The translations under genes were made by a program, and so were the position numbers. A stretch of 64,000 bases of DNA from Streptomyces scabiei 87.22. GTDB lineage: Bacteria; Actinomycetota; Actinomycetes; Streptomycetales; Streptomycetaceae. The stretch lies in contig NC_013929.1 of assembly GCF_000091305.1 (NCBI RefSeq), forward strand, positions 8,122,001 through 8,186,000. The letters are read 5' to 3'. A model generated the notes under the pieces. The model saw nothing but the letters and a program-made list of their open reading frames with translations, was not told where the DNA came from and ran no database searches. Numbering within the stretch: position 1 is the stretch's first letter; each line of letters opens with the position of its first letter. This document shows positions 1 through 64,000 of the stretch, in pieces.

Positions 1-493
1 CATCTTCCAGAAGTACCTCACCGAGCGTCTCCCGCTCCACACGGACGACCTCGGCGAACACGGCGGCTCCAAGGCCACCACCGTCCAGAGCATGATCCAG
101 ACGGCAGTGGAACACATGTACGCCGAATCCGAGGAGAACCGCTTCCTGGAAGTCACCTACGCCAACGGAGACAAGGAAGTCCTCTACTTCAAGGACTTCA
201 ACTCCGGCGCCATGATCGAGAACATCGTCGGCCGCGCCAAGAAAATGGCGATCAAGGACTTCCTCGACAAGAACCAGAAGGGCCTGCGCGTCTCCCACCT
301 CCTCCAGGCATGCGTGGACGAGTTCAAGGAGAACGAGGACCTGCCCAACACCACCAACCCGGACGACTGGGCCCGAATCTCCGGCAAGAAGGGTGAACGG
401 ATCGTCTACATCCGTACCCTGATCACCGGAAAGCAGGGCGCGGACACGGGACGCTCCATCGACACGGTGGCGAACACCGGACAGTACCTGTAA
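1..493 (+). CDS. arc: Proteasome-associated ring ATPase (Arc/Mpa), C-terminal part
   Basis: This is the C-terminal end of the AAA+ ring ATPase that unfolds pupylated proteins and feeds them to the 20S proteasome. The reading frame is open from base 2, so the start lies outside the window; about 163 residues are present. The visible part covers the end of the AAA+ small domain and the extended helical tail typical of Arc/Mpa. The protein ends in Gly-Gln-Tyr-Leu, the tail known to dock into the proteasome alpha ring. The neighbours dop, pup, prcB and prcA follow on the same strand, which makes the assignment secure. A strong hairpin directly after the stop separates it from dop. Confidence 0.93.
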
Positions 494-502
494 AACACAG
501 GG

Positions 503-537
503 CGGCTGCGGGTGCCCTCACCGGGTACCCGCAGCCG
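503..537 (+). terminator. Hairpin terminator after arc
   Basis: A perfect 11-bp stem (CGGCTGCGGGT pairing with ACCCGCAGCCG) encloses a 13-nt loop, beginning 10 nt after the arc stop codon. There is no T-tract, which is usual for Streptomyces hairpin terminators. It suggests that dop is transcribed from its own promoter in the rest of the 234-nt gap. Confidence 0.6.
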
Positions 538-727
538 AGTGCTTTCCAGGCACAGGCCGGAGCAAGGCAAAGACGCAAATGATCTCCCCACCAGCGCAGA
601 GCCGTTCTAGGCTCTTTCGTACCGCCGAGTCGCGCAGTGCGGGGACGGGCACCGCACACGCACCGGAGCGCCAGCGGTACTTGAGCGGCGTCCCCGACCG
701 AGGACGCCGCCGGGCAAGGAGGGCCGC

Positions 728-2239
728 ATGACCGTACGGCGAGTAATGGGCATCGAGACGGAGTACGGGATCTCCGTCCCCGGCCACCCCAATGCCAATG
801 CCATGCTCACCTCGTCCCAGATCGTCAACGCCTACGCAGCGGCGATGCACCGGGCCCGCCGGGCCCGCTGGGACTTCGAGGAGGAGAACCCGCTGCGGGA
901 CGCGCGAGGCTTCGACCTCGCCCGTGAGTCCGCCGACTCCAGCCAGCTCACCGACGAGGACATCGGCCTCGCCAATGTCATCCTCACCAACGGCGCGCGG
1001 CTCTACGTCGACCACGCCCACCCCGAATACAGCGCACCCGAGGTCACCAACCCCCGCGACGCCGTCCTGTGGGACAAAGCCGGCGAACGCATCATGGCCG
1101 AAGCCGCCGAACGCGCCGCCCAGCTCCCCGGCGCCCAGCCGATCCACCTCTACAAGAACAACACCGACAACAAGGGCGCGTCCTACGGCACGCACGAGAA
1201 CTATCTGATGAAGCGGGAAACCGCCTTCTCGGACATCGTGCGCCACCTCACCCCCTTCTTCGTCTCCCGCCAGGTCTTCGCCGGCGCAGGCCGCGTCGGC
1301 ATCGGCCAGGACGGCCACGAACACGGCTTCCAGCTCAGCCAGCGCGCCGACTACTTCGAGGTCGAGGTCGGCCTGGAGACCACCCTGAAGCGCCCCATCA
1401 TCAACACCCGCGACGAACCCCACGCCGACGCGGAGAAATACCGCCGCCTCCACGTCATCATCGGCGACGCGAACCTGTCGGAGATCTCGACCTATCTGAA
1501 GCTGGGCACGACGGCCCTGGTGCTCTCGATGATCGAGGACGGCTTCATCGCCGTCGACCTCGCCGTCGACCAGCCCGTACGCACCCTCCACCAGGTCTCC
1601 CACGACCCCACCCTGCAACGCCTCATCACGCTGCGCAGCGGGCGCACCCTGACCGCCGTACAGCTCCAGATGGAGTACTACGAGCTGTCGCGCAAGTACG
1701 TCGAGGAGCGCTTCGGGGCCGACGCGGACGATCAGACCAAGGACGTCCTCGCCCGGTGGGAGGACACCCTCAACCGTCTGGAGAACGACCCCATGAGCCT
1801 GGCCGGCGAGCTGGACTGGGTCGCCAAGCGGGAACTCATGGAGGGCTACCGGCGCCGCGACGACCTCGACTGGGACGCCGCCCGCCTCCACCTCGTCGAC
1901 CTCCAGTACGCCGACGTACGCGCCGAGAAAGGCCTCTACAACCGTCTGGCGGCCCGCGGCAGGATGAAGCGGCTGCTGACCGAGCAGGAGGTCGACCGGG
2001 CGCGCACGAAGCCGCCGGAGGACACCCGGGCGTACTTCCGCGGCCGCTGCCTGGAGCAGTACGCGGACGACGTCGCGGCGGCCTCCTGGGACTCGGTGAT
2101 CTTCGATCTGCCGGGCCGGGACTCGCTCCAGCGCGTCCCAACCCTCGAACCGCTTCGCGGAACGCGAAATCACGTCAAGGAGCTCCTGGACCGCTGCCGC
2201 ACGGCAGAAGACCTGGTCAGGGTGCTCTCCGGGCACTGA
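728..2239 (+). CDS. dop: Pup deamidase/depupylase Dop
   Basis: Dop removes Pup from conjugated lysines and, where Pup ends in Gln, deamidates it. The 503-residue protein has the carboxylate-amine ligase fold shared with PafA. The N-terminal GIETEYG motif carries the Mg/ATP-ligating glutamates (E10, E12). The catalytic aspartate is D95 in the [12 protein letters not shown] segment, and residues about 40-80 form the Dop-specific insertion absent from PafA. The [19 protein letters not shown] block near residue 230 is shared with PafA. The ATG is preceded by AAGGAGG at good spacing. It lies directly upstream of pup. Because the local Pup already ends in Glu, Dop probably acts here mainly as a depupylase (inference). 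Confidence 0.97.
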
Positions 2240-2427
2240 ACCGGGGTTCAATCGTGATCAGCCGGGCAGGGTGGAAACACCGCCGTCCGGGAATCATCGA
2301 GGTGGCCCCCGGACGTTGTGGAAACAACGGGGCCAATGTCGGACCCGGCTTGTAGGGTCTGATCATCACCGATCGGCAGGAATGCCGACCTGTCGACCAT
2401 GTCGGGCAACAGAGCGGGGTGAGGGTT
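2240..2427 (+). promoter_or_regulatory. dop-pup intergenic region with two small palindromes
   Basis: This 188-nt gap contains two short inverted repeats with the same TGGAAACA core: GGTGGAAACACC at 2270-2281 and GTTGTGGAAACAAC at 2315-2328, about 46 bp apart. A TAGGGT hexamer at about 2353 could be a -10 element for pup. The paired sites look like a regulator-binding region or RNA hairpins, but no regulator can be named from the sequence. Confidence 0.3.
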
Positions 2428-2643
2428 ATGGCGACCAAGGACACCGGCGGCGGCCAGCAGAAGGCCACCCGTTCCACCGAGGAGACCGAGGCGGCGCCGG
2501 AGGCGCAGGCATCGGAGGACCTCAAGGAGCGACAGGAGAAGCTCAGCGACGACGTGGACTCTGTACTCGACGAAATCGATGATGTACTCGAGGAAAATGC
2601 AGAGGATTTCGTGCGCTCCTTCGTGCAAAAGGGCGGAGAGTAG
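2428..2643 (+). CDS. pup: Prokaryotic ubiquitin-like protein Pup
   Basis: Pup is the small, largely disordered protein tag that PafA attaches to substrate lysines. The 71-residue product has an acidic, low-hydrophobicity sequence, the conserved coiled-coil segment SDDVDSVLDEIDDVLEENAE that binds the ATPase, and the C-terminal FVQKGGE. The C-terminal residue is glutamate rather than glutamine, so it can be ligated without prior deamidation. The ATG at 2428 is preferred because it follows GGGGTGAGG closely and gives the family-typical MATKDTGGG start; an in-frame GTG 9 nt upstream would add three residues. Confidence 0.96.
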   Translation: MATKDTGGGQQKATRSTEETEAAPEAQASEDLKERQEKLSDDVDSVLDEIDDVLEENAEDFVRSFVQKGGE

Positions 2644-2683
2644 AGGCTCGGATCTGATTTCACCTTCGAATTGAAGGTTCGGG

Positions 2684-3287
2684 TTGCGGGGGATGGCAGA
2701 GGCCGAGAAGCAGTGCAGCAGGTGCGGGCGAAGGCTGTCCGTCACCGCCTTCGCCAAGGACAGGAACCGTGGCGACGGCCTTCAGGTGAGGTGTCGGGAG
2801 TGCGTGGCCGAGTACAGCGCCGCGCACTACCGTCGTCGCCGCGAGGCCATGGGAAAGCCCGCGCGGGAAAAAGTGGACGTTCCCGCGGGGCACAAACTCT
2901 GCCGCACATGCGGCGAGATCAAGCCGCACGGTGAGTGGCATCGCAACGGCGTCCGACGGCCTGTCGACCCGTTGCAAGGCGTGCCGTGCAATCCAGAGCA
3001 GGCAGGGCCACCTGAAGCGTCAGTACGGCATCACCGAAGCCGAGCGCGACCATCTGATCGCCTCTCAAGGGGGCGTCTGCTGTATCTGTTTGGCTGCTTT
3101 GCCGGCGCATGTGGATCACTGCCACGAGACGGGTAGGGTCCGAGGCGTACTGTGCTTCAGCTGCAACGCGGCGCTGGGGCAGTTCAAGGATCGGCCCGAC
3201 GTCATGAGGCGGGCTGCGACATATGTGGAAGGAAACGCGTGGAAGCCAACACTCGTAGCACCGGGCGTCTACCAGCTGCCTTCCTGA
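2684..3287 (+). pseudogene. HNH/endonuclease VII-type gene, frameshifted
   Basis: Two overlapping frames together encode one endonuclease VII-like protein. The first frame (2684-3136) gives the N-terminal half, with CSRCGRR, CRECVAEY and CRTCGEI zinc-knuckle pairs. The second, open from at least 2931 to 3287, continues with CKACRAIQ and the nuclease core [16 protein letters not shown] followed by CNAALG, a typical His-Cys/HNH-type site. Similarity passes from one frame to the other around 2940-2950, where one surplus base (or two missing) breaks the gene. Either a recent mutation or a sequencing error would explain it. A TTG at 2684 fits the GAAGG at 2673 better than the ATG at 2693. The intact second frame overlaps prcB by 49 nt. 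A role in the proteasome operon is unknown. Confidence 0.75.
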
Positions 3288-4084
3288 CGCCTGGGTCGTC
3301 GTCCTTCATGGACTTCCTGTCGGACCACCAGCCGGAGCTGCTGCCCGGCAAGCGGCAGCTGCCGCCGACCCAGGGTGTCATCGAAGCTCCGCACGGCACG
3401 ACGATCGTGGCCGTGACGTTCCCCGGTGGTGTGGTGCTCGCCGGTGACCGCCGGGCCACGATGGGGAACATGATCGCCCAGCGGGACATCGAGAAGGTGT
3501 TCCCGGCCGACGAGTACTCGGCCGTCGGTATCGCCGGCACGGCGGGCCTGGCCGTGGAGATGGTGAAGCTGTTCCAGCTGGAGCTGGAGCACTTCGAGAA
3601 GGTCGAGGGCGCGCAGCTGTCGCTGGAGGGCAAGGCGAACCGGCTGTCGACCATGATCCGTTCCAACCTGGGCATGGCCATGCAGGGTCTGGCCGTGGTC
3701 CCGCTGTTCGCCGGTTACGACGTGGACCGGAACAGGGGGCGGATCTTCTCGTACGACGTGACGGGCGGCCGTTCCGAGGAGAGCGGTTACGCGGCGACCG
3801 GTTCGGGCTCGATCTTCGCGCGCGGTGCGATGAAGAAGCTGTTCCGTGCGGACCTCTCGGAGGCCGACGCGACGACCCTGGTCGTCCAGGCCCTCTACGA
3901 CGCGGCGGACGACGACTCGGCGACCGGTGGTCCCGATGTGGCCCGCCGGATCTATCCCATCGTCACCGTGATCACCGAGGACGGCTTCCGCCGGCTCACC
4001 GACGAGGAGTCCTCCGAGATCGCCCGTTCGATCCTGGAGCGGCGTCTGGAGCAGCCGGACGGTCCCCGGGCCGCGCTGCTCTAG
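3239..4084 (+). CDS. prcB: 20S proteasome beta subunit
   Basis: PrcB is the proteolytic subunit of the 20S core particle. With the GTG at 3239, preceded by GGAAGGAA, the product is 281 residues, the length I recall for Streptomyces PrcB. Residues 1-53 are the propeptide, ending EAPHG. Autocleavage would expose the nucleophilic Thr54 of [11 protein letters not shown]. Further Ntn-hydrolase landmarks follow: the GDRRATMGN segment with the catalytic-site Asp and Arg, and [11 protein letters not shown]. The start lies inside the 3' end of the frameshifted endonuclease gene, suggesting translational coupling in the original operon. prcA follows after a 70-nt gap. Confidence 0.97.
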
Positions 4085-4154
4085 CCGGTCCGGCCCGCGA
4101 GGGCTCTTTTGTCCAGGTGATCCAGTGACTCCGACAGAAAGGGACGGATAACCG

Positions 4155-4901
4155 GTGTCGACTCCGTTCTATGTCTCACCCCAGCAGGCGATGGCCGACC
4201 GGGCGGAGTATGCCCGCAAGGGCATCGCCCGTGGCCGCAGCCTGGTCGTGCTGCAGTATGCCGACGGCATCGTGTTCGTCGGCGAGAACCCGTCCCGTGC
4301 GCTGCACAAGTTCAGCGAGATCTACGACCGGATCGGTTTCGCGGCCGCCGGTAAGTACAACGAGTACGAGAACCTGCGGATCGGTGGTGTGCGGTACGCG
4401 GACCTCCGCGGCTACACCTACGACCGTGACGATGTGACCGCTCGTGGTCTGGCGAACGTCTACGCCCAGACGCTGGGCACGATCTTCTCCTCGGCGGCCG
4501 AGAAGCCGTACGAGGTGGAGCTGGTCGTGGCGGAGGTGGGGGAGACCCCGGAGGGCGATCAGATCTATCGGCTGCCGCACGACGGTTCGATCGTCGACGA
4601 GCACGGTTCGGTGGCGGTCGGTGGCAATGCCGAGCAGATCAGCAGCTATCTGGACCAGCGTCATCAGGACGGGATGTCCTTGGCGGAGGCGCTGAAGCTG
4701 GCGGTGCAGGCGCTGTCGCGTGACACCAACGGCACGCAGCGGGAGATTCCCGCGGAGCGTCTGGAGGTGGCGGTGCTGGACCGTACGCGTCCGCAGCAGC
4801 GCAAGTTCAAGCGGATCGTCGGCCGTCAGCTCGACCGTCTGCTGGAGGCGGACGGCGCTACGACGGAGGCGGAGAGCTCCGCGGAGGAGGAAGACGAGTA
4901 G
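4155..4901 (+). CDS. prcA: 20S proteasome alpha subunit
   Basis: PrcA forms the outer heptameric rings of the 20S core and docks the Arc ATPase. The 248-residue protein opens with [23 protein letters not shown], the conserved alpha-type N-terminus that gates the pore, and has the alpha-subunit fold without a catalytic threonine. The acidic C-terminal tail (SSAEEEDE) is typical of actinobacterial PrcA. GTG is the start. It is the last gene of the pup-prcB-prcA unit and is followed by a strong hairpin. Confidence 0.97.
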
Positions 4902-4927
4902 TCCCCTCGTAGGACCCAGCCCGTAGT

Positions 4928-4955
4928 GCGCCCCGGCCGGCACAGGCCGGGGCGC
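4928..4955 (+). terminator. Terminator of the pup-prcBA operon
   Basis: A perfect 11-bp GC stem (GCGCCCCGGCC with GGCCGGGGCGC) around a 6-nt loop starts 26 nt after the prcA stop codon. It lies between convergent genes (prcA and the LacI-type regulator) and could stop both transcripts. Confidence 0.7.
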
Positions 4956-5013
4956 GCGGCGTTCGGTGGCTGTGCGGAGCCGGGCTGCCCAGGGTGCTCG
5001 GACGGGCGCGCGC

Positions 5014-6036
5014 TCAGGCTCCTGGCGGTGCCGTGGAGGCCCGGACCACCAACTCCACCGGGATGTCCCCTTCTGCCGGTGTGCGTCCTTCCAGGACGGC
5101 CAGCAGGGCCTCCATTCCGCGCTCGCCGAACAGCTCCGCGTCCAGTCGTACGGTGGTCAGCTCGGGGTCGAGGGCCGTGGCGAGGGCGAGGTCGTCGAGG
5201 CCGGTGACGGAGATGTCCTCGGGGATGCGCAGTCCCAGGCGTCGTACGGCCTTGTAGACGCCTGCGGCCAGTTTGTCGTCGTCGCAGACCACGGCGGTGG
5301 GGCGTCCTTCGGGGGCGCCGGTGCTGCTCAGGGCGGCTTCCGCCGCGGCCAGCGCGCCCTCGATGGAGATCGGCGCGGGGGCCGTGCGCAGGGTCGTGCC
5401 CGGTACCGATTCCACTCTCGTGGCCAGTTCCCGGGCGCGGACGCGGAAGGTCCAGGAGGGGATGTCGGCGGCGAGGTGGAGGAAGTGGCGGTGTCCGAGG
5501 CCGAGGAGGTGGTCGGCGATCTGGCGTACGCCGTCGCGGATGTCGAGGTTGACGGTGGCGGCGCCGAGGCTGCCGTCGGGGTCGCTGTCGAGCATGACCA
5601 GGGGGAGTTGGTCGCCGCGGATGGCGGTGAGGGCGTCGGCGGCCATGGAGGAGGCGATGACGCCGTCGAGGGCGGCCTGGGCGGAGGCGAAGGGGTCGCG
5701 GGCGGGGCCGACGCCTTCGGGGGAGGGGTAGAGGACGACGCCGAAGCCGTGGCGGGCTGCGACGCGGGCGGCTCCGGTGTAGACGCCGGCGAAGAATTCG
5801 GTGGTCAGGGCGGGGACGACGAGCAGGACGGTGCGGGTGCGGCCGAGGCGGAGGTTGCGGGCGGCGAGGTTGGGGCGGTAGCCGAGGTCGCGTGCGGTGT
5901 CGCGGACGCGTTGGGCGGTGGTCTCGGAGACGCGGCCGCGCCATTTGTCGCCGAGGACGAGGGAGACGGCGGCCTGGGAGACGCCCGCGGCCTGGGCGAC
6001 GTCACGGCTCGTGGGCCGGGTGCTACCTCGTGCCAC
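5014..6036 (-). CDS. LacI-family transcriptional regulator
   Basis: This is a 340-residue LacI/GalR repressor. The N-terminal helix-turn-helix and hinge are seen in TSRDVAQAAGVSQAAVSLVL and the following LGYRPNLAARNLR. The C-terminal part is a periplasmic-binding-protein-like effector domain, ending with GDIPVELVVRAST. The GTG start at 6036 follows AAGGAG with a 10-nt spacer; upstream in-frame codons have no homology. It diverges from an MFS transporter gene, which it probably represses through the inverted repeat in the 108-nt gap. The natural effector, usually a sugar for this family, cannot be inferred. Its location between prcA and pafA does not imply a proteasome role. Confidence 0.9.
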   Translation of the reverse strand: MARGSTRPTSRDVAQAAGVSQAAVSLVLGDKWRGRVSETTAQRVRDTARDLGYRPNLAARNLRLGRTRTVLLVVPALTTEFFAGVYTGAARVAARHGFGVVLYPSPEGVGPARDPFASAQAALDGVIASSMAADALTAIRGDQLPLVMLDSDPDGSLGAATVNLDIRDGVRQIADHLLGLGHRHFLHLAADIPSWTFRVRARELATRVESVPGTTLRTAPAPISIEGALAAAEAALSSTGAPEGRPTAVVCDDDKLAAGVYKAVRRLGLRIPEDISVTGLDDLALATALDPELTTVRLDAELFGERGMEALLAVLEGRTPAEGDIPVELVVRASTAPPGA

Positions 6037-6080
6037 GGTCGGCGTGCTCCTTCGTATGGACTGGTGGGCTGGGCACATGG

Positions 6081-6107
6081 TACGTATGACGGGAGACGTT
6101 ATACGTA
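6081..6107. promoter_or_regulatory. Candidate LacI-type operator
   Basis: Seven-bp inverted repeats TACGTAT and ATACGTA lie 13 bp apart, and the tetramer ACGT recurs four times between 6082 and 6113. The site sits in the divergent gap between the LacI-type gene and the MFS gene, where an autoregulatory operator is expected. Assignment to this regulator rests on position and symmetry only. Confidence 0.5.
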
Positions 6108-6144
6108 ACACGTCGCTCGTCGAGCGCCCTTCGAGAGGCAGGAC

Positions 6145-7404
6145 ATGGCCGCCGGATATCTCGGGATCCTCAGGACGCGGCACGCCGCGCGGCTGCTGGC
6201 CGGAACGCTGGTGGGCCGGCTGCCGAACGCCACGGCGGCGATCGCGGTCGTGCTCTTCGTCCGGGCGGAGGGCGGCAGCTACAGCCTCGCGGGCGCGCTG
6301 GCGGCCGTGTACGGCCTCGCCAACGCCGTGGGGCAGCCGCTGCTGGGGCGGCTCGTGGATCTGTACGGCCAGCCGCGTGTGCAGCTCCCGGCGGCCGTCG
6401 TCTCCGCGCTCGCCATGACCGTCTTCGCCCTGTCCGGGCTGGATCCGCTGCCGGTGGCGTATCTCGCGATGGCGGTGGCGGGGCTGTTCACGCCTCCGCT
6501 GGAGGGCGGGCTGCGGGCGCTGTGGTCCTCGGTGCTGCGCGGGGAGGAGCAGGTGCACACGGCGTACGCGATGGACGCGGTGGCGCAGGAGGTCATGTTC
6601 ACGGTCGGGCCGCTGCTGGTGACCCTGTGCGTGGCGCTGTGGTCGGCGTCGGCGGCGCTCGTCGTGCTCAGTGCCGTCGGGGTGCTCGGTGCGCTGTGGG
6701 TGGTCGTGTCGCCGCCTTCGCGGGCGTGGCGTTCGGCGCCGCGCGAGGCGCACTGGCTGGGCGCGCTGCGTTCTCCGGGGCTGCTGGCGCTGCTGGGCGC
6801 GTTCTTCTTCGTGGGCATCGCGCTGGGTTCGATCACGGTGGCCGCGGTGTCGTACGCGGACGGTCACGGTGGGGACGCGGTGTACGGGTGGCTGATGGCG
6901 GGGGTCGGGCTGGGTGCGCTGGTGGGCGGGACGGTGTACGGGGCGCGGCGGTGGCGCGGGGCGCCGGAGCGGCGTCTGCAGGTGCTGGTGGCGTTTCTGG
7001 CGGTCTGTTATGTGCCGCTGACGCTGATGCCGGGTCCGGTGGGGATGACGGGGCTGACGGCGCTCGCGGGGGTGTTCCTGGCGCCGGCCATCGCCTGTGT
7101 GTTCGTTCTTGTCGACCGGCACGCGCCGCGTGGCACGGTGACGGAGGCGTTCTCGTGGATCGTGACGACGTTCACGGTGGGCCAGTCGGCCGGAACGGCG
7201 GTCGCGGGGCCGGTGGTCGAGTGGGGCGGGACCCTGTGGGGGTTCGTGGTGCCGGGTGCGGCGGGGGCCGTGTCGTTGCTGGTTCTGCTGGCCACCGGAC
7301 GGGTTCTCGCTGTTCCCTCCGGGGGTGCTGTGGTTGCGGTCTCATCGGAAAATGATCCGAACCGTGCTGCCGAACCCCGTTTCAGCTCGGTGGATCGGGC
7401 GTAA
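6145..7404 (+). CDS. MFS transporter
   Basis: This 419-residue integral membrane protein has about twelve hydrophobic segments and the MFS signature loop GRLVDLYGQPRVQ between the second and third helices. It most resembles drug/metabolite exporters of the MFS; the substrate is unknown. Its start is 108 nt from the divergently transcribed LacI-family gene, so it is the likely target of that regulator. It ends only 9 nt before pafA, so pafA may be partly co-transcribed from this promoter even though the functions appear unrelated. Confidence 0.85.
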   Translation: MAAGYLGILRTRHAARLLAGTLVGRLPNATAAIAVVLFVRAEGGSYSLAGALAAVYGLANAVGQPLLGRLVDLYGQPRVQLPAAVVSALAMTVFALSGLDPLPVAYLAMAVAGLFTPPLEGGLRALWSSVLRGEEQVHTAYAMDAVAQEVMFTVGPLLVTLCVALWSASAALVVLSAVGVLGALWVVVSPPSRAWRSAPREAHWLGALRSPGLLALLGAFFFVGIALGSITVAAVSYADGHGGDAVYGWLMAGVGLGALVGGTVYGARRWRGAPERRLQVLVAFLAVCYVPLTLMPGPVGMTGLTALAGVFLAPAIACVFVLVDRHAPRGTVTEAFSWIVTTFTVGQSAGTAVAGPVVEWGGTLWGFVVPGAAGAVSLLVLLATGRVLAVPSGGAVVAVSSENDPNRAAEPRFSSVDRA

Positions 7405-7413
7405 TGTTCAGTC

Positions 7414-8775
7414 ATGGACCGCCGCATTTTCGGGCTGGAGAACGAGTACGGCGTCACGTGCACGTTCAGGGGACAGCGCCGTCTGTCTCCTGACGAGGTG
7501 GCGCGGTACCTCTTCCGCCGTGTCGTGTCATGGGGCCGCAGCAGCAATGTGTTTCTGCGGAACGGGGCCCGCCTCTATCTCGACGTGGGCTCACATCCGG
7601 AATACGCGACACCCGAATGTGACAACGTGACCGAACTCGTCACTCATGACAAGGCCGGCGAGCGCATTCTCGAAGGACTGCTGGTCGACGCCGAACGCCG
7701 CCTGCACGAGGAGGGAATCGCGGGCGACGTCTATCTCTTCAAGAACAACACGGACTCGGCGGGCAACTCGTACGGGTGCCACGAGAACTATCTGGTGGCC
7801 CGGCACGGGGAGTTCTCCCGGCTCGCCGACATCCTGATTCCGTTCCTCGTCACCCGGCAGCTGCTGTGCGGCGCGGGCAAGGTGCTGCAGACCCCGCGTG
7901 GTGCGGTGTACTGCGTGAGCCAGCGCGCGGAGCACATCTGGGAGGGCGTCAGCTCGGCGACCACCCGCTCCCGGCCGATCATCAACACCCGCGACGAGCC
8001 GCACGCCGACGCGGAGCGGTACCGCCGTCTCCACGTCATCGTGGGTGACTCGAACATGTCCGAGACGACCATGCTGCTGAAGGTCGGGGCCACCGACCTG
8101 GTGCTGCGCATGATCGAGGCGGGCACGGTCATGCGTGACCTCACCCTGGAGAACCCGATCCGGGCGATCCGCGAGGTCAGCCATGACATCACGGGCCGTC
8201 GCAAGGTGCGGCTGGCCAGTGGCCGGGAGGCGTCCGCGCTGGAGGTGCAGCGCGAGTACTACGAGAAGGCCGTGGACTTCGTGGAGCGCCGCGGCATCCG
8301 TACGGGCACCGTCGAGCAGGTCCTGGAGCTGTGGGGCCGCACGCTGGACGCGATCGAGGCCGAGGACCTCGACCGGATCGGCACCGAGATCGACTGGGTG
8401 ATGAAGTACAAGCTCATCGAGCGGTACCGGGCCAAGCACAACATGACCATGTCGCATCCGCGGGTCGCTCAGATAGACCTCGCGTATCACGACATCCACC
8501 GCCGTCGTGGCCTCTACTACCTGTTGGAGAGGAAAGGTCAAGCCACTCGGATCTGCAATGACTTGAAGATCTTCGAGGGCAAGTCGGTTCCGCCGCAGAC
8601 GACTCGGGCGCGGTTGCGCGGTGACTTCATCCGGCGTGCGCAGGAACAGCGCCGGGATTTCACGGTCGACTGGGTGCATCTGAAGCTCAACGACCAGGCG
8701 CAGCGGACGGTGTTGTGCAAGGACCCGTTCCGTTCGGTGGACGACCGGGTGGAGAAGCTGATCGCCGGAATGTGA
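7414..8775 (+). CDS. pafA: Pup-protein ligase PafA
   Basis: PafA activates the C-terminal glutamate of Pup with ATP and joins it to lysine side chains of target proteins. The 453-residue protein shares the ligase fold with Dop. GLENEYG near the N-terminus provides the Mg/ATP-ligating glutamates (E9, E11), and D57 in [16 protein letters not shown] is the predicted catalytic base. It lacks the Dop-type insertion. The [19 protein letters not shown] block and the C-terminal domain involved in Pup binding are present. It is separated from pup and prcBA by the LacI and MFS genes. Confidence 0.97.
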
Positions 8776-8906
8776 GTCCGATTGTTCCGGCCCGGATTGC
8801 CGGAACGCAACGCGGGGCGCCGTACGTTTGCCGTACGGCGCCCTTCGCACGCCGTAGAGTTGCGCGCACGCCATCCGACAAGATCGACCGATACGAGGCC
8901 TTCATC

Positions 8907-9902
8907 GTGCGCCGACGCTCCCTTCTCATCGCTGTTCCCGCTGGACTGGTCACGCTCGCCGCCTGTGGTGACGGCGATTCCGACTCGGCCAAGGCCAGCA
9001 GCAGCCCGTCCGCGTCGGCGAGCGGTGCGGCGAAGCCGCCGAAGATCGTGGACGGTCCGCTGCCGGCGATCACGGGCGGGGTGAAGTTCGACGAGAAGCC
9101 GACCGTGGCCAAGGGCAGCGGTGAGCCGTCGAAGGACCTGGCGGTGAAGACGGTCATCGCGGGCAGCGGGAAGACGGTCGCCGAGGGCGACTACATCCAG
9201 GCGAACTACCTGGGTCAGATCTGGTCGACGGCGAAGGTCTTCGACAACTCCTACGACCGTAAGACGCCGCTGGTCATCCAGCTCTCCCCGCAGGGCATCA
9301 TCGACGGCTGGCGGTACGCGCTGACGGGCAAGAAGGCCGGCAGCCGGGTGGAGATGGCCGTGCCGCCGACCTGGGGCTACGGCAAGGACGGCAACGCGCA
9401 GGCGGGGATCAAGGGCACCGACACGCTGGTCTTCGTGGTGGACGTCCAGGACACCTTCAACGCCAAGAGTTCGGCGAAGGGCACGAAGGCCGCGCAGAAC
9501 GATGCGAAGCTGCCGAAGGTGGGCACCAACACCGACGGCAAGGCCCCCTCCATCGAGGTGCCGAAGGTCGACCCGCCGACGCAGCTGGTGGCGAACTACA
9601 TCATCGAGGGCGACGGCCCCGAGGTCGGCGCGGAAGACAGCCTCCTCGTGCAGTACAAGGGCGTGCTCTGGGACACCGGCAAGGAGTTCGACTCCTCGTA
9701 CAGCCGGGGGGCGCTGAGCTCGTTCGGGCTGAAGCAGGTCGTCAAGGGCTGGTCGCAGGGCATGACCGGCAAGAAGGTGGGCAGTCGCCTTCTCATCGTC
9801 ATCCCGCCGAAGCTGGGTTACGGGGACACGCCGCCCAGCGGCAGCGACATCAAGAAGGACTCCGTGATGGTGTTCACCGTGGACATCCTCGCCAAGATGT
9901 GA
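8907..9902 (+). CDS. Lipoprotein with two FKBP-type prolyl isomerase domains
   Basis: This exported peptidyl-prolyl cis-trans isomerase is 331 residues long. The GTG at 8907 gives MRRRSLLIAVPAGLVTLAAC, a lipoprotein signal with the lipobox LAAC and lipidated Cys20; the RRRSLL start also resembles a twin-arginine motif. A Ser/Ala linker follows, then two FKBP domains at about residues 70-175 and 215-331, each with the central GW and the [YF]G late motif (IIDGWRYALTGKKAGS and VVKGWSQGMTGKKVGS). It would assist folding at the outer face of the membrane. It is followed after 62 nt by a single-domain cytoplasmic FKBP gene. Confidence 0.92.
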   Translation: MRRRSLLIAVPAGLVTLAACGDGDSDSAKASSSPSASASGAAKPPKIVDGPLPAITGGVKFDEKPTVAKGSGEPSKDLAVKTVIAGSGKTVAEGDYIQANYLGQIWSTAKVFDNSYDRKTPLVIQLSPQGIIDGWRYALTGKKAGSRVEMAVPPTWGYGKDGNAQAGIKGTDTLVFVVDVQDTFNAKSSAKGTKAAQNDAKLPKVGTNTDGKAPSIEVPKVDPPTQLVANYIIEGDGPEVGAEDSLLVQYKGVLWDTGKEFDSSYSRGALSSFGLKQVVKGWSQGMTGKKVGSRLLIVIPPKLGYGDTPPSGSDIKKDSVMVFTVDILAKM

Positions 9903-9964
9903 GGCCCGGGGATGCGAGACTGTCCGGCGTTGTTCCGTACATACACAAGCAGGAGCCTGAAGAC

Positions 9965-10336
9965 GTGAGCATTGACAAGCCCGAGATCGACTTTCCCGAG
10001 GGCGAGCCGCCGGCGGACCTGGCGATCAAGGACATCTGGGAGGGCGACGGCGAGGTGGCCCAGGCGGGCCAGACCGTGACCGTGCACTACGTGGGTGTGT
10101 CCTTCTCCACCGGTGAGGAGTTCGACGCCAGCTGGAACCGCGGCCAGCCGTTCCGTTTCCCGCTCGGTGGCGGTCGTGTCATCAAGGGCTGGGACCAGGG
10201 CGTGCAGGGCATGAAGGTCGGTGGCCGCCGTCAGCTGACCATTCCGGCGCACCTCGCCTACGGCAACCAGAGCCCGACGCCGGCGATCAAGCCCGGTGAG
10301 ACGCTGATCTTCGTGGTCGATCTGCTCGGGGTCTGA
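9965..10336 (+). CDS. FKBP-type peptidyl-prolyl cis-trans isomerase
   Basis: This is a 123-residue single-domain FKBP with no signal peptide, so it should act in the cytoplasm. Conserved features are VTVHYVGVSFSTGEEFDASW, the GWDQGVQGMKVGGRRQLTIP core and the C-terminal ETLIFVVDLLGV strand. The GTG at 9965 gives MSIDKPEIDFPEG, a usual start for this short actinobacterial form. It lies between the lipoprotein FKBP gene and pafB, in a conserved neighbourhood of pafA and pafBC. Confidence 0.93.
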   Translation: MSIDKPEIDFPEGEPPADLAIKDIWEGDGEVAQAGQTVTVHYVGVSFSTGEEFDASWNRGQPFRFPLGGGRVIKGWDQGVQGMKVGGRRQLTIPAHLAYGNQSPTPAIKPGETLIFVVDLLGV

Positions 10337-10394
10337 TCTGCCGGAAGCCGTGTCAGGGCCGACCGTGTTGTGACCGGTCTCGACTGTCTGGGGT

Positions 10395-10414
10395 CCATGC
10401 CTGTTCGGGCATGG
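10395..10414 (+). terminator. Hairpin between the FKBP gene and pafB
   Basis: A 7-bp stem (CCATGCC/GGCATGG) with a 6-nt loop lies in the 150-nt gap after the FKBP stop codon. It may end the upstream transcript and leave pafBC under a separate promoter. The stem is short, so confidence is limited. Confidence 0.4.
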
Positions 10415-10486
10415 GCCCTCGGCTTTTGCCGCGACGCTTCGTAGCGGTAGGTTCGTGCCGCGGAAACACCCGGAGGAAGGGCGTCG

Positions 10487-11464
10487 ATGGCCATTGCCAA
10501 GGCCGAGCGGTTGATGAACCTGGCGCTGTGTCTGCTGGGGACGCGCCGGCCGCTCAGCAAGCGCGAGCTGCGGGATTCGATCGAGGCGTACGTCGAGGCC
10601 GTCAGGCCGGAACACGGTGCGGCGGGAAGCGACGACTCCTTCAACCGCATGTTCGAGCGCGACAAGGACGATCTGCGCGAACTCGGCCTGGTCATCGAGA
10701 CGGTGGAGAACCTCGACGGCGAGGTCGGCTATCTGGCCCGCCGCGACAGCAACAGCCTCCCGCCCATCACCCTCGACGCCGAGGAGGCAGCGGCCCTCGG
10801 GCTCGCCGCGAAGGTCTGGCAGCAGGCCCGTCTGGCCGGAGCCGCGAGCGGCGCCCTGCAGAAGCTGCGGGCGGCCGGGCTGCCCGAGGAGGTCGACCCC
10901 TATGAGGCCCATGGCGCGCTGGAGCCGCGGATCCCGGTGCACGAGGCCGCCTTCGAACCGCTGATGCTGGCCTGCCGCGACCGGCGCCCGGTGGTGTTCG
11001 ACTACCGCAAGGCGACCGCCGCGCGTCCCGAGCCCCGCCATGTGGAGCCGTGGGCGCTGGAGTGCTGGCGCGGTCACTGGTATCTCGCCGGGTTCGACCG
11101 TGACCGGGGCGCGGAGCGGGTCTTCCGGCTCTCCCGGATCACCGGCAGGGTCCGCAGCCGCGCGGGTGCCTTCACCGCGGAGGTGCCGGACGTCGTCACG
11201 GTCCGGGAGACGGTCGCGAGCTGGGCCGGGGAGACCGCCGACCGGTCCGCGCTGATCCGGCTGCGCTCCGGTGCCGGTTACCCGTTGCGGGCGAAGGCCT
11301 CCGCCGTGCGGGAACTCGGGGACGGCTGGGACGAGTTGGAGATTCCGTACGGTCACGGGCTGGATGCCTGGCTGGTCGAGTTCGGGCCCGACGTGGTGGT
11401 CCTGGAGCCCGCCGAGCTGCGGGCCGACGTGGTGGACCGGCTGCGTGCCGTGGCCAAGGGTTGA
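10487..11464 (+). CDS. pafB: WYL-domain transcriptional regulator PafB
   Basis: PafB is one half of the PafBC activator that switches on the LexA-independent DNA-damage response in mycobacteria and relatives. The 325-residue protein has an N-terminal winged-helix region (MAIAKAERLMNLALCLLGTRRPLSKRELRD reads as the start of this domain in two adjacent stretches), then a WYL domain whose signature Trp-Tyr-Leu falls at residues 198-200 in GHWYLAGFDRDRG. A C-terminal WCX-type segment follows. WYL domains are thought to sense single-stranded nucleic acid. pafC starts 15 nt after its stop, so the two are co-translated. The link to pupylation is genomic; the proteins act in transcription. Confidence 0.94.
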   Translation: MAIAKAERLMNLALCLLGTRRPLSKRELRDSIEAYVEAVRPEHGAAGSDDSFNRMFERDKDDLRELGLVIETVENLDGEVGYLARRDSNSLPPITLDAEEAAALGLAAKVWQQARLAGAASGALQKLRAAGLPEEVDPYEAHGALEPRIPVHEAAFEPLMLACRDRRPVVFDYRKATAARPEPRHVEPWALECWRGHWYLAGFDRDRGAERVFRLSRITGRVRSRAGAFTAEVPDVVTVRETVASWAGETADRSALIRLRSGAGYPLRAKASAVRELGDGWDELEIPYGHGLDAWLVEFGPDVVVLEPAELRADVVDRLRAVAKG

Positions 11465-11479
11465 GGGGGAGTTAAGAAC

Positions 11480-12472
11480 GTGGTGGGAAAACCGGCCCGG
11501 CCGGCGAACGCCATCGACCAGACCCGGCGGATGCTCTCCCTGGTGACCTATCTGCGGGAGCGGCCCGGCGCCCGGATCGAGGACGTCGCGCGCGCCTTCG
11601 GGATCACCGAGGACGAACTGGTCTCGGACCTCGATGTGCTGCCCATGTGCGGGACCAGCTTCCGCGGCGGTGATCTGCTCGACATCGACACCGACGGCGA
11701 GCGCATCTGGTGGCACAACCCGGCCGCGCTCGGCGCCGAGGCCGCCGAGCCGCTGCGGCTGGCCGCCGACGAGGCCACCGCCCTGCTGGTGGCCGCCCGC
11801 GCGGTGGCCACCCTGCCCGGACTGCGCGAGAGCGACCGGCAGGCCCTGCTGCGGGCCACCGCCAAGGTCGAGGGCGCGGCCGGGGAGGCGGCGGGTGCCA
11901 GTTCGCGGCTGTCGGTGACCTTCGAGGCCGAGGGCGGGGTCTTCGCGGACGTCGACCGGGCCATCTCGGAGCGCAGGCGGCTGTGGATCCGCTACTACTC
12001 GCCCGCCCGGGACGAGCTCACCGAACGCGAGATCGACCCGATCCGCCTGGTCAGCGTCGGTCACACCTATGTCGAGGCGTGGTGCCGCCGCTCCGAGGCG
12101 CGGCGGACGTTCCGCCTCGACCGGGTCGCCGAGATCAAGATCCTCGACGAGCCGTCCGCGCCGCCCGAGGTCGAGCTGCGGGACCTGTCCCAGGCGCTGG
12201 TGCAGCCCGCCGCCGAGGATCCCGAGGTCGTCGTCGAGGTCGGGCCGGGCGGGCGCTGGGTCGCCGAGTACTACCCGCACGACACCGCCGAGGAGCTGCC
12301 CGAGGGCGGGCTGCGCATCAGCCTGCGCACCCCCGACCCGGCCTCGCTGCGCCGCCTGGCGCTGCGGCTCGGGCGCGACGGCCGGATCGTCTCCCCGCAG
12401 GATCTGGCGGACAGCGCCCGCAGGGCGGCCCGCGAGGCGCTGGCGGCCTATGACGAGGCCGCGACGAGGTGA
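11480..12472 (+). CDS. pafC: WYL-domain transcriptional regulator PafC
   Basis: PafC is the partner of PafB. The 330-residue protein has an N-terminal winged-helix region starting AIDQTRRMLSLVTYLRERPG and a WYL-like domain at about residues 150-235 in which the signature is modified (VGHTYVEAWCRRSEARRTF). A WCX-type C-terminal domain follows, with the PHDTAEELPEGG segment. The ORF begins with GTG and lies in the same operon as pafB. The altered WYL triad is normal for the PafC half, which relies on PafB as partner. Confidence 0.93.
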   Translation: MVGKPARPANAIDQTRRMLSLVTYLRERPGARIEDVARAFGITEDELVSDLDVLPMCGTSFRGGDLLDIDTDGERIWWHNPAALGAEAAEPLRLAADEATALLVAARAVATLPGLRESDRQALLRATAKVEGAAGEAAGASSRLSVTFEAEGGVFADVDRAISERRRLWIRYYSPARDELTEREIDPIRLVSVGHTYVEAWCRRSEARRTFRLDRVAEIKILDEPSAPPEVELRDLSQALVQPAAEDPEVVVEVGPGGRWVAEYYPHDTAEELPEGGLRISLRTPDPASLRRLALRLGRDGRIVSPQDLADSARRAAREALAAYDEAATR

Positions 12473-12564
12473 CGGCGAGTCCCTGACGCGAGTCCCCGAC
12501 GACGGGACCGTGACGACGGGACCGTGACGACGGCGTACGACCGGAACAAGGAGATGCGAGGGCT

Positions 12565-12915
12565 GTGAGCGGCGGTTCGGTTGTGTCGGGTGTGAAGGCC
12601 GGCGTGAAGTCGGGCGTCAAGTCCGGGGTGCAGGAGATCCAGGAGATCAGGGAGATGACCGTGGCGGTCGCCTTCGCGGGCATGAGGAAGGCCGTGGACG
12701 TGGTGTTCCGGGCCGGCTGCCCCGACTGCCGGGCCCATGTCGAGCTGGGCGCGAGCGCGCTGCGGCTGGCCATCGGCGCCACCAGCAAGACCACGTTCTA
12801 CTCCTTCACCTGCCCGGAGTGCGGCATCGCCGTCCGCAAGCCCGCGGGCGAGCGGATCGTGGAACTGCTGACCGGGGGCGGGGTGCGGACCCTGCGGCTG
12901 CATTCGGTGCGCTAG
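12565..12915 (+). CDS. Small zinc-ribbon protein of unknown function
   Basis: The 116-residue product has a Gly/Val/Lys repeat at the N-terminus (VKAGVKSGVKSGV), a short hydrophobic/amphipathic stretch and two Cys pairs, CPDC near residue 52 and CPEC near residue 91, which together would form one zinc ribbon. I do not recognise a function. It lies 92 nt after pafC and is probably in the same transcript. Its stop codon TAG (12913-12915) is part of the CTAG target site of the adjacent insertion sequence; because CTAG was duplicated, the stop was kept and the protein is not altered. Confidence 0.75.
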   Translation: MSGGSVVSGVKAGVKSGVKSGVQEIQEIREMTVAVAFAGMRKAVDVVFRAGCPDCRAHVELGASALRLAIGATSKTTFYSFTCPECGIAVRKPAGERIVELLTGGGVRTLRLHSVR

Positions 12916-14332
12916 TAGTGCTTCGTTAGGTTCTGGGCTGTCTGTGGCGGCTTCGAGGGCGGGGCAGGGGGCGGCCGCAGGTGGTGCAGGTACCGGTCCA
13001 GCACCTCAGCAGGTCCTGAAGGACGTCGAGGACCTGGTAGAGGGTCAGGCCGGTGTGCGGACTTTTGGGTCGAGCCGCCGCAGGGTGAGGAAGGCTTGTG
13101 CGGCGGTGACGAGGGTGACGTGGTGGTGCCAGCCGCGCCAGGTGCGGCCCTCGAAATGGTCCAGGCCGAGGCCGTGCTTGAGTTCGCGGTAGTCGTGCTC
13201 GATCCGCCAGCGCATCTTCGCCCACCGCACCAGGTCAGCGGTCGGTGTGGTGGCAGGCAGGTTCGATATCCAGTAGTTGGTCGGAGTGTCCTGCCCGTCG
13301 GGCCATTCGACGAGCAGTGTCCGGACGGGCAGGATGCCGTCCCACCGGTTGCGGCCGCCGCCCGCCTCCTGAGCTGCGGCCAGGGACTGCTTGCCCGCGG
13401 GCCGCATGGTCAGCACCGCGAACCGTGAGGTCATCGCGCCTTTGCTGCCCTGCCTCCAGGTCACCTCGGTGAACTGCCGTGCACCCGCGTGCGCCGCGAG
13501 GACGGAAACGGCTTGGGGTGGGATGCGGTAGCGGGGAAGGGCGGGCGGTCCGAGCCCGCCGTAAGCAGGCCGGTGCGGCTCGGCTTCGTCCGGGTGGGCG
13601 ACTTCCTTCCCGGTCAGGGCCAGGACATAGGACAGCCCCCGCTCCTCAAGACCGAGCCGGAACAGAGTGCTGACGCCGTAGCCGGCGTCGGCGACCACGA
13701 CCGGCGCCTTCAGCTGCCACTCGGCGAGCGTGTCCAGCAGGCCGAGCGCGAGGCGCCACTTCTCCCGGTGCACCACGTCGTCGGGGACTCCTGCTCTGCG
13801 GCACCGCTCCGGCTCGTCCGTCCACTCCCGCGGCAGATACAACTGCCACTGCAACGGGCACGAGGCGGTGTCGGTGGCGGCATGGACACTGACCGCGACC
13901 TGGCAGTTCGCCCGCTTGCCGACCGCTCCGCAGTACTGGCGGGCCACCCCGACCGACGCCTTCCCGCACTTGGGGAACGACACGTCGTCGATCACCCACA
14001 CCTCGGGCCTGACAACTTCGCACAGCCGCCCGGCGATCCGCCGCCGGACCGGCAGCGGATCCCACGGCGACTGGCTCACGAACTGCTGCAGAGCCTGCAT
14101 GTTCCCGTCCGGCAGCCGCTCGGCCATCGGCTGCACCGACTTGCGCCTGCCGTCCAGCATCAGACCCCGCAGATAACACTCGCCCCACCGCCGCTGATCC
14201 CGCCGCGGAAACGACCCGAACACATCGGCAACGAACTCCGCCAACTCACCCCGGAGCCCTTCCACTTCCCCCAACCTCACCCCGGGAAGCTGCCCACGAA
14301 CAGCCGAGATCACCCAACGTAACGAAGCACTA
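12916..14332 (-). mobile_element. IS701-family-like insertion sequence, complete
   Basis: The 1417-bp element is bounded by terminal inverted repeats that both begin TAGTGCTTCGTTA and match at 16 of the first 17 bases. It is flanked by direct CTAG repeats at 12912-12915 and 14333-14336, the 4-bp duplication seen with the IS701 family. It carries one intact transposase gene on the minus strand. Perfect duplications and an undamaged transposase indicate a recent insertion. It separates the zinc-ribbon gene from a hairpin repeat that would otherwise follow its stop directly. Confidence 0.93.
13045..14313 (-). CDS. IS701-family transposase (DDE)
   Basis: The transposase is about 422 residues from the GTG at 14313; a GTG at 14280, giving 411 residues, is equally possible, and neither has a clear ribosome binding site. 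The N-terminal domain contains RRWGECYLRGLMLDGRRKS and the QQFVSQSPWDPLPVRRR block typical of the family. The catalytic triad is readable as Asp in VIDDVSFPKCGK, Asp in VVADAGYGV and Glu in RWRIEHDYRELK. No frameshift is visible, so the element may be active. The open frame extends beyond the element at its 5' end, but only the part inside the terminal repeats is meaningful. Confidence 0.93.
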   Translation of the reverse strand: MISAVRGQLPGVRLGEVEGLRGELAEFVADVFGSFPRRDQRRWGECYLRGLMLDGRRKSVQPMAERLPDGNMQALQQFVSQSPWDPLPVRRRIAGRLCEVVRPEVWVIDDVSFPKCGKASVGVARQYCGAVGKRANCQVAVSVHAATDTASCPLQWQLYLPREWTDEPERCRRAGVPDDVVHREKWRLALGLLDTLAEWQLKAPVVVADAGYGVSTLFRLGLEERGLSYVLALTGKEVAHPDEAEPHRPAYGGLGPPALPRYRIPPQAVSVLAAHAGARQFTEVTWRQGSKGAMTSRFAVLTMRPAGKQSLAAAQEAGGGRNRWDGILPVRTLLVEWPDGQDTPTNYWISNLPATTPTADLVRWAKMRWRIEHDYRELKHGLGLDHFEGRTWRGWHHHVTLVTAAQAFLTLRRLDPKVRTPA

Positions 14333-14334
14333 CT

Positions 14335-14499
14335 AGGGCCCCTCTGACGGATCTCCGCGGCGTCGCGACGCCCGGCACGCCCTCTCGCCGCACCGGGCGA
14401 AAGCCCGAGTACGTCCAGTACGAGGTCTTCCGCCCGGCACGCCGAGAGCACGCACCGAACGCCGCTCCTTCTTCCACGGAGACCCGTCAGAAGGGCCCT
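14335..14499. repeat. Large imperfect inverted repeat (possible MITE or terminator structure)
   Basis: Arms of 26 nt at 14335-14360 and 14474-14499 match in reverse complement at 23 positions; the three differences are transitions that leave G-U pairs in RNA. The 113-nt interior contains a direct repeat of CCCGGCACGCC and a small GTAC-loop-GTAC hairpin. Before the IS inserted, this element followed the zinc-ribbon stop codon directly. It may be a non-autonomous mobile element or a long structured terminator; no coding capacity is seen. Confidence 0.65.
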
Positions 14500-14523
14500 G
14501 GAACCAGGCGTTAGGGTCGGCTC

Positions 14524-14718
14524 ATGTTCTGGGCGATGTTCGCGGTGGCTGTGGGTTTCGTGGGGCTGGTCGTGCTCGGGGTGTTCGCCGCGCGGGTCTT
14601 CCTGGAGGCCCGGCGGCTGGGTGCGCAGGTCGCGGAGTCGGGGCGCAGGATCAGCCGGGCGGCGGAGGACCTGGAGCGGGCGGCGGCGAGCGCGGCCCGT
14701 TCCGCGGACGCTCTGTGA
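14524..14718 (+). CDS. Small single-span membrane protein
   Basis: This 64-residue protein begins MFWAMFAVAVGFVGLVVLGVF, one N-terminal transmembrane helix, followed by a basic amphipathic helix rich in Ala, Arg and Glu (EARRLGAQVAESGRRIS). The layout resembles small TatA-like or DUF948-like anchors but lacks the TatA hinge, so no function is assigned. It lies upstream of tatA on the same strand. The ATG is in a weak ribosome-binding context. Confidence 0.6.
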   Translation: MFWAMFAVAVGFVGLVVLGVFAARVFLEARRLGAQVAESGRRISRAAEDLERAAASAARSADAL

Positions 14719-14977
14719 GTTCCGGAAGAGGCTCCTGTGACTTGCCCGGTGAGTGCGTTTTGCGCCACTTCGCCCTGTCGCCTTCTCACCTTCGGCAGGT
14801 ACGCTGCCTGTCGCGGCACGGAGAACGAGGCCCGGGTCGCGAATCGGGAGTACGCAGGGGGATTGCCTGACGTTTACCCCTGAGCGTTACGATCGCTGCC
14901 AGCACGATCGTTCGGACACCTGTCCGACCGGTCGGACAGCCCCCACCCCGCCGCCTCGGTGAAGAAGGAAGACAGCT

Positions 14978-15262
14978 ATGGGTAACCTCGGCCCCACCGA
15001 GATCATTCTGATCCTTGTCGTCGTCGTCCTGCTGTTCGGGGCGAAGAAGCTCCCCGACATGGCGCGCTCGCTCGGCAAGTCCGCCCGCATCCTCAAGAGC
15101 GAGGCCAAGGCCATGAAGTCCGACGGCCAGGACGACACGACCCCGGCGGCCGCGCCCCCGCACGCCGGCGAGACCCCGGCGCAGCGCACCATCCAGGCCT
15201 CTCCCGGCGACGTGACCACCGCTCGCCCGGTCGCCGAGCCGACGGACACGACCAAGCGCTGA
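14978..15262 (+). CDS. tatA: Sec-independent translocase subunit TatA
   Basis: TatA is the pore-forming subunit of the twin-arginine translocase, which exports folded proteins. The 94-residue protein starts [20 protein letters not shown], a short transmembrane helix, followed by the FG hinge in [17 protein letters not shown], the amphipathic helix and a disordered Pro/Thr-rich tail. GAAGAAGGAAG lies upstream of the ATG. tatC follows after 50 nt, so the two form an operon. No tatB is present in this window. Confidence 0.96.
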
Positions 15263-15312
15263 CGCAAGGCCGGACCAGGTTTCCGGCCTGCCGCACGAGA
15301 TGAGGACGTGGG

Positions 15313-16272
15313 TTGCTCAAGTCTGCCCGCAAGACGGAGAAGGACAAGGATCCCGAGGGGCGGATGCCCCTCGCGGAGCACCTGCGCGAGCTGCGAAATC
15401 GCCTTGTCAAGAGCCTGCTGGCCATCGTCGTCACGACGGTGGTCGCGGTGATGTTCTACAAGAACATCATCCAGTTCTTCACGGATCCCATTCTCCAGGC
15501 GGTGGGATGCCAACACAGCTTCGCCGAGCTGGCGAAGGACACCAGCACGGTCAAGTGTGCGCGCATCGTGCAGAACGGTCTGCTGAGCCCGTTCACGCTC
15601 GCCCTTACGGTCTCGCTGTCATCGGGCGTGGTACTCGCCGCCCCGGTCTGGCTGTACCAGCTCTGGGCGTTCATCGCGCCGGGTCTGCACCGCAACGAGA
15701 AGAAGTACAGCCTCGGCTTCGTGGCGGCGGGTTTCCCGCTGTTCCTCATGGGCTCGTACTTCGCCTACTGGTCGTTGCCCAAGATGGCCTCGGTCATGCT
15801 GCAGTTCTCGATCATCGGAAGCGACAACCAGCTGCCGCTCGATGATCTGCTGAACCTGATCATGCGGATGATCGTCGTCTTCGGTCTCTCCTTCGAGCTG
15901 CCGCTGCTGCTCGTGATGCTGAACTTCGGCGGGGTCCTCTCCGGCAAGAAGATGTTCGGCTGGTGGCGCGGCATGATCATCAGCATCACGCTCTTCGCGG
16001 CGATCGCCACCCCGAGCACCGACCCCATCTCGATGATGGCGCTGGCCGGTCCCATCTGGGTCCTGTACTTCTGCGCCTGTGGCGTCGCGCTGGCGAATGA
16101 CCGGCGCCGGGCCCGCGTCGAGGCGCTGAAGCCCGACGACGACGAGGCCTCCGAACTGGATCTCACGCCCGAGGGCATCGGCGAGATCGAGTCGGTCTCG
16201 GCGAGCCGGGCGCTGCCCGCGCAGGCCGAGCCCGAGCGGGAGCGGATCAACGGGTACGACGACGTCACCTAG
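15313..16272 (+). CDS. tatC: Sec-independent translocase subunit TatC
   Basis: TatC recognises the twin-arginine signal. The 319-residue protein has the N-terminal PLAEHLRELRNRLVKS motif, six predicted transmembrane segments and the conserved glutamate-containing FGLSFELPLLLVMLNF segment. A TTG at 15313, preceded by GAGG at 8-nt spacing, gives MLKSARKTEKD. The cytoplasmic tail of about 60 residues is acidic and poorly conserved. The gene ends before a very strong terminator shared with the convergent gene. Confidence 0.96.
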   Translation: MLKSARKTEKDKDPEGRMPLAEHLRELRNRLVKSLLAIVVTTVVAVMFYKNIIQFFTDPILQAVGCQHSFAELAKDTSTVKCARIVQNGLLSPFTLALTVSLSSGVVLAAPVWLYQLWAFIAPGLHRNEKKYSLGFVAAGFPLFLMGSYFAYWSLPKMASVMLQFSIIGSDNQLPLDDLLNLIMRMIVVFGLSFELPLLLVMLNFGGVLSGKKMFGWWRGMIISITLFAAIATPSTDPISMMALAGPIWVLYFCACGVALANDRRRARVEALKPDDDEASELDLTPEGIGEIESVSASRALPAQAEPERERINGYDDVT

Positions 16273-16287
16273 GACTCGCACGTGAGT

Positions 16288-16317
16288 GAGGGCCTACCGG
16301 TCAACCGGTAGGCCCTC
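16288..16317. terminator. Bidirectional terminator after tatC
   Basis: A perfect 14-bp stem, with GGGCCTACCGGT on one arm, and a CA centre lie 15 nt after the tatC stop and 33 nt from the stop of the convergent secreted-protein gene. The position supports termination from both sides. Confidence 0.85.
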
Positions 16318-16350
16318 TGTCATTGTTCGGCGGACGACGCCGGGGTGCCG

Positions 16351-16848
16351 CTAGATCTCGGGCGAGCCCTGCAGCGGGGTCGTGCCGCCCCCGGTTCCGT
16401 CGTTGTTGATGTCCCAGTTGATGTCGCCGTCGGCCGTCCAGCCACCGGTCGTGTTGCTGTGGAAGGTCGTGGTCGAGAAACCGCGGTTGCCGGACTGGGC
16501 GAAGTTGGTCGCCTCGGCCCAGTCGGCGCTGCCGCTCCGCTGGGTGACGTCGTTGCGCTCCAGGCGCAGATTGACCTTGAGCTTGTCCATGCCGGTGCTG
16601 AGGCCACCGCCGCCGTCCGACCACCGGAACTTCACGGTGGCCTGGTAGTCGTTGCCCGAGGTCCGGGACACGCACAGGTTGACGTAGACGTCGAGGTCGG
16701 CCCCGATCGTGTCGTACGTCTTGTGCTGCTCGCCCGTGCACTTGCTGGCCGCGGCGGCGGAGGCCGTACCGGGTACGGCGACGAGGCCGACGATGGCAAG
16801 CCCCAGGGCGGCACCGGTGGTTGCCGCGCGCGTGCTCCAACGCTTCAA
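16351..16848 (-). CDS. Small secreted protein of unknown function
   Basis: The 165-residue product has a Sec signal peptide: basic start MKRWSTRAATTG, hydrophobic core LGLAIVGLVAV and a PGTASA|A cleavage region at about residue 31. The mature part of about 135 residues carries two cysteines (SKCTGEQ and NLCVSRT) that could form a disulphide, and it is rich in Thr, Asp, Gly and Trp in an alternating pattern that suggests beta structure. The TTG at 16848 is chosen because GGGGAG lies 5 nt upstream and the signal peptide then has normal length. I do not recognise the family. Confidence 0.75.
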   Translation of the reverse strand: MKRWSTRAATTGAALGLAIVGLVAVPGTASAAAASKCTGEQHKTYDTIGADLDVYVNLCVSRTSGNDYQATVKFRWSDGGGGLSTGMDKLKVNLRLERNDVTQRSGSADWAEATNFAQSGNRGFSTTTFHSNTTGGWTADGDINWDINNDGTGGGTTPLQGSPEI

Positions 16849-17080
16849 GAGAACTCCCCGTGTAATGAAGACATGCGATGAGATGGTCACCGTCTGCAGA
16901 CGGACGACGAAGATCGTTGTCGCTGTGTACATGCAATGTCAAGAGAATTTCCGAAAGCGCTTGCTGTTACCGAGTCGCACCTGCCGGGCGGCATGAGCTG
17001 CGCTTTCCCAGGTTTACCGGGATTTGATCCGGATAATGATCGTCCTGTTGTCAGTGGGGCCCGGTACGCTCGAAAGCACG

Positions 17081-19885
17081 ATGACAGAGGACCTCTCCCC
17101 GGCCGAGCGGTACGCGGCAGCACGCAGGCGCGCTGCCGAGCAGGCCACCGCGCTCGCCTCCTTCCGCGAGATGTACGAGTTCGGTCTCGACCCCTTCCAG
17201 ATCGAGGCCTGCCAGGCGCTGGAGTCGGGCAAGGGCGTCCTGGTGGCCGCCCCCACCGGCTCGGGCAAGACGATCGTCGGCGAGTTCGCCGTCCACCTCG
17301 CCCTGGAACAGGGCAAGAAGTGCTTCTACACGACCCCCATCAAGGCCCTGTCGAACCAGAAGTACTCCGACCTGTGCCGCCGCTACGGCGCCGACAAGGT
17401 CGGTCTGCTCACCGGCGACAACAGCGTCAACTCCGATGCCCCGGTGGTCGTGATGACCACCGAGGTGCTGCGGAACATGCTCTACGCGGGCTCCCGGACG
17501 CTCCTGGGCCTCGGGTACGTGGTCATGGACGAGGTGCACTACCTCTCCGACCGCTTCCGGGGCGCCGTCTGGGAAGAGGTGATCATCCACCTTCCCGAGT
17601 CGGTCACCCTGGTCTCGCTCTCGGCCACGGTGTCCAACGCGGAGGAGTTCGGCGACTGGCTGGACACCGTGCGCGGCGACACCGATGTGATCGTCTCCGA
17701 GCACCGGCCCGTGCCGCTGTTCCAACACGTGCTCGCCGGACGGCGGATGTACGACCTCTTCGAGGAGGGCGAGGGCAACAGGAAGGCCGTCAACCCGGAC
17801 CTGACCCGGATGGCGCGCATGGAGGCCAGCCGGCCCTCCTACCAGGACCGCCGGCGCGGCCGTGCCATGCGCGAGGCCGACCGTGAGCGCGAGCGCAGAC
17901 AGCGGTCGAGGATCTGGATCCCGAGCCGGCCCGAGGTCATCGAACGGCTCGACTCCGAGGGCCTGTTGCCCGCCATCACCTTCATCTTCAGCCGCGCCGC
18001 CTGCGAGGCCGCCGTCCAGCAGTGCCTGTACGCGGGCCTGCGGCTGAACGACGACGAGAACCGGCTCAAGGTGCGCGCCCTCGTCGAGGAGCGCACCGCC
18101 TCCATCCCCCACGAGGACCTCCATGTCCTCGGCTACTACGAGTGGTTGGAGGGCCTGGAGCGCGGAATCGCCGCCCACCACGCGGGCATGCTGCCGACGT
18201 TCAAGGAGGTCGTCGAGGAACTCTTCGTACGCGGCCTGGTGAAGGCCGTGTTCGCCACCGAGACCCTCGCGCTCGGCATCAACATGCCCGCCCGTTCGGT
18301 GGTGTTGGAGAAGCTCGTCAAGTGGAACGGCGAGCAGCACGCCGACATCACCCCCGGCGAGTACACACAGCTGACGGGCCGCGCGGGCCGGCGCGGCATC
18401 GACGTCGAGGGCCACGCGGTGGTGCTGTGGCAGCGCGGCCTGAGCCCCGACCACCTCGCAGGACTCGCGGGCACGCGCACGTACCCGCTCCGCTCCAGCT
18501 TCAAGCCGTCGTACAACATGGCGGTCAACCTGGTCGAACAGTTCGGGCGGCACCGCTCGCGGGAGCTGCTGGAGACCTCGTTCGCCCAGTTCCAGGCGGA
18601 CAAGTCGGTCGTCGGGATCTCCCGTCAGGTCCAGCGCAACGAGGAGGGCCTGGAGGGCTACCAGGAGTCCATGACCTGCCACCTCGGGGACTTCGAGGAG
18701 TACGCGCGCCTGCGGCGGGAGCTGAAGGACCGTGAGACCGATCTGGCGAAGCAGGGCGCGGCCCAGCGGCGGGTCGAGGCGGCCGTCGCCCTGGAGAGGC
18801 TGAAGCCGGGCGACGTCATCCACGTGCCCACCGGCAAGTACGCGGGACTGGCGCTGGTGCTGGACCCGGGGCTGCCCGCCGGGCGGTCCAACGGCCATCG
18901 CGGGTTCGAGCAGCACGACGGGCCGCGTCCGCTGGTGCTGACCGCCGAGCGGCAGGTCAAACGGCTGGCCTCGATGGACTTCCCGGTGCCGGTGGAGGCG
19001 CTGGAGCGGATGCGCATCCCGAAGTCCTTCAACCCGCGCTCGCCCCAGTCGCGGCGGGACCTGGCGTCCGCGCTGCGCACCAAGGCCGGGCATCTGGTGC
19101 CCGACCGGCACCGCAAGCGCAGGGCCGCCGCCGCGGACGACCGGGAGATCGCCCGGCTGCGGGCGGAGCTGCGGGCCCATCCGTGCCACGGGTGCAGCGA
19201 CCGCGAGGACCACGCGCGGTGGGCCGAGCGCTACTACCGGCTCAAGCGGGACACCGCGCAGCTGGAACGCCGTATCGAGGGCCGCACGAACACCATCGCG
19301 CGGACCTTCGACCGGATCGTGGCCCTGCTGACCGAGCTGGACTACCTGCGGGCGGACGAGGTCACCGAGCACGGCAAGCGGCTGGCGCGGCTCTACGGCG
19401 AACTGGACCTGCTGGCCAGCGAATGCCTGCGGGCGGGCGTCTGGGAGGGCCTCGGCCCGGCCGAGCTGGCCGCGTGCGTCTCCGCCCTGGTGTACGAGGC
19501 ACGGGCCGCGGACGACGCGATGGCGCCGAAGCTGCCGTCCGGGAACGCCAAGGCCGCACTGGGCGAGATGGTGCGGATCTGGGGCCGGCTGGACGCGCTG
19601 GAGGAGGAGTTCCGGATCACGCAGAGCGAAGGGGTGGGGCAGCGCGAGCCCGACCTCGGCTTCGCCTGGGCCGCGTACATGTGGGCCTCGGGGTCGGGGC
19701 TCGACGAGGTGCTGCGGGAGGTGGAGATGCCGGCCGGTGACTTCGTGCGGTGGTGCAAGCAGGTGATCGACGTGCTGGGGCAGATCTCGGCGGCGGCGCC
19801 TGCCGGGTCGAGCGTGGGGAAGAACGCGCGGAAGGCCGTGGACGAGCTGCTGAGGGGAGTCGTGGCCTACTCCTCGGTGGGGTGA
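17081..19885 (+). CDS. helY: HelY-type DEAD/DEVH superfamily II RNA helicase
   Basis: The 934-residue protein is a Ski2/Mtr4-like superfamily II helicase. Walker A is APTGSGKT at residues 58-65, the Walker B/DEVH box is at residues 150-153 (VVMDEVHYLSDRFRG), motif III is VSLSATVSNAEEF, and motif VI is YTQLTGRAGRRGID. The C-terminal half contains the DSHCT-type helical domain. Such proteins are thought to remodel RNA; the exact role in actinobacteria is unknown. The start at ATG 17081 matches the conserved MTEDLSPAERYAAARRR N-terminus. In S. coelicolor, as I remember it, the homologue sits directly next to the cvn9 conservon; here about 8 kb separates them. Confidence 0.92.
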   Translation: MTEDLSPAERYAAARRRAAEQATALASFREMYEFGLDPFQIEACQALESGKGVLVAAPTGSGKTIVGEFAVHLALEQGKKCFYTTPIKALSNQKYSDLCRRYGADKVGLLTGDNSVNSDAPVVVMTTEVLRNMLYAGSRTLLGLGYVVMDEVHYLSDRFRGAVWEEVIIHLPESVTLVSLSATVSNAEEFGDWLDTVRGDTDVIVSEHRPVPLFQHVLAGRRMYDLFEEGEGNRKAVNPDLTRMARMEASRPSYQDRRRGRAMREADRERERRQRSRIWIPSRPEVIERLDSEGLLPAITFIFSRAACEAAVQQCLYAGLRLNDDENRLKVRALVEERTASIPHEDLHVLGYYEWLEGLERGIAAHHAGMLPTFKEVVEELFVRGLVKAVFATETLALGINMPARSVVLEKLVKWNGEQHADITPGEYTQLTGRAGRRGIDVEGHAVVLWQRGLSPDHLAGLAGTRTYPLRSSFKPSYNMAVNLVEQFGRHRSRELLETSFAQFQADKSVVGISRQVQRNEEGLEGYQESMTCHLGDFEEYARLRRELKDRETDLAKQGAAQRRVEAAVALERLKPGDVIHVPTGKYAGLALVLDPGLPAGRSNGHRGFEQHDGPRPLVLTAERQVKRLASMDFPVPVEALERMRIPKSFNPRSPQSRRDLASALRTKAGHLVPDRHRKRRAAAADDREIARLRAELRAHPCHGCSDREDHARWAERYYRLKRDTAQLERRIEGRTNTIARTFDRIVALLTELDYLRADEVTEHGKRLARLYGELDLLASECLRAGVWEGLGPAELAACVSALVYEARAADDAMAPKLPSGNAKAALGEMVRIWGRLDALEEEFRITQSEGVGQREPDLGFAWAAYMWASGSGLDEVLREVEMPAGDFVRWCKQVIDVLGQISAAAPAGSSVGKNARKAVDELLRGVVAYSSVG

Positions 19886-19890
19886 GGCTC

Positions 19891-19926
19891 GTCCGGGTCC
19901 GGGTCCGGGTCCGGGTCCGGGTCCGG
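19891..19926. repeat. Six tandem GTCCGG hexamers
   Basis: Six perfect copies of GTCCGG lie immediately after the helicase stop, followed by ACCCGG. The tract can fold on itself because GGGTCC pairs with GGACCC. It is a likely slippage site in the 99-nt convergent gap and may help termination. Confidence 0.85.
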
Positions 19927-19984
19927 ACCCGGGTGCAGGGGGCTTCGTGGGCAGGTCCGCCTCGCCGCCGGGGCGGGCCGCCGT

Positions 19985-21640
19985 TCAGCGGGACAGGTAG
20001 CCTCGCCAGCCCCCGTACGCCGTGATGTCCTCGGCGTCCCGCAGGGCCGCCGGCTCGCAGAGGAAGCCCGGGACCCGTGTGCCGTCGGACAGTTCGACGG
20101 TGCCCAGGGCCATGGGGCGGGGGAGCGCGGCCAGGAGGCGCCCGAGGCCCTCCGCCGGGAGGCGCCAGATCTCGGCCTCGACGGCGGCGCCGCCCTCGCC
20201 CACATGAACCAGCCCCGGCTTCGGCGGGGTCGTGCGCAGGGCGTGCAGGCGGTAGACGGGCGCGGTCGTGGTCGTGCGCTCCAGCCGGGCCCCCAGGGAC
20301 AGGAGTTGGGGGTTCAGGGGCTGGCCCGAGAGATGGGCTCCGACGACCGCCAGGCGGGCCTCCGGCCGGAGGAGGGCGGCGACGCGGGCCAGGCGGTCGT
20401 CGGTGAAGGCCGGGCCGATCAGCATGACGCCGAAGGGCAGGCCGTTCACCTCGCCCGCCGGGACGGCGACGGCCGCGAGGTCGAAGAGGTTGGTGGAGTT
20501 GGTGAAGCGGCCGAGCCGGGCGTTGGCGCCGAGCGGGTCGGCGGCGACCTCGGCGAGCGTCGGGTGCCCCGGCGCCGTCGGCAGCAACAGGGCGTCCGCG
20601 TCGCCCAGTTCGGCGAGGGCGCGGGCGCGCAGGACCGCCAGCCGGTCCTGGTCGGCGAAGAGCCGGTGGGCCGGGACGTCCCGGGCCCGGGTGATGATCC
20701 CGGCGACCGTGGGGTCGAGGGAGTCGACGCCGTCCGCGAGCGCCTTGTCGACGAAGGCGCCGACGGCCGTGTAGCGCTCGGAGACGAACGCGCCCTGGTA
20801 CAGCATGGCCGCGGCCTCGGTGAAGGGCGTGAGGTCGAGGGGGCGTACGTCCGCTCCGGCCGCCCTGAGGAGGGAGACCGCCGACTCGTACGCCTCCGCC
20901 CAGCCCTCGTCCAGTTCGCCGAGCTGCTCGCGCGGGGGCACGGCGACGCGCCAGGGGCCCGGCGGGCGCGCGGCGAGCGGCGGGAGAGGGCGCCCGGGCG
21001 GGGAGGACATGTGGGCGAGGGCCTGTTCGGCCTCCGGCAGGGTGCGCGCGAACACCGTGACGCAGTCGATCGAGGCACAGGCCGGGACCACGCCGGCGGT
21101 GGGGACCAGGCCCCGGGTGGGCTTCAGGCCGACGATGCCGTTGAAGGCGGCGGGGACCCTCCCGGAGCCGGCCGTGTCGGTGCCGAGCGCCAGGTCCACG
21201 ATGCCGAGAGCCACCGCCACGGCCGAGCCGGAGCTGGAGCCGCCGCTGATGCGCGACGGGTCGTGGGCGCCGCGCACGGCGCCGTACGGGGAACGGGTGC
21301 CGACGAGGCCGGTGGCGAACTGGTCGAGGTTGGTGGTGCCGAGGACGAGAGCGCCGGCCGCGCGCAGCCGGGCGACCACGGGGGCGTCGGCGTCGGGGGC
21401 GTACGCGTACGCGGGGCAGCCCGCGGTGGTGGGGAGGCCGTGGACGTCGATGTTGCCCTTCACGGCGAGGAGGCGGCCGGCGAGGGGGAGATGGGCGCCG
21501 GCGGCCAGGCGGGCGTCGATGGCCTCGGCCTCGGCCTCCGCGTCGGCGCGGGGGCGTAGGCCGATCCAGATCTCGGGGCGGTCCACGGCTTCGATACGGG
21601 CGTAGGCCGTGCGGACTCTGGTGAGGGTGGGGGAGGGCAT
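19985..21640 (-). CDS. atzF: Allophanate hydrolase (AtzF type)
   Basis: This enzyme splits allophanate to ammonia and CO2, the last step of the urea carboxylase or guanidine carboxylase route. The 551-residue protein is an amidase-signature hydrolase. The catalytic triad is readable as Lys61 (AVKGNID), the cis-Ser at about 135 (GGSSSGSA) and the nucleophile Ser159 (DTAGSGR). A C-terminal domain of about 120 residues, containing NPQLLSLGARLE and GYLSR, matches the AtzF-specific extension. It is the last gene of the UAAP2-UAAP1-carboxylase-AtzF operon, 193 nt after the carboxylase stop, with a GC-rich repeat in between. Confidence 0.93.
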   Translation of the reverse strand: MPSPTLTRVRTAYARIEAVDRPEIWIGLRPRADAEAEAEAIDARLAAGAHLPLAGRLLAVKGNIDVHGLPTTAGCPAYAYAPDADAPVVARLRAAGALVLGTTNLDQFATGLVGTRSPYGAVRGAHDPSRISGGSSSGSAVAVALGIVDLALGTDTAGSGRVPAAFNGIVGLKPTRGLVPTAGVVPACASIDCVTVFARTLPEAEQALAHMSSPPGRPLPPLAARPPGPWRVAVPPREQLGELDEGWAEAYESAVSLLRAAGADVRPLDLTPFTEAAAMLYQGAFVSERYTAVGAFVDKALADGVDSLDPTVAGIITRARDVPAHRLFADQDRLAVLRARALAELGDADALLLPTAPGHPTLAEVAADPLGANARLGRFTNSTNLFDLAAVAVPAGEVNGLPFGVMLIGPAFTDDRLARVAALLRPEARLAVVGAHLSGQPLNPQLLSLGARLERTTTTAPVYRLHALRTTPPKPGLVHVGEGGAAVEAEIWRLPAEGLGRLLAALPRPMALGTVELSDGTRVPGFLCEPAALRDAEDITAYGGWRGYLSR

Positions 21641-21833
21641 CTTCGCTCCTGGGGGTGGGGTGCCGTGGGTGGGTGCGGGGGTTTTCGCCCCCGCCGCCCC
21701 TACCCGTCCCGTCCTCCAGGGGCTGTGCCCCTTCGACCCCCTTGCGCCATCGGGGATGGGGGGTGGGGTGCGGTGGCGAGTGCGGGTGGGCGGGGGGTCC
21801 TCGCGCAGTTCCCCGCGCCCCTTGCGGGGCGGG
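21641..21833. repeat. Intergenic region with Streptomyces repeat motif
   Basis: The 193-nt spacer holds GC-rich, low-complexity sequence, including one copy (about 21802-21821) of the CGCGCAGTTCCCCGCGCCCC motif that recurs at 61953-62093. The motif runs on into CTTGCGGGGCG, which can form a hairpin with it. It separates the carboxylase and atzF genes and could reduce read-through. No gene is seen. Confidence 0.6.
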
Positions 21834-24800
21834 TCAGGTGTTGTCCGGGGTCAGGATGATCAGGGGGGTGCCTGGGGACACTTGAGTGCCCGGGGTGGTC
21901 AGGACGCTGTCGATCACGCCGTCCGCGGGGGAGGGGACACGGGACTCCATCTTCATCGCCTCCAGGGTCAGCAGGGGCTGGCCGGCGCTCACCCGGTCGC
22001 CCGGGCGTACGTTCACCTGCCAGACGGAGGCGCTGAACTCGGCCTCGACCAGGTGGCCGCCCTCGGGGACCGGGATCCGCGCCGGAGCGGCCGGAGGCGT
22101 GGACGCCGTCTCCGCCCGGGTGAACTCGCCGGCCTCCTCCCAGGCCGCCCGCTCCGCCGCGAAGGCCGTCTGCTGCCGGGCCCTGAACTCGGCTATGGAG
22201 TCGGCGTGTTCGGCGAGGAAGGTCTGGTACTCGGCCAGCGAGAACGTGCCGGGCTCCACTCGTGGGACGAAGCGGCCGGAGACGATGTCCTCGCGCAGGG
22301 ACAGGAGTTCGTCGGCGTCCACCGGGTACCACCGGATCCGGTCGAAGAAGCGCAGCAGCCACGGGGAGCCGGGCTCGAAGGCGCCGCGCTGCTGCCAGGG
22401 GGACCAGACCTGGGTGGTGCGGCCGACGAACTGGTAGCCGCCGGGGCCCTCCATGCCGTAGACGCAGAGATACGCGCCGCCGATGCCGACCGAGTTCTCC
22501 GCCGTCCAGGTGCGGGCCGGGTTGTACTTCGTCGTCACCAGGCGGTGGCGGGGGTCCAGCGGCGTGGCGACCGGGGCGCCCAGATAGACGTCACCGAGGC
22601 CCAGGACCAGGTACTCCGCGGCGAACACCGTGTCGTGGACGTCGGCCGTCGAGGCCAGGCCGTTGACGCGCCGGATGAACTCGATGTTCCAGGGGCACCA
22701 GGGCGCGTCGTCGCGGACCCCCGCCATGTAGCGGGCGATGGCCTCACGGGTCGCCGGGTCGTCCCAGGACAGGGGGAGGTGGATCGTGCGGGACGGGACG
22801 ACGAGCCGGTCCGTAGAGGGGAGGGACGCCACGACCTTGCGGACCGCGGTGAGGAGCCCGTGCTGGGGCAGGACGGCCGGGTCCGTCCGGATCTGCAGGG
22901 AGCGGATGCCGGGGGTGAGATCCGTGACGCCGTCGAGGGCCGCGCCGCCGACCGCCTCCATCAGGGCGTGCACCCGCATCCGCAGGGCGAGGTCGAGCTG
23001 CATGGGCCCGAACTCGACGAGGAGGTTGTCGTCGCCGCTGCGCCGGTACGTCACGTCGCCGTCGCGGGCCAGGACGCCGCCGTCGACGATCGCCGGGCGG
23101 GGCGAGGTGTCGTCGGCGACCGGGAGGAAGCGGACCGTGTCGCCCGGGCGCAGCTGGCCCAGCTTCCAGCGCTCGGTGGACAGGACCGTGGCCGGGCAGA
23201 CGAAGCCGCCGAGGGAGGGGCCGTCGGGGCCCAAGAGGACCGGCATGTCGCCGGTGTAGTCGACGGCGCCGACCGAGTACGGGGTGTCGTGGATGTTGGA
23301 GGGGTGCAGGCCCGCCTCGCCGCCGTCGGCGCGGGCCCAGCGGGGCTTGGGGCCGACCAGGCGCACGCCGGTGCGGGCCGAGTTGAAGTGGACCGTCCAG
23401 TCGGCCGTGTAGAACTCGTGGATGTCCTCCTCGGTGAAGAACTCCGGTGCCGCGTGCGGGCCTTCGAGGGCGGCGACCCGCCAGGCGGAGGTGAGGGACG
23501 GGCGGTCCCGCGGCGGGACCGGGCGGCCCTCGGCCGTGGCCTCGCCGCCGTGCAGCACGTCGCCGGTGCGCAGCGCCCGGCCGCCGTGGCCGCCGAAGCG
23601 TCCGAGGGTGAAGGTGGCGGCGCTGCCCAGGAACGACGGCACGTCCAGGCCGCCGCCCGCGAACAGCACGTAGGTGCGCAGGCCGTGTTCCGCGGGGGCG
23701 CCGACGGTCAGGACGGCTCCGGCGGGCACGGTCACCGGCTCCCACTGCGCGACGGGTGCACCGGCCACGGTCACCTCGGCGGGGGCGCCCGTCACACAGA
23801 CCGTGGTGGCGTGGGTGAAGCGCAGGGCCGGTCCCTGGAGGGTGCATTCGAGGCCGGGGGCGCCCTCGGGGTTGCCGAGGGCCCGGTTGCCGAGCCGGAA
23901 CGACAGGTCGTCCATGGGACCGCAGGGCGGGACGCCGACCTGCCAGTGGCCGGTGCGGCCCGGCCAGTCCTGGACGGTGGTGAGGGTGCCGCCGGAGACC
24001 ACCTCGATCCGGGGGGTCGGGTCGGTCACGCCGGCGAGGGTGGCCGTGGAGTGGGTGGCGTGCCGGACGTCCCGGTCGGCGAGGGCGGCCCGGACCAGGC
24101 CCAGGTTGGTCTCGATGCCGTCGATCCGGGTCCCGGCCAGCGCCTCGTCCAGCCGGCGCAGCGCCTCGGTGCGGTCGGAGCCGTGGGCGACGACCTTGGC
24201 GAGCAGCGGGTCGTACGCGGTCGTGACCTCGGTGCCGGTCTCCGCCCAGCCGTCGACGCGGACGCCCGGCGGGAACGCGACCCGGGTCAACAGGCCCGCG
24301 CTCGGCCGGTGGCCGCGCGAGGGGTCCTCGGCGTAGATCCGGGCCTCTACGGCGTGGCCGCGGGGCTGCGCCGGGGCCCGCACGACCGCGGAGTCGCCGC
24401 GGGCCAGGCGCAGCATCCACGCGACGAGGTCGACGTCGTGGATCTCCTCGGTGACGGTGTGCTCGACCTGCAGGCGGGCGTTGACCTCCAGGAAGTACGC
24501 CTCCTCGCGGGCGGCGTCGTAGACGAACTCGACGGTTCCGGCGGAGCGGTACTCCACGCTCGCGCACAGGTCGCGGGCGGCGGCGGCCAGTCGTGCGCGC
24601 ACCCGGTCGGGCAGGCCGGGGGCCGGGGCCTCCTCGACGACCTTCTGGTTGCGGCGCTGCAGGGAGCAGTCGCGGTCGCCGAAGGTGACGACCAGGCCGT
24701 CGCCGTCGCCGAAGACCTGCACCTCGACGTGGCGGGCCCGTTCGACGAGACGTTCGAGGTAGACGCCGGCGGAGGAGAAGGAGGCGGCGGCGACGCGCTG

Positions 24801-25352
24801 CACCCGCTCCCACGCCTCGGTCAGTTCGGCGGCGGACCGGCAGGCGGACATGCCGATGCCGCCGCCCCCGCCGGTGGCCTTGAGCATCACCGGGTAGCCG
24901 AGGGCGGAGGCACGGTCGAGGGCGTCGGCGAGCGAGGGCAGCAGATCGGTGCCCGGCAGGAGAGGGACGCCGGCCGCCTCGGCGGCCGCCCGCGCGGTGT
25001 GTTTCGCGCCGAACAGGTCGAGCTGGTCGGGGGTCGGGCCGACGAACACGAGGCCCGCTTCCTCGCAGCGGCGGGCGAAGGCCGCGTCCTCGGAGAGGAA
25101 GCCGTAGCCGGGGTGCACCGCTCCGGCCCCGGTGTCCTTGGCGGCCTTGAGGACCAGGTCGGCGTCGAGGTACGACTCCTTCGCGGGTGCCGGGCCGAGC
25201 CGTACCGCCTCGTCGGCGAGCCGGACGTGGGCGGCGGCGCGGTCGGCGTCGGAGTACACCGCGACCGTGCGCAGGCCCAGCGCGCGGGCCGTGCGGATGA
25301 TCCGGACGGCGATCTCGCCGCGGTTGGCGACCAGCAGCGTGTCGAAGCTCAT
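21834..25352 (-). CDS. Biotin-dependent urea/guanidine carboxylase
   Basis: The 1172-residue multidomain enzyme uses ATP, bicarbonate and biotin to carboxylate urea or guanidine. Residues 1-450 form the biotin carboxylase (MSFDTLLVANRGEIAVR, the glycine-rich ATP loop GGGGGIGM, EVNARLQVEHTVTE). Residues about 470-1050 form the KipI/KipA-like carboxyltransferase (VQDWPGRTGHWQVGVPPCGPMD). The C-terminus is a biotinyl carrier domain with biotinylated Lys1134 in EAMKME. The ATG overlaps the upstream stop in ATGA. Enzymes in clusters with the two DUF1989 proteins are often guanidine rather than urea carboxylases (established for several bacteria); which substrate applies here is open. Confidence 0.93.
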   Translation of the reverse strand: MSFDTLLVANRGEIAVRIIRTARALGLRTVAVYSDADRAAAHVRLADEAVRLGPAPAKESYLDADLVLKAAKDTGAGAVHPGYGFLSEDAAFARRCEEAGLVFVGPTPDQLDLFGAKHTARAAAEAAGVPLLPGTDLLPSLADALDRASALGYPVMLKATGGGGGIGMSACRSAAELTEAWERVQRVAAASFSSAGVYLERLVERARHVEVQVFGDGDGLVVTFGDRDCSLQRRNQKVVEEAPAPGLPDRVRARLAAAARDLCASVEYRSAGTVEFVYDAAREEAYFLEVNARLQVEHTVTEEIHDVDLVAWMLRLARGDSAVVRAPAQPRGHAVEARIYAEDPSRGHRPSAGLLTRVAFPPGVRVDGWAETGTEVTTAYDPLLAKVVAHGSDRTEALRRLDEALAGTRIDGIETNLGLVRAALADRDVRHATHSTATLAGVTDPTPRIEVVSGGTLTTVQDWPGRTGHWQVGVPPCGPMDDLSFRLGNRALGNPEGAPGLECTLQGPALRFTHATTVCVTGAPAEVTVAGAPVAQWEPVTVPAGAVLTVGAPAEHGLRTYVLFAGGGLDVPSFLGSAATFTLGRFGGHGGRALRTGDVLHGGEATAEGRPVPPRDRPSLTSAWRVAALEGPHAAPEFFTEEDIHEFYTADWTVHFNSARTGVRLVGPKPRWARADGGEAGLHPSNIHDTPYSVGAVDYTGDMPVLLGPDGPSLGGFVCPATVLSTERWKLGQLRPGDTVRFLPVADDTSPRPAIVDGGVLARDGDVTYRRSGDDNLLVEFGPMQLDLALRMRVHALMEAVGGAALDGVTDLTPGIRSLQIRTDPAVLPQHGLLTAVRKVVASLPSTDRLVVPSRTIHLPLSWDDPATREAIARYMAGVRDDAPWCPWNIEFIRRVNGLASTADVHDTVFAAEYLVLGLGDVYLGAPVATPLDPRHRLVTTKYNPARTWTAENSVGIGGAYLCVYGMEGPGGYQFVGRTTQVWSPWQQRGAFEPGSPWLLRFFDRIRWYPVDADELLSLREDIVSGRFVPRVEPGTFSLAEYQTFLAEHADSIAEFRARQQTAFAAERAAWEEAGEFTRAETASTPPAAPARIPVPEGGHLVEAEFSASVWQVNVRPGDRVSAGQPLLTLEAMKMESRVPSPADGVIDSVLTTPGTQVSPGTPLIILTPDNT

Positions 25353-25954
25353 GTGCCCGTCCCGGTGATCGTCATCTGTACGGCCGTCGGGTCGAAGCCG
25401 TTGCAGGGGTTGTTGATCTGGGGGCAGTTGGAGACCAGCACCAGCACGTCGCACTCGGCGCGCAGTGTCAGGGCCAGACCGGGGGCGGAGATGCCGTCGA
25501 CGATGCCGAGGGTGCCGTCCTTCTCGACCGGCACGTTCATGTACCAGTTGACGTTCGACACCAGGTCGCGCTTGCCGAGCCCGTGTTTCGCGCCCTCGGC
25601 GAGGAAGTTGTCGACGCAGGCGTGCTGGGACCAGGTGTGGTGACCGTACCGCAGGGTGTTCGACTCCTTGGAGCAGGCGCCGCCGACCGTGTCGTGGCGG
25701 CCGACGTCGTCGGCGGTCACGGTCATCAGCGGGGTGTGCTCGTTGGACATCAGCACGCTGCCGGTGGTGAGGAAGATGCCGCCCTGCGCGTGGATCGTGT
25801 CGGGCGCGCTGTAGCGGACGGCCGTGTCGTGGGCGTCGTACACGAGGAAGTCGACGGCCTGGTTGCCGTGCAGGTCGGTGAGGGTGAGGGTCTGGCCGGC
25901 GCGGATCACCGACGACCAGGCGGCGCGGGCCGGGACCACGGTCCTCGTGCTCAT
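25349..25954 (-). CDS. Urea carboxylase-associated protein 1 (DUF1989)
   Basis: The 201-residue DUF1989 protein belongs to the pair annotated as urea carboxylase-associated proteins, homologues of which form a heteromeric carboxyguanidine deiminase. Typical features are LTLTDLHGNQAVDFLVYDA, NEHTPLMTVTADDVGRHDT, the Cys-containing TVGGACSKESNTLRYG and the C-terminal SNCPQINNPCNGFDPTAVQ, which supplies likely metal or active-site cysteines. It is translationally coupled by ATGA to both UAAP2 upstream and the carboxylase downstream, which fits a complex or consecutive reaction steps. Confidence 0.9.
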   Translation of the reverse strand: MSTRTVVPARAAWSSVIRAGQTLTLTDLHGNQAVDFLVYDAHDTAVRYSAPDTIHAQGGIFLTTGSVLMSNEHTPLMTVTADDVGRHDTVGGACSKESNTLRYGHHTWSQHACVDNFLAEGAKHGLGKRDLVSNVNWYMNVPVEKDGTLGIVDGISAPGLALTLRAECDVLVLVSNCPQINNPCNGFDPTAVQMTITGTGT

Positions 25955-26775
25955 GCGATCCCCCTCGTGGCGAGGAACTCGGCGGTGTTCAGGAAGGCGC
26001 GGCGGCCCTCGGGCGTGGCCTCCCAGAGGGGGGCGCCGGGGCGGGTCGGGGCGGCGCGCCACGCGAGCACCTCCAGCGGGGTGCTGACGTACGCGGGGCG
26101 CGGGTCGGCCGGGTGCGGCACGTTGGCGATCAGCACGGTCACGTCCTGCTCGGTGCGCAGGGTCACGGCGGCGCCGGGGCCGGCGGAGCCGGTGAAGTCG
26201 AGGGTGCCGTCCTCGCGTACCTCCACGCCCTGGAAGAAGGAGAGGGAAGGCGGCAGGTCCCGGGGTTCGAGGCCGTTCTTGGCGGCGGCCAGCTTGAACA
26301 GTTCGCGTCCGGCGGGGGAGGGCGACTGCGGGGTGCCGTCCCCGTACCGCTCGGTGTTGCGGACGAGGGTGCTGGTGCCGCACAGCGCGTCGTGCCGGCC
26401 CGAGGTGTCCGCGACCACCGACGCGAGGACGCGGCCCTGGTCGGACAGGAGCAGGACGCCCTCGCCCAGGTAGGCGTTCCACTGGACCTTGACGGTGTCG
26501 GCGACGTTCAGCCGCTCCCAGGGGCGGTCGGCGTGGTGCAGCAGCAGATGGGCGCACGCGTCGCCGCGGACGTCGGTGAGCCGGAGTTCGGTGCCCCGGG
26601 CGAGCACCCTGTGGGTGTAGTTCCCGCCCGCCACCGTCTCCGCCCACACCAGCCGTTCCGCCGCGCAGGGCGGTTCCGGCCAGTGGGCGGCGGGCACCAC
26701 GGGCATGGCCTCGGCCCGGGCGCCCTCCTGCGCGCGGGCGTGGTCGCGTGCTCCGTACGTCGTCGATGTCGCCAT
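25951..26775 (-). CDS. Urea carboxylase-associated protein 2 (DUF1989)
   Basis: The 274-residue paralogue of the next gene is the first gene of the operon. Its DUF1989 core is readable in LRLTDVRGDACAHLLLHHAD, LLLSDQGRVLASVVADTSGRHD and LCGTSTLVRNTERYG. An N-terminal extension of about 35 residues is variable. The ATG at 26775 follows GGAGGT at good spacing; the in-frame ATG 36 nt upstream has no such site. Together with UAAP1 it probably converts carboxyguanidine to allophanate plus ammonia (inference from family work). Confidence 0.9.
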   Translation of the reverse strand: MATSTTYGARDHARAQEGARAEAMPVVPAAHWPEPPCAAERLVWAETVAGGNYTHRVLARGTELRLTDVRGDACAHLLLHHADRPWERLNVADTVKVQWNAYLGEGVLLLSDQGRVLASVVADTSGRHDALCGTSTLVRNTERYGDGTPQSPSPAGRELFKLAAAKNGLEPRDLPPSLSFFQGVEVREDGTLDFTGSAGPGAAVTLRTEQDVTVLIANVPHPADPRPAYVSTPLEVLAWRAAPTRPGAPLWEATPEGRRAFLNTAEFLATRGIA

Positions 26776-26806
26776 CGGGGGACCTCCGGGTGCGGCGTGG
26801 ATCTCA

Positions 26807-26884
26807 GTCATGGATCTCTGTCATGGATGCCCGTCACGGACGTCCGTCATGGATGCCCGTCATGGACGTCCGTCATGGATTTCT
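26807..26884. repeat. Six 13-bp tandem repeats upstream of the carboxylase operon
   Basis: Six copies of a 13-bp unit, consensus GTCATGGAYGYCC, run head to tail in the leader of the operon and end at the palindromic operator. Five of the six copies contain ATGGA on the plus strand. The array may be a binding platform for a regulator or a slippage tract that changes promoter spacing. Confidence 0.85.
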
Positions 26885-26900
26885 GTCGCGCGACAGAAAT
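26879..26900. promoter_or_regulatory. Perfect 22-bp palindrome, likely TetR operator
   Basis: The palindrome has the core CTGTCGCGCGACAG with perfect symmetry over all 22 bp. It lies between the UAAP2 start (26775) and the divergent TetR-family gene (27034), the usual place for an autoregulatory operator. A copy differing at 2 of 22 positions is found at 37034-37055 upstream of an APC permease. Confidence 0.8.
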
Positions 26901-27033
26901 TAGGCGCCGGGCGGGTCGGCACCATGTCCCGTGCGTTGCGGTGCCGTTACCGAGCCCTCACGGGTGTCCGTCTCACCGGCGGGCCGCGTCCGGTCGCCGG
27001 GTCGCGCGGACACCGTGTGCGAGGATCGAACGC

Positions 27034-27669
27034 ATGGGAAGCGCGGGTGGCACCGGTGGGCGGCGGGTCGGCAGGCCCCGGGCCCAGGGGCGGGCGGAGA
27101 GCGGTCTGCCGCCCCGCGACGAACTGCTCGCGGCCGCGGCCGAGTTGTTCACGACGCGGGGCTACGCGGCCACCACCACCCGAGCCGTCGCCGAGCGGGC
27201 CGGGATGCGGCAGGCGTCCATGTACCACTACGTCTCCGGCAAGGAGGAGCTGCTCGCCGAGCTGCTGGAGTCCACCGTCACCCCCTCGCTCGCGTACGCC
27301 CGTGAACTCCTCGCCCGGGACGGCGTCCGTGCCGAGGACCGGCTCCGGGAGCTGTGCCGCGCCGATGTCACCCTCCTGTGCGGCGGCACCCACAATCTCG
27401 GTGGTCTGTATCTCCTCCCGGAGGTCCGCGCCGAACGCTTCGCGGGATTCCACGCCGTACGGGCCGAACTGAAGGACGCCTACCGGCAGCTGATCGCGGC
27501 CACGGCCGCGGGCGGGGTGCTCGCCAAAGGTGAACTGGAGTTGCGGACGGACCTCGTCTTCGGGCTGATCGAGGGAGTCATCCTCGTCCACCGGTCCGAC
27601 CCCGACCGGCCCGTCTCGGTCTTTGCCGAGGCAACGGCGGACGCCGCCCTGCGGATCGTCGGCGTCTGA
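27034..27669 (+). CDS. TetR-family transcriptional regulator
   Basis: The 211-residue protein has a TetR helix-turn-helix (TTRAVAERAGMRQASMYHYVSGKEELLAEL) at about residues 45-75, read here in two parts: TTRAVAERAGMRQ and SMYHYVSGKEELL. The C-terminal half is a ligand-binding domain of the TetR_C type. The ATG is preceded by GAGGA. It is divergent from the carboxylase operon and is the best candidate to bind the palindromes at 26879 and 37034, which would make it the regulator of the nitrogen-scavenging regulon. The effector is unknown; guanidine, urea or a degradation intermediate would fit. Confidence 0.88.
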   Translation: MGSAGGTGGRRVGRPRAQGRAESGLPPRDELLAAAAELFTTRGYAATTTRAVAERAGMRQASMYHYVSGKEELLAELLESTVTPSLAYARELLARDGVRAEDRLRELCRADVTLLCGGTHNLGGLYLLPEVRAERFAGFHAVRAELKDAYRQLIAATAAGGVLAKGELELRTDLVFGLIEGVILVHRSDPDRPVSVFAEATADAALRIVGV

Positions 27670-28015
27670 GCGAGGCGTCCCCGGAGGCCCGTTCCCCGGC
27701 ACCGGTTCACCCTGTCAAGAGGCCGGGCCCGTACGCCCGTACGTCATCACGCACTGTGTGCGAATGATGCCCCAGCGTGTAAATGACCAGAGCGTACTCC
27801 TGTCGCGAGGGTGATTTCAGGCGGTTGCTGAATATGACACAGCGATGATCCGGTCGGACTAAGCTCGCCCGCAGCGCACCGAGTTGAGATGTATTCGGGC
27901 GCTTGTTCCAAAAAATACCGAAGACGCAGTTTGATTCGCGGATGAACCCGAGCAACCTCCGGCAACTCCCCGCAAGTCACCCGACCATCAGCCGAACCGT
28001 CTTTAGAGGGCATAC
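27670..28015. promoter_or_regulatory. Promoter region of the conservon
   Basis: This 346-nt stretch has no gene and is visibly richer in A/T than its surroundings, including an A6 run at about 27910. Such composition fits a promoter region. AGAGGG at 28004 is the ribosome binding site of the following gene. I see no clear operator or riboswitch. Confidence 0.4.
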
Positions 28016-29653
28016 ATGGTGAGTGTTCAATCGCCTCCCGGTGGCCGTGAACTTCCCTACGCACGCTTGCTTCCGCTACCGGCGATACTGATGGCCGCGG
28101 CGACCGGAACCACCGTCCCGCTGGTGACGGGGCCGGTCCGGCTCGCCGTCGGCTTGTGCGGAGCCGCCGCGACGCTCCTGCTCACCGCGGTCGCCGTCCT
28201 CGCGGTGCGCGGCGGCCGTCGCGCGGTCCGGGAACTGCGCGCCGAACAGCAGCGGCGGACCGCGCTCCTCGAACAGCGGATCGCCGCCCACGACCAGGAG
28301 TTCACCCGGCTGGGCAAGGAGATCCTGCCCGCCACGCTGTACCGGCTGCGCACCGGAGAATCCCCCTCAGAGGTGATTCGTCACGTCGTCGACGGTGACA
28401 CCGAGTGGCGCGAACTCCCGGCCTCCCAGCGAGATTTGCTGCGCACCCTGCTCACCATCGTCGACCGCGAGGAAGCGCTGCGGGACTCCTCGCAGCGGTC
28501 CTTCGTGAACATCGCCCGCCGCGTCCAGGCGATCGTCCACCAGCAGAACAACGAACTCCGCGAGATGGAGGAGGACCACGGGCGCAACCCCGAGGTCTTC
28601 GACGACCTGCTGCGCATCGACCACGGCACCGCCCTGATCGGCCGCCTCGCCGACTCCATCGCCGTCCTCGGCGGCGGCCGCCCCGGCCGCGTCTGGTCCC
28701 GGCCCGTCCCGCTGTACAGCGTGCTGCGCGGTGCCATGTCCCGCATCCTGGAGTACCGCCGCATCGAGCTCGACTCGATCGCCAAGGTCAACGTCGACGG
28801 TGTGGGCGTCGAGCCCGTCATCCACGCCTGCGCCGAACTCCTGGACAACGCCACCCGCTACTCGCCGCCCCACACCAAGGTGCACGTCACCGCCGTGGAG
28901 GTGCAGACCGGCATCGCCATCGAGATCGAGGACGGCGGGATCAGCCTCAGCGAGGAGACCCGCGCCAAGGTCGAGGACATGCTCGCCAAGGCCCAGCAGG
29001 GCATCGACATGCAGGAGATGGGCGACACCCCGCGCCTCGGCCTCGCCGTCGTCGGCCGGCTGTCGACCATGTACAACATGCAGATCTCGCTGCGGCCGTC
29101 CGCCTACGGCGGTGTCCGCGCCGTCGTCGTCGTACCGCGCAACCTGCTCACCGAGGAGCCCGCCCCCGGCCTCGCCCACGGCATCGGCGCCGGCGCCGTG
29201 ACGACCATGGACACCGACGGCGTCGAAGGCCCCAACCGCAAGGCCAAGCGCCGCCGCCCGACCACCGGACCGCGCATCCCGAGCTCCGCGGAGGACATGG
29301 GCCAGGGCACGGACGACGACGTTCCCGTCGTCACCGAGTGGACGGCCAACGGCCTGCCGCAGCGCCGCAGCCGGAGCAAGATCCCGCTCAGCCAGCGCTA
29401 CGCCGAGGCCGCCGCCGCGGAGGCCGCGGCCGAGGCCGCCATGGCCGCCGCCCCCGTGTGGCAGGAGCCCGTACCCGAGAAGGAGCAGCCTCCGCCCGGC
29501 ATGTGGGTCGAGGCGTTCATGGCCGGACTCAAGGGCGACCCCGACCCGAACGCCTTCAGGAACCACCCGGACGACCCGAGGCCGTCCACCGCACGCACCG
29601 CGAACACCGAGCCGGCCCGCACCGAGGCCGACGACGAGGGGGACCTCAAGTGA
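28016..29653 (+). CDS. cvnA: Conservon sensor-like histidine kinase CvnA (RarA-like)
   Basis: The 545-residue protein is the membrane component of a conservon signalling set. It has two N-terminal transmembrane segments (about residues 18-65), a helical cytoplasmic region and a kinase-type ATPase domain with the N-box ELLDNATRYSPP and DGG in IEIEDGGISLS. The long C-terminal tail of about 150 residues is charged and disordered. No canonical phosphorylatable H-box is seen; the nearest is the VHQQNNELRE helix. It overlaps cvnB by GTGA. The gene order cvnA-B-C-D-P450 and the helicase upstream recall cvn9/rarA-E of S. coelicolor, which represses aerial growth and antibiotic production. Confidence 0.92.
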   Translation: MVSVQSPPGGRELPYARLLPLPAILMAAATGTTVPLVTGPVRLAVGLCGAAATLLLTAVAVLAVRGGRRAVRELRAEQQRRTALLEQRIAAHDQEFTRLGKEILPATLYRLRTGESPSEVIRHVVDGDTEWRELPASQRDLLRTLLTIVDREEALRDSSQRSFVNIARRVQAIVHQQNNELREMEEDHGRNPEVFDDLLRIDHGTALIGRLADSIAVLGGGRPGRVWSRPVPLYSVLRGAMSRILEYRRIELDSIAKVNVDGVGVEPVIHACAELLDNATRYSPPHTKVHVTAVEVQTGIAIEIEDGGISLSEETRAKVEDMLAKAQQGIDMQEMGDTPRLGLAVVGRLSTMYNMQISLRPSAYGGVRAVVVVPRNLLTEEPAPGLAHGIGAGAVTTMDTDGVEGPNRKAKRRRPTTGPRIPSSAEDMGQGTDDDVPVVTEWTANGLPQRRSRSKIPLSQRYAEAAAAEAAAEAAMAAAPVWQEPVPEKEQPPPGMWVEAFMAGLKGDPDPNAFRNHPDDPRPSTARTANTEPARTEADDEGDLK

Positions 29654-30057
29654 TCCAGCAACGGGCCAATTTCGACTGGCTGCTGAAGGATCTGGCCGAC
29701 GGCGTACCCGGCATCCAGCAGATCGTCGTGCTCTCCGCCGACGGCCTGCGGATCGCCCGCCACGGCGGCGACCCGGACGCCGCCGACCGGGTCGCCGCGG
29801 CGTGCGCGGGACTGCAGAGCCTGGCCGGCGCCGTGGCCGGTGAGATCCCGCAGAGCGACGGCCACATGCGGATGGTCATCATCGAGATCAACGGCGGCTA
29901 CTTCTACATGATGGCCGCCGGCTCCAACGCCTATCTCGCGGTGCTCGCCAACGAGGTCGCCGAACCCGGACTGATGAGCAACCGCATGCGCGACCTCGTC
30001 GACCGCATCGGCTCCCACCTCACCAGTCCGCCCCGGCGGAACGGCCAGACCGTATGA
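29650..30057 (+). CDS. cvnB: Conservon roadblock/LC7-domain protein CvnB
   Basis: The 135-residue protein has a roadblock/LC7 fold (DWLLKDLADGVPGIQQIVVLSADG...), the family that works as GTPase-activating or scaffold partner of small MglA-like GTPases. In conservons it is thought to join CvnA and the GTPase CvnD in a membrane complex. The GTG start overlaps the stop of cvnA and its own stop overlaps the start of cvnC, so translation is coupled throughout. Confidence 0.93.
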   Translation: MIQQRANFDWLLKDLADGVPGIQQIVVLSADGLRIARHGGDPDAADRVAAACAGLQSLAGAVAGEIPQSDGHMRMVIIEINGGYFYMMAAGSNAYLAVLANEVAEPGLMSNRMRDLVDRIGSHLTSPPRRNGQTV

Positions 30058-30470
30058 CGCCTCCGCGTCGCCAACGGCGCCAGCCCCAGCACGAACCGCC
30101 GCCTCCGCCGCCGCCCGAGGACGGTCCCCCGAGCGGGGCGGGGGAGCGCCGGGCCCCCGAGCGGCTCTACATCCTCACCGGCGAGGACGGCGAACGGGCC
30201 CCGATCGACCTCGTCACGTTGATCGTGGCGCGCGCCGACCCGCCGCCGTCCGCCGCCCCGGAGCAGTCCGCGCTGCTGCGGATCTGCGAGGCACCTCTGT
30301 CCGTGGCCGAGATCTCGGCCTACCTCAACCTGCCGATCAGCGTGGTGACCGTCCTGCTCACCGAGCTGCTGACGGCCGAACTGGTCCAGGCACGCGCACC
30401 GGTCGTCCGGCAGGCGCGGGCCGACCGTTCCCTCCTCGAAGCGGTGATGCATGGACTTCAAAAGCTCTGA
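30054..30470 (+). CDS. cvnC: Conservon DUF742 protein CvnC
   Basis: The 138-residue DUF742 protein has a proline-rich N-terminus (residues 1-30, including PPPPPPP) and a winged-helix-like core with LLRICEAPLSVAEISAYLNLPISV and the conserved LEAVMHGLQKL end. Its biochemical role is unknown; it belongs to the conservon complex. It overlaps cvnB by ATGA and cvnD by 20 nt, so all four proteins are made in fixed proportion. Confidence 0.92.
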   Translation: MTPPRRQRRQPQHEPPPPPPPEDGPPSGAGERRAPERLYILTGEDGERAPIDLVTLIVARADPPPSAAPEQSALLRICEAPLSVAEISAYLNLPISVVTVLLTELLTAELVQARAPVVRQARADRSLLEAVMHGLQKL

Positions 30471-31074
30471 CACCATCACGGGTCCACGGACCGAGGACCA
30501 CCTGCCGCACACCGCGCAGGCCGCGGCGAAGATCGTGATCGTGGGCGGTTTCGGCGTCGGCAAGACGACCATGGTGGGGTCCGTCAGCGAGATCAGGCCG
30601 CTGACGACCGAGGAGACCATGACGCAGGCCGGTGTCGGCGTCGACGACAACTACGGCTCCAAGTCCAAGACGGCCACCACCGTGGCCATGGACTTCGGCC
30701 GCATCAGCATCACCGACGAGCTGGTGCTGTACCTGTTCGGCACCCCCGGCCAGGAGCGCTTCTGGTTCCTGTGGAACGGCCTGTTCGAGGGTGCCCTGGG
30801 CGCCGTCGTCCTGGTCGACACGCGGCGGCTGGAGGTCAGCTTCGACGTCATGGGCCGCCTGGAGGAGCGGGACGTGCCCTTCGTCGTGGCGGTCAACGAC
30901 TTCCCCGACGCGCCGCGCTACGCCCTCGACGAACTGCGTCAGGCCCTCGACCTGGCCCCGGAGATCCCGATCATCCGCTGCGACGCGCGCCGCCGGGCGT
31001 CCAGCCGGGACGTCCTGATGACCCTCACGACCTTCCTGCACTCCCTGGCGATGTCGGGGGCGGCGTCGGCATGA
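30451..31074 (+). CDS. cvnD: Conservon small GTPase CvnD
   Basis: The 207-residue protein is a Ras/MglA-like GTPase. The P-loop GGFGVGKTTMVG lies at about residues 32-43, the G3-like motif is LFGTPGQERF and the G4-like motif is VAVNDFPDAP, in which the usual NKxD is NDFP, a conservon-type deviation. It is expected to cycle under control of CvnA/CvnB and signal to the downstream P450 or other targets. It ends in ATGA, which opens a 48-codon ORF before the P450 gene. Confidence 0.93.
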   Translation: MDFKSSDTITGPRTEDHLPHTAQAAAKIVIVGGFGVGKTTMVGSVSEIRPLTTEETMTQAGVGVDDNYGSKSKTATTVAMDFGRISITDELVLYLFGTPGQERFWFLWNGLFEGALGAVVLVDTRRLEVSFDVMGRLEERDVPFVVAVNDFPDAPRYALDELRQALDLAPEIPIIRCDARRRASSRDVLMTLTTFLHSLAMSGAASA

Positions 31075-31217
31075 CTCGCGCCCGATCCCCGTACGCCCCG
31101 TACATCCCAGGCATCTCTTACGCCCCGTACGAACCGTGCACGCCGTACGCCCCCGGCGGCCTTCCCGACACAGACACCGGATCCACCTCAGCTCGGAGCG
31201 ATCACCGTGACGCCTGA
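31071..31217 (+). CDS. Possible 48-residue Tyr/Pro-rich peptide
   Basis: An ATG overlapping the cvnD stop codon (ATGA) opens a 48-codon ORF that ends 11 nt inside the P450 gene. The product has a repeated aromatic pattern: SPYAPYIPG, SYAPYEPCTPYAP. Its coupling to cvnD and overlap with the P450 start would let ribosomes travel through the whole operon. There is no homology I recognise, and the repeats could equally be non-coding spacer; treat as a hypothesis. Confidence 0.3.
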   Translation: MTRARSPYAPYIPGISYAPYEPCTPYAPGGLPDTDTGSTSARSDHRDA

Positions 31218-32676
31218 ATCACACTCCCTCACCGGCACGGACGACCCCACCCTCGGGCCGCCCCCCGGCTGCCCCGCCCACGGCACGGGCCCCGGCGGGA
31301 TCCGCCGCCTCTACGGCCCCGAGGCGGAGGACCTGGGAGCCGTGTACGAGAAGCTCCGCGCGGAGCACGGCCCGGTGGCTCCGGCCCTGCTCCACGACGA
31401 CGTGCCGATCTGGGTGGTGCTCGGGCACGGGGAGAACATGCACATGGTGAGTACGCCGTCGCAGTACTCCCGAGACACCCGTCTGTGGAACAAGCTCCAG
31501 GACGGCACGTTCAAGCCCGACAACCCGCTGATGCCGCACATCGCGTGGCAGCCCATCTGCTGCCACGCCGAGGGCGACGAGCATCTGCGGCTGCGCGGCG
31601 CGGTCACCGGGGCCATGTCGACGATCAACTTCCGGGGCATCCGGCGCAGCATCAACCGCTACACCCAGCAACTCGTCAACGAGTTCTGCGAGGAGGGCGA
31701 GGCGGATCTGGTCGGCCAGTTCGCCGAGCATCTGCCGATGGCGGTGATGTGCGAGATCCTCGGCATGGCCGAGGAGTACAACGACCAGATCGTGCACGCC
31801 GCCCGGGACATGCTCAAGGGCACCGAGACCGCGATCGCCAGCAACGCCTACATCATGGAAGCCCTCATGCGGCTCACCGTGCGCCGCAGGGCCGAGCCGC
31901 AGGAGGACTTCACCAGCCACCTGATCAACCACCCGGCGCGGCTCACCGACGAGGAGGTGGGCCAGCACCTGCGGGTCGTGCTCATCGCCGCCTACGAGGC
32001 CACCACCAACCTGCTCGCCAACGTGCTGCGCGTGGTGCTGACCAACCCCGGATTCCGTGCCCAGCTGAAGGGCGGCCAGATGACCGTGCCCGAGGCGGTC
32101 GAGCAGTCCCTGTGGGACGAGCCGCCGTTCAGCACGCAGCTCGCCTACTTCGCCAAGCAGGACACGGAGCTGGGCGGTCAGCGTGTGCGCAAGGGCGACG
32201 GTCTGCTGTTCGGCATCGCGCCCGGCAACGTCGATCCGCGGGTGCGGCCCGACCTCACCGCCAACATGCAGGGCAACCGGTCGCACCTCGCCTTCGGCGG
32301 CGGCCCGCACGAGTGCCCCGGCCAGGACACCGGCCGTGCCATCGCCGACGTCGGCGTCGACGCGCTGCTGGCACGTCTCCCCGACATCCGGCTCAACTGC
32401 GAGGAGAGCGAACTGCGCTGGCGGGCCTCCATCTCGACCCGGCACCTGGTCAGGCTCCCGGTGCGCTTCGAGCCCAAGGAGCGGGAGGCTCTCGAACTGC
32501 GGCCCGTCGGCCGCCCGGTGCCGGCGCAGCGCGAGGGCCGGCAGACCGTCACCCCGGACACCCCGCTCCAGGCCGCCTCCCCCGAGCCCCGGCCGGCGAC
32601 ACCGGCCCCGGATGCGGAACCGAAGGGCCGTCCCGGTCTCCTGCGCCGCGCGCTGCGGTGGTTGAGCGGCCGCTAG
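31207..32676 (+). CDS. Conservon cytochrome P450 (CYP157-like, RarE-like)
   Basis: The 489-residue P450 has the haem-binding segment FGGGPHECPGQ with ligand Cys370. Two normally conserved motifs deviate. The K-helix ExxR is EQSLW, the replacement known from the Streptomyces CYP157 family. The I-helix reads AAYEATTN, so the oxygen-activating Thr after the acidic residue is Ala. The C-terminal 70 residues are Pro-rich and basic, ending RRALRWLSGR. As the fifth gene of the conservon it may act in signalling or on an unknown small molecule. Its stop codon overlaps that of the convergent pseudouridine synthase gene. Confidence 0.9.
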   Translation: MTPESHSLTGTDDPTLGPPPGCPAHGTGPGGIRRLYGPEAEDLGAVYEKLRAEHGPVAPALLHDDVPIWVVLGHGENMHMVSTPSQYSRDTRLWNKLQDGTFKPDNPLMPHIAWQPICCHAEGDEHLRLRGAVTGAMSTINFRGIRRSINRYTQQLVNEFCEEGEADLVGQFAEHLPMAVMCEILGMAEEYNDQIVHAARDMLKGTETAIASNAYIMEALMRLTVRRRAEPQEDFTSHLINHPARLTDEEVGQHLRVVLIAAYEATTNLLANVLRVVLTNPGFRAQLKGGQMTVPEAVEQSLWDEPPFSTQLAYFAKQDTELGGQRVRKGDGLLFGIAPGNVDPRVRPDLTANMQGNRSHLAFGGGPHECPGQDTGRAIADVGVDALLARLPDIRLNCEESELRWRASISTRHLVRLPVRFEPKEREALELRPVGRPVPAQREGRQTVTPDTPLQAASPEPRPATPAPDAEPKGRPGLLRRALRWLSGR

Positions 32677-33650
32677 GAGATGCCGTCAGGCCTGGTCCTC
32701 GGGGCCGGTTCGGCCCACGTCTCGTACGACGACCAGGCCTGCAGCACCCTCCCGCTCACGAACCGGTGGGCGAGCCCCGTGACCGGATCGGTGAACTCCA
32801 GCGCGCGTGCCAGCAGTTGCAGCGGGCGCCGGAAGTCGCCGGGCGGCACGGGGTCCCGCACCAGCGGATACAGCGGATCGCCGAGAATCGGCAGGCCCAA
32901 CGACGCCATGTGCGCCCGCAGCTGGTGTGTCTGCCCGGTGCGGGGCAGCAGCCGGTAACGAGCCGGTCCGCCCGCCCGCCGGTCCAGCAGTTCCACACCG
33001 CTCACGGCATTGGGTTCGCCCTCCACCTCGCGGGCCGCCATCACCCCGCGCTCCTTCACGATCCGGCTGCGTACGGTGCACGGCAGGACGACCGACGGGT
33101 CGTACGGGGCGACGGCCTCGTACTCCTTGGTGACGAGCCGGTCGCGGAACAGCGACTGGTACGCGCCGCGTTCCCCGGGGCGGACGGTGAACAACACCAG
33201 TCCGGCGGTGAGCCGGTCCAGACGGTGGGCGGCGCTCAGCGTGGGCACCGCCAGCTCCCGGCGCAGCCGGGCGAGTGCCGTCTCCGTGATGTGGCTGCCC
33301 CGCGGTGTGGTGGCCAGGAAGTGCGGTTTGTCGACGACGACGATGTGGTCGTCGCGGTACACGATGTCCAACGGGAAGGGGACCGGCACCTCGTGCGGGA
33401 GGTCCCGGTGGAACCACACCGACATGCCGGGTACGTACGCCCTCTCGCGTGACACCGCGCGTCCGTCGGCGTCCACGATCAGTCCCGCGTCGAGCATGCC
33501 GTCGATCACCCCGGCCCCGGCCGCGAGGCGTTCCACGAGGTGATCGCGCACGGTCGCCCACGCGGACCCCTGCGGCAGCCTGACCCGCACGGGGTCGATA
33601 CCGTCGCGCTGCGGCAGGGGCGCGGGGGGAGCCGGGCTTCTGCGTCTCAT
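32673..33650 (-). CDS. RluA-family pseudouridine synthase
   Basis: This 325-residue enzyme isomerises uridines in rRNA or tRNA. The catalytic motif is HRLDRLTAGLVLF with the nucleophilic Asp, preceded by VVVDKPHFLATTP and followed by GRTHQLR-like RTGQTHQLRAHMASLGLPILGD, read in parts. No S4 domain is obvious, although the N-terminal 90 residues may be a diverged one. The ATG at 33650 is preferred over a TTG 9 nt upstream. Its stop (CTA on the plus strand) overlaps the P450 stop in CTAG. The target nucleotide cannot be inferred. Confidence 0.92.
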   Translation of the reverse strand: MRRRSPAPPAPLPQRDGIDPVRVRLPQGSAWATVRDHLVERLAAGAGVIDGMLDAGLIVDADGRAVSRERAYVPGMSVWFHRDLPHEVPVPFPLDIVYRDDHIVVVDKPHFLATTPRGSHITETALARLRRELAVPTLSAAHRLDRLTAGLVLFTVRPGERGAYQSLFRDRLVTKEYEAVAPYDPSVVLPCTVRSRIVKERGVMAAREVEGEPNAVSGVELLDRRAGGPARYRLLPRTGQTHQLRAHMASLGLPILGDPLYPLVRDPVPPGDFRRPLQLLARALEFTDPVTGLAHRFVSGRVLQAWSSYETWAEPAPRTRPDGIS

Positions 33651-33729
33651 CACGATCAAGCGTACGGGGACGGCCGGCCGGAGGGCCGACGGTCCCCGTC
33701 ACGGTCCCGCGGTCGTGTGCCGTACCGGG

Positions 33730-34746
33730 TCAGGCGGCGCACCGGTATCGGTCGGTGTCCTCGTGCCAGTGGTAGGAGCCCGCCGCCCAGCCCTGGATGG
33801 CACGGGCGTGGCGGAGCACGGCGCGCTGGGTGTGCTGGCTGGTGCGCAGATCGTGCAGTGTTTGCGGAAGGTCCGTCCTGACCGTCTCGTCCAGGGTCCT
33901 GACCCGGCCGGTCAGGATGCGGTTGACGAACGAGACCGCCTCATGGAGCGGCAGGCCGTGCAGTTCCTGCGTCACGCGGACGATGTTGTTCCTGGCGACA
34001 CCCTCACGGACCTCCTTGGGGTAGGACACGATGTCGTTGTGCAGATCGACGGTGTCACGGAACGCGTCGGTCAGGACGCGGAACGAGCGGGTCGCGCGGA
34101 TGTCCTCGGTGATCTCCCAGCCGAGCGAGTGCTCCATCAGCAGCGCGCTGCAGCCGGCCGCGCCGTAGTCGCGTCGCATCTCCGTCTGCTCTATGACGTC
34201 GGGGTACCGCTGTCGTGTGAGGTTCTCCGTCTCCCACAGCGACGCCTGGAGGAACTGCCGTACGGACCTGGTGTAGAGGAACTGCCACGCGAGCGAGGCC
34301 GAAGGTGCCGTACGGCGCCACAGGTCCGACAAGGCGTGTTCCAACGGTTCCTTCGGGACCGGTCCCGCGCCGGCGGGGTGTGTCCCGACCGGGAGGAAGT
34401 CCATCAGCCGCTCGATGCGGTCCAGGATCTGCTCCCGCTTGCCGAGGGCCTCGCACCAGGGCAGAAAGATGTCGTCCAGGCACCAGATCACGCTGTGCCA
34501 GCTGGACAGCAACTCCAGCTCGCGGGCGGAGGTGTGGGGATAGGTCAAGGCCGTGAAGCGGGTGAAGTCCGCCCGGTCGAAGGTTTCGGCACTCCACCCG
34601 CCGTGGTGCGATTCGGTGTGCTGCGGCTCGAGTAATCCCATGGAGTGCGCCCAGGCGCGAACGCGCGGACGGACCTCCCGCAGATGAGGGTTCACCCGGG
34701 CCTGGAACGGCATGTAGAACGAGGGTATCTGGAAGGTGTCCGCCAC
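33730..34746 (-). CDS. Class I terpene cyclase with atypical Asp-rich motif
   Basis: The 338-residue protein starts MADTFQIPSFYMPFQARVNP, like germacradienol-type bacterial sesquiterpene cyclases. The GTG at 34746 has GGAGG 5 nt upstream. The NSE metal-binding triad is intact (N237, S241, E245 in NDIVSYPKE) and the C-terminal Arg-Tyr pair is R333-Y334. The first motif is D91-D92-I-F-L-P, so the third acidic residue of DDxxE/D-type motifs is missing, replaced by Pro. The enzyme should cyclise a prenyl diphosphate, probably farnesyl diphosphate, to a hydrocarbon or alcohol that cannot be predicted. There is no prenyltransferase or adjacent co-directional P450. Confidence 0.87.
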   Translation of the reverse strand: MADTFQIPSFYMPFQARVNPHLREVRPRVRAWAHSMGLLEPQHTESHHGGWSAETFDRADFTRFTALTYPHTSARELELLSSWHSVIWCLDDIFLPWCEALGKREQILDRIERLMDFLPVGTHPAGAGPVPKEPLEHALSDLWRRTAPSASLAWQFLYTRSVRQFLQASLWETENLTRQRYPDVIEQTEMRRDYGAAGCSALLMEHSLGWEITEDIRATRSFRVLTDAFRDTVDLHNDIVSYPKEVREGVARNNIVRVTQELHGLPLHEAVSFVNRILTGRVRTLDETVRTDLPQTLHDLRTSQHTQRAVLRHARAIQGWAAGSYHWHEDTDRYRCAA

Positions 34747-35460
34747 GGCTGCCTCCTGTCTGTGACGACTGGCCTCTGCACCGCCCTCTGACCCGGGCCG
34801 ACGGCGCGCTGCCGCCACCAGGTCCATGAACCACGCGCTGTGCTCCCTGCGCCGCCGCCGCGGCGCCGTGGACTTGCGTACGCTTTCGGGCGGCCGGCGG
34901 GAGCCGGTCGGACCGAAACCAGTTGCCTGTGTGCCGGGCGGTGTCGTCGGCCATGATCTTCGAGGCGGCCGACAGACGGTGCAGGGAGTCCGTGGGTCAC
35001 CATCGCCGCGATCATGCCGTCGGCGACAAGGTCAGGAGACGACCCCACCTTCCTCTGGACGCTCTCCGGGGAATTGACCTTCCAAACCACCATCCGCTGA
35101 GCGCTGTCCTGCGTCAACCTCGGCGTACGGCCGTCGGGGCCGAGGAGGCGGTACAAAACGGATTTGTCAACAGTTCGCGTCGCCGTGAGGGCCCTGGAAG
35201 GTGGAAACCGGCCAGGCTTCCCCGGTGTCAACGCGCCCCGTCGGCGCACCACTTCGCACCATGCGGTGTGCCGAGGTCGTCCGAAAGGGCGCGCGCGCCC
35301 GCGCACGGAGCGGCCCCGCGTCTCACTCCGCCCGGCGCGCCGCCCGTGCCTGGCCGGTGCGGCGGCCGGGGGAGCAGTACGCCTCCGGGACGGGACACGA
35401 CGACGCAGGGCGGGACTTGACGACGCGGACAGGATTTGACGATGCCGGGCGGGCCGAGCG
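34747..35460. other. 714-nt region without a convincing gene
   Basis: This stretch lies between the terpene cyclase start and the end of the APC permease. An open frame on the minus strand (about 34990-35160) has good codon bias over roughly 55 codons (KSVLYRLLGPDG to MIAAMVTHGLP) but no start with a ribosome binding site and no recognisable family; it may be a gene remnant. A TTGACA at about 35167 on the minus strand, next to an ACAAA/TTTGT inverted repeat, could be part of a promoter. The rest is GC-rich and featureless to me. Confidence 0.35.
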
Positions 35461-36978
35461 CTACACCGAGCGCGCCCGGCGGTTCCGGGTCAGGTGATGG
35501 AGGAGGCCGGTGGTCACCGTGAGGAGGAGGAACAGGACCGTGAACCACTGGAAGTACCAGTGGCCGCCCGCCGGGTCGTAGACCTCCGCGCGGGGCCAGG
35601 CCAGGTTGACGGTCATGAAGAGGCCGTAGAGCACGGCGAGGGCGTTGACGGGGATGCCCCAGCGGCCGAGGGAGAACAGGGGGCGGCCGGTCTCGTCCGT
35701 GCCGGGGGAGGGGAAGGTGCCCTTCAGACGCCGGATCAGCAGCGGGCCGGTGACCATCGCGTACGCCAGGTACAGCATCACGATGCAGGTGGTGCCGATC
35801 GCCAGGAACGCCTCCGGCGAGGCGAGGTCGAGGAGCAGCAGGGCGGCGGCGAGGACGCCGACGACCAGGGCGGGGGCGGTCGGCATGCCCGTGCGCGGGT
35901 TGACCTCGGCGAGCCGCGCGGCGAACGGGAGGCGGCCGTCGCGGGCCATCGAGAAGAGCATGCGGCCGGCCGACGTCTGGATCGCGAGCGTGGCCACGGC
36001 GATCGCCACCACCACGTCGGCGAGCAGCAGCCGCCCCACTCCGTCACCGAGACTGCTGGTCAGGACGTAGCTCAGACCGTCCACGCCCAGACGGCCGTCG
36101 GTCAGGCTGGGCGCGGCGAGCAGACCGGCCAGCACGAGGAGGCCGCCGAGCAGACCGGCCGCGCCGAGCGCCGTGAGGATCGTGCGGGGCGCCACCCGGC
36201 GGGGGTGATGGGTCTCCTCGCTCATCTCGCCCGCGCTGTCGAAGCCGATCATCACGTACGCGGCCGTGAACGAGCCGACCAGCAGGGCGCCGAGGAGGTC
36301 GGTGCCCTCTCCGGCCGTGTGGAAGGTGATGCCGGGGGAGCGCTCGGAGTGGGTGAGGAGGAGGACGACGATCAGGATCGCGCCGATGATCTCCGCGGTC
36401 ACGCCGACCCGGTTGATCACGGACAGCACCCGGTTGTCGAGGATGTTCACGAACGTGGTGAGGGCCAGCAGGATCACCCCCAGCACGGCAGCGTTGGCCG
36501 CGCCCGTCGCCGTGGTGGGCGCGGGGTCGCCGCCCACGATCTGGAAGCCCGGCCAGATGGCGGGCATCACCATCTGCAGCGCCAGCGCGGCCGCCGCGAC
36601 CACCACGATCTGTCCGATCACCATGATCCAGCCGGCGAACCAGCCGAAGGTCGGGTTCGACAGCCGGGACGACCACTGGTAGATCGCGCCCGATATCGGG
36701 TAACGCGCGGCCAGTTCCGCGAAGCAGGCGGCCACCAGCAACTGGCCGACCAGGACGGCGGGCCAGGTCCAGAAGAAGACCGGGCCGCCGAACGCGTAGC
36801 CGAAGGCGAAGAACTGGAAGACGGTCGTCAGGACGGAGATGAAGGAGAAGCCGGCGGCGAACGAGGCGTACCTGCCCAGGCTGCGGTGCAGTTCCTGGCG
36901 GTAGCCGAACTCGTTCAGGGAGGCGTCGTCGGGGGAGCGGGGCGGCTCCGGGCGGACGTCGGGGGCGGTGCTCGTCAT
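35461..36978 (-). CDS. APC-family amino acid/urea-type permease
   Basis: The 505-residue permease has twelve predicted transmembrane helices and the start MTSTAPDVRPEPPRSPDDAS followed by EFGYRQELHRSLG. This EFGYxQELxRSLG signature marks the amino acid permease subgroup often found in urea carboxylase clusters. A near-identical copy of the carboxylase-operon palindrome lies 56-77 nt upstream of the start, so both are probably under the TetR regulator at 27034. Substrate is unknown: urea, guanidine, a related amine or an amino acid would all fit. Confidence 0.88.
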   Translation of the reverse strand: MTSTAPDVRPEPPRSPDDASLNEFGYRQELHRSLGRYASFAAGFSFISVLTTVFQFFAFGYAFGGPVFFWTWPAVLVGQLLVAACFAELAARYPISGAIYQWSSRLSNPTFGWFAGWIMVIGQIVVVAAAALALQMVMPAIWPGFQIVGGDPAPTTATGAANAAVLGVILLALTTFVNILDNRVLSVINRVGVTAEIIGAILIVVLLLTHSERSPGITFHTAGEGTDLLGALLVGSFTAAYVMIGFDSAGEMSEETHHPRRVAPRTILTALGAAGLLGGLLVLAGLLAAPSLTDGRLGVDGLSYVLTSSLGDGVGRLLLADVVVAIAVATLAIQTSAGRMLFSMARDGRLPFAARLAEVNPRTGMPTAPALVVGVLAAALLLLDLASPEAFLAIGTTCIVMLYLAYAMVTGPLLIRRLKGTFPSPGTDETGRPLFSLGRWGIPVNALAVLYGLFMTVNLAWPRAEVYDPAGGHWYFQWFTVLFLLLTVTTGLLHHLTRNRRARSV

Positions 36979-37033
36979 GGCGGCAACCTGCTTTCGCACG
37001 AGCGGCGCGAGCCTTCGCGCACGAGCGGCGCGA

Positions 37034-37055
37034 ATTCCTGTCGGGCGACAGAAAT
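37034..37055. promoter_or_regulatory. Second copy of the TetR-type palindrome
   Basis: Twenty of 22 positions match the perfect palindrome at 26879-26900, with core CTGTCGGGCGACAG, and the match continues into the following TTAGG. It lies between the permease (start 36978) and the divergent N-formylglutamate amidohydrolase (start 37221), in the same orientation relative to the minus-strand gene as the first copy. Confidence 0.75.
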
Positions 37056-37220
37056 TAGGGGAGACCTGTGTCGCGCGTGTCACACGACCGTGTCCGCAGG
37101 GGGCCCAAATCCTCACGCCCGCGCCGGGGCGCGCGCCGCACCGTCGGGGGCGCCCGCCGCACCATCGGGGCCGCGTGCATCGCCGTCAGGGGTGTCGCGA
37201 TGTCGTGCGAGGATCCCCGG

Positions 37221-38021
37221 ATGACGCACGCGCCGCTCCCCCACCGCCTCCTCCCGGGCGCGCCCGAATCGCCCGTGCTGCTGCACGTGCCGCACAGCTC
37301 ACGGGTCGTCCCGGCCGAGGTACGGGCCGAGATCGTGCTCGACGACGCCGCGCTGGAGCGGGAGTTGGACCACATCACCGACGCGTACACGGACCGGATC
37401 GCCGAGCGGGCCGCCGGGCGGTCGCTCGCGCGGCCCTGGAGGTTCGTCAACGGGCTGTCCCGGCTGGTGGTCGACCCCGAGCGCTTCCCGGACGAGCGTG
37501 AGGAGATGCTGGCGGTGGGGATGGGGGCCGTCTACACGCGGACCACACACAAGGAACCCCTTCGCGAACCGGGGTACGACGGGCGGCCGCTCGTCGAGCG
37601 CTGCTTCCGTCCCTACGCCGACGCCGTGACCGCCGCGGTGACCGGCCGGCTGGAGGCCGTGGGCCGGGCCGTGGTCGTCGACGTCCACTCGTATCCGAGT
37701 GAGCCGCTGCCCTACGAGCTGCACGGCGACGGCCCCCGCCCGCCTGTCTGTCTGGGCACCGATCCCTTCCACACTCCGGCGGATGTGCTGGCCGCCGCCG
37801 AGGAGGCGTTCGCCGGCTTCGGCGGCACGGGTGTCGACAGCCCGTTCGCGGGCACGTACGTCCCGCTGAAGTACTACGGGAAGGATCCGCGGGTGAGCGC
37901 GCTGATGATCGAGATCCGGCGCGACGTCTACATGGCCGAGCCGGGCGGGGCGGCGGGGCCGGGGGTCGGGGCGCTGGGGGATGCGCTGGCCGTGCTGGTG
38001 GACGTGCTCACGAACGGCTGA
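37221..38021 (+). CDS. N-formylglutamate amidohydrolase-family protein
   Basis: The 266-residue protein belongs to the N-formylglutamate amidohydrolase family, which releases glutamate and formate from N-formylglutamate in histidine breakdown and related reactions. Readable conserved parts are LLHVPHSSRVVP, the metal-site segment VDVHSYPSEPLPYE and the C-terminal EIRRDVYM. The ATG at 37221 is preferred because GAGGA lies 7 nt upstream; an ATG 21 nt earlier has no such site. It diverges from the APC permease with the palindromic operator in between. Relevance to guanidine/urea use is unclear; it may act on another N-acyl compound. Confidence 0.87.
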   Translation: MTHAPLPHRLLPGAPESPVLLHVPHSSRVVPAEVRAEIVLDDAALERELDHITDAYTDRIAERAAGRSLARPWRFVNGLSRLVVDPERFPDEREEMLAVGMGAVYTRTTHKEPLREPGYDGRPLVERCFRPYADAVTAAVTGRLEAVGRAVVVDVHSYPSEPLPYELHGDGPRPPVCLGTDPFHTPADVLAAAEEAFAGFGGTGVDSPFAGTYVPLKYYGKDPRVSALMIEIRRDVYMAEPGGAAGPGVGALGDALAVLVDVLTNG

Positions 38022-38079
38022 GGGCGCCCAGGGCCGTCGCACACCTCGACGGTCACCCGCGCGGCCCTGCCGCCCGCGT

Positions 38080-38136
38080 CGCCAGGGCAGGGCAGGACAG
38101 GACAAGGCGGGGCGGTCGGGCGGTCGGTCGGTCCCG
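38080..38136. repeat. Short tandem-repeat tract
   Basis: In the 182-nt gap after the amidohydrolase, short units such as GGGCA, GGACA, GGGCG and GTCG repeat two to three times each. It looks like slippage-generated simple sequence between convergent genes. No hairpin terminator is obvious here. Confidence 0.45.
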
Positions 38137-38203
38137 CACGGTTCCGGGGCCGCCGGTGTCGTGTGCGGGTCCCGTGGGACGCGGCGGTCGCCGGGCCCGG
38201 GGG

Positions 38204-39046
38204 TCACGCCGTCGGCGTGCCCTCCTGTTCCGCCTCCACCCGTGCGTTCCACTCCTTCTTCGACGCCTGCCAGCCGTCCTCGTCGTGGCCGAGCCGCCAG
38301 TAGCCGGAGATCGACAAGTCCTCGCGGGGGACGCTGAGTTCGACGCGGAGCAGGCGGCGCAGTTCCTTCACGAAGCCCGCCTCGCCGTGCACGAAGGCGT
38401 GCATCCGGCCCTCGGGGAACCTGAGCGCGCGCACGGCCTCGACCAGCGCCGCGCCGACGGGACGGTCGCCGCGGTGCAGCCAGACGACGTCCACATCGGA
38501 GTTGATCTTCTGCTCCTCCTCGGGGCCCGCGACCTCGACGATCGCGTGGGCGCGGGCGCCGTCGGGGAGGGCCTCCAGGGACGCGCCGATCGCGGGCAGG
38601 GCGCTCTCGTCGCCGACGAGCAGGTGCCAGTCCGCCTCCGGGTTGGGCGCGTAGGCGCCACCGGGGCCGAGGAAACGGATCAGCTCGCCCGGCCGGACAC
38701 GGGTGGCCCAGGGGCCGGCGATGCCCTCGTCGCCGTGGAGCACGAAGTCGAGGGTCAGCTCGCCCAGCTCGCGGTCCCAGGCGCGCACGGTGTACGTCCG
38801 GGTCACGGGCCACTGCTCCCGGGGGAACTCCGCGCGGATCCGCTCGAGGTCGAACGGCTCCGGGTAGGTGACACCCTCGGGGCCGAACAGGAGCTTCACG
38901 TAGTGATCCGTGCTGCCGCGCGGTGAGAACTCGGCGAGGCCGTCGCCACCGAGTACGACGCGCTGCATGTGCGGGGTGAGCCGCTCGGTGCGGACGACTC
39001 GCGCGGAGTGGGGCTTCGGGGTCCTGCGTACCGGACGCTCTGCCAT
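38204..39046 (-). CDS. Siderophore-interacting protein (ferric-siderophore reductase type)
   Basis: The 280-residue flavoprotein has the ViuB/SIP domain order: an FAD-binding beta barrel with RTYTVRAWDRELGELTLDFV and a C-terminal NAD(P)H-like domain. The RxYT flavin motif and the C-terminal GYWRLGHDEDGWQ are typical. Such proteins reduce the iron of imported ferric siderophores in the cytoplasm. An IdeR/DmdR-like iron box lies upstream of the ATG, so expression should rise when iron is scarce. The gene stands alone; no siderophore synthesis genes are near. Confidence 0.93.
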   Translation of the reverse strand: MAERPVRRTPKPHSARVVRTERLTPHMQRVVLGGDGLAEFSPRGSTDHYVKLLFGPEGVTYPEPFDLERIRAEFPREQWPVTRTYTVRAWDRELGELTLDFVLHGDEGIAGPWATRVRPGELIRFLGPGGAYAPNPEADWHLLVGDESALPAIGASLEALPDGARAHAIVEVAGPEEEQKINSDVDVVWLHRGDRPVGAALVEAVRALRFPEGRMHAFVHGEAGFVKELRRLLRVELSVPREDLSISGYWRLGHDEDGWQASKKEWNARVEAEQEGTPTA

Positions 39047-39060
39047 GACGGCCTCCCTGG

Positions 39061-39080
39061 CTAAGGCTTGCCTAAGTTAG
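39061..39080 (-). promoter_or_regulatory. IdeR/DmdR-type iron box
   Basis: On the minus strand the sequence CTAACTTAGGCAAGCCTTAG matches the IdeR/DmdR consensus at 13 of 19 positions and has the TTAGGC-GCCTTA symmetry. It ends 14 nt upstream of the siderophore-interacting protein start. Repression by iron-loaded DmdR is the expected function. Confidence 0.75.
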
Positions 39081-39211
39081 CATCTCCCCCTCGTTGAAGC
39101 CTCACGCACGTGGCGTGTGCGAGGACTTCACGAGGTGAATCGCGCCTCAGAGTCCTCACCACCGAAGTGCCCCCAACCCTCCGGCGTACGCCCCAGCTGC
39201 GGGACGCGCGC

Positions 39212-40144
39212 CTATGCCTGCAGCGTACCGAGCAGCCGCTGCAGTGATCCGCCGAGCCCCCAGCGCTCCGCGAGAGCCTCCAGCGCCGCGGGGTCCTTCG
39301 GTGCGTGCGGCAGGGCCGTGTCGACGTCCGGCAGGGGGACGTCCGCCGCCACCAGGACCACCTTGGGCGCCACCGCGACATAGGGGCGCGCCTCGTCGAG
39401 CCTCTTGCGCTGCGACGGCGTGAGCTTCGCCGCCGGATCGTCGACCGCCGCCATGATCCCGGCCAGGTCGCCGAACTGGTCGAGCAGCTTGGCCGCCGTC
39501 TTCTCGCCGATGCCCGGCACGCCGGGCAGCCCGTCGCTCGGGTCGCCGCGCAGCAGGGCCAGATCCGCGTACCCGCGCCCGACGACTCCGTACTTCTCGC
39601 GCAGCCACGCCTCGTCGGTCAGCTGCAGGGTGCCCACGCCCTTCAGCGGGTACAGCACCCGCACCTCGCGCGCGTCGTCGACCAGCTGGTACAGGTCGCG
39701 GTCGCCGGTGACGATGTCGACGGGGTCCTTCGCGAGGGCGGTGAAGGTGCCGATCACGTCGTCCGCCTCGTATCCGGCGACGCCCACGCGCGCGATGCCG
39801 AGGGCGTCCAGGACCGCCTCGATCACCGGCACCTGCGGCGACAGGGTGTCCGGGACCTGCTCCTCGTCCGGTCCGGCCTCGTGCTCCTCGGCGACGCGGT
39901 GCGCCTTGTAGGAGGGGATCAGGTCGACCCGCCACTGCGGCCGCCAGTCCGCGTCCGTGCACGCCACCAGGTCCGTCGGCCGGTGGTCCTTGACCAGGCG
40001 GTCGATGAATTCGAGCAGCCCGCGCACGGCGTTCACCGGGGTGCCGTCCGGGGCCTTCACGGATTCCGGCACCCCGAAGTAGGCGCGGAAGTACAGCGAG
40101 GCGGTGTCGAGAAGCATCAGGCGTCGGGTCACGCCCCGCATCAT
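39212..40144 (-). CDS. 5'-3' exonuclease (flap endonuclease-like)
   Basis: The roughly 310-residue protein is a stand-alone homologue of the 5'-nuclease domain of DNA polymerase I. Acidic metal-binding residues lie in LMLLDTASLYFRAYF, GYEADDVIGTFTALA and IVTGDRDLYQLV; the helix-hairpin-helix DNA-binding segment is GLPGVPGIGEKTAAKLL. It would process flaps or primers in replication and repair. The start is uncertain: ATG codons at 40144 and 40141 and a GTG at 40132 are all possible and none has a clear ribosome binding site. Confidence 0.92.
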   Translation of the reverse strand: MMRGVTRRLMLLDTASLYFRAYFGVPESVKAPDGTPVNAVRGLLEFIDRLVKDHRPTDLVACTDADWRPQWRVDLIPSYKAHRVAEEHEAGPDEEQVPDTLSPQVPVIEAVLDALGIARVGVAGYEADDVIGTFTALAKDPVDIVTGDRDLYQLVDDAREVRVLYPLKGVGTLQLTDEAWLREKYGVVGRGYADLALLRGDPSDGLPGVPGIGEKTAAKLLDQFGDLAGIMAAVDDPAAKLTPSQRKRLDEARPYVAVAPKVVLVAADVPLPDVDTALPHAPKDPAALEALAERWGLGGSLQRLLGTLQA

Positions 40145-40864
40145 GCCGTACACCACCGACACCCGGCTCCCGGCGCAACCGGCACGCACCGGCCGGGCAC
40201 CCCCGGCGACGCGGGGGGCCGGGCGCGCGCGCCGGCTGCGACGGCCGCCGTGCGCCGCCGGGCGCCGCCCTGCGCTGCCGTGCGCGGTCGCCCCGAACGG
40301 ACCGGCGTGGTTCCGTACAGGAGTACGGGAAAGATCCGGACAACCCTTCAGGGGCCCCGGCCGCCCCGGTTCGGGCGCCCCTTCATGCAGGTGGGATGGG
40401 TCGTATGCGGACCGTCAACTGCGTTGCCCGGTGGGCGACTTCACGGCCGGAGGAGAGAGCGGGCGGCCCGGCGGACCGTGTCGTGGCTGCACGGGACGGT
40501 TCCGGCGGGCGCGGGAGTGCGTGCCACCGGTCCGGTGACGGGATGTACCGGCGCGGCGACCCGGCGCGGTCGCCGAGCCGGCGCCCGCTTCCCCGTGGAA
40601 GCCCGAGAGGTCCGGGAAAACCCGGGCGGGACGGTGACGGGGCTGGCGCGAAGTGTGAGCATGGACCCTCCGCCCGTGCACGGGGATGTGGCGGGCGCGT
40701 GAAACGGTTTGCCGAACATGCGTAGGGTGCAGAGAACTCCTCAGGAGAAGTGCTCCCGACGAGTGCCGGACGGGTGGACATCCGTCACCGGACCAGTGAG
40801 CGCTCGCGAGCCCGGCGGTGGGCGTCCGTGAGCCGACCGACGAGCTGAGGAGGGAGCCGGAGCG
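40145..40864. other. 720-nt intergenic region
   Basis: Several open frames exist on both strands but all are Arg/Pro/Gly-rich with no recognisable domain, as expected from GC-rich non-coding DNA. At 40702-40733 the arrangement GGTTT-N14-GGGTGC resembles a SigB-type promoter (GTTT...GGGTAT) and would drive the XRE-cupin operon about 130 nt downstream. GAGGAGGGAGCCGG before 40865 is a good ribosome binding site. Confidence 0.35.
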
Positions 40865-41446
40865 ATGGGCGACCACAAAGAACAGCCCCTTCGGGTGGGC
40901 GCGGCCGTCCGGCGGCGGCGTCGGGCACAGCAGCTCACCCTCGCCGCCGTGGCCGAGCGCAGCGGTCTGTCGGTCCCCTTCCTCAGCCAGGTCGAGAACG
41001 AGCGGGCGCGGCCCAGCAGGCCCTCCCTGGAGCGCATCGCCGACGCCCTCGGCACCACCGCCGTCGAACTCCTCGCCGCGGCCGACCCGGCGTGCAGCGT
41101 CGACGTCGTACGGGCGGCCGACGAGGACGGTTTCACGCCCCCCGATTCCTACGCGCGCTCCCTGGTGCGCGGTCATCACCAGCTGCACGCCATGGAGTTC
41201 ACCGGCGACCACGACGAGGGCCGCGAGGTCCAGCACCGCAACGACGAACTGATGTACGTCGTCGACGGCGCGGTCGAGGTCGAGGCCGAGGGCCGTGCCC
41301 ACCGCCTCGGCCGCGGCGACACGCTGTACATGTCCGGTGGCGTACGGCATCGCTGGCGGGCCACGGAACCGGAGACCCGGGTGGTCGTGGTGGCCGTCGC
41401 GGACCACATCGAGGCTTTGGAAGACCGTCACCGCCGGGGCTCGTGA
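40865..41446 (+). CDS. XRE-family regulator with cupin domain
   Basis: The 193-residue regulator has an N-terminal XRE/Cro helix-turn-helix (LTLAAVAERSGLSVPFLSQVEN) at residues about 24-60 and a C-terminal cupin_2 domain (RNDELMYVVDGAVEVEAEG) at about 110-185. This domain combination is often found for regulators of amine, amino-acid or sulfur metabolism that bind a small ligand in the cupin barrel. It is 7 nt upstream of a BtuF-like gene and is co-transcribed with it. Confidence 0.88.
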   Translation: MGDHKEQPLRVGAAVRRRRRAQQLTLAAVAERSGLSVPFLSQVENERARPSRPSLERIADALGTTAVELLAAADPACSVDVVRAADEDGFTPPDSYARSLVRGHHQLHAMEFTGDHDEGREVQHRNDELMYVVDGAVEVEAEGRAHRLGRGDTLYMSGGVRHRWRATEPETRVVVVAVADHIEALEDRHRRGS

Positions 41447-41453
41447 GGCCGGC

Positions 41454-42197
41454 GTGCGCTCCGTGTCCCGTGTCGTCTCCCTCGTCCCGTCGCTGACGGA
41501 GGCCGTCGCCGCCTCGCTGCCCGGCGTGCTGGTCGGCGCCACCGACTGGTGCGCCCACCCGGGTGATCTCGACGTCGTACGCATCGGCGGCACCAAGAAC
41601 CCGAAGACCGATGTCATCGCCCGCCTCGGCCCCGACCTGGTGATCGCCAACGAGGAGGAGAACCGCGAGCCCGATCTCGCCGCCCTGCGGGAGGCGGGTG
41701 TGGAGGTCCTCGTCACCGAGGTGCGCGACGTGCCGGGCGCCTTCCGCGAACTGGACCGGGTGCTGCGGGCCTGCGGAGCCCGTTCCCGGCCGGGCTGGCT
41801 GGACGCGGCGGAGTCGGCGTGGTCCGCGCCGCCGGACGCGGTGGCCGGTGCCGGCCCTCGTGCGACCGCCGTGGTGCCCGTCTGGCGGCGGCCCTGGATG
41901 GTCCTCGGCCGGGACACCTTCGCCGGCGACGTGCTCGCACGCCTCGGTGTGGACCACCTGTACGCCGGGCACGCGGAGCGTTATCCCCGGGTCCCCGTCG
42001 AGGAACTGCGGGCCGCCGCGCCGGACGTCGTGGTCCTGCCGGACGAGCCGTACCGCTTCACCGCCGACGACGGACCCGAGGCGTTCCCCGGAGTGCCGTG
42101 CGCCCTGGTCAGCGGACGCCACCTCACCTGGTACGGGCCGTCGCTGGCCGAGGCTCCGCGGGTGCTGGGCGCGGCGCTGCGAGCAGCCCGCCGCTGA
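41454..42197 (+). CDS. BtuF-like helical-backbone metal/cobalamin-binding protein, no signal peptide
   Basis: The 247-residue protein has the fold of class III substrate-binding proteins (SLVPSLTEAVAA, GTKNPKTDVIARLGPDLVIA, LGVDHLYAG). The family normally delivers cobalamin or ferric siderophores to an ABC importer from outside the cell. Here the GTG start gives MRSVSRVVSLVPS with no signal peptide or lipobox, so it should stay in the cytoplasm, and no ABC transporter genes are adjacent. Cytoplasmic members of this group are known but poorly understood. Its 3' end overlaps the convergent TDT gene by 74 nt. Confidence 0.82.
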   Translation: MRSVSRVVSLVPSLTEAVAASLPGVLVGATDWCAHPGDLDVVRIGGTKNPKTDVIARLGPDLVIANEEENREPDLAALREAGVEVLVTEVRDVPGAFRELDRVLRACGARSRPGWLDAAESAWSAPPDAVAGAGPRATAVVPVWRRPWMVLGRDTFAGDVLARLGVDHLYAGHAERYPRVPVEELRAAAPDVVVLPDEPYRFTADDGPEAFPGVPCALVSGRHLTWYGPSLAEAPRVLGAALRAARR

Positions 42198-43326
42198 CCA
42201 GTCCGCGCACGGTGCCCACGGCCGCCGTCGCCCACGCCGCCAGCAGCAGCGCGTACAGCGCCACTGCGAGGACGTCCAGGGCGACGAGCCCGGTGAGCCG
42301 GGCCAGCCCCCGCGCGCCGGTCGCACAGGTGCCCACCGGGAAGGTGAGGGCCCACCACGCCAGGGAGAAGCCCATGCCCCGCCGCAGGGCGCGCACGACC
42401 ATCGCCCCGGCCAGCGCGAGCCAGAGCATCGCGAAGCCCAGGACGGGCACCCCATAGAGGACGGCGAACGCGGTGAGGCCGTGCGGGTACGGGGCCGGTA
42501 CGGCGCCGGGGGCCGCGTCGGCGAGGTGGGCGACGGCGGTGGCCGACTGCCCGAGCGGGCCGAGGACCAGGAACAGGCTCGGTGTGAGAGCGAGCGGCAG
42601 CGGCCCCGCCGTGATCAGCCGGCCGAACACCAGCGGCAGCACGAGCAGGGTGGCCAGCAGGCTCAGCCCGAACAGGGCGAGACAGCCGAGCAGCAGAGTC
42701 TGCCGCGCCTGACCGGCCGGCAGGTACGGGACCAGCAGCGGGCCGAGTGCGGCGGACACCATGGGCGCGACCAGGGGGAGAAGAAGGACGGGGGTGATCC
42801 CGGCCGGGTCGATCCGGTGCCGGACGATCATCAGATACGGCACCACGGCGGCGGCCGCCAGACCCGTGACCGTGCCGGCGCCGAAGAGGACCACGTCCAG
42901 CGCGAGGGCCGCCCGGACCCCGATCCAGTCCCGGCCGACGACGAGGGCGCCGGCGCCGACGGCGAGCAGGGCCATGGACAGGCAGCCGTGGAAGGGAGCC
43001 ACGGCCGGGTCGAGGAGGTGGGCGCGGGCCTGGTCACGGTGGTGGGTCCAGTGCAGCGCGCGGGCGCCGAGCACGGTGACCAGGGCGAGGAGCGCGAGCG
43101 CCCACACGGCCGCGCAGGCCGTCCGCAGGCCAGGGAGGTCCAGGGGAAGCCCGGCGCCGGCGGAGGCCACGATCGCGGTGCCCATGACCGGGGCGTACCA
43201 GTGGGGGCCGAGGTGGCGGAGGGCGGAGTAGCGGGGGCGTGCGCCGAGGCGTGTGCCGGAGTGGGGCGCGGAGGGGTGTGTCGTGGAGGGGCGGGTGGAC
43301 CGGGCTGGGCGGACTGCGGTGGCCAT
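42124..43326 (-). CDS. TDT-family (tellurite-resistance/dicarboxylate) transporter
   Basis: The 400-residue membrane protein has ten predicted transmembrane helices and an RHLGPHWYAPVMGTAIV start, the signature of the TDT/SLAC1 family that includes C4-dicarboxylate, sulfite and tellurite-resistance transporters. The ATG is at 43326. It diverges from a LysR-type regulator by 70 nt and is the likely target of that regulator. The substrate is not known. The last 24 codons overlap the convergent BtuF-like gene, an unusual arrangement. Confidence 0.87.
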   Translation of the reverse strand: MATAVRPARSTRPSTTHPSAPHSGTRLGARPRYSALRHLGPHWYAPVMGTAIVASAGAGLPLDLPGLRTACAAVWALALLALVTVLGARALHWTHHRDQARAHLLDPAVAPFHGCLSMALLAVGAGALVVGRDWIGVRAALALDVVLFGAGTVTGLAAAAVVPYLMIVRHRIDPAGITPVLLLPLVAPMVSAALGPLLVPYLPAGQARQTLLLGCLALFGLSLLATLLVLPLVFGRLITAGPLPLALTPSLFLVLGPLGQSATAVAHLADAAPGAVPAPYPHGLTAFAVLYGVPVLGFAMLWLALAGAMVVRALRRGMGFSLAWWALTFPVGTCATGARGLARLTGLVALDVLAVALYALLLAAWATAAVGTVRGLVSGGLLAAPRPAPAEPRPATARTR

Positions 43327-43396
43327 GTGCCGAGCGTCGCGAAGTCCGGCGGGGCCCACCAGGGAGTCCCGTTGTATGGGGACATAAGCTGGGGTT

Positions 43397-44320
43397 ATGA
43401 GCGAGCGTGAGGGTCGGGGCGGGCTGGCCCATCGGGTGCCGGATCTCGGGGCCCTCGAACTGCTGCTGGCCGTGGCCCGGCTGGGCTCGCTGGGGCGGGC
43501 GGCGCGGGAGCTGGGCATCACCCAGCCCGCCGCCAGCAGCCGGATCCGCTCGATGGAACGGCAGCTGGGCGTCGCCCTCGTCGACCGGTCGCCGCGCGGG
43601 TCCCGGCTCACCGACGCGGGGGCGCTCGTGACGGACTGGGCCCGGCGGATCGTGGAGGCGGCCGAGGCGTTCGACGCCGGCGCGCAGGCGCTGCGGGACC
43701 GGCGCGACTCCCGGCTGCGGGTGGCGGCGAGCATGACGATCGCCGAGTACCTGCTGCCCGGCTGGCTCCTCGCGCTGCGCGCCGCCCGCCCCGACACGGC
43801 GGTGTCGCTCCTCGCGGGCAACTCGACCGTCGTCGCGGAGCGGCTGCTCGCCGACGAGGCCGACCTGGGGTTCGTGGAGGGGCCCACGGTGCCGGCCGGA
43901 CTGGACGCGGCCGTGATCGCGCACGACCACCTGATCGTCGTGACCGCGCCAGGCCATCCGTGGGCCCGCCGCCGCAAGCCCGTGGAGGCGGCCGAACTGG
44001 CCGCCACGCCGCTGATCCTCCGGGAGAAGGGTTCCGGGACCCGGCAGGTCCTGGAGGGGGCGCTCGGCAGCCTCGCGCGCCCCCTGATCGAGCTGTCCTC
44101 CACCACGGCGGTCAAGTCCTCCGCGTTGAGCGGCGCCGGACCCGCGGTCCTGAGCGAGCTGGCCCTCGGCGAGGAACTCTCCGCCCGCCGTCTGGTCCCC
44201 ATCCCCGTCCACGGCGTACGCCTGCGACGATCCCTCCGCGCGGTCTGGCCCACCGGCCACCGCCCCACGGGCCCGGCCCGGGACCTCCTGAGCCTGACCC
44301 GCGCACCCGCGGCCGACTGA
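43397..44320 (+). CDS. LysR-family transcriptional regulator
   Basis: The 307-residue protein has the LysR winged helix (LGSLGRAARELGITQPAASSRI) at residues about 31-60 and the type 2 periplasmic-binding-like effector domain from about residue 105. It is divergent from the TDT transporter gene, the normal arrangement for LysR control, and the 70-nt gap must hold the shared operator. The effector is probably an anion carried by the transporter; this is inference. Confidence 0.92.
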   Translation: MSEREGRGGLAHRVPDLGALELLLAVARLGSLGRAARELGITQPAASSRIRSMERQLGVALVDRSPRGSRLTDAGALVTDWARRIVEAAEAFDAGAQALRDRRDSRLRVAASMTIAEYLLPGWLLALRAARPDTAVSLLAGNSTVVAERLLADEADLGFVEGPTVPAGLDAAVIAHDHLIVVTAPGHPWARRRKPVEAAELAATPLILREKGSGTRQVLEGALGSLARPLIELSSTTAVKSSALSGAGPAVLSELALGEELSARRLVPIPVHGVRLRRSLRAVWPTGHRPTGPARDLLSLTRAPAAD

Positions 44321-44340
44321 GGCCGGCAGGCGCCGGGGAA

Positions 44341-45033
44341 TCAGCCCACCCGGCAGGACGACGCCTCCGTCAGGGCGCGCATCACCCGGGTGTCCTCGCC
44401 CATCTCGGGGTGCCACTGGACGCCCAGGGCCCAGGCGGGGGAGGGGAGTTCGATGGCCTCGATCGTGCCGTCCGAGGCGTGGGCCGAGGGCACCAGACCG
44501 GCGCCGAGGCGGTCGACCGCCTGATGATGGTAGGTCGGGACCTCGGCCTCCTCGGCGGTGATGTCCGCGTACCGCGTGCCGGGTACCGGCTTCACCGCGT
44601 GGCGGCCGACGACGCCGGCCGCGACGACGTGGTCCTCGATGTGCTGGACGAGCGTGCCGCCGAGCGCGACGTTCAGGAGCTGCATGCCCCGGCAGATGCC
44701 GAGCAGGGGCGTGCCGGCGTCCAGCGCCGCCCGGATCAGCGCCAGCTCCCACGCGTCGCGCGCGGGCGCGGGCGGGCCGCAGCGCGGGGAGCGCTCGGCG
44801 CCGTAGCGGGCGGGGTCCACATCGGGCCCGCCCGCGATGACCAGGCCGTCGAGGCGGGCGACCGCGTCGGCGGCGTACGACGGGTCGTCCGGCGGCAGCA
44901 TCGCGGCGATGCCGCCCGCCGCCTGCACGAGCCGGGGGTAGCCGACCGGCAGCAGCGCCGCCTCCAGCTCCCACACGCCCCAGCGTGCGCCGGACTCCAG
45001 ATACGTACTCACACCGATCAGCGGCCTGGTCAC
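44341..45033 (-). CDS. Gamma-glutamyl-amide hydrolase (PuuD-like)
   Basis: The 230-residue class I glutamine-amidotransferase-like hydrolase has the nucleophile Cys114 in LLGICRGMQLLN and the His in GVQWHPEM. The family removes gamma-linked glutamate from oxidised polyamine or ethanolamine derivatives. The GTG at 45033 follows AAGGAG. It is the last gene after the FadR regulator and permease, and with GlnA4, ALDH and SDR on the other strand it completes the gamma-glutamylation route by freeing glutamate and the product, glycine if the substrate is ethanolamine. Confidence 0.88.
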   Translation of the reverse strand: MTRPLIGVSTYLESGARWGVWELEAALLPVGYPRLVQAAGGIAAMLPPDDPSYAADAVARLDGLVIAGGPDVDPARYGAERSPRCGPPAPARDAWELALIRAALDAGTPLLGICRGMQLLNVALGGTLVQHIEDHVVAAGVVGRHAVKPVPGTRYADITAEEAEVPTYHHQAVDRLGAGLVPSAHASDGTIEAIELPSPAWALGVQWHPEMGEDTRVMRALTEASSCRVG

Positions 45034-45052
45034 GCCGGCTTGCTCCTTGCTC

Positions 45053-45088
45053 GTGGAACCTGTGGAACCTGTGGGACTCGTGGGACTG
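45053..45088. repeat. Four tandem 9-bp repeats upstream of the hydrolase
   Basis: Four 9-bp units (GTGGAACCT twice, GTGGGACTC, GTGGGACTG) lie in the 92-nt spacer between permease and hydrolase, followed at about 45089-45108 by a GGGCGCC-type hairpin. It may tune translation of the second gene; no clear function. Confidence 0.6.
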
Positions 45089-45125
45089 AGGGCGCCCGGG
45101 GCGCCCGTGGAACGCGGGAACCCGG

Positions 45126-46565
45126 TCAGTCCCGCGCCAACTCTGCCTCGGCGGCCGCCAGCGCGGCGAATTCCTCCTCCGGCGCCTTCGCCACCAGGTG
45201 CCTGCGGCTGTAGAGACCGAAGTAGGCCGCCGCCACCGCATACACGACGAGCGCGATGATCGCGGCCGTCACGTCCACCAGGAACGTCGCCACCAGCGCC
45301 GAGCACGCGAGGACGAGCGCCACCGACGAGGTCAGCACCCCGCCCGGCGTACGGTACGGCCGCTCCAGCTCCGGCTCCCGACGGCGCAGGACGATGTGCG
45401 ACAGGGACATCAGCGCGTAGCTGATCGTGGCGCCGAAGACGGCGATGTTCAGCATCCGGCCGCCGTCCCCCGTGGCGGTGGCCAGCGCGAAGCCGATCGT
45501 GCCCGGCACCAGCAGGCCCAGGTAGGGCGCCTTGCGCTTGCTGGTGAGCGACAGCACGCGGGGCAGGTAGCCGGCCCGGGAGAGGGCGAACAGCTGCCGG
45601 GAGCCCGCGTAGATCAGGGAGAAGAACGAGGCGACGAGGCCGGCCAGACCGGCGTAGTTCACGAACCGGCTGAGCGCGGTGGCCTTGCCGTCCGGCTGGA
45701 GCGCCTCGACGAGCGGGTTGCCGGCGTCCTGGATGGCGGCGGACCCGCGCGCGCCGGCCGCGGCGAAGAAGGTGATCACCGCCAGCACCACGAGGACGCC
45801 CATCGACCAGCGGATCGCCTTCGGCAGCGCGCGGGCCGGGTCCTTGGTCTCCTCGGCGGCCAGCGGCACGCCCTCGACGCCCAGGAAGAACCACATGCCG
45901 AACGGGAACGCCGCCCAGATGCCGAGCAACCCCATCGGCAGCCATGAATTGGCGCCGTACGCCGAGGTGTCGACCGGGATGTCGTCGAGCGCGGCCACGC
46001 TGAAGTCGGGCAGCGCGCCCACGGCGAACACGATCAGGGCGAAGACCGCGAAGCCGGTGACGACGAAGCTCGCGATCAGCGCCTCGCCGACGCCCCACAG
46101 GTGGATGGCGATGAAGAACGCGAAGCAGAACAGATAGACCGGCCAGCTCGACGTCAGGCCGAACAGGCCCAGCGACTCGACGTAGTCGCCGATGAAGATC
46201 ACGATGGCGGCCGGGGCGAGCACGTACTCGATCAGGATCGCCGTGCCGGTCAGGAAGCCGCCCCACGGGCCGAGCGCCCGGCGTGCGAAGCCGTAGCCGC
46301 CGCCCGCCGTGGGCAGGATCGCCGAGAGTTCGGCGAGGGCGAAGACCAAACAGGCGTACATGGTGCCCATCAGCACCGTGGCGATCGCCAGACCGCCGAA
46401 GCCGCCTTTCGCCAGACCGAGGTTCCAGCCGGAGAAGTCGCCGGAGACGACATAGGCGACGCCGAGGCCGGTCAGCAGTACCCAGCCGGCTCTGCCCCGG
46501 CGGAGCGTCCGGCGCTCCAGGTAGTCGTCCGCCGCATCGGCGGTGTCCGCGTCTTTCAAGGACAT
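45126..46565 (-). CDS. eat: APC-family ethanolamine-type permease
   Basis: The 479-residue permease has twelve predicted transmembrane helices. The start MSLKDADTADAADDYLERRTLRRG and the helix-1 segment VLLTGLGVAYVVSGDFSGWN are those of the ethanolamine permease (Eat) subgroup. The ATG at 46565 is preceded by GGGGAG. A 22-bp palindrome, probably the FadR operator, lies 17 nt upstream. It should import ethanolamine or a related amine for the gamma-glutamylation pathway. Confidence 0.87.
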   Translation of the reverse strand: MSLKDADTADAADDYLERRTLRRGRAGWVLLTGLGVAYVVSGDFSGWNLGLAKGGFGGLAIATVLMGTMYACLVFALAELSAILPTAGGGYGFARRALGPWGGFLTGTAILIEYVLAPAAIVIFIGDYVESLGLFGLTSSWPVYLFCFAFFIAIHLWGVGEALIASFVVTGFAVFALIVFAVGALPDFSVAALDDIPVDTSAYGANSWLPMGLLGIWAAFPFGMWFFLGVEGVPLAAEETKDPARALPKAIRWSMGVLVVLAVITFFAAAGARGSAAIQDAGNPLVEALQPDGKATALSRFVNYAGLAGLVASFFSLIYAGSRQLFALSRAGYLPRVLSLTSKRKAPYLGLLVPGTIGFALATATGDGGRMLNIAVFGATISYALMSLSHIVLRRREPELERPYRTPGGVLTSSVALVLACSALVATFLVDVTAAIIALVVYAVAAAYFGLYSRRHLVAKAPEEEFAALAAAEAELARD

Positions 46566-46581
46566 GGCGCTCTCCCCACTC

Positions 46582-46603
46582 AAAGGAATGGATCCATACC
46601 TTT
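46582..46603. promoter_or_regulatory. Palindromic operator before the permease
   Basis: The palindrome has 10 of 11 base pairs matched, with the core ATGGATCCAT and outer AAAGG/CCTTT arms. It lies in the 126-nt gap upstream of the ethanolamine-type permease and downstream of the FadR gene. The half-site ATACCTT recurs at 47476-47482 upstream of the FadR gene and glnA4. Binding by the neighbouring FadR-family protein is likely. Confidence 0.7.
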
Positions 46604-46691
46604 GTGGGGTGGGTGGCCGAAAAGCAATACCCCTGCGTTAAGCGAGCGTAAATACGTGCTCATCGGAGGAGGCCGAGCGGCGCGGACTCGC

Positions 46692-47438
46692 TCATCCGAG
46701 GAAGCCGCGCAGCAGTGCCGCCGTGCCGGAGCAGTGCTCCCGCATGATCTCCCGCGCCGCCTCTGCGTCCTCGTCCAGCACGGCCTCCACCAGGGCCGTG
46801 TGCTGCTGCTGGGAGTGCTCCAGGTTGCGCACCAGCAGCGGGATGCAGTCCAGCAGGTCGTTGACGCCCGCGCGGACGGCCGCGTACTGCCCCGCCAGCG
46901 AGGGGGAGCCGGACAGCTCGGCGATGGTGAGGTGCAGAAGGGTGTCCAGGCGGCGGTAGTCGGTGAGCGGCGCGTTGTGCGTGCGGGTCAGGGCCGTCCG
47001 CAGCCGGTCGACCTCCTCGCTGGTCAGACCGTGTGCCGCGCACAGCCCCGCCGCGCCCACCTCCAGCACCTCGCGGAAGCGCAGCGTGTCCTCGACGTCG
47101 ATGCCCTTCAGGCGGCGGCGCAGCTCGTCCTCGCCCGGAGTGGCCACGCGCGGCAGGACGAAGGTGCCGCCGTACCGTCCGCGCCGCGCCTCGATCAGGC
47201 CCTGGTCCTGCAGCACCTTGAGCACCTCGCGCAGCGTCACCCGGCTGATCCCGAGCCGCTCCGCCAACTCGCGTTCCGCCGGGAGCCGTTCGCCGCCCGG
47301 CACCAGGCCGAGCCGGACGACCTGGAGGATCTGCTCCAGCGCCTCCTCGAAGCCGTTGCCGGCCCGCACCGGACGCAGCACCGACGCCAGCCGGTCGTCG
47401 GCCCAGGGAGTGCCCGGTTCCGCCCCTGTCTGCGACAT
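46692..47438 (-). CDS. FadR-subfamily GntR regulator
   Basis: The 248-residue protein has an N-terminal GntR winged helix (PAERELAERLGISRVTLREVL) and a C-terminal all-helical FCD domain with conserved His residues (HLTIAELSG). It sits between the permease-hydrolase pair and the divergent glnA4 operon and is the likely shared repressor, with ethanolamine or a polyamine as effector. The ATG at 47438 is used because GGAAGGGG lies upstream; an in-frame TTG 21 nt earlier would add seven residues. Confidence 0.9.
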   Translation of the reverse strand: MSQTGAEPGTPWADDRLASVLRPVRAGNGFEEALEQILQVVRLGLVPGGERLPAERELAERLGISRVTLREVLKVLQDQGLIEARRGRYGGTFVLPRVATPGEDELRRRLKGIDVEDTLRFREVLEVGAAGLCAAHGLTSEEVDRLRTALTRTHNAPLTDYRRLDTLLHLTIAELSGSPSLAGQYAAVRAGVNDLLDCIPLLVRNLEHSQQQHTALVEAVLDEDAEAAREIMREHCSGTAALLRGFLG

Positions 47439-47543
47439 GTGGACGTTGCCCCTTCCCAACTAATGGTTACGGGTAATACCTTATGGCTCCCGGATGGCTG
47501 AATGCCTCCGGGGTGGCCGAAGAAGCCCCTAGGAGGCTTTCCC

Positions 47544-48902
47544 GTGGCAGACCGCACACCCCCGCTCACCGTCGAGGAGCTGCACGCCCTCGTCGCGGCA
47601 GGTGAGATCGACACTGTCGTCCTGGCGTTCCCCGACATGCAAGGGCGCCTCCAGGGCAAGCGGTTCGCCGCGCGCTTCTTCCTCGACGACGTGCTCGCCC
47701 ATGGCACCGAGGGCTGCAACTACCTCCTTGCCGTCGACACCGAGATGAACACCGTCGACGGCTACGCGATGTCCTCCTGGGACCGCGGCTACGGCGACTT
47801 CGCCATGCACCCGGACCTGAGTACCCTGCGCCGGGTGCCGTGGAACGCGGGCACGGCGATGCTGATCGCCGACCTCGCCTGGAACGACGGCTCGCCGGTC
47901 GTCGCCGCGCCCCGCCAGATCCTGCGCCGCCAGCTGGAACGCCTCGCCGAACTGGGCTACACGGCCAACGTGGGCACCGAGCTGGAGTTCATCGTCTTCA
48001 AGGACACCTACGAGCAGGCGTGGGACGCCGGGTACAAGGGCCTGACCCCGGCGAACCAGTACAACATCGACTACTCGGTCCTCGGCACCGGCCGGATCGA
48101 GCCCCTGCTGCGGCGCATCCGCAACGAGATGGAGGCCGCCGGGCTGACCGTCGAGTCCGCCAAGGGCGAGTGCAACCCGGGCCAGCACGAGATCGTGTTC
48201 AAGTACGACGAGGCCCTGGTCACCTGCGACCAGCACGCGGTCTACAAGACCGGCGCCAAGGAGATCGCCTCGCAGGAGGGCGTCTCGCTCACCTTCATGG
48301 CGAAGTACAACGAGCGCGAGGGCAACTCCTGTCACATCCACCTCTCGCTCGCGAACGCCGACGGCACCAACGTCATGGCCGACGGCCACGACATGTCGCA
48401 GGTCATGCGCCACTTCCTGGCCGGCCAGCTCGCCGCGCTGCGCGACTTCTCGCTGCTCTACGCGCCCAACATCAACTCCTACAAGCGGTTCCAGCCGGGC
48501 TCCTTCGCGCCGACAGCTGTGGCCTGGGGGTACGACAACCGGACCTGCGCGCTGCGCGTCGTCGGCCACGGCCGCTCGATGCGCTTCGAGAACCGGCTCC
48601 CCGGCGGTGACGTCAACCCGCACCTCGCCGTCTCCGGGCTGATCGCGGCCGGGCTGTACGGCATCGAGCAGAAGCTCGAACTGCCGGAGGTGTGCACGGG
48701 CAACGCCTACGCCGCCGGGTACGACCAGGTGCCGACCACCCTCCGCGAGGCCGCCGAGCTGTGGGAGAACAGCCCCATCGCCAGGGCCGCGTTCGGCGAG
48801 GAGGTCGTCGCGCACTACGCCAACATGGCCCGCGTCGAGCTGGCCGCCTTCGACGCCGCCGTGACCGACTGGGAGCTGCGCCGATCCTTCGAACGTCTGT
48901 GA
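47544..48902 (+). CDS. glnA4: Gamma-glutamylethanolamide/polyamine synthetase (GlnA4-like)
   Basis: The 452-residue glutamine-synthetase-like enzyme has GTELEFIVF, the GECNPGQHEIVFKY segment, HIHLSL, NSYKRFQPGSFAP and RFENRLPGGDVNPHLA. It is not a housekeeping GlnA: the N-terminus and the surrounding amine genes match S. coelicolor GlnA4, shown to make gamma-glutamylethanolamide. The GTG at 47544 follows AGGAGG. Capping the amine with glutamate lets the following dehydrogenases oxidise it safely. ALDH and SDR follow in the same direction. Confidence 0.88.
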   Translation: MADRTPPLTVEELHALVAAGEIDTVVLAFPDMQGRLQGKRFAARFFLDDVLAHGTEGCNYLLAVDTEMNTVDGYAMSSWDRGYGDFAMHPDLSTLRRVPWNAGTAMLIADLAWNDGSPVVAAPRQILRRQLERLAELGYTANVGTELEFIVFKDTYEQAWDAGYKGLTPANQYNIDYSVLGTGRIEPLLRRIRNEMEAAGLTVESAKGECNPGQHEIVFKYDEALVTCDQHAVYKTGAKEIASQEGVSLTFMAKYNEREGNSCHIHLSLANADGTNVMADGHDMSQVMRHFLAGQLAALRDFSLLYAPNINSYKRFQPGSFAPTAVAWGYDNRTCALRVVGHGRSMRFENRLPGGDVNPHLAVSGLIAAGLYGIEQKLELPEVCTGNAYAAGYDQVPTTLREAAELWENSPIARAAFGEEVVAHYANMARVELAAFDAAVTDWELRRSFERL

Positions 48903-49013
48903 GCCCCCGCGCACGCCCTCAGCCCCCACGTACGCCCTGAAGCGCCGAGCGCATCCCCGAGCCACCGCGTCACCGGGCCCGCCCGTGACCCACCCGCCGT
49001 GAGAGGCCCCGTC

Positions 49014-50390
49014 TTGTCCGAGCATGAGCTGCAGGTACTGAACCCCGCCACCGAGGAGGTCGTCGCCACCGTCCCGGCCGCCACGGCGGCGGACGTCGAC
49101 GCCGCCGTCACCCTGGCGGCGAAGGCCCAGCGGCAGTGGGCCGCCCTGGCTCCCGGCGACCGTGCCCGGCTGCTGCGCCGCTTCGCGGTGACCGTGGACG
49201 AGCACCTGGAGGAACTGGCGCTGCTGGAGGTCCGGGAGGCCGGACACACCCTCGGCAACGCCCGCTGGGAGGCCGGCAACGTCCGGGACCTGCTCGACTA
49301 CGCGGCGGGCGGCGTGGAGCGGCTCACCGGCCGGCAGATCCCGGTGGCCGGCGGTCTCGACGTCACCATCCTCGAACCGCTCGGCGTCGTCGGTGTCATC
49401 GCCCCGTGGAACTTCCCGATGCCCATCGCGGCCTGGGGCGTCGCCCCGGCGCTCGCGGCGGGCAACGCGGTACTCCTCAAGCCCGCCGAGACGACGCCGC
49501 TCACCGCGCTGCGTCTCGCCGAGCTGGCCCGCGAGGCCGGGCTCCCCGAGGGCCTGTTCCAGGTGCTGCCCGGCCACGGCCGCGTCACCGGCAACGCCCT
49601 GGTCGAGCACCCCGGCGTCGCGAAGATCGTGTTCACCGGATCGACGGCCGTGGGCAAGCAGGTGCTGGCGAAGGGCTCGGCCCTGCTCAAGCGCGTCACC
49701 CTCGAACTCGGCGGCAAGAGCCCCAACATCGTCTTCGCCGACTCCGACCTGGAGGCCGCCGCGGCGGCCGCCCCCATGGCGTTCCTGGACAACGCCGGCC
49801 AGGACTGCTGCGCCCGGACCCGCATCCTCGTCCAGCGCTCCGCCTACGACCGCTTCCTCGACCTCCTCGCCCCCGGCATCGAGTCCGTCCGGGTCGGCGA
49901 CCCGGCCGACGAGGCCACGCAGATGGGCCCGCTCATCTCCCGGGTCCAGCTGGACCGGGTCCGCGCGTACGTCGACCCGGACGCGCCCGGCATCCGCGGC
50001 AAGGCCCCCGAGGGACCCGGCTTCTGGTTCCCGCCGACCGTCCTCACCGGTGTCGGGTCCGACGCGCCGGTGGCCGCCGAGGAGGTCTTCGGCCCCGTCG
50101 CCGTCGTCCTCCCCTTCGAGGACGAGGCCGACGCGATCCGCCTCGCCAACGACACCCCCTACGGCCTGTCCGGCTCCATCTGGACCCGGGACGTCGGGCG
50201 CGCGCTGCGCGTCTCCCAGGCCGTCCGCGCGGGCAACCTGTCCGTCAACTCCCACTCCAGCGTCCGCTACTGGACCCCCTTCGGGGGCTTCAAGCAGTCC
50301 GGCATCGGCCGTGAACTCGGCCCGGACGCCCTGACCGCCTTCACCGAAACCAAGAACGTCTTCATCAGCACGGAGGGCTCCGCACAGTGA
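49014..50390 (+). CDS. Aldehyde dehydrogenase
   Basis: The 458-residue NAD(P)-dependent ALDH has the active-site segment NAGQDCCARTRI, with Cys265 the likely nucleophile, and Glu231 in ELGGKSPNIV. The cofactor-binding APWNFPMP and TGSTAVGK are standard. In this locus it would oxidise a gamma-glutamyl aldehyde to the acid. TTG at 49014, with GAGAGG 7 nt upstream, gives the family-like start MSEHELQVLNPATEE; a GTG at 48999 is the alternative. Its stop overlaps the SDR start by GTGA. Confidence 0.92.
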   Translation: MSEHELQVLNPATEEVVATVPAATAADVDAAVTLAAKAQRQWAALAPGDRARLLRRFAVTVDEHLEELALLEVREAGHTLGNARWEAGNVRDLLDYAAGGVERLTGRQIPVAGGLDVTILEPLGVVGVIAPWNFPMPIAAWGVAPALAAGNAVLLKPAETTPLTALRLAELAREAGLPEGLFQVLPGHGRVTGNALVEHPGVAKIVFTGSTAVGKQVLAKGSALLKRVTLELGGKSPNIVFADSDLEAAAAAAPMAFLDNAGQDCCARTRILVQRSAYDRFLDLLAPGIESVRVGDPADEATQMGPLISRVQLDRVRAYVDPDAPGIRGKAPEGPGFWFPPTVLTGVGSDAPVAAEEVFGPVAVVLPFEDEADAIRLANDTPYGLSGSIWTRDVGRALRVSQAVRAGNLSVNSHSSVRYWTPFGGFKQSGIGRELGPDALTAFTETKNVFISTEGSAQ

Positions 50391-51169
50391 CCTCAGAAAA
50401 CATCTGCCGCCGCCTGGTCGGCCGCACAGCCGTCATCACCGGTGCCGGCAGCGGCATCGGCCTCGCCACCGCACGCCGGCTCGCCGCCGAGGGCGCGCAC
50501 GTCGTCTGCGGCGACCTGGACGAGGCCCGCGGCAAGGCGGCCGCCGAGGAGGTCGGCGGGCTCTTCGTCAAGGTCGACGTCACCGACGCCGAGCAGGTCG
50601 ACGCGCTGTTCAAGACCGCGTTCGACACCTACGGCAGCGTCGACATCGCCTTCAACAACGCGGGGATCTCGCCGCCCGACGACGACTCCATCCTGGAGAC
50701 CGGACTGGAGGCGTGGAAGCGGGTCCAGGAGGTCAACCTCACCTCCGTGTACCTGTGCTGCAAGGCCGCGATCCCGTACATGCGGCGCCAGGGCAAGGGC
50801 TCGATCATCAACACCGCGTCCTTCGTGGCCCGTATGGGCGCGGCGACCTCCCAGATCTCGTACACGGCCTCCAAGGGCGGTGTGCTGGCCATGTCACGGG
50901 AGCTGGGCGTGCAGTTCGCGCGCGAGGGCATCCGTGTCAACGCGCTCTGCCCGGGACCGGTCAACACCCCGCTGCTGCAGGAGCTGTTCGCGAAGGACCC
51001 GGAGCGGGCCGCGCGCCGGCTCGTGCACATCCCGGTCGGCCGGTTCGCCGAGGCCACCGAGATCGCGGCCGCCGTGGCGTTCCTCGCCAGCGACGACTCG
51101 TCGTTCGTCAACGCCACCGACTTCCTGGTCGACGGCGGTATCTCGGGCGCGTACGTCACCCCGCTCTAG
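50387..51169 (+). CDS. Short-chain dehydrogenase/reductase
   Basis: The 260-residue SDR has the TGAGSGIG nucleotide-binding motif (residues 18-25), NNAG at about 90-93 and the catalytic set Ser145, Tyr159 and Lys163. It is translationally coupled to the ALDH. In an ethanolamine route it would oxidise the hydroxyl of gamma-glutamylethanolamide to the aldehyde, which the ALDH then uses; this is inference from gene context. A strong terminator follows. Confidence 0.9.
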   Translation: MTSENICRRLVGRTAVITGAGSGIGLATARRLAAEGAHVVCGDLDEARGKAAAEEVGGLFVKVDVTDAEQVDALFKTAFDTYGSVDIAFNNAGISPPDDDSILETGLEAWKRVQEVNLTSVYLCCKAAIPYMRRQGKGSIINTASFVARMGAATSQISYTASKGGVLAMSRELGVQFAREGIRVNALCPGPVNTPLLQELFAKDPERAARRLVHIPVGRFAEATEIAAAVAFLASDDSSFVNATDFLVDGGISGAYVTPL

Positions 51170-51184
51170 GCGCCCTTCGCACAG

Positions 51185-51224
51185 CACACCGGGCGGGACC
51201 GGAACACCGGTCCCGCCCGGTGTG
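51185..51224 (+). terminator. Strong terminator after the SDR gene
   Basis: An 18-bp perfect GC stem with an AACA loop begins 16 nt after the SDR stop, followed by ATTAAA. It ends the glnA4-ALDH-SDR operon. Confidence 0.9.
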
Positions 51225-51238
51225 ATTAAAGTGCCGGG

Positions 51239-52198
51239 ATGAGCAGTTCGCCGCCGCCCGGCTGGTACCGCGACCCGTCCTACCCGCTCACCGAACGCTG
51301 GTGGGACGGGACCGCGTGGACCGACCACCGGCGCCAGCCGGAGCAGCCCGTGCCGCCGGTGCTCCCGCCGGGACCGCCCGCGCGCGGGGGCCTCGGCCGC
51401 ACCGGGTTCGTGGCCCTGGCAGCCGCCGGTGCCGTCCTGGTCGCCGGGGCGGTCACGGGCGGCGTCCTCCTGCTCGGCGGCGACGGGGACGGCGAGGACG
51501 GCGGCCGGGAGACGAGGAGCGCGACCACCTCACCGACCTCCGGCCCCGACGGCAGCCCCACCCCGACGAAGCCCGCCGACGCGTCGCCCACCGGCGACCC
51601 GGACGTCGTCACCGACGACCTCAACGGCATCACGTTCCCCGTCCCCGACGGCTGGGAGAACGGCGACGGATCGGCCGAGGACGACGCGGTCCTCGTCACG
51701 GACGACGGCCTCTACGACTGCCCCGGCGACAACGGCCTGTGCCGCCGCGGCACGGTCGTCTCCCGGACCGTCACCGGCAGCGCCGAGACCTCCCCGAAGG
51801 TCCTCGCCGAGAACGACATCGAGGACGCGGCCGACGACGCCTACGACCGCGACGGACTCGACCGGCGCCCCTACGACGGCATCACCGGCCACGAGGTCGT
51901 CGGCTCCGGCTCGGTCGCCGTCGCGGGCCGCGCCGGCTACTACGTGCGCTGGCGCGTGACGACCGGGGCCGGACCCGGCGGGTACGTCCAGTCCCTCGTC
52001 TTCCCGTCCAGCAGCGGCTCCGAGGCCCCGGTCCTCGTCCGGTTCGCCCTCGACGCGGGCGAGGACGGCCCGCCGCTCGACGACATCGACGAGATCGTCG
52101 AGGGCATCCGCGCGGTGGGCGACGCGGGCGAGGACACGGACAAGGGCACAGGCTCCGGGACGGGCGGGGGAGTGGGCAGCAGCCTCGGCCCCTCCTGA
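51239..52198 (+). CDS. DUF2510 membrane protein
   Basis: The 319-residue protein has the DUF2510 motif PPGWYRDPSYPLTERWWDG at residues about 6-25, one transmembrane helix (GFVALAAAGAVLVAGAVTGGV) at about 58-78, a Thr/Pro/Asp linker and an extracellular domain with a likely disulphide (DCPGDNGLC). It ends in a Gly/Ser tail. The C-terminal domain is unassigned. It begins 15 nt after the terminator of the amine operon and is probably transcribed alone. Confidence 0.8.
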   Translation: MSSSPPPGWYRDPSYPLTERWWDGTAWTDHRRQPEQPVPPVLPPGPPARGGLGRTGFVALAAAGAVLVAGAVTGGVLLLGGDGDGEDGGRETRSATTSPTSGPDGSPTPTKPADASPTGDPDVVTDDLNGITFPVPDGWENGDGSAEDDAVLVTDDGLYDCPGDNGLCRRGTVVSRTVTGSAETSPKVLAENDIEDAADDAYDRDGLDRRPYDGITGHEVVGSGSVAVAGRAGYYVRWRVTTGAGPGGYVQSLVFPSSSGSEAPVLVRFALDAGEDGPPLDDIDEIVEGIRAVGDAGEDTDKGTGSGTGGGVGSSLGPS

Positions 52199-52226
52199 GC
52201 CCGCCCGGGGCTCCCGCCGCCCCCGG

Positions 52227-53429
52227 CTACAGGAACGTGTGGCCCTCGCCGCGGTACGTCGGCACGGCCGCCGTCACCTCGTCGCCCTCGACCAGGTGCA
52301 GCACGTCGAACCGCTCGCACAGTTCGCCGGCCTTGGCGTGCCGGAACCACACCTTGTCGCCGAGCAGCAGGTCGTCGGCGGGCGCCCCCAGCAGCGGTGT
52401 CTGCACCTCGCCCGGACCCTCCTGCGGGTCGTACCTCAGCCCCTCGGGCAGGTACGGCACGGGGAGCCGGTCGGGGCCGGGCGCGCCGGAGGCCGGGTAG
52501 CCGCCGCCCAGGACCGTCACGACCCCGACACCGGGACGCCGTACGACGGGCATCGCGAACAGCGCGGCCGGACGCCCGCTGAACGACGTGTAGTTGTCGA
52601 AGAGACGCGGCACGTAGAGCCCGGAACCGGCGCCGATCTCGGTCACCGAGTCCTCCGCCGCCGTGTGCTGCACACTGCCCGTGCCGCCGCCGTTCACGAA
52701 CTCCAGGTCCGGGGCCACCCGCCGTACCGCACGCACCACTTCGGCCCGCCGCGCGGCCAGCTCCTTCTTCGCGGTGGCCTGCATCAGCCGGATGGCACGC
52801 GACCGCAGCGGCCGCCCCGCCACCGCGTCGCCCACACCGGCGATATGACCCTCGTACGCCATGATCCCGACCAGCTTGAACCCCGGGCGCTCCGCGATCG
52901 CGCGGGCCATGTCGGCCACCTGCGCGGGGGAGTGCAGCGGGGAGCGCAGTGCCCCGACCCGCACCCGGCCGCCGAGCAGCTTCAGCGAGGTGTCCAACTC
53001 CAGGCAGACCCGCACCACTTCGGTGCCGCCGCGCCGGGCGTCGTCGATCAGCTGGAGCTGGGCGGGGTCGTCGACCATGACGGTCACGGCGGCGGCCAGC
53101 TTGGGGTCGCCCGCCAGTTCGGCGAAGGCATCGTGGTCGGCCGACGGGTAGGCGAGGAGCACGTCCTCGAATCCGGAGCGGGCCAGCCACAGGGACTCGG
53201 CGAGGGTGAACGACATGATGCCCTCGAAGCCGTCCCGGGCCAGGACCCTCTCCAGCAGGGCCCGGCAGCGAACGGACTTGCTCGCGACGCGGATCGGCTT
53301 GCCGCCGGCCCTGCGCCGGAGGTCGTCGGCGTTCGCGTCGAACGCGTCGAGGTCGACGATCGCCAGAGGGGCGTCGAGATGAGCTGTGGCCCGGTCGTAC
53401 CGGGCCCGGTCGGCGGCGCGCGCAGTCAT
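52227..53429 (-). CDS. Fold-III PLP enzyme (alanine-racemase/D-threonine-aldolase-like)
   Basis: The 400-residue protein has the N-terminal TIM-barrel domain of alanine racemase-like enzymes. The PLP lysine is in RVASKSVRCR, and the C-terminal part contains LGGGYPASG and DKVWFRHAKAGELCERF, the latter typical of D-threonine aldolase/D-serine dehydratase-like proteins with a metal site. Predicted activities are D-amino acid deaminase or aldolase; the precise substrate is unknown. ATG at 53429 is used. It is convergent with the DUF2510 gene, 28 nt apart. Confidence 0.82.
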   Translation of the reverse strand: MTARAADRARYDRATAHLDAPLAIVDLDAFDANADDLRRRAGGKPIRVASKSVRCRALLERVLARDGFEGIMSFTLAESLWLARSGFEDVLLAYPSADHDAFAELAGDPKLAAAVTVMVDDPAQLQLIDDARRGGTEVVRVCLELDTSLKLLGGRVRVGALRSPLHSPAQVADMARAIAERPGFKLVGIMAYEGHIAGVGDAVAGRPLRSRAIRLMQATAKKELAARRAEVVRAVRRVAPDLEFVNGGGTGSVQHTAAEDSVTEIGAGSGLYVPRLFDNYTSFSGRPAALFAMPVVRRPGVGVVTVLGGGYPASGAPGPDRLPVPYLPEGLRYDPQEGPGEVQTPLLGAPADDLLLGDKVWFRHAKAGELCERFDVLHLVEGDEVTAAVPTYRGEGHTFL

Positions 53430-53714
53430 GCACGAAGCCTGCCAGACATGATTACCGCAGGGTAGGGGGACGTTCCGGGCAGAAGCCACGGGCCGGCGGA
53501 CTGGTTCCCGTTCCACGGGGCCCAGCCCGTAGAGTGACGCGCACGCAGGGACGACCTCGACGGGGATGCCGATCCGCTGCCGCGGGTATGGCTTGCCCGT
53601 GGTGACGACGGCTGCCGGCGGGCGTGTCCCGGTTATGCGTGACGACCGCTCCCCACGGGCGGTCGGACGCCCGGACGACCTCCGGGTCGCACGGGACGAG
53701 GAAACGGGGGGTGC

Positions 53715-56285
53715 ATGAGCACGGAAGCACGTCGTGCCTCCATCCCCCCGCGCCCACCGGTCCCGCCCCGCCCGTCCATACCGCCGGACCACGAGCCGAC
53801 GGCCACGCCACCGGCCGCACCGCCGAACACTCCGCCCCGGCCTCCGTCGAGGGAACCCGGGTCCGACGGCCGGGCCACGGACACGAGTCCGTCGGCCCCG
53901 GGCACCTCCGCCCCGACCGCACGTCCGCAGGGCACGACCACGCGCGCGTCCGGCTCCGGCTCCCCGTTCCGGCCCGGCCCGACGGGGGGCTCCCCGGTCC
54001 CCCCGCCCCGCCCGGACCGCGCGCCGTCGGCCGGGAACGGCCCGACCGTGCCCCGCCGCCCGCAGCGGCCCCCCGTGACGCCCGCCCGGCCCGGCACTCC
54101 GCCCCGCCCGTCCTCGGCGCCCGCGCCGACGCCCGACGCGCTCCGGGACGGACGACGCCCCGGCACGGCGGACACCCCGAACACCCCGGACAGCGAACGG
54201 AGTTCAGCCGACGCGCCCAGGTCCTCCGGTCCGCACGGCACCGCCCCGACCCGTCCGCACGACGCCGCCCCGACGGCTCGTCAGAACGACGCCGCCCCGA
54301 CGACCCGTCAGAACGGCTTCCCGCGAGGCTCCCGGCGGCCGGCCGGCCATGGCCCCGTGCGCGGCTCCGGCGCGGCGCCCGGGCCCGACCCCGTACGGGG
54401 GCCGGGCGAGGCGGCCGCGGGCCCGGATGCCGCCCGGGGTGCCGACCGGGCCAGGCCCGGCCGCACCTCGGCGCGCGGCACCGACGGACGGCCGGGCGGG
54501 CCGAGCCCGGCGCGCGACGCCGCCCAGTCGGCCGACCGGAGCCCCGCCCGTGACGCCGCCGCGGACGGCGGCACCGCCCCGCGTCGCGGCGAGCACCCGC
54601 GGTTCTCCGACTTCCGGCGCACCACCGGCCAGAACGGCGGCACCCCGGCCACCCCGCCGCCCCCGGCCGCCTCCGCCCGTTTCCCGGACGCCCCGCCCCC
54701 GGCGTGGACCCGCTTCCTGAACACGCCTCCGGCCGCTCCGACACGTTTCCCGGACGCCCCGCCCGTAGCCTCGGCCCGTTTTCCCGACGGCCCCCCGTCC
54801 GCCGGCCGCCGGGAGGACGGCCCGCCCCCGGCCTCGGCCCGCTTCCCCGACGCACCGCCGTCGACACGAGACACCACACGGCGGACGGCTCCCGCGCGCC
54901 CCTCCGGTCCCGCGGCGTCCCCGGGTTCCGCACGGCCCTCCGGCCCCGCCCCGTCCTCCGGCTCCGCACGGCTCCCGGGCGGGCGGGCCGCCGACCCGGC
55001 CCCGGCTGCCGACGCATTTCCCGGCCGCGCGCCCCGGCCTTCCGGCCCTCCCGCCGACGGCGCGCCCCCTCGCTCCTCCGGCCCGTCCTCCGACGCCGCG
55101 GGCACCCGGCGGGCCGCCGGCGCCTCCGCCGGCGGGGCACCACCGCGCTCGTCCGGCGACGCGCCCACCCGGCAGGTGGGCTCCTTCACCGACGGCGCGC
55201 CCCCTCGCTCCTCCGGCCCGTCGGCCTCCCGCGACGGTGTGACGGCATCCGGCGGTGCCGTCCCGCCCTCCGGCCCACCCCCCGCCGCGCCACCGCTTCG
55301 CCGTCCCCTGCCCGAGGAGCGGGGCCCCGAGGGCACTCCGCACCCGCGGCCCCTCACACCCGAGCGCCCCGGCACCTGGCAGCCCCCGTCGGGTTCGTCC
55401 CGGCGCTCCGCCGAAGCCCTCGACGGCGTCCTCGGTACGCCCCCCGGGCGGCCCTACGTGACGTTCGCCCAGCCCGACACCTCGCCGTGGACCCCGCCGG
55501 AGCCGTACGGCGCACAGCCCCGCAAGCCCCGGCCCACCGCGGCGCGGGCCGCCGCCGTGGCGCTGTGCGTGGTGCTCGGCGCCGGGCTCATCGGCGGAGC
55601 GGCGGCCGGGAGCTGGCTCACCGGCGACTCCGGGACCGAGGGCTCCCGTGACACGTTCGCGGTCGCCGGACAGCTGTGGCACGGCGTACCCGTCGACGAA
55701 CTGTTCCCGCCCACCGTGCGGGGCGAGGGCGCCGGACCCGGCGGCACCGACCGCATCTGGACCCGGATCGCCGTCGCCCCCGACAGCGGCTGCGCGGACG
55801 CCTTCGACCCCCTCCTGCGCAAGGTCCTCGCCCCCGTCGGCTGCCTGCGCCTGCTGCGCGCCACCTACACCGACGCGACCAGCAGCAACGTCACCACCGT
55901 CGGCCTGATGTTCACCAAGTCCGACGCCGCCGCCATGGCCGCCCTCAGGAACCGCTTCGCGAAGGACGGACTCGACCGCCGCACCGACCTGATGCCGCGG
56001 CCGTACGCCGCCGAGGACACCGCGGCGGCCGGCTTCGGCGACGACCAGCGGGCCTCCTGGACGGTCTCCGTCCTCACCGACGTCCCCGTCGTCGTCTACG
56101 CCGTCTCCGGTTTCGCCGACGGCCGTACCGTCACCGAACCCCAGCCCGCAGAGGACGCGATGAAGGCCGGCGCCACCACCGCCCCCGCCCAGTCCGGTCT
56201 CGGCCACGAGGCGAAGGGCCTCGCCGACCGCATCGAACGCGGTCTGCGCGCGACCGCCGCGTCCGCCACGGAGCAGCCTTCATGA
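53715..56285 (+). CDS. Very long Pro/Ala-rich membrane protein coupled to a mycosin
   Basis: The 856-residue protein has about 600 residues of Pro/Ala/Arg/Ser-rich disordered sequence, with recurring ARFPDAPP and DGAPPRSSGPS units, then one transmembrane helix (about 611-633, VALCVVLGAGLIGGAAAGSWL) and an extracellular domain of about 220 residues with two Cys (SGCADAFD, APVGCLRLLR). The codon bias supports this frame over the long antisense ones. Its stop overlaps the mycosin start (ATGA), so the two are made together. I do not recognise the C-terminal domain. The cytoplasmic tail is far longer than usual for a single-pass protein and could be a scaffold. Confidence 0.8.
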   Translation: MSTEARRASIPPRPPVPPRPSIPPDHEPTATPPAAPPNTPPRPPSREPGSDGRATDTSPSAPGTSAPTARPQGTTTRASGSGSPFRPGPTGGSPVPPPRPDRAPSAGNGPTVPRRPQRPPVTPARPGTPPRPSSAPAPTPDALRDGRRPGTADTPNTPDSERSSADAPRSSGPHGTAPTRPHDAAPTARQNDAAPTTRQNGFPRGSRRPAGHGPVRGSGAAPGPDPVRGPGEAAAGPDAARGADRARPGRTSARGTDGRPGGPSPARDAAQSADRSPARDAAADGGTAPRRGEHPRFSDFRRTTGQNGGTPATPPPPAASARFPDAPPPAWTRFLNTPPAAPTRFPDAPPVASARFPDGPPSAGRREDGPPPASARFPDAPPSTRDTTRRTAPARPSGPAASPGSARPSGPAPSSGSARLPGGRAADPAPAADAFPGRAPRPSGPPADGAPPRSSGPSSDAAGTRRAAGASAGGAPPRSSGDAPTRQVGSFTDGAPPRSSGPSASRDGVTASGGAVPPSGPPPAAPPLRRPLPEERGPEGTPHPRPLTPERPGTWQPPSGSSRRSAEALDGVLGTPPGRPYVTFAQPDTSPWTPPEPYGAQPRKPRPTAARAAAVALCVVLGAGLIGGAAAGSWLTGDSGTEGSRDTFAVAGQLWHGVPVDELFPPTVRGEGAGPGGTDRIWTRIAVAPDSGCADAFDPLLRKVLAPVGCLRLLRATYTDATSSNVTTVGLMFTKSDAAAMAALRNRFAKDGLDRRTDLMPRPYAAEDTAAAGFGDDQRASWTVSVLTDVPVVVYAVSGFADGRTVTEPQPAEDAMKAGATTAPAQSGLGHEAKGLADRIERGLRATAASATEQPS

Positions 56286-57550
56286 ACACCGGTGAACCCG
56301 GGACCACCAGGACCCCCGCGACGGCGCGGGACACCGGACAGCCCGCGACGCCCGCCCGTCCCGGACCCCGGGCCCGGCGCCCGCGCCTGGCCCTGCTCAG
56401 CATCCCCCTCGCCGCCTCCCTGGCCCTCCTGCCGTCCACCGCCGCGCACGCCGACGGCATCCGGGACCAGCAGTGGGCGCTGGACGCGATGCACACCCAG
56501 GAGGCGTGGCGGACCACCAAGGGGGCGGGCATCACCGTCGCGGTGCTCGACACCGGCGTGGACGACGAGCACCCCGACCTGGCCGGCAACATCCTGCCGA
56601 CGAAGGACATGGTCGGCTTCGGCGCCTCGCGCGGCGACCGGCCGTGGGCCCGGCACGGCACCGCCATGGCCGGGATCATCGCCGGACACGGACACGGCGT
56701 GAACGACGCCGACGGCGTCCTCGGCATCGCGCCCGAGGCGAAGATCCTCCCCGTCCGCGTCATCCTGGAGGACAAGGACCCGGCCCGCTCCAAGGCCCGC
56801 AGCACCCGGGGCAACGCCCTCGCCGAAGGCATCCGCTGGGCCGCCGACCAGGACGTCGACGTCATCAACCTCTCCCTCGGCGACGACTCCGAGTCCGCGC
56901 ACCCGGAACCCTCCGAGGACGCCGCCGTCCAGTACGCCCTGTCGAAGGGCTCGATCGTCGTCGCCTCGGCCGGCAACGGCGGCGCGAAGGGCGACCACAT
57001 CTCCTACCCGGCCGCCTATCCGGGAGTGATCGCGGTGGCCGCCGTCGACGAGGACGGCGACCGCGCCCCGTTCTCCACCCGCCGCTGGTACGCCACCGTC
57101 AGCGCCCCCGGCGTCGACGTCGTCATCGCCGACCCGGACCGCAAGTACTACGAGGGCTGGGGCACCAGCGCCGCCGCGGCCTTCGTCTCCGGTGCCGCCG
57201 CCCTCGTCAAGGCGGCCCACCCGAGCCTGACCCCCGCCCAGGTCAAACGTCTCCTGGAGGACACCGCCCGCGAGGCCCCCGTCGGCGGCCGCGACGACTC
57301 CCGCGGGTTCGGCTTCGTCGACCCGGCGGCCGCCATCCGCGAGGGCGCCGCGCTCACCTCCGACGACCTCAAGACCGCGTCGTACGGCGGCAAGTACTTC
57401 GGTTCCGGGCCGGACCCGGTGGAGAAGGAGGACCCGACGGCCGGCTGGGTCGCCCCCGCCGCCGGCGGACTCGGAGCGTTCCTGCTGGTCGTCGCCGTGA
57501 TGGTGTGGCGGGGACGCGGTCGCGGCCGGCCCGACGAGTACGTGGTCTGA
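56282..57550 (+). CDS. Mycosin-like subtilisin serine protease
   Basis: The 422-residue protein has a signal peptide (hydrophobic segment LALLSIPLAASLALLPSTAAHA, read as two stretches), an S8 protease domain and a C-terminal transmembrane anchor (LGAFLLVVAVMVWRGRG), the layout of type VII secretion mycosins. Catalytic residues: Asp90 (AVLDTGVDD), His125 (RHGTAMAG) and Ser296 in GWGTSAAAAF; the oxyanion Asn232 is in SAGNGG. The usual Pro two residues after GTSxA is replaced by Ala. No ESX core genes are present nearby; the coupled partner is the Pro/Ala-rich protein. Confidence 0.9.
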   Translation: MNTGEPGTTRTPATARDTGQPATPARPGPRARRPRLALLSIPLAASLALLPSTAAHADGIRDQQWALDAMHTQEAWRTTKGAGITVAVLDTGVDDEHPDLAGNILPTKDMVGFGASRGDRPWARHGTAMAGIIAGHGHGVNDADGVLGIAPEAKILPVRVILEDKDPARSKARSTRGNALAEGIRWAADQDVDVINLSLGDDSESAHPEPSEDAAVQYALSKGSIVVASAGNGGAKGDHISYPAAYPGVIAVAAVDEDGDRAPFSTRRWYATVSAPGVDVVIADPDRKYYEGWGTSAAAAFVSGAAALVKAAHPSLTPAQVKRLLEDTAREAPVGGRDDSRGFGFVDPAAAIREGAALTSDDLKTASYGGKYFGSGPDPVEKEDPTAGWVAPAAGGLGAFLLVVAVMVWRGRGRGRPDEYVV

Positions 57551-57559
57551 CCCCGGCGC

Positions 57560-58639
57560 CTACGAGGTGCCGCCCGCACCCGCCCCGGCCCCGCCCGCCG
57601 CACCCGCCCCGCCCGTTGCGTCCTCGAACACGGAGACGGCCGCCCGTGCCGCCGCCTCCACCAGCGAGATCCCCTTCGCCTTCGTGGTGTTGCCGTGCGA
57701 CACCACCGCGACCAGGCGGGCCCGGCCGTCCACCATCACCCGGCCGATGCTGTTGATCACCCACAGCCCGGTGGCGGTACGCGGCAACCAGCCGTTCTTC
57801 AGAGCGAACCCGGACCCCGTGACCCCGCCCGACGCCGCCGCCGACACGCCCCAGTCCTGCCCCTGGGCGATGCCTCCCATCAGCTGCTGGACGTACGCCC
57901 GCGAGGCCGCGCTCAGCTCCGAGGTGGCGTCGTCACCGAACACCTGCTGGAGCAGGATGAGCTGATCGGCCGCCGTGGTCCGGGTGAGGCCCCAGTACAG
58001 GCCGTCGCCGCCCTCGGTGTCCGTCAGCCCGAACCGCTCGTTCGCGGCGTCGAGGCCGTCCGCCTGCCCGACGGCCTTCCACAGGGCCGTCGCGGACGCG
58101 TTGTCGCTGTCCCGGATCATCGCGGAGGCGTACGTCCGCTCCTGCGCGGTGAGGTGCCGGTCCGCGTCCTGGGCCCGCAGCAGCAGGGCCGCCAGGATGT
58201 CCGCCTTGACGATGCTCGCGGTCTCGAAGCGCGCGTCCCCGTACCGGGCCGACTCCCCGGACGCCATGTCCAGCACCGCCACCGACACGGCCGCCCCGTC
58301 CTCGACGGTCACCTCCGCCAGCGCCGTCGCGAGCAGCGCGTCGTGGTCCACCGCGGGCGCCGCGACAGGTTCCACCGAAGCCTCCTCAGCGACCGTGTCC
58401 GCCTCCGGCACGGCCGAGGCGGAGGCCGTCGCCGTCACCGGCGATGACGCCGACGACGATACGGCGGAACCCGCGCCGTCCAGGGCCCGGGCCCTCATGT
58501 ACACCGACCCGGCGGCCGTGCCGCCGACCAGGACGAGGGCGGCGAGCGCGAGGTGCGGGAGCGGACGGCGCACGGCGCGGCGACGCACGGCAGGGCGGGC
58601 GCGGCGACGGTCTCGGCGACGGGCTCGGAAGGACGGCAT
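57560..58639 (-). CDS. Beta-lactamase-fold serine hydrolase, membrane-anchored
   Basis: The 359-residue protein has an Arg-rich N-terminus, one transmembrane helix (about 28-46), a Ser/Ala linker and a class A beta-lactamase-like domain. SxxK is Ser142-Ile-Val-Lys145, SDN is at 178-180 and the KTG counterpart is K281-N-G. The class A ExxLN motif with the deacylating glutamate is not visible, so it is more likely a DD-peptidase-like or signalling protein than a resistance enzyme. The C-terminal tail is Gly/Ala-rich. It is convergent with the mycosin gene, 9 nt apart. Confidence 0.83.
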   Translation of the reverse strand: MPSFRARRRDRRRARPAVRRRAVRRPLPHLALAALVLVGGTAAGSVYMRARALDGAGSAVSSSASSPVTATASASAVPEADTVAEEASVEPVAAPAVDHDALLATALAEVTVEDGAAVSVAVLDMASGESARYGDARFETASIVKADILAALLLRAQDADRHLTAQERTYASAMIRDSDNASATALWKAVGQADGLDAANERFGLTDTEGGDGLYWGLTRTTAADQLILLQQVFGDDATSELSAASRAYVQQLMGGIAQGQDWGVSAAASGGVTGSGFALKNGWLPRTATGLWVINSIGRVMVDGRARLVAVVSHGNTTKAKGISLVEAAARAAVSVFEDATGGAGAAGGAGAGAGGTS

Positions 58640-58788
58640 GCCGCGATGGTTCTGTGCCGCGCTGTGCGTGTGGTGAGCCGGTTGTTAAATCCCGGTCAGG
58701 GAGAGCTGAGAAAACCGTGAGGGAGGTGACCGCCGTGTTTCCGGCCTGCCGGACGCCCGGCGGACCTGCCCCGATAGGGTCGACGACC

Positions 58789-59520
58789 GTGGCGAACAAG
58801 AACATCCCCGACCCCGGCTTCTCCGACGACGACGGTTCCGCGGACCCCCGGCTGAGCGCCGCGCTCGCCGCCTGGGCCGAGGACCGGACGGCCGTGGGCC
58901 CCGTCCTCGAAGCCCTCGGGGGAGCCCGGCTGCTCGTGCCCGTCGTGGCCGTGCTCGGCGAGGTCGAGACGGACGAGAACGGGCTGCGCCGCGAGAAGAC
59001 CAGCGACATGGCCGTCCCCACCCTGAAGGCCGGCGGCCGCACCGCCCTGCCCGCCTTCACCTCCACCGACTCCCTGGCCCGCTGGGACCCCGCCGCCCGC
59101 CCCGTCGCCGTGCCCCTGCACCAGGCCCTGCGGGCCGCCGTGCACGAGCAGGCCGACACGATCGTCCTCGACCTCGCGGGGCCCGTCCCCTACGAGCTGA
59201 CCGGCCCGGCCCTGCGCGCGCTCGCCGAGGGGCGCACCAGCACCGACCCGCTCGCCGACCCCGCCGTCCGTGACGCGGTACGGTCCGCCGTCGCCGCCGA
59301 GCCGGCCGTGCTCCGGGCCCACCTCGGCCCCGGACAGGCCGACGGCACCCTCGCCCTCGTCCTCGACCCGTCCGCGGACCCGGCCGGGGCCGCACGGTCC
59401 GTGGCGGGCCGCCTCGCCGCCGACGAGACACTGCGGGCCCGCCTGGTCCGCGGCCTCGACCTGGCACTGCTGCCGGCCGGGGCGACGCCACCGGGCGAGC
59501 CCTTGTACGTTCGGGAGTAG
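58789..59520 (+). CDS. SseB-like protein
   Basis: The 243-residue protein matches the SseB family in RLLVPVVAVLGE, DMAVPTLKAGGRTALPAFTS and the conserved RPVAVPLHQALRAAV. Function is unknown; such proteins are widespread in actinobacteria next to infC. The GTG at 58789 gives MANKNIPDPGFSDDD, the typical start. It diverges from the beta-lactamase-fold gene by 149 nt. Confidence 0.85.
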   Translation: MANKNIPDPGFSDDDGSADPRLSAALAAWAEDRTAVGPVLEALGGARLLVPVVAVLGEVETDENGLRREKTSDMAVPTLKAGGRTALPAFTSTDSLARWDPAARPVAVPLHQALRAAVHEQADTIVLDLAGPVPYELTGPALRALAEGRTSTDPLADPAVRDAVRSAVAAEPAVLRAHLGPGQADGTLALVLDPSADPAGAARSVAGRLAADETLRARLVRGLDLALLPAGATPPGEPLYVRE

Positions 59521-59581
59521 CGGTCGGGCACCGGTGCCCGTACCCGCGCTCGTCCCAGGCGCGGGCACCGGGGGACGGGTT

Positions 59582-59938
59582 CTAGCCGTAGACCGGGCCC
59601 GTGTACTTCTCGCCCGGCCCCTGGCCCGGCTCGTCCGGGACGACGGACGCCTCGCGGAACGCCAGCTGCAGCGACTTCAGACCGTCGCGCAGCGGTGCCG
59701 CGTGGAAGGAGCTGATCTCGGTCGCGGACGCGTCCAGCAGACCGGCGAGGGCGGAGACCAGCTTGCGGGCCTCGTCCAGGTCCTTGTACTTGTCGCCCTC
59801 CTCCGTCAGGCCGAGCTTCACCGCGGCGGCGCTCATCAGGTTGACGGCGACCGTCACGATCACCTCGACCGCGGGGACCTCGGCGATGTCGCGGGTCATC
59901 GAGTCGAAGTCGGGGTTCTCAGGAGGGGTCTCACTCAT
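59582..59938 (-). CDS. DUF1844 protein
   Basis: The 118-residue DUF1844 protein has the conserved MTRDIAEVPAVEVIVTVAVNLMSAAAVKLG stretch, read here as two halves, and DLDEARKLVSALAGLL. Function is unknown; the gene is usually found upstream of infC in actinobacteria. The ATG at 59938 gives MSETPPENPDFDS. It is convergent with the SseB gene and divergent from infC. Confidence 0.87.
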   Translation of the reverse strand: MSETPPENPDFDSMTRDIAEVPAVEVIVTVAVNLMSAAAVKLGLTEEGDKYKDLDEARKLVSALAGLLDASATEISSFHAAPLRDGLKSLQLAFREASVVPDEPGQGPGEKYTGPVYG

Positions 59939-60332
59939 GCCCCACACGATAGGCCCCGGCGCGTACGCCCCGACCTGCGGGAGGCCGCCGCACCTCGATT
60001 GGCACGCCGGGTTTCAACCCGGTATGGTTGTGTCAACGACCGGCTGGACACTTGTGTGCCCGGCCCGCAAGTGGAGGCTCCGAACTCCCACCTGACCGCC
60101 CTCCGGGACGGCAGGTCACCCGGTCAGACGGCCACCACCGTTCCGTACGGACGGTGGAGCCGTCCGATATTGCGCCCCGCGGGACACCGCGGCGGTGCTC
60201 CGGCAGTACATGGAGCCCCGCCTGTGTCCCGTCCGGGGCATTTTTTATGGCCTCTGACGGTTGGTCTCTATGTCAACCAGACATAACACGGCGGTCCGCC
60301 AGACCGGCGTGTGGTGCTACCGAGGAGGATCC
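59939..60332 (+). promoter_or_regulatory. infC leader with attenuator-like terminator
   Basis: The 394-nt region upstream of infC contains several hairpins. The key one is at 60215-60246: a GCCCCG/CGGGGC stem followed by ATTTTTT, a classical Rho-independent terminator in front of the gene, which is unusual in this GC-rich DNA. Others are CGGACGG/CCGTCCG at about 60145 and CCGCGG pairs at about 60175. Leader attenuation of the infC-rpmI-rplT operon by L20 or other signals is known in several bacteria and would fit. Confidence 0.7.
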
Positions 60333-61007
60333 ATCAGCACCGAGCCCCGCATCAACGACCGGATTCGCGTTCCCGAAGTGCGACTTGTCGGTCCCAGCGG
60401 CGAGCAGGTCGGGATTGTTCCGCTTGCCAAGGCCCTGGAGCTTGCACAGGAGTACGACCTCGACCTGGTCGAGGTGGCGGCGAGCGCGCGCCCGCCGGTC
60501 TGCAAGCTCATGGACTACGGGAAGTTCAAGTACGAGTCGGCCATGAAGGCCCGTGAGGCGCGCAAGAACCAGGCGCACACGGTCATCAAGGAAATGAAGC
60601 TCCGGCCGAAGATCGACCCGCACGACTACGACACCAAAAAGGGTCACGTCGTCCGGTTCCTCAAGCAGGGCGACAAGGTCAAGATCACGATCATGTTCCG
60701 TGGTCGCGAGCAGTCCCGGCCCGAGCTGGGCTACCGACTGCTGCAGCGTCTCGCCTCGGACGTCGAGGATCTCGGGTTCGTCGAGTCGAACCCGAAGCAG
60801 GACGGCCGAAACATGATCATGGTTCTCGGTCCGCACAAGAAGAAGACCGAGGCGATGGCCGAGGCCCGTCAGGCGCAGGAAGCACGGAAGGCGGAAGCGA
60901 AGGCCAACCCTGGCAAGTCGCAGAACGCCGCCGAGCAGACCGACGCCGGAGAGTCCGACGTGGAACACGTCGAGACGGTGCCGGCCGAGGAGCCTGCGGA
61001 GGCGTAA
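60333..61007 (+). CDS. infC: Translation initiation factor IF-3, ATC start
   Basis: IF-3 binds the 30S subunit and checks start codons. The frame contains the N-domain ([18 protein letters not shown]) and C-domain ([20 protein letters not shown]) plus an acidic tail. The start is placed at ATC, 7 nt after GAGGAGG, giving [14 protein letters not shown]-3 genes are known for non-canonical AUU/AUC starts that allow autoregulation. An in-frame ATG at 60270 has no ribosome binding site and lies inside the leader. The length is then 224 residues. rpmI and rplT follow. Confidence 0.94.
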
Positions 61008-61138
61008 GTCCCCGGGACGCGAGTCCGGGGGAAGCCCTGGACACCCGTCCAGGGTGTCAACCGAAAGAAATGACGTTCCGTCGTGCCCGGTTTCGCGACC
61101 GGGCACCGGAGCGCCACTGACGAGGAGAGAACGGCGCT

Positions 61139-61333
61139 ATGCCGAAGAACAAGTCGCACAGCGGTGCCAGCAAGCGCTTCAAGATCACCGGCTCCGGCAA
61201 GGTGCTCCGTGAGCGCGCCGGCAAGCGCCACCTGCTCGAGCACAAGTCGTCCCGCGTGACGCGCCGCCTCACCGGCACCGCCGAGATGGCCCCGGGCGAC
61301 GCCGCGAAGATCAAGAAGCTTCTCGGCAAGTGA
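61139..61333 (+). CDS. rpmI: 50S ribosomal protein L35
   Basis: The 64-residue basic protein has the L35 signature [20 protein letters not shown] and the following [22 protein letters not shown] follows GAGGAGAG. It is the second gene of the infC-rpmI-rplT operon. Confidence 0.98.
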
Positions 61334-61454
61334 CGCGGCGGCGCCTGACCGGCTGACCGGCCGGTCGCAGCGCGCCGTACGTACGTCAGGACCGGGACCC
61401 CATCGATTTCGGGTCGTGTGACGACAACCACGGCCCCGCTACAAGGAGTAAAAA

Positions 61455-61838
61455 GTGGCACGCGTCAAGCGGGCAGTCAACGCCCACAAGAAGCGCCGGG
61501 CGATCCTCGAGGCGGCCTCCGGCTACCGCGGTCAGCGTTCGCGCCTGTACCGCAAGGCCAAGGAGCAGGTCACCCACTCGCTGGTCTACAACTACAACGA
61601 CCGCAAGAAGCGCAAGGGCGACTTCCGTCAGCTGTGGATCCAGCGCATCAACGCTGCGGCCCGCCAGAACGGCATGACGTACAACCGCCTCATCCAGGGT
61701 CTGAAGGCCGCGAACATCGAGGTCGACCGCAAGATCCTCGCCGAGCTGGCCGTCAACGACGCCACGGCGTTCTCCGCGCTGGTCGAGGTCGCGCAGAAGG
61801 CGCTGCCGGCGGACGTGAACGCGCCCAAGGCGGCGTGA
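61455..61838 (+). CDS. rplT: 50S ribosomal protein L20
   Basis: The 127-residue protein is L20, with [36 protein letters not shown] and [19 protein letters not shown]. It binds 23S rRNA early in 50S assembly and, in other bacteria, represses its own operon. It is the last gene of the operon and is followed by a terminator. Confidence 0.98.
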
Positions 61839-61871
61839 CGCTCGCGCTGGCCTCAGCCGTGTGAGATGTGG

Positions 61872-61914
61872 CCCGGACCCGCAGGTGCTTGCCGCCTGCG
61901 GGTCCGGGTGTTTT
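61872..61914 (+). terminator. Terminator of the infC-rpmI-rplT operon
   Basis: A perfect 14-bp stem (CCCGGACCCGCAGG pairing with CCTGCGGGTCCGGG) with a 9-nt loop is followed by TGTTTTG, making a good Rho-independent terminator 33 nt after the rplT stop. Confidence 0.9.
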
Positions 61915-61952
61915 GTAGGTGCGTTTTCGGGTGCGGGTCCGGTGGGGCTTCT

Positions 61953-62093
61953 CGCGCAGTTCCCCGCGCCCCTAAAAGCATCAGGCCCCTGCGGGCCTGA
62001 AAGCCCAGGCCCTGCGGGCCTGAAAGCGACGGCTGCGGGCCTGAAAAGCGCGGGGCGCAGCCCCTGCTCTTCAGGGGCGCGGGGAACTGCGCG
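61953..62093. repeat. Streptomyces intergenic inverted repeat with internal tandem repeats
   Basis: Two 21-bp perfect inverted arms containing CGCAGTTCCCCGCGCCCC (61953-61973 and 62073-62093) enclose 99 nt. The interior has three copies of TGCGGGCCTGAAA at about 61990, 62013 and 62034. A single arm also occurs at 21802. This repeat type is common in Streptomyces intergenic DNA; its origin and role are not settled. Confidence 0.85.
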
Positions 62094-62171
62094 ACCAGCC
62101 CCCACCGGACCCGCAGTCGCCGACCCACCGAACCCCCCGAGCTCTCCGACCCAAGACCCAAAAGGTGACCC

Positions 62172-63014
62172 ATGCCCACCCCCGAGTTGATCTCCCCCCG
62201 GTCCGCCCGCGTCACCGCGGCCCGCCGGCTCGCGAGGCGGAACTTCCGGGGGAAGGACCGCCTGTTCCTGGCGGAGGGCCCGCAGGCCGTACGGGAGGCC
62301 GCCGGCCACGGAGACACCCTGGTCGAGCTGTTCGCGACCGCCGAGGCCGCGGAGCGCTACGCCGACATCGTGAGCGAGGCCCACGCGGCCGGCGCCCGCG
62401 TGCACCTCGCCGACGAGACCGTCGTCGCCGACATCTCCACCACCGTCACCCCGCAGGGCCTCGTCGGGGTCTGCCGGTTCCTCGACACCCCGTTCGCGGA
62501 GATCCTCGCCGCCCGCCCGAGGCTCGTCGCCGTCCTCGCCCACGTCCGCGACCCCGGCAACGCCGGCACCGTACTGCGCTGCGCCGACGCCGCCGGGGCG
62601 GAGGCGGTCGTACTCACCGACGCCTCCGTCGACCTCTACAACCCCAAGGCCGTACGCGCCTCGGTCGGGTCGCTGTTCCATCTGCCCGTCGCCGTCGGCG
62701 TGCCCGTGGAGGAGGCCGTGGCGGGGCTCAGGGACGCCGGGGTGCGGATCCTCGCCGCCGACGGCGCGGGCGAGGACGACCTCGACGCGGAGCTCGACAA
62801 GGGGACGATGGGCGGGCCCACGGCGTGGGTGTTCGGCAACGAGGCGTGGGGGCTGCCCGAGGAGACCCGGGAGCTGGCCGACGCCGTCGTACGGGTGCCG
62901 ATCCACGGAAAGGCGGAAAGCCTGAACCTCGCGACCGCCGCCGCCGTATGTCTCTACGCGTCCGCCCGTGCACAGCGCGCCTTCGGAGGGTGCCGCACCG
63001 TCACGCCCAGCTAG
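62172..63014 (+). CDS. TrmH/SpoU-family RNA 2'-O-methyltransferase
   Basis: The 280-residue enzyme has an N-terminal substrate-binding segment and the SPOUT knot: LVAVLAHVRDPGNAGTVLRCADAAG, read in two halves, WVFGNEAWGLPEE and the C-terminal SLNLATAAAVCLYA. It transfers methyl from SAM to a ribose 2'-OH in rRNA or tRNA. The target nucleotide is unknown. It follows the rplT operon after the repeat and shares direction with the next sensor kinase gene. Confidence 0.93.
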   Translation: MPTPELISPRSARVTAARRLARRNFRGKDRLFLAEGPQAVREAAGHGDTLVELFATAEAAERYADIVSEAHAAGARVHLADETVVADISTTVTPQGLVGVCRFLDTPFAEILAARPRLVAVLAHVRDPGNAGTVLRCADAAGAEAVVLTDASVDLYNPKAVRASVGSLFHLPVAVGVPVEEAVAGLRDAGVRILAADGAGEDDLDAELDKGTMGGPTAWVFGNEAWGLPEETRELADAVVRVPIHGKAESLNLATAAAVCLYASARAQRAFGGCRTVTPS

Positions 63015-63067
63015 TAGGGTGACGGGCTCGGGGGCCCACTGCACAACGCGAGAGGTGGGGTACGGGG

Positions 63068-64000
63068 ATGAGGGTCGGCACGAGCGGCACACGGGAGGCA
63101 CGGGACGTGCTCGCCCCGACGGCGGCCCGGCACGATGATCTCGCCGAGCTGGGCATCGACCCCGACGACCTCCCCGACGGCCTGGTCGTGGCCGACGAGA
63201 ACGGCCGCGTGATCTGTTTCAACGCCGCCGCCGCACGGATCACCGCCACCCCGGCCGCCGAGGCCCTCGGCCGCCCCCTGGAACGGGCCCTGCCCCTGGA
63301 GGACCTCGAAGGCCGCCGCTGGTGGCAGCTGACCGACCCGTACGGAGGGCTCGCCATCCGCGTCGGGCAGCCCGAGCGGAACCTGCTGCTGCCCGGCGCG
63401 CGCGAGATCCTCGTCTCGGCCCGCTACCTGCGTACCGGGCCGACCGGACCCGTGCGCCGGGTGGTCGTCTCCCTGCGCGACACCGAGGCCCGGCGCCGCA
63501 CCGAGCGCAGCCATGCCGAGCTGATCGCCACCGTCGCCCACGAGCTGCGGTCGCCGCTCACCTCGGTCAAGGGGTTCACCGCCACCCTGCTGGCGAAGTG
63601 GGAGCGGTTCACGGACGACCAGAAGAAGCTGATGCTGGAGACCGTGGACGCCGACGCCAACCGGGTCACCCGGCTCATCGCCGAGCTGCTGGACATCTCA
63701 CGGATCGACTCCGGGCGGCTCGAAGTGCGCAGGCAGCCCGTCGACATCGGCGCGGCCGTCGGGCGGCACATCCAGGCCTACGTCGCCGCCGGGCAGCCCG
63801 CCGACCGGTTCCTGCTGCGGATCGGGCAGCCGCTCCCCGACCTGTGGGCCGACCCCGACAAGATCGACCAGGTGCTGAGCAACCTGCTGGAAAATGCGGT
63901 GCGGCACGGCGAGGGAACGGTCACGATTGACGTCACGCCCACGGCGTCCCCCCGCGAGGGGGAGGACACAGGAACGTCGGTCACGGTGAGCGACGAGGGC
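63068..64000 (+). CDS. PAS-domain sensor histidine kinase, partial
   Basis: The frame is open from ATG 63068 to the window edge, giving the first 311 residues. A PAS domain (about 35-140; LPDGLVVADENGRVICFN) is followed by the HisKA dimerisation domain with the phosphorylated His158 in AHELRSPLTSVKGF. The ATPase N-box is NLLENAVRHGEG, and the frame ends just inside the G1 box (VSDEG). There is no N-terminal transmembrane segment, so it appears to be cytoplasmic. A response regulator would be expected beyond the window. Confidence 0.92.
   Translation, partial: MRVGTSGTREARDVLAPTAARHDDLAELGIDPDDLPDGLVVADENGRVICFNAAAARITATPAAEALGRPLERALPLEDLEGRRWWQLTDPYGGLAIRVGQPERNLLLPGAREILVSARYLRTGPTGPVRRVVVSLRDTEARRRTERSHAELIATVAHELRSPLTSVKGFTATLLAKWERFTDDQKKLMLETVDADANRVTRLIAELLDISRIDSGRLEVRRQPVDIGAAVGRHIQAYVAAGQPADRFLLRIGQPLPDLWADPDKIDQVLSNLLENAVRHGEGTVTIDVTPTASPREGEDTGTSVTVSDEG

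Follow-up and report, generated by a model that had tools for sequence, protein, structure and literature searches.

A conserved Streptomyces gene pair outside ESX loci, encoding a proline/alanine-rich membrane protein and a mycosin, as a candidate sensor–protease module

Mycosins are, to our knowledge, regarded as components of type VII secretion. In the 64-kb window analysed here (64,000 nucleotides of Streptomyces scabiei 87.22, to which all positions refer), a mycosin gene, MYC, adjoins the gene of an 856-residue membrane protein, here called PART, which raises the question of what a mycosin and such a partner could do together away from an ESX cluster. Among the papers listed in literature searches, none was recognised as a description of this pair. 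The features of the locus are collected in Table 1.

Table 1. Features of the PART–MYC locus
Feature	Position	Strand	Basis
Divergent Ala_racemase_N gene	52227..53429	-	domain search
G-rich RBS-like stretch ggaaacggggggtgc, 5' of the PART ATG	53700..53714	+	read in sequence
PART ORF, 856 aa, single-pass membrane protein	53715..56285	+	ORF call, hydropathy
Conserved PART N-terminus MSTEARRASIPPRP	53715..53756	+	consensus of 53 orthologues, picked by the [MV]STEA start itself
Short cytoplasmic repeat SARFPDxPP, five RF-type copies	54672..54863	+	orthologue motif scan
Juxtamembrane motif VTFAQPD (relatives: VSFGEPE)	55458..55478	+	orthologue motif scan
PART TM helix, residues 612-630	55548..55604	+	hydropathy
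PART extracytoplasmic domain, invariant Cys pair Cys693/Cys710	55656..56282	+	alignment, AF2 model
ATGA overlap, PART stop/MYC start	56282..56285	+	read in sequence
MYC, mycosin-family S8 protease, 422 aa	56282..57550	+	TIGR03921, PF00082
MYC catalytic residues D90 (56549), H125 (56654), oxyanion N232 (56975), S296 (57167)	56549..57169	+	alignment
Beta-lactamase-fold neighbour, outside the conserved module	57560..58639	-	PF13354

Layout and coding status of PART and MYC

The open reading frame and the hydropathy of PART are in agreement with a preliminary description of the locus, which had proposed one membrane helix and a small extracellular domain: a tail of about 610 residues rich in Pro, Ala, Arg and Gly is followed by a single TM-like segment, where AF2 confidence is low, and by an ectodomain of about 210 residues. 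Residues 1-600 contain 23.7% P, 15.7% A, 12.5% R and 11.8% G with a net charge of +27, and Lys and Cys are absent from them. The same description had counted about 600 disordered cytoplasmic residues; the composition of this region fits this, and its disorder (judged from composition) and the N-in/C-out topology (judged from charge) are predicted from the sequence.

A codon-usage gene finder, used alone, places the PART start at 55458 because the Pro/Ala-rich tail is atypical in codon usage. A non-coding tail or a frame artefact is ruled out by the conserved start, the motifs and the stop-free frame. The [MV]STEA start was found in 52 of the 65 named loci whose 5' side is complete, and most MSTEA starts in the nearest 80 named Streptomyces loci are preceded by the same or a similar G-rich stretch. 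The tail frame contains no stop as compared with 42 to 106 in each other frame (11,141 codons from 32 loci, 207 of which, in one row, are N); this frame is stop-free by construction, so that the stop count has the value of a support for coding. The RF-type motif was detected in 47 of 53 PART orthologues and in 0 of 53 shuffled sequences, and the VTFAQPD-type motif in 36 of the 53, mostly 263-277 residues before the C-terminus, the patterns having been derived from the same 53 sequences that were later scanned, a choice which the shuffles ignore. The degenerate DNA pattern for SARFPDxPP has three matches in the genome, every one inside PART.

The ATGA overlap of the two genes is present as had been described, and the assignment of the second gene to the mycosins is confirmed by a whole-protein TIGR03921 score of 326.0 bits for a curated cut-off of 278.75. 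Hydropathy highlights a signal-peptide-like segment (residues 36-54) and a C-terminal TM segment (390-408) in MYC. With regard to Tat export, almost all of 100 mycosins are reported to be devoid of paired arginines (PMC10924467). The structure model of MYC is of low confidence (63.3) and confirms the subtilisin fold, no more; in its fold comparison, no MycP entry appeared among the 50 matches listed, to which we attach no weight.

Conservation of the pair and its relation to ESX

The pairing proposed for this window holds throughout most of Streptomyces and extends to related families. MYC directly follows PART in all of the nearest 80 named Streptomyces loci, and the 4-bp overlap is kept in 78 of these and in 33 of the 35 loci of a second sample, in which one locus (L066) is N over part of PART; the survey of locus gene tables left out L058 and parts of L057 and L059. 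A PART-like domain is present in 36 of 37 sampled congeneric genomes and PART followed by MYC in 35, the two misses being G017 (1,140 contigs, no PART match) and G012 (split). The pair is also syntenic in a second family, and further examples come from additional families of this class. At the level of sequence comparison, the PART–MYC pair is real and old. The beta-lactamase-fold neighbour, which had been put forward as a further member, is rejected on its patchy presence (63/80 nearest named loci, 14/36 loci of the second sample, 0/5 second-family loci). The Ala_racemase_N gene is a frequent neighbour (64 of the nearest 80 named loci, some loci ending before this gene is reached).

PART and MYC both evolve fast, with mean distances of 0.30 and 0.25 as compared with 0.15 and 0.13 for neighbour genes. 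In the mirror-tree analysis, their partial r of 0.49 is the top of six pairs (n = 62, two neighbouring genes allowed for), the values of other pairs being little smaller (MYC–racemase 0.42, SseB–racemase 0.37, PART–SseB 0.28). The similar rates and the constant position of PART just 5' of MYC are compatible with PART being a dedicated foldase, inhibitor or anchor for MYC, a trans counterpart of the subtilisin propeptide, without any sensing. Such a function would have no need of a cytoplasmic tail of about 600 residues with conserved motifs, and PART-like genes without an adjoining mycosin occur between truA and rplM, so that we consider it improbable.

No FtsK/SpoIIIE match was found in the 64-kb window, so no EccC lies near PART–MYC, and the earlier statement that ESX genes are missing is correct for the window; it fails genome-wide, since an ESX cluster with EccC and EccD is located 1.66 Mb from the pair. 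This cluster contains neither an S8 gene nor EccB. The EccB model PF05108, which does detect EccB elsewhere in Streptomyces, has no match at E<=1 in the whole genome, PART included, and the WXG100 model PF06013 has none at E<=0.1, a weak test because the genome's own Esx-like genes escape this model. MYC is the sole TIGR03921 match above cut-off in this genome. Taken together with the content of the cluster, this would suit a contribution in trans, in which MYC, together with PART, would supply the mycosin that the resident ESX system lacks. The distribution of the pair argues against it. EccC is found above cut-off in 33 of the 37 congeneric genomes, and the pair is present in all four others (G010, G011, G024 and G027) as well as in G309 and G325 from another family, also without EccC above cut-off; the pair is thus not always part of an ESX cluster, as it might have been, and ESX in trans is lowered as a general role. 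Genomes such as G015 and G004, whose ESX cluster itself encodes a mycosin, retain the pair as well. Furthermore, in a tree whose rows are our own selection, the 34 paired mycosins sampled and one uncoupled orthologue constitute one clade (support 95/89) separate from 13 mycosins of ESX- or WXG-type loci, and MYC falls in this clade rather than with the ESX-linked mycosins. With these results, a contribution in trans appears quite unlikely. One pair, at locus L053, lies about 4 kb from an EccC.

MYC is similar to MycP of type VII secretion in its TIGR03921 score, catalytic residues, signal peptide and C-terminal anchor, whereas it differs by its non-ESX locus, its distinct clade and its partner, PART instead of EccB. 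In both systems the partner gene precedes the mycosin, directly so in L092, where EccB (PF05108, 267 bits) is immediately 5' of the mycosin; two small genes separate EccB and the mycosin in L198. PART differs from EccB by the lack of a PF05108 match and by a smaller domain. By description, Sfla_1620/Sfla_1621 of S. pratensis may be comparable: a mycosin adjoins a protein for which a resemblance to the Ala/Pro-rich proteins of ESX-1 is reported. Unlike PART–MYC, they are near bldB (PMC4239341).

The PART ectodomain, the tail and the MYC active site

The AF2 model of the PART ectodomain has a mean pLDDT of 81.6, and 149 of its 249 residues reach at least 90. Its best-ranked structural neighbours are the PknH ectodomain (Z 7.4), an Rv0999 orthologue (6.9) and TiME (6.2, 6.0), with alignments of 133-140 residues at 8-12% identity; all these Z scores are below 8, a range in which the resemblance may go no further than a common arrangement. 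Foldseek with the same model gave no match at E<=0.001, and a PDB sequence search with the domain none at E<=1. In Pfam scans, the PART domain of the window matched nothing at E<=10, 68 PART domains matched five families with one or two members each at noise level (best E 0.07), and no PknH/TiME-type match was obtained for the PART domains scanned. The mycobacterial PknH, TiME and Rv0999-type domains are the closest folds by score, PART being devoid of a kinase and of a sequence-family match, and the model weakly suggests a sensor-like ectodomain nearest to that of PknH. The PknH cleft could accommodate cell-wall lipids (PMC4601284).

In the other families that retain the pair, PART is mostly 220-290 residues long by predicted starts, longer starts being possible in L059 (426), L192 and L197. 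By sequence, the conserved core of PART is the ectodomain rather than the disordered tail, and the giant tail is an elaboration, yet one with a conserved N-terminus and short motifs. A role of the tail as an essential scaffold is weakened because short-tailed PART is retained with MYC in these families. Of the separate two-protein envelope system that had been proposed, the two-gene module outside ESX stands and the scaffold gives way to the ectodomain as the conserved element.

The Asp-His-Ser triad and the oxyanion Asn are all retained in 33 of 34 paired mycosins and invariant across all 39 aligned sequences of the infC locus; a strict triad motif search recovered 73 of 79, the six misses deviating beside the catalytic residues and none at them. 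This retention is compatible with regulated proteolysis, in which MYC would cut the PART ectodomain or stalk on a signal and the membrane remainder with its tail would alter a cytoplasmic output. Each protein is predicted to have a membrane anchor and a folded domain on the outer side, their genes overlap, and the stalk between the PART helix and the ectodomain is short and variable by eye. The long tail, the would-be signalling part, is mostly missing in other families with the pair, and one paired mycosin has no catalytic residues; regulated proteolysis is in our opinion unlikely, if less so than the foldase or in-trans readings. That pseudo-mycosin belongs to a tandem at L202, where it has been retained next to its PART; this hints at a function other than proteolysis, of the kind reported for MycP (PMC5082899).

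A candidate sensor–protease module

The explanation that we tentatively favour, with a little less than an even chance, is that PART–MYC is an ESX-independent transmembrane sensor–protease module. The PART ectodomain, predicted to be helix-grip-like and similar to the PknH sensor, would sense an envelope ligand or state, hold MYC alongside on the external side of the membrane and regulate its activity or substrate access, and the Arg/Pro-rich disordered tail of the Streptomyces forms would serve as an extended tether whose motifs dock cytoplasmic partners. By analogy, the relation of PART to MYC would resemble that of EccB to MycP, minus the channel. The gene architecture, conservation, overlap, separate clade, catalytic residues and motifs are directly supported; beyond these we infer physical contact between PART and MYC, ligand sensing, regulation and docking by the tail. 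A more specific proposal, which we hold to be doubtful, is that PART proteins are PknH-like receptors without kinase, whose outputs are the co-encoded outer mycosin and an inner, motif-bearing disordered hub; if true, mycosins would gain a second, ESX-free role as envelope-signalling proteases.

MycP is reported to be essential for ESX and its protease activity is not (PMC5082899). A supported clade with another partner, present without recognised EccC, would give mycosin a function of its own, which bears on this discrepancy. For Streptomyces genetics, the pair is a near-universal, syntenic two-gene target close to infC with clear predictions. The S. coelicolor genes are presumably near SCO1607/SCO1608. 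This placement is deduced from SCO1603-1605, a duplicated block (PMC3388780).

Gene order and conservation of the PART-MYC pair

The source genome is a single contig of 10,148,695 bases, of which the window covers bases 8122001-8186000. The genes of the partner protein PART and of the protease MYC overlap by ATGA, as read in the sequence, and SseB and infC lie beyond the downstream beta-lactamase-fold gene (Table). The window also contains glnA-like, aldehyde dehydrogenase, SDR and DUF2510 genes. The DUF2510 protein matches TIGR03931, a model named for the T7SS-associated Rv3446c domain, below its cut-off (27.3 vs 47.6 bits), and in several relatives another gene or nothing is found at its position. 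MYC had been described as a mycosin, which fits its curated score and catalytic residues as well as its signal and anchor; it is thereby the predicted mycosin of the pair and a member of a known family. It alone exceeds the TIGR03921 cut-off in this genome; four other S8 genes, each scanned singly, reach 119.5-125.4 bits vs 278.75.

Table. Coordinates of the features discussed
Feature	Position	Strand	Remark
Pup-proteasome locus	746-12472	plus	Pup_ligase-family gene and proteasome subunit by profile test; remainder by eye
Conservon-like locus	28091-32676	plus	HATPase_c protein, two small genes, ATP_bind_1-type GTPase-like gene, P450-like gene (P450 by eye)
DUF2510 protein	51239-52198	plus	
Ala_racemase_N gene	52227-53429	minus	divergent to PART
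PART	53715-56285	plus	
MYC	56282-57550	plus	
Beta-lactamase-fold gene	57560-58639	minus	convergent to MYC
Second mycosin of tandem locus L202	10774-11901 (of L202)	plus	

The two genes are adjacent in other species, as the preliminary description implied. Among the best 80 of 512 relatives, the closest being S. stelliscabiei (94% in the best segment), MYC directly follows PART in 80/80 named loci, with a 4-bp overlap in 78; in a separate set including the window, the overlap was found in 33 of 35 loci with both genes. The PART domain was detected in 47 of 61 genomes (this one and 60 relatives). Within the genus, own genome included, PART is present in 36/37 genomes and adjacent to MYC in 35. 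In G012, one of the two misses, the genes are 4.5 Mb apart (L062, L102), with a short PART and a MYC that lacks an in-frame signal peptide; both appear shortened at their facing ends. In the other, G017, no PART match was detected, but this draft is fragmented.

The racemase-PART-MYC-SseB order is shared by a second family (loci L057-L061), which we guess, partly from kinship, to be Catenulisporaceae, with infC beyond SseB in L057 and L059-L061. In a class-wide sample, PART matches, some weak and partial, were obtained in 75/394 genomes. Presumably in Micromonosporaceae, a tandem PART-MYC-PART-MYC is preceded by a ThiF/rhodanese gene, and some way beyond it comes a UvrD-type helicase gene (L187-L189, L191, L192, L202; flanking genes tested in L188 and L187 only, L197 being cut by its contig). 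In the second mycosin of L202 the catalytic residues are replaced (D by H, H by Y, N by D and S by Q), which makes it, judged by these residues, a pseudoprotease retained beside its PART.

Location and history relative to type VII secretion

By location, the PART-MYC pair is not an ESX part. The reported lack of ESX genes around it was borne out, profile searches of the window giving no EccC-like, EccB or WXG100 match; the EccB model recognises Streptomyces EccB elsewhere. Where a congeneric genome has both the pair and an EccC over the cut-off (31 genomes), EccC either sits on a different contig (19 genomes) or is separated from the pair by at least 185 kb (12 genomes). Four of the 37 congeneric genomes (G010, G011, G024, G027) have no EccC over the cut-off, and the pair is present in all four. 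Eight of 19 genomes outside the genus, drawn from the class-wide PART sample, likewise have none; the pair was read in eight of these 19, two of which, G309 (L192) and G325 (L202), are without EccC over the cut-off. BLAST against a small reference set recognised no ESX gene anywhere in the complete gene tables of L187 and L188, nor, for the other tandem loci, up to three genes away from PART. That the pair always lies within an ESX cluster is thus contradicted by the genomes with no EccC over the cut-off. Against a separation from ESX, the L053 pair is ∼4 kb from a full EccC; near the pair of L054 there is a weak, sub-cut-off WXG100-like gene. When 19 mainly ESX-type loci were scanned with the family profile, PART was detected in these two only.

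The genome has its own ESX cluster at 6.51-6.55 Mb (L047/L048), with EccC, EccD, a DUF6177 gene and two small Esx-like genes giving no Pfam match; neither mycosin nor EccB was found in it. That MYC, with PART, acts in trans for this cluster seems to us quite improbable; the idea has been raised for S. scabies, according to a passage of PMC8401907 citing another paper.

In a 50-row mycosin tree, 34 PART-paired mycosins and the uncoupled one of G012 form one clade (support 95/89) and 13 mycosins from ESX or WXG-protein loci fall outside it, the rows being hand-chosen and those labelled ESX partly without EccC in their stretch (L103, L106, L094). The L053 and L054 mycosins nest within the paired clade, beside L190, L199 and L200, whose gene tables hold no recognised ESX gene. 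Because this clade is supported and L053/L054 lie inside it, the PART-MYC union seems to be a single old lineage, and the closeness of the L053 pair to EccC looks secondary. PART-like genes without an adjoining mycosin are situated between truA and rplM (L055, L056, L193-L196, L203, L204; flanks by eye), and in two of them, L195 and L196, the tail stays open for ∼1,000 residues; we take this interval to be the site of ESX-4 in M. tuberculosis.

Length, tail and ectodomain of PART

The giant size given for PART was upheld: from its conserved start and the tail motifs kept across orthologues, the predicted protein is truly 856 residues long. Of the 65 named loci whose 5' side is complete, 52 have an [MV]STEA start, mostly preceded by the same G-rich stretch; there is also hardly any variation at positions 6-8, 11-14 and 17-18 in 53 sequences (these 52 loci and the window), a set selected by this start itself. 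PART length in the 52 loci is 414-998 residues (median 650). The tail frame has 0 stops over 11,141 codons from 32 loci and every other frame 42-106, a count only supportive because openness was the criterion for choosing the frame and 207 codons, all in one row, read N.

The motifs indicate that the tail is more than filler. RFPDxPP-type motifs are present in 47/53 orthologues vs 0/53 shuffled tails, TTxRLRP in 27/53 and a juxtamembrane VSFxEP-type motif in 36/53, the patterns having been written after inspecting the same sequences; since these are related, the motifs are conserved residues and not independent events. As a degenerate DNA pattern, ARFPDxPP has three matches genome-wide, all within the PART gene. 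By hydropathy alone, the window protein has the single TM-like segment expected; 37 of the 53 PARTs have one and 16 two or three.

A Trp, an Arg, two Cys, ATYxDxT and ADGR are invariant across both families. The AF2 ectodomain model is confident (pLDDT ≥90 at 149/249 residues), the values being under 50 at residues 1-36, a stretch that includes most of the TM. Foldseek gave no match at E≤0.001. A second structural comparison ranked first the PknH ectodomain (Z 7.4, rmsd 3.9, 140 residues), then an Rv0999 orthologue (Z 6.9), TiME (Z 6.2 and 6.0) and START-like helix-grip proteins (Z 5.3 and below), all under the Z of 8 below which, as the tool notes, a match is possibly just a common arrangement. 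The four mycobacterial chains heading the list are suggestive for the modelled fold. The PknH cleft could accommodate cell-wall lipids, according to a passage of PMC4601284.

Proposed relation of PART to MYC

The gene overlap, the co-variation of PART and MYC (partial r 0.49, n=62; 0.42, 0.37 and 0.28 for three others of six gene pairs) and the comparable gene position of EccB in locus L092 suggest that PART is the membrane partner of MYC. According to PMC5082899, EccB5 co-purifies with MycP5, which supports complex stability, and secretion does not need MycP5 protease activity. We propose the same relation for PART-MYC, but without the channel. PART could instead be a substrate of MYC in regulated proteolysis, which we consider rather unlikely, or, with a still smaller chance, a foldase, inhibitor or anchor dedicated to MYC without sensing. 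As membrane partner, PART would sense, hold and regulate MYC, and its tail may recruit cytoplasmic proteins. No description of the pair was recognised in the open-access literature searched, nor one of the family of the partner protein, of the ESX-free clade or of the motif-bearing tail. Elsewhere, the window carries a conservon-like and a Pup-proteasome locus (Table).
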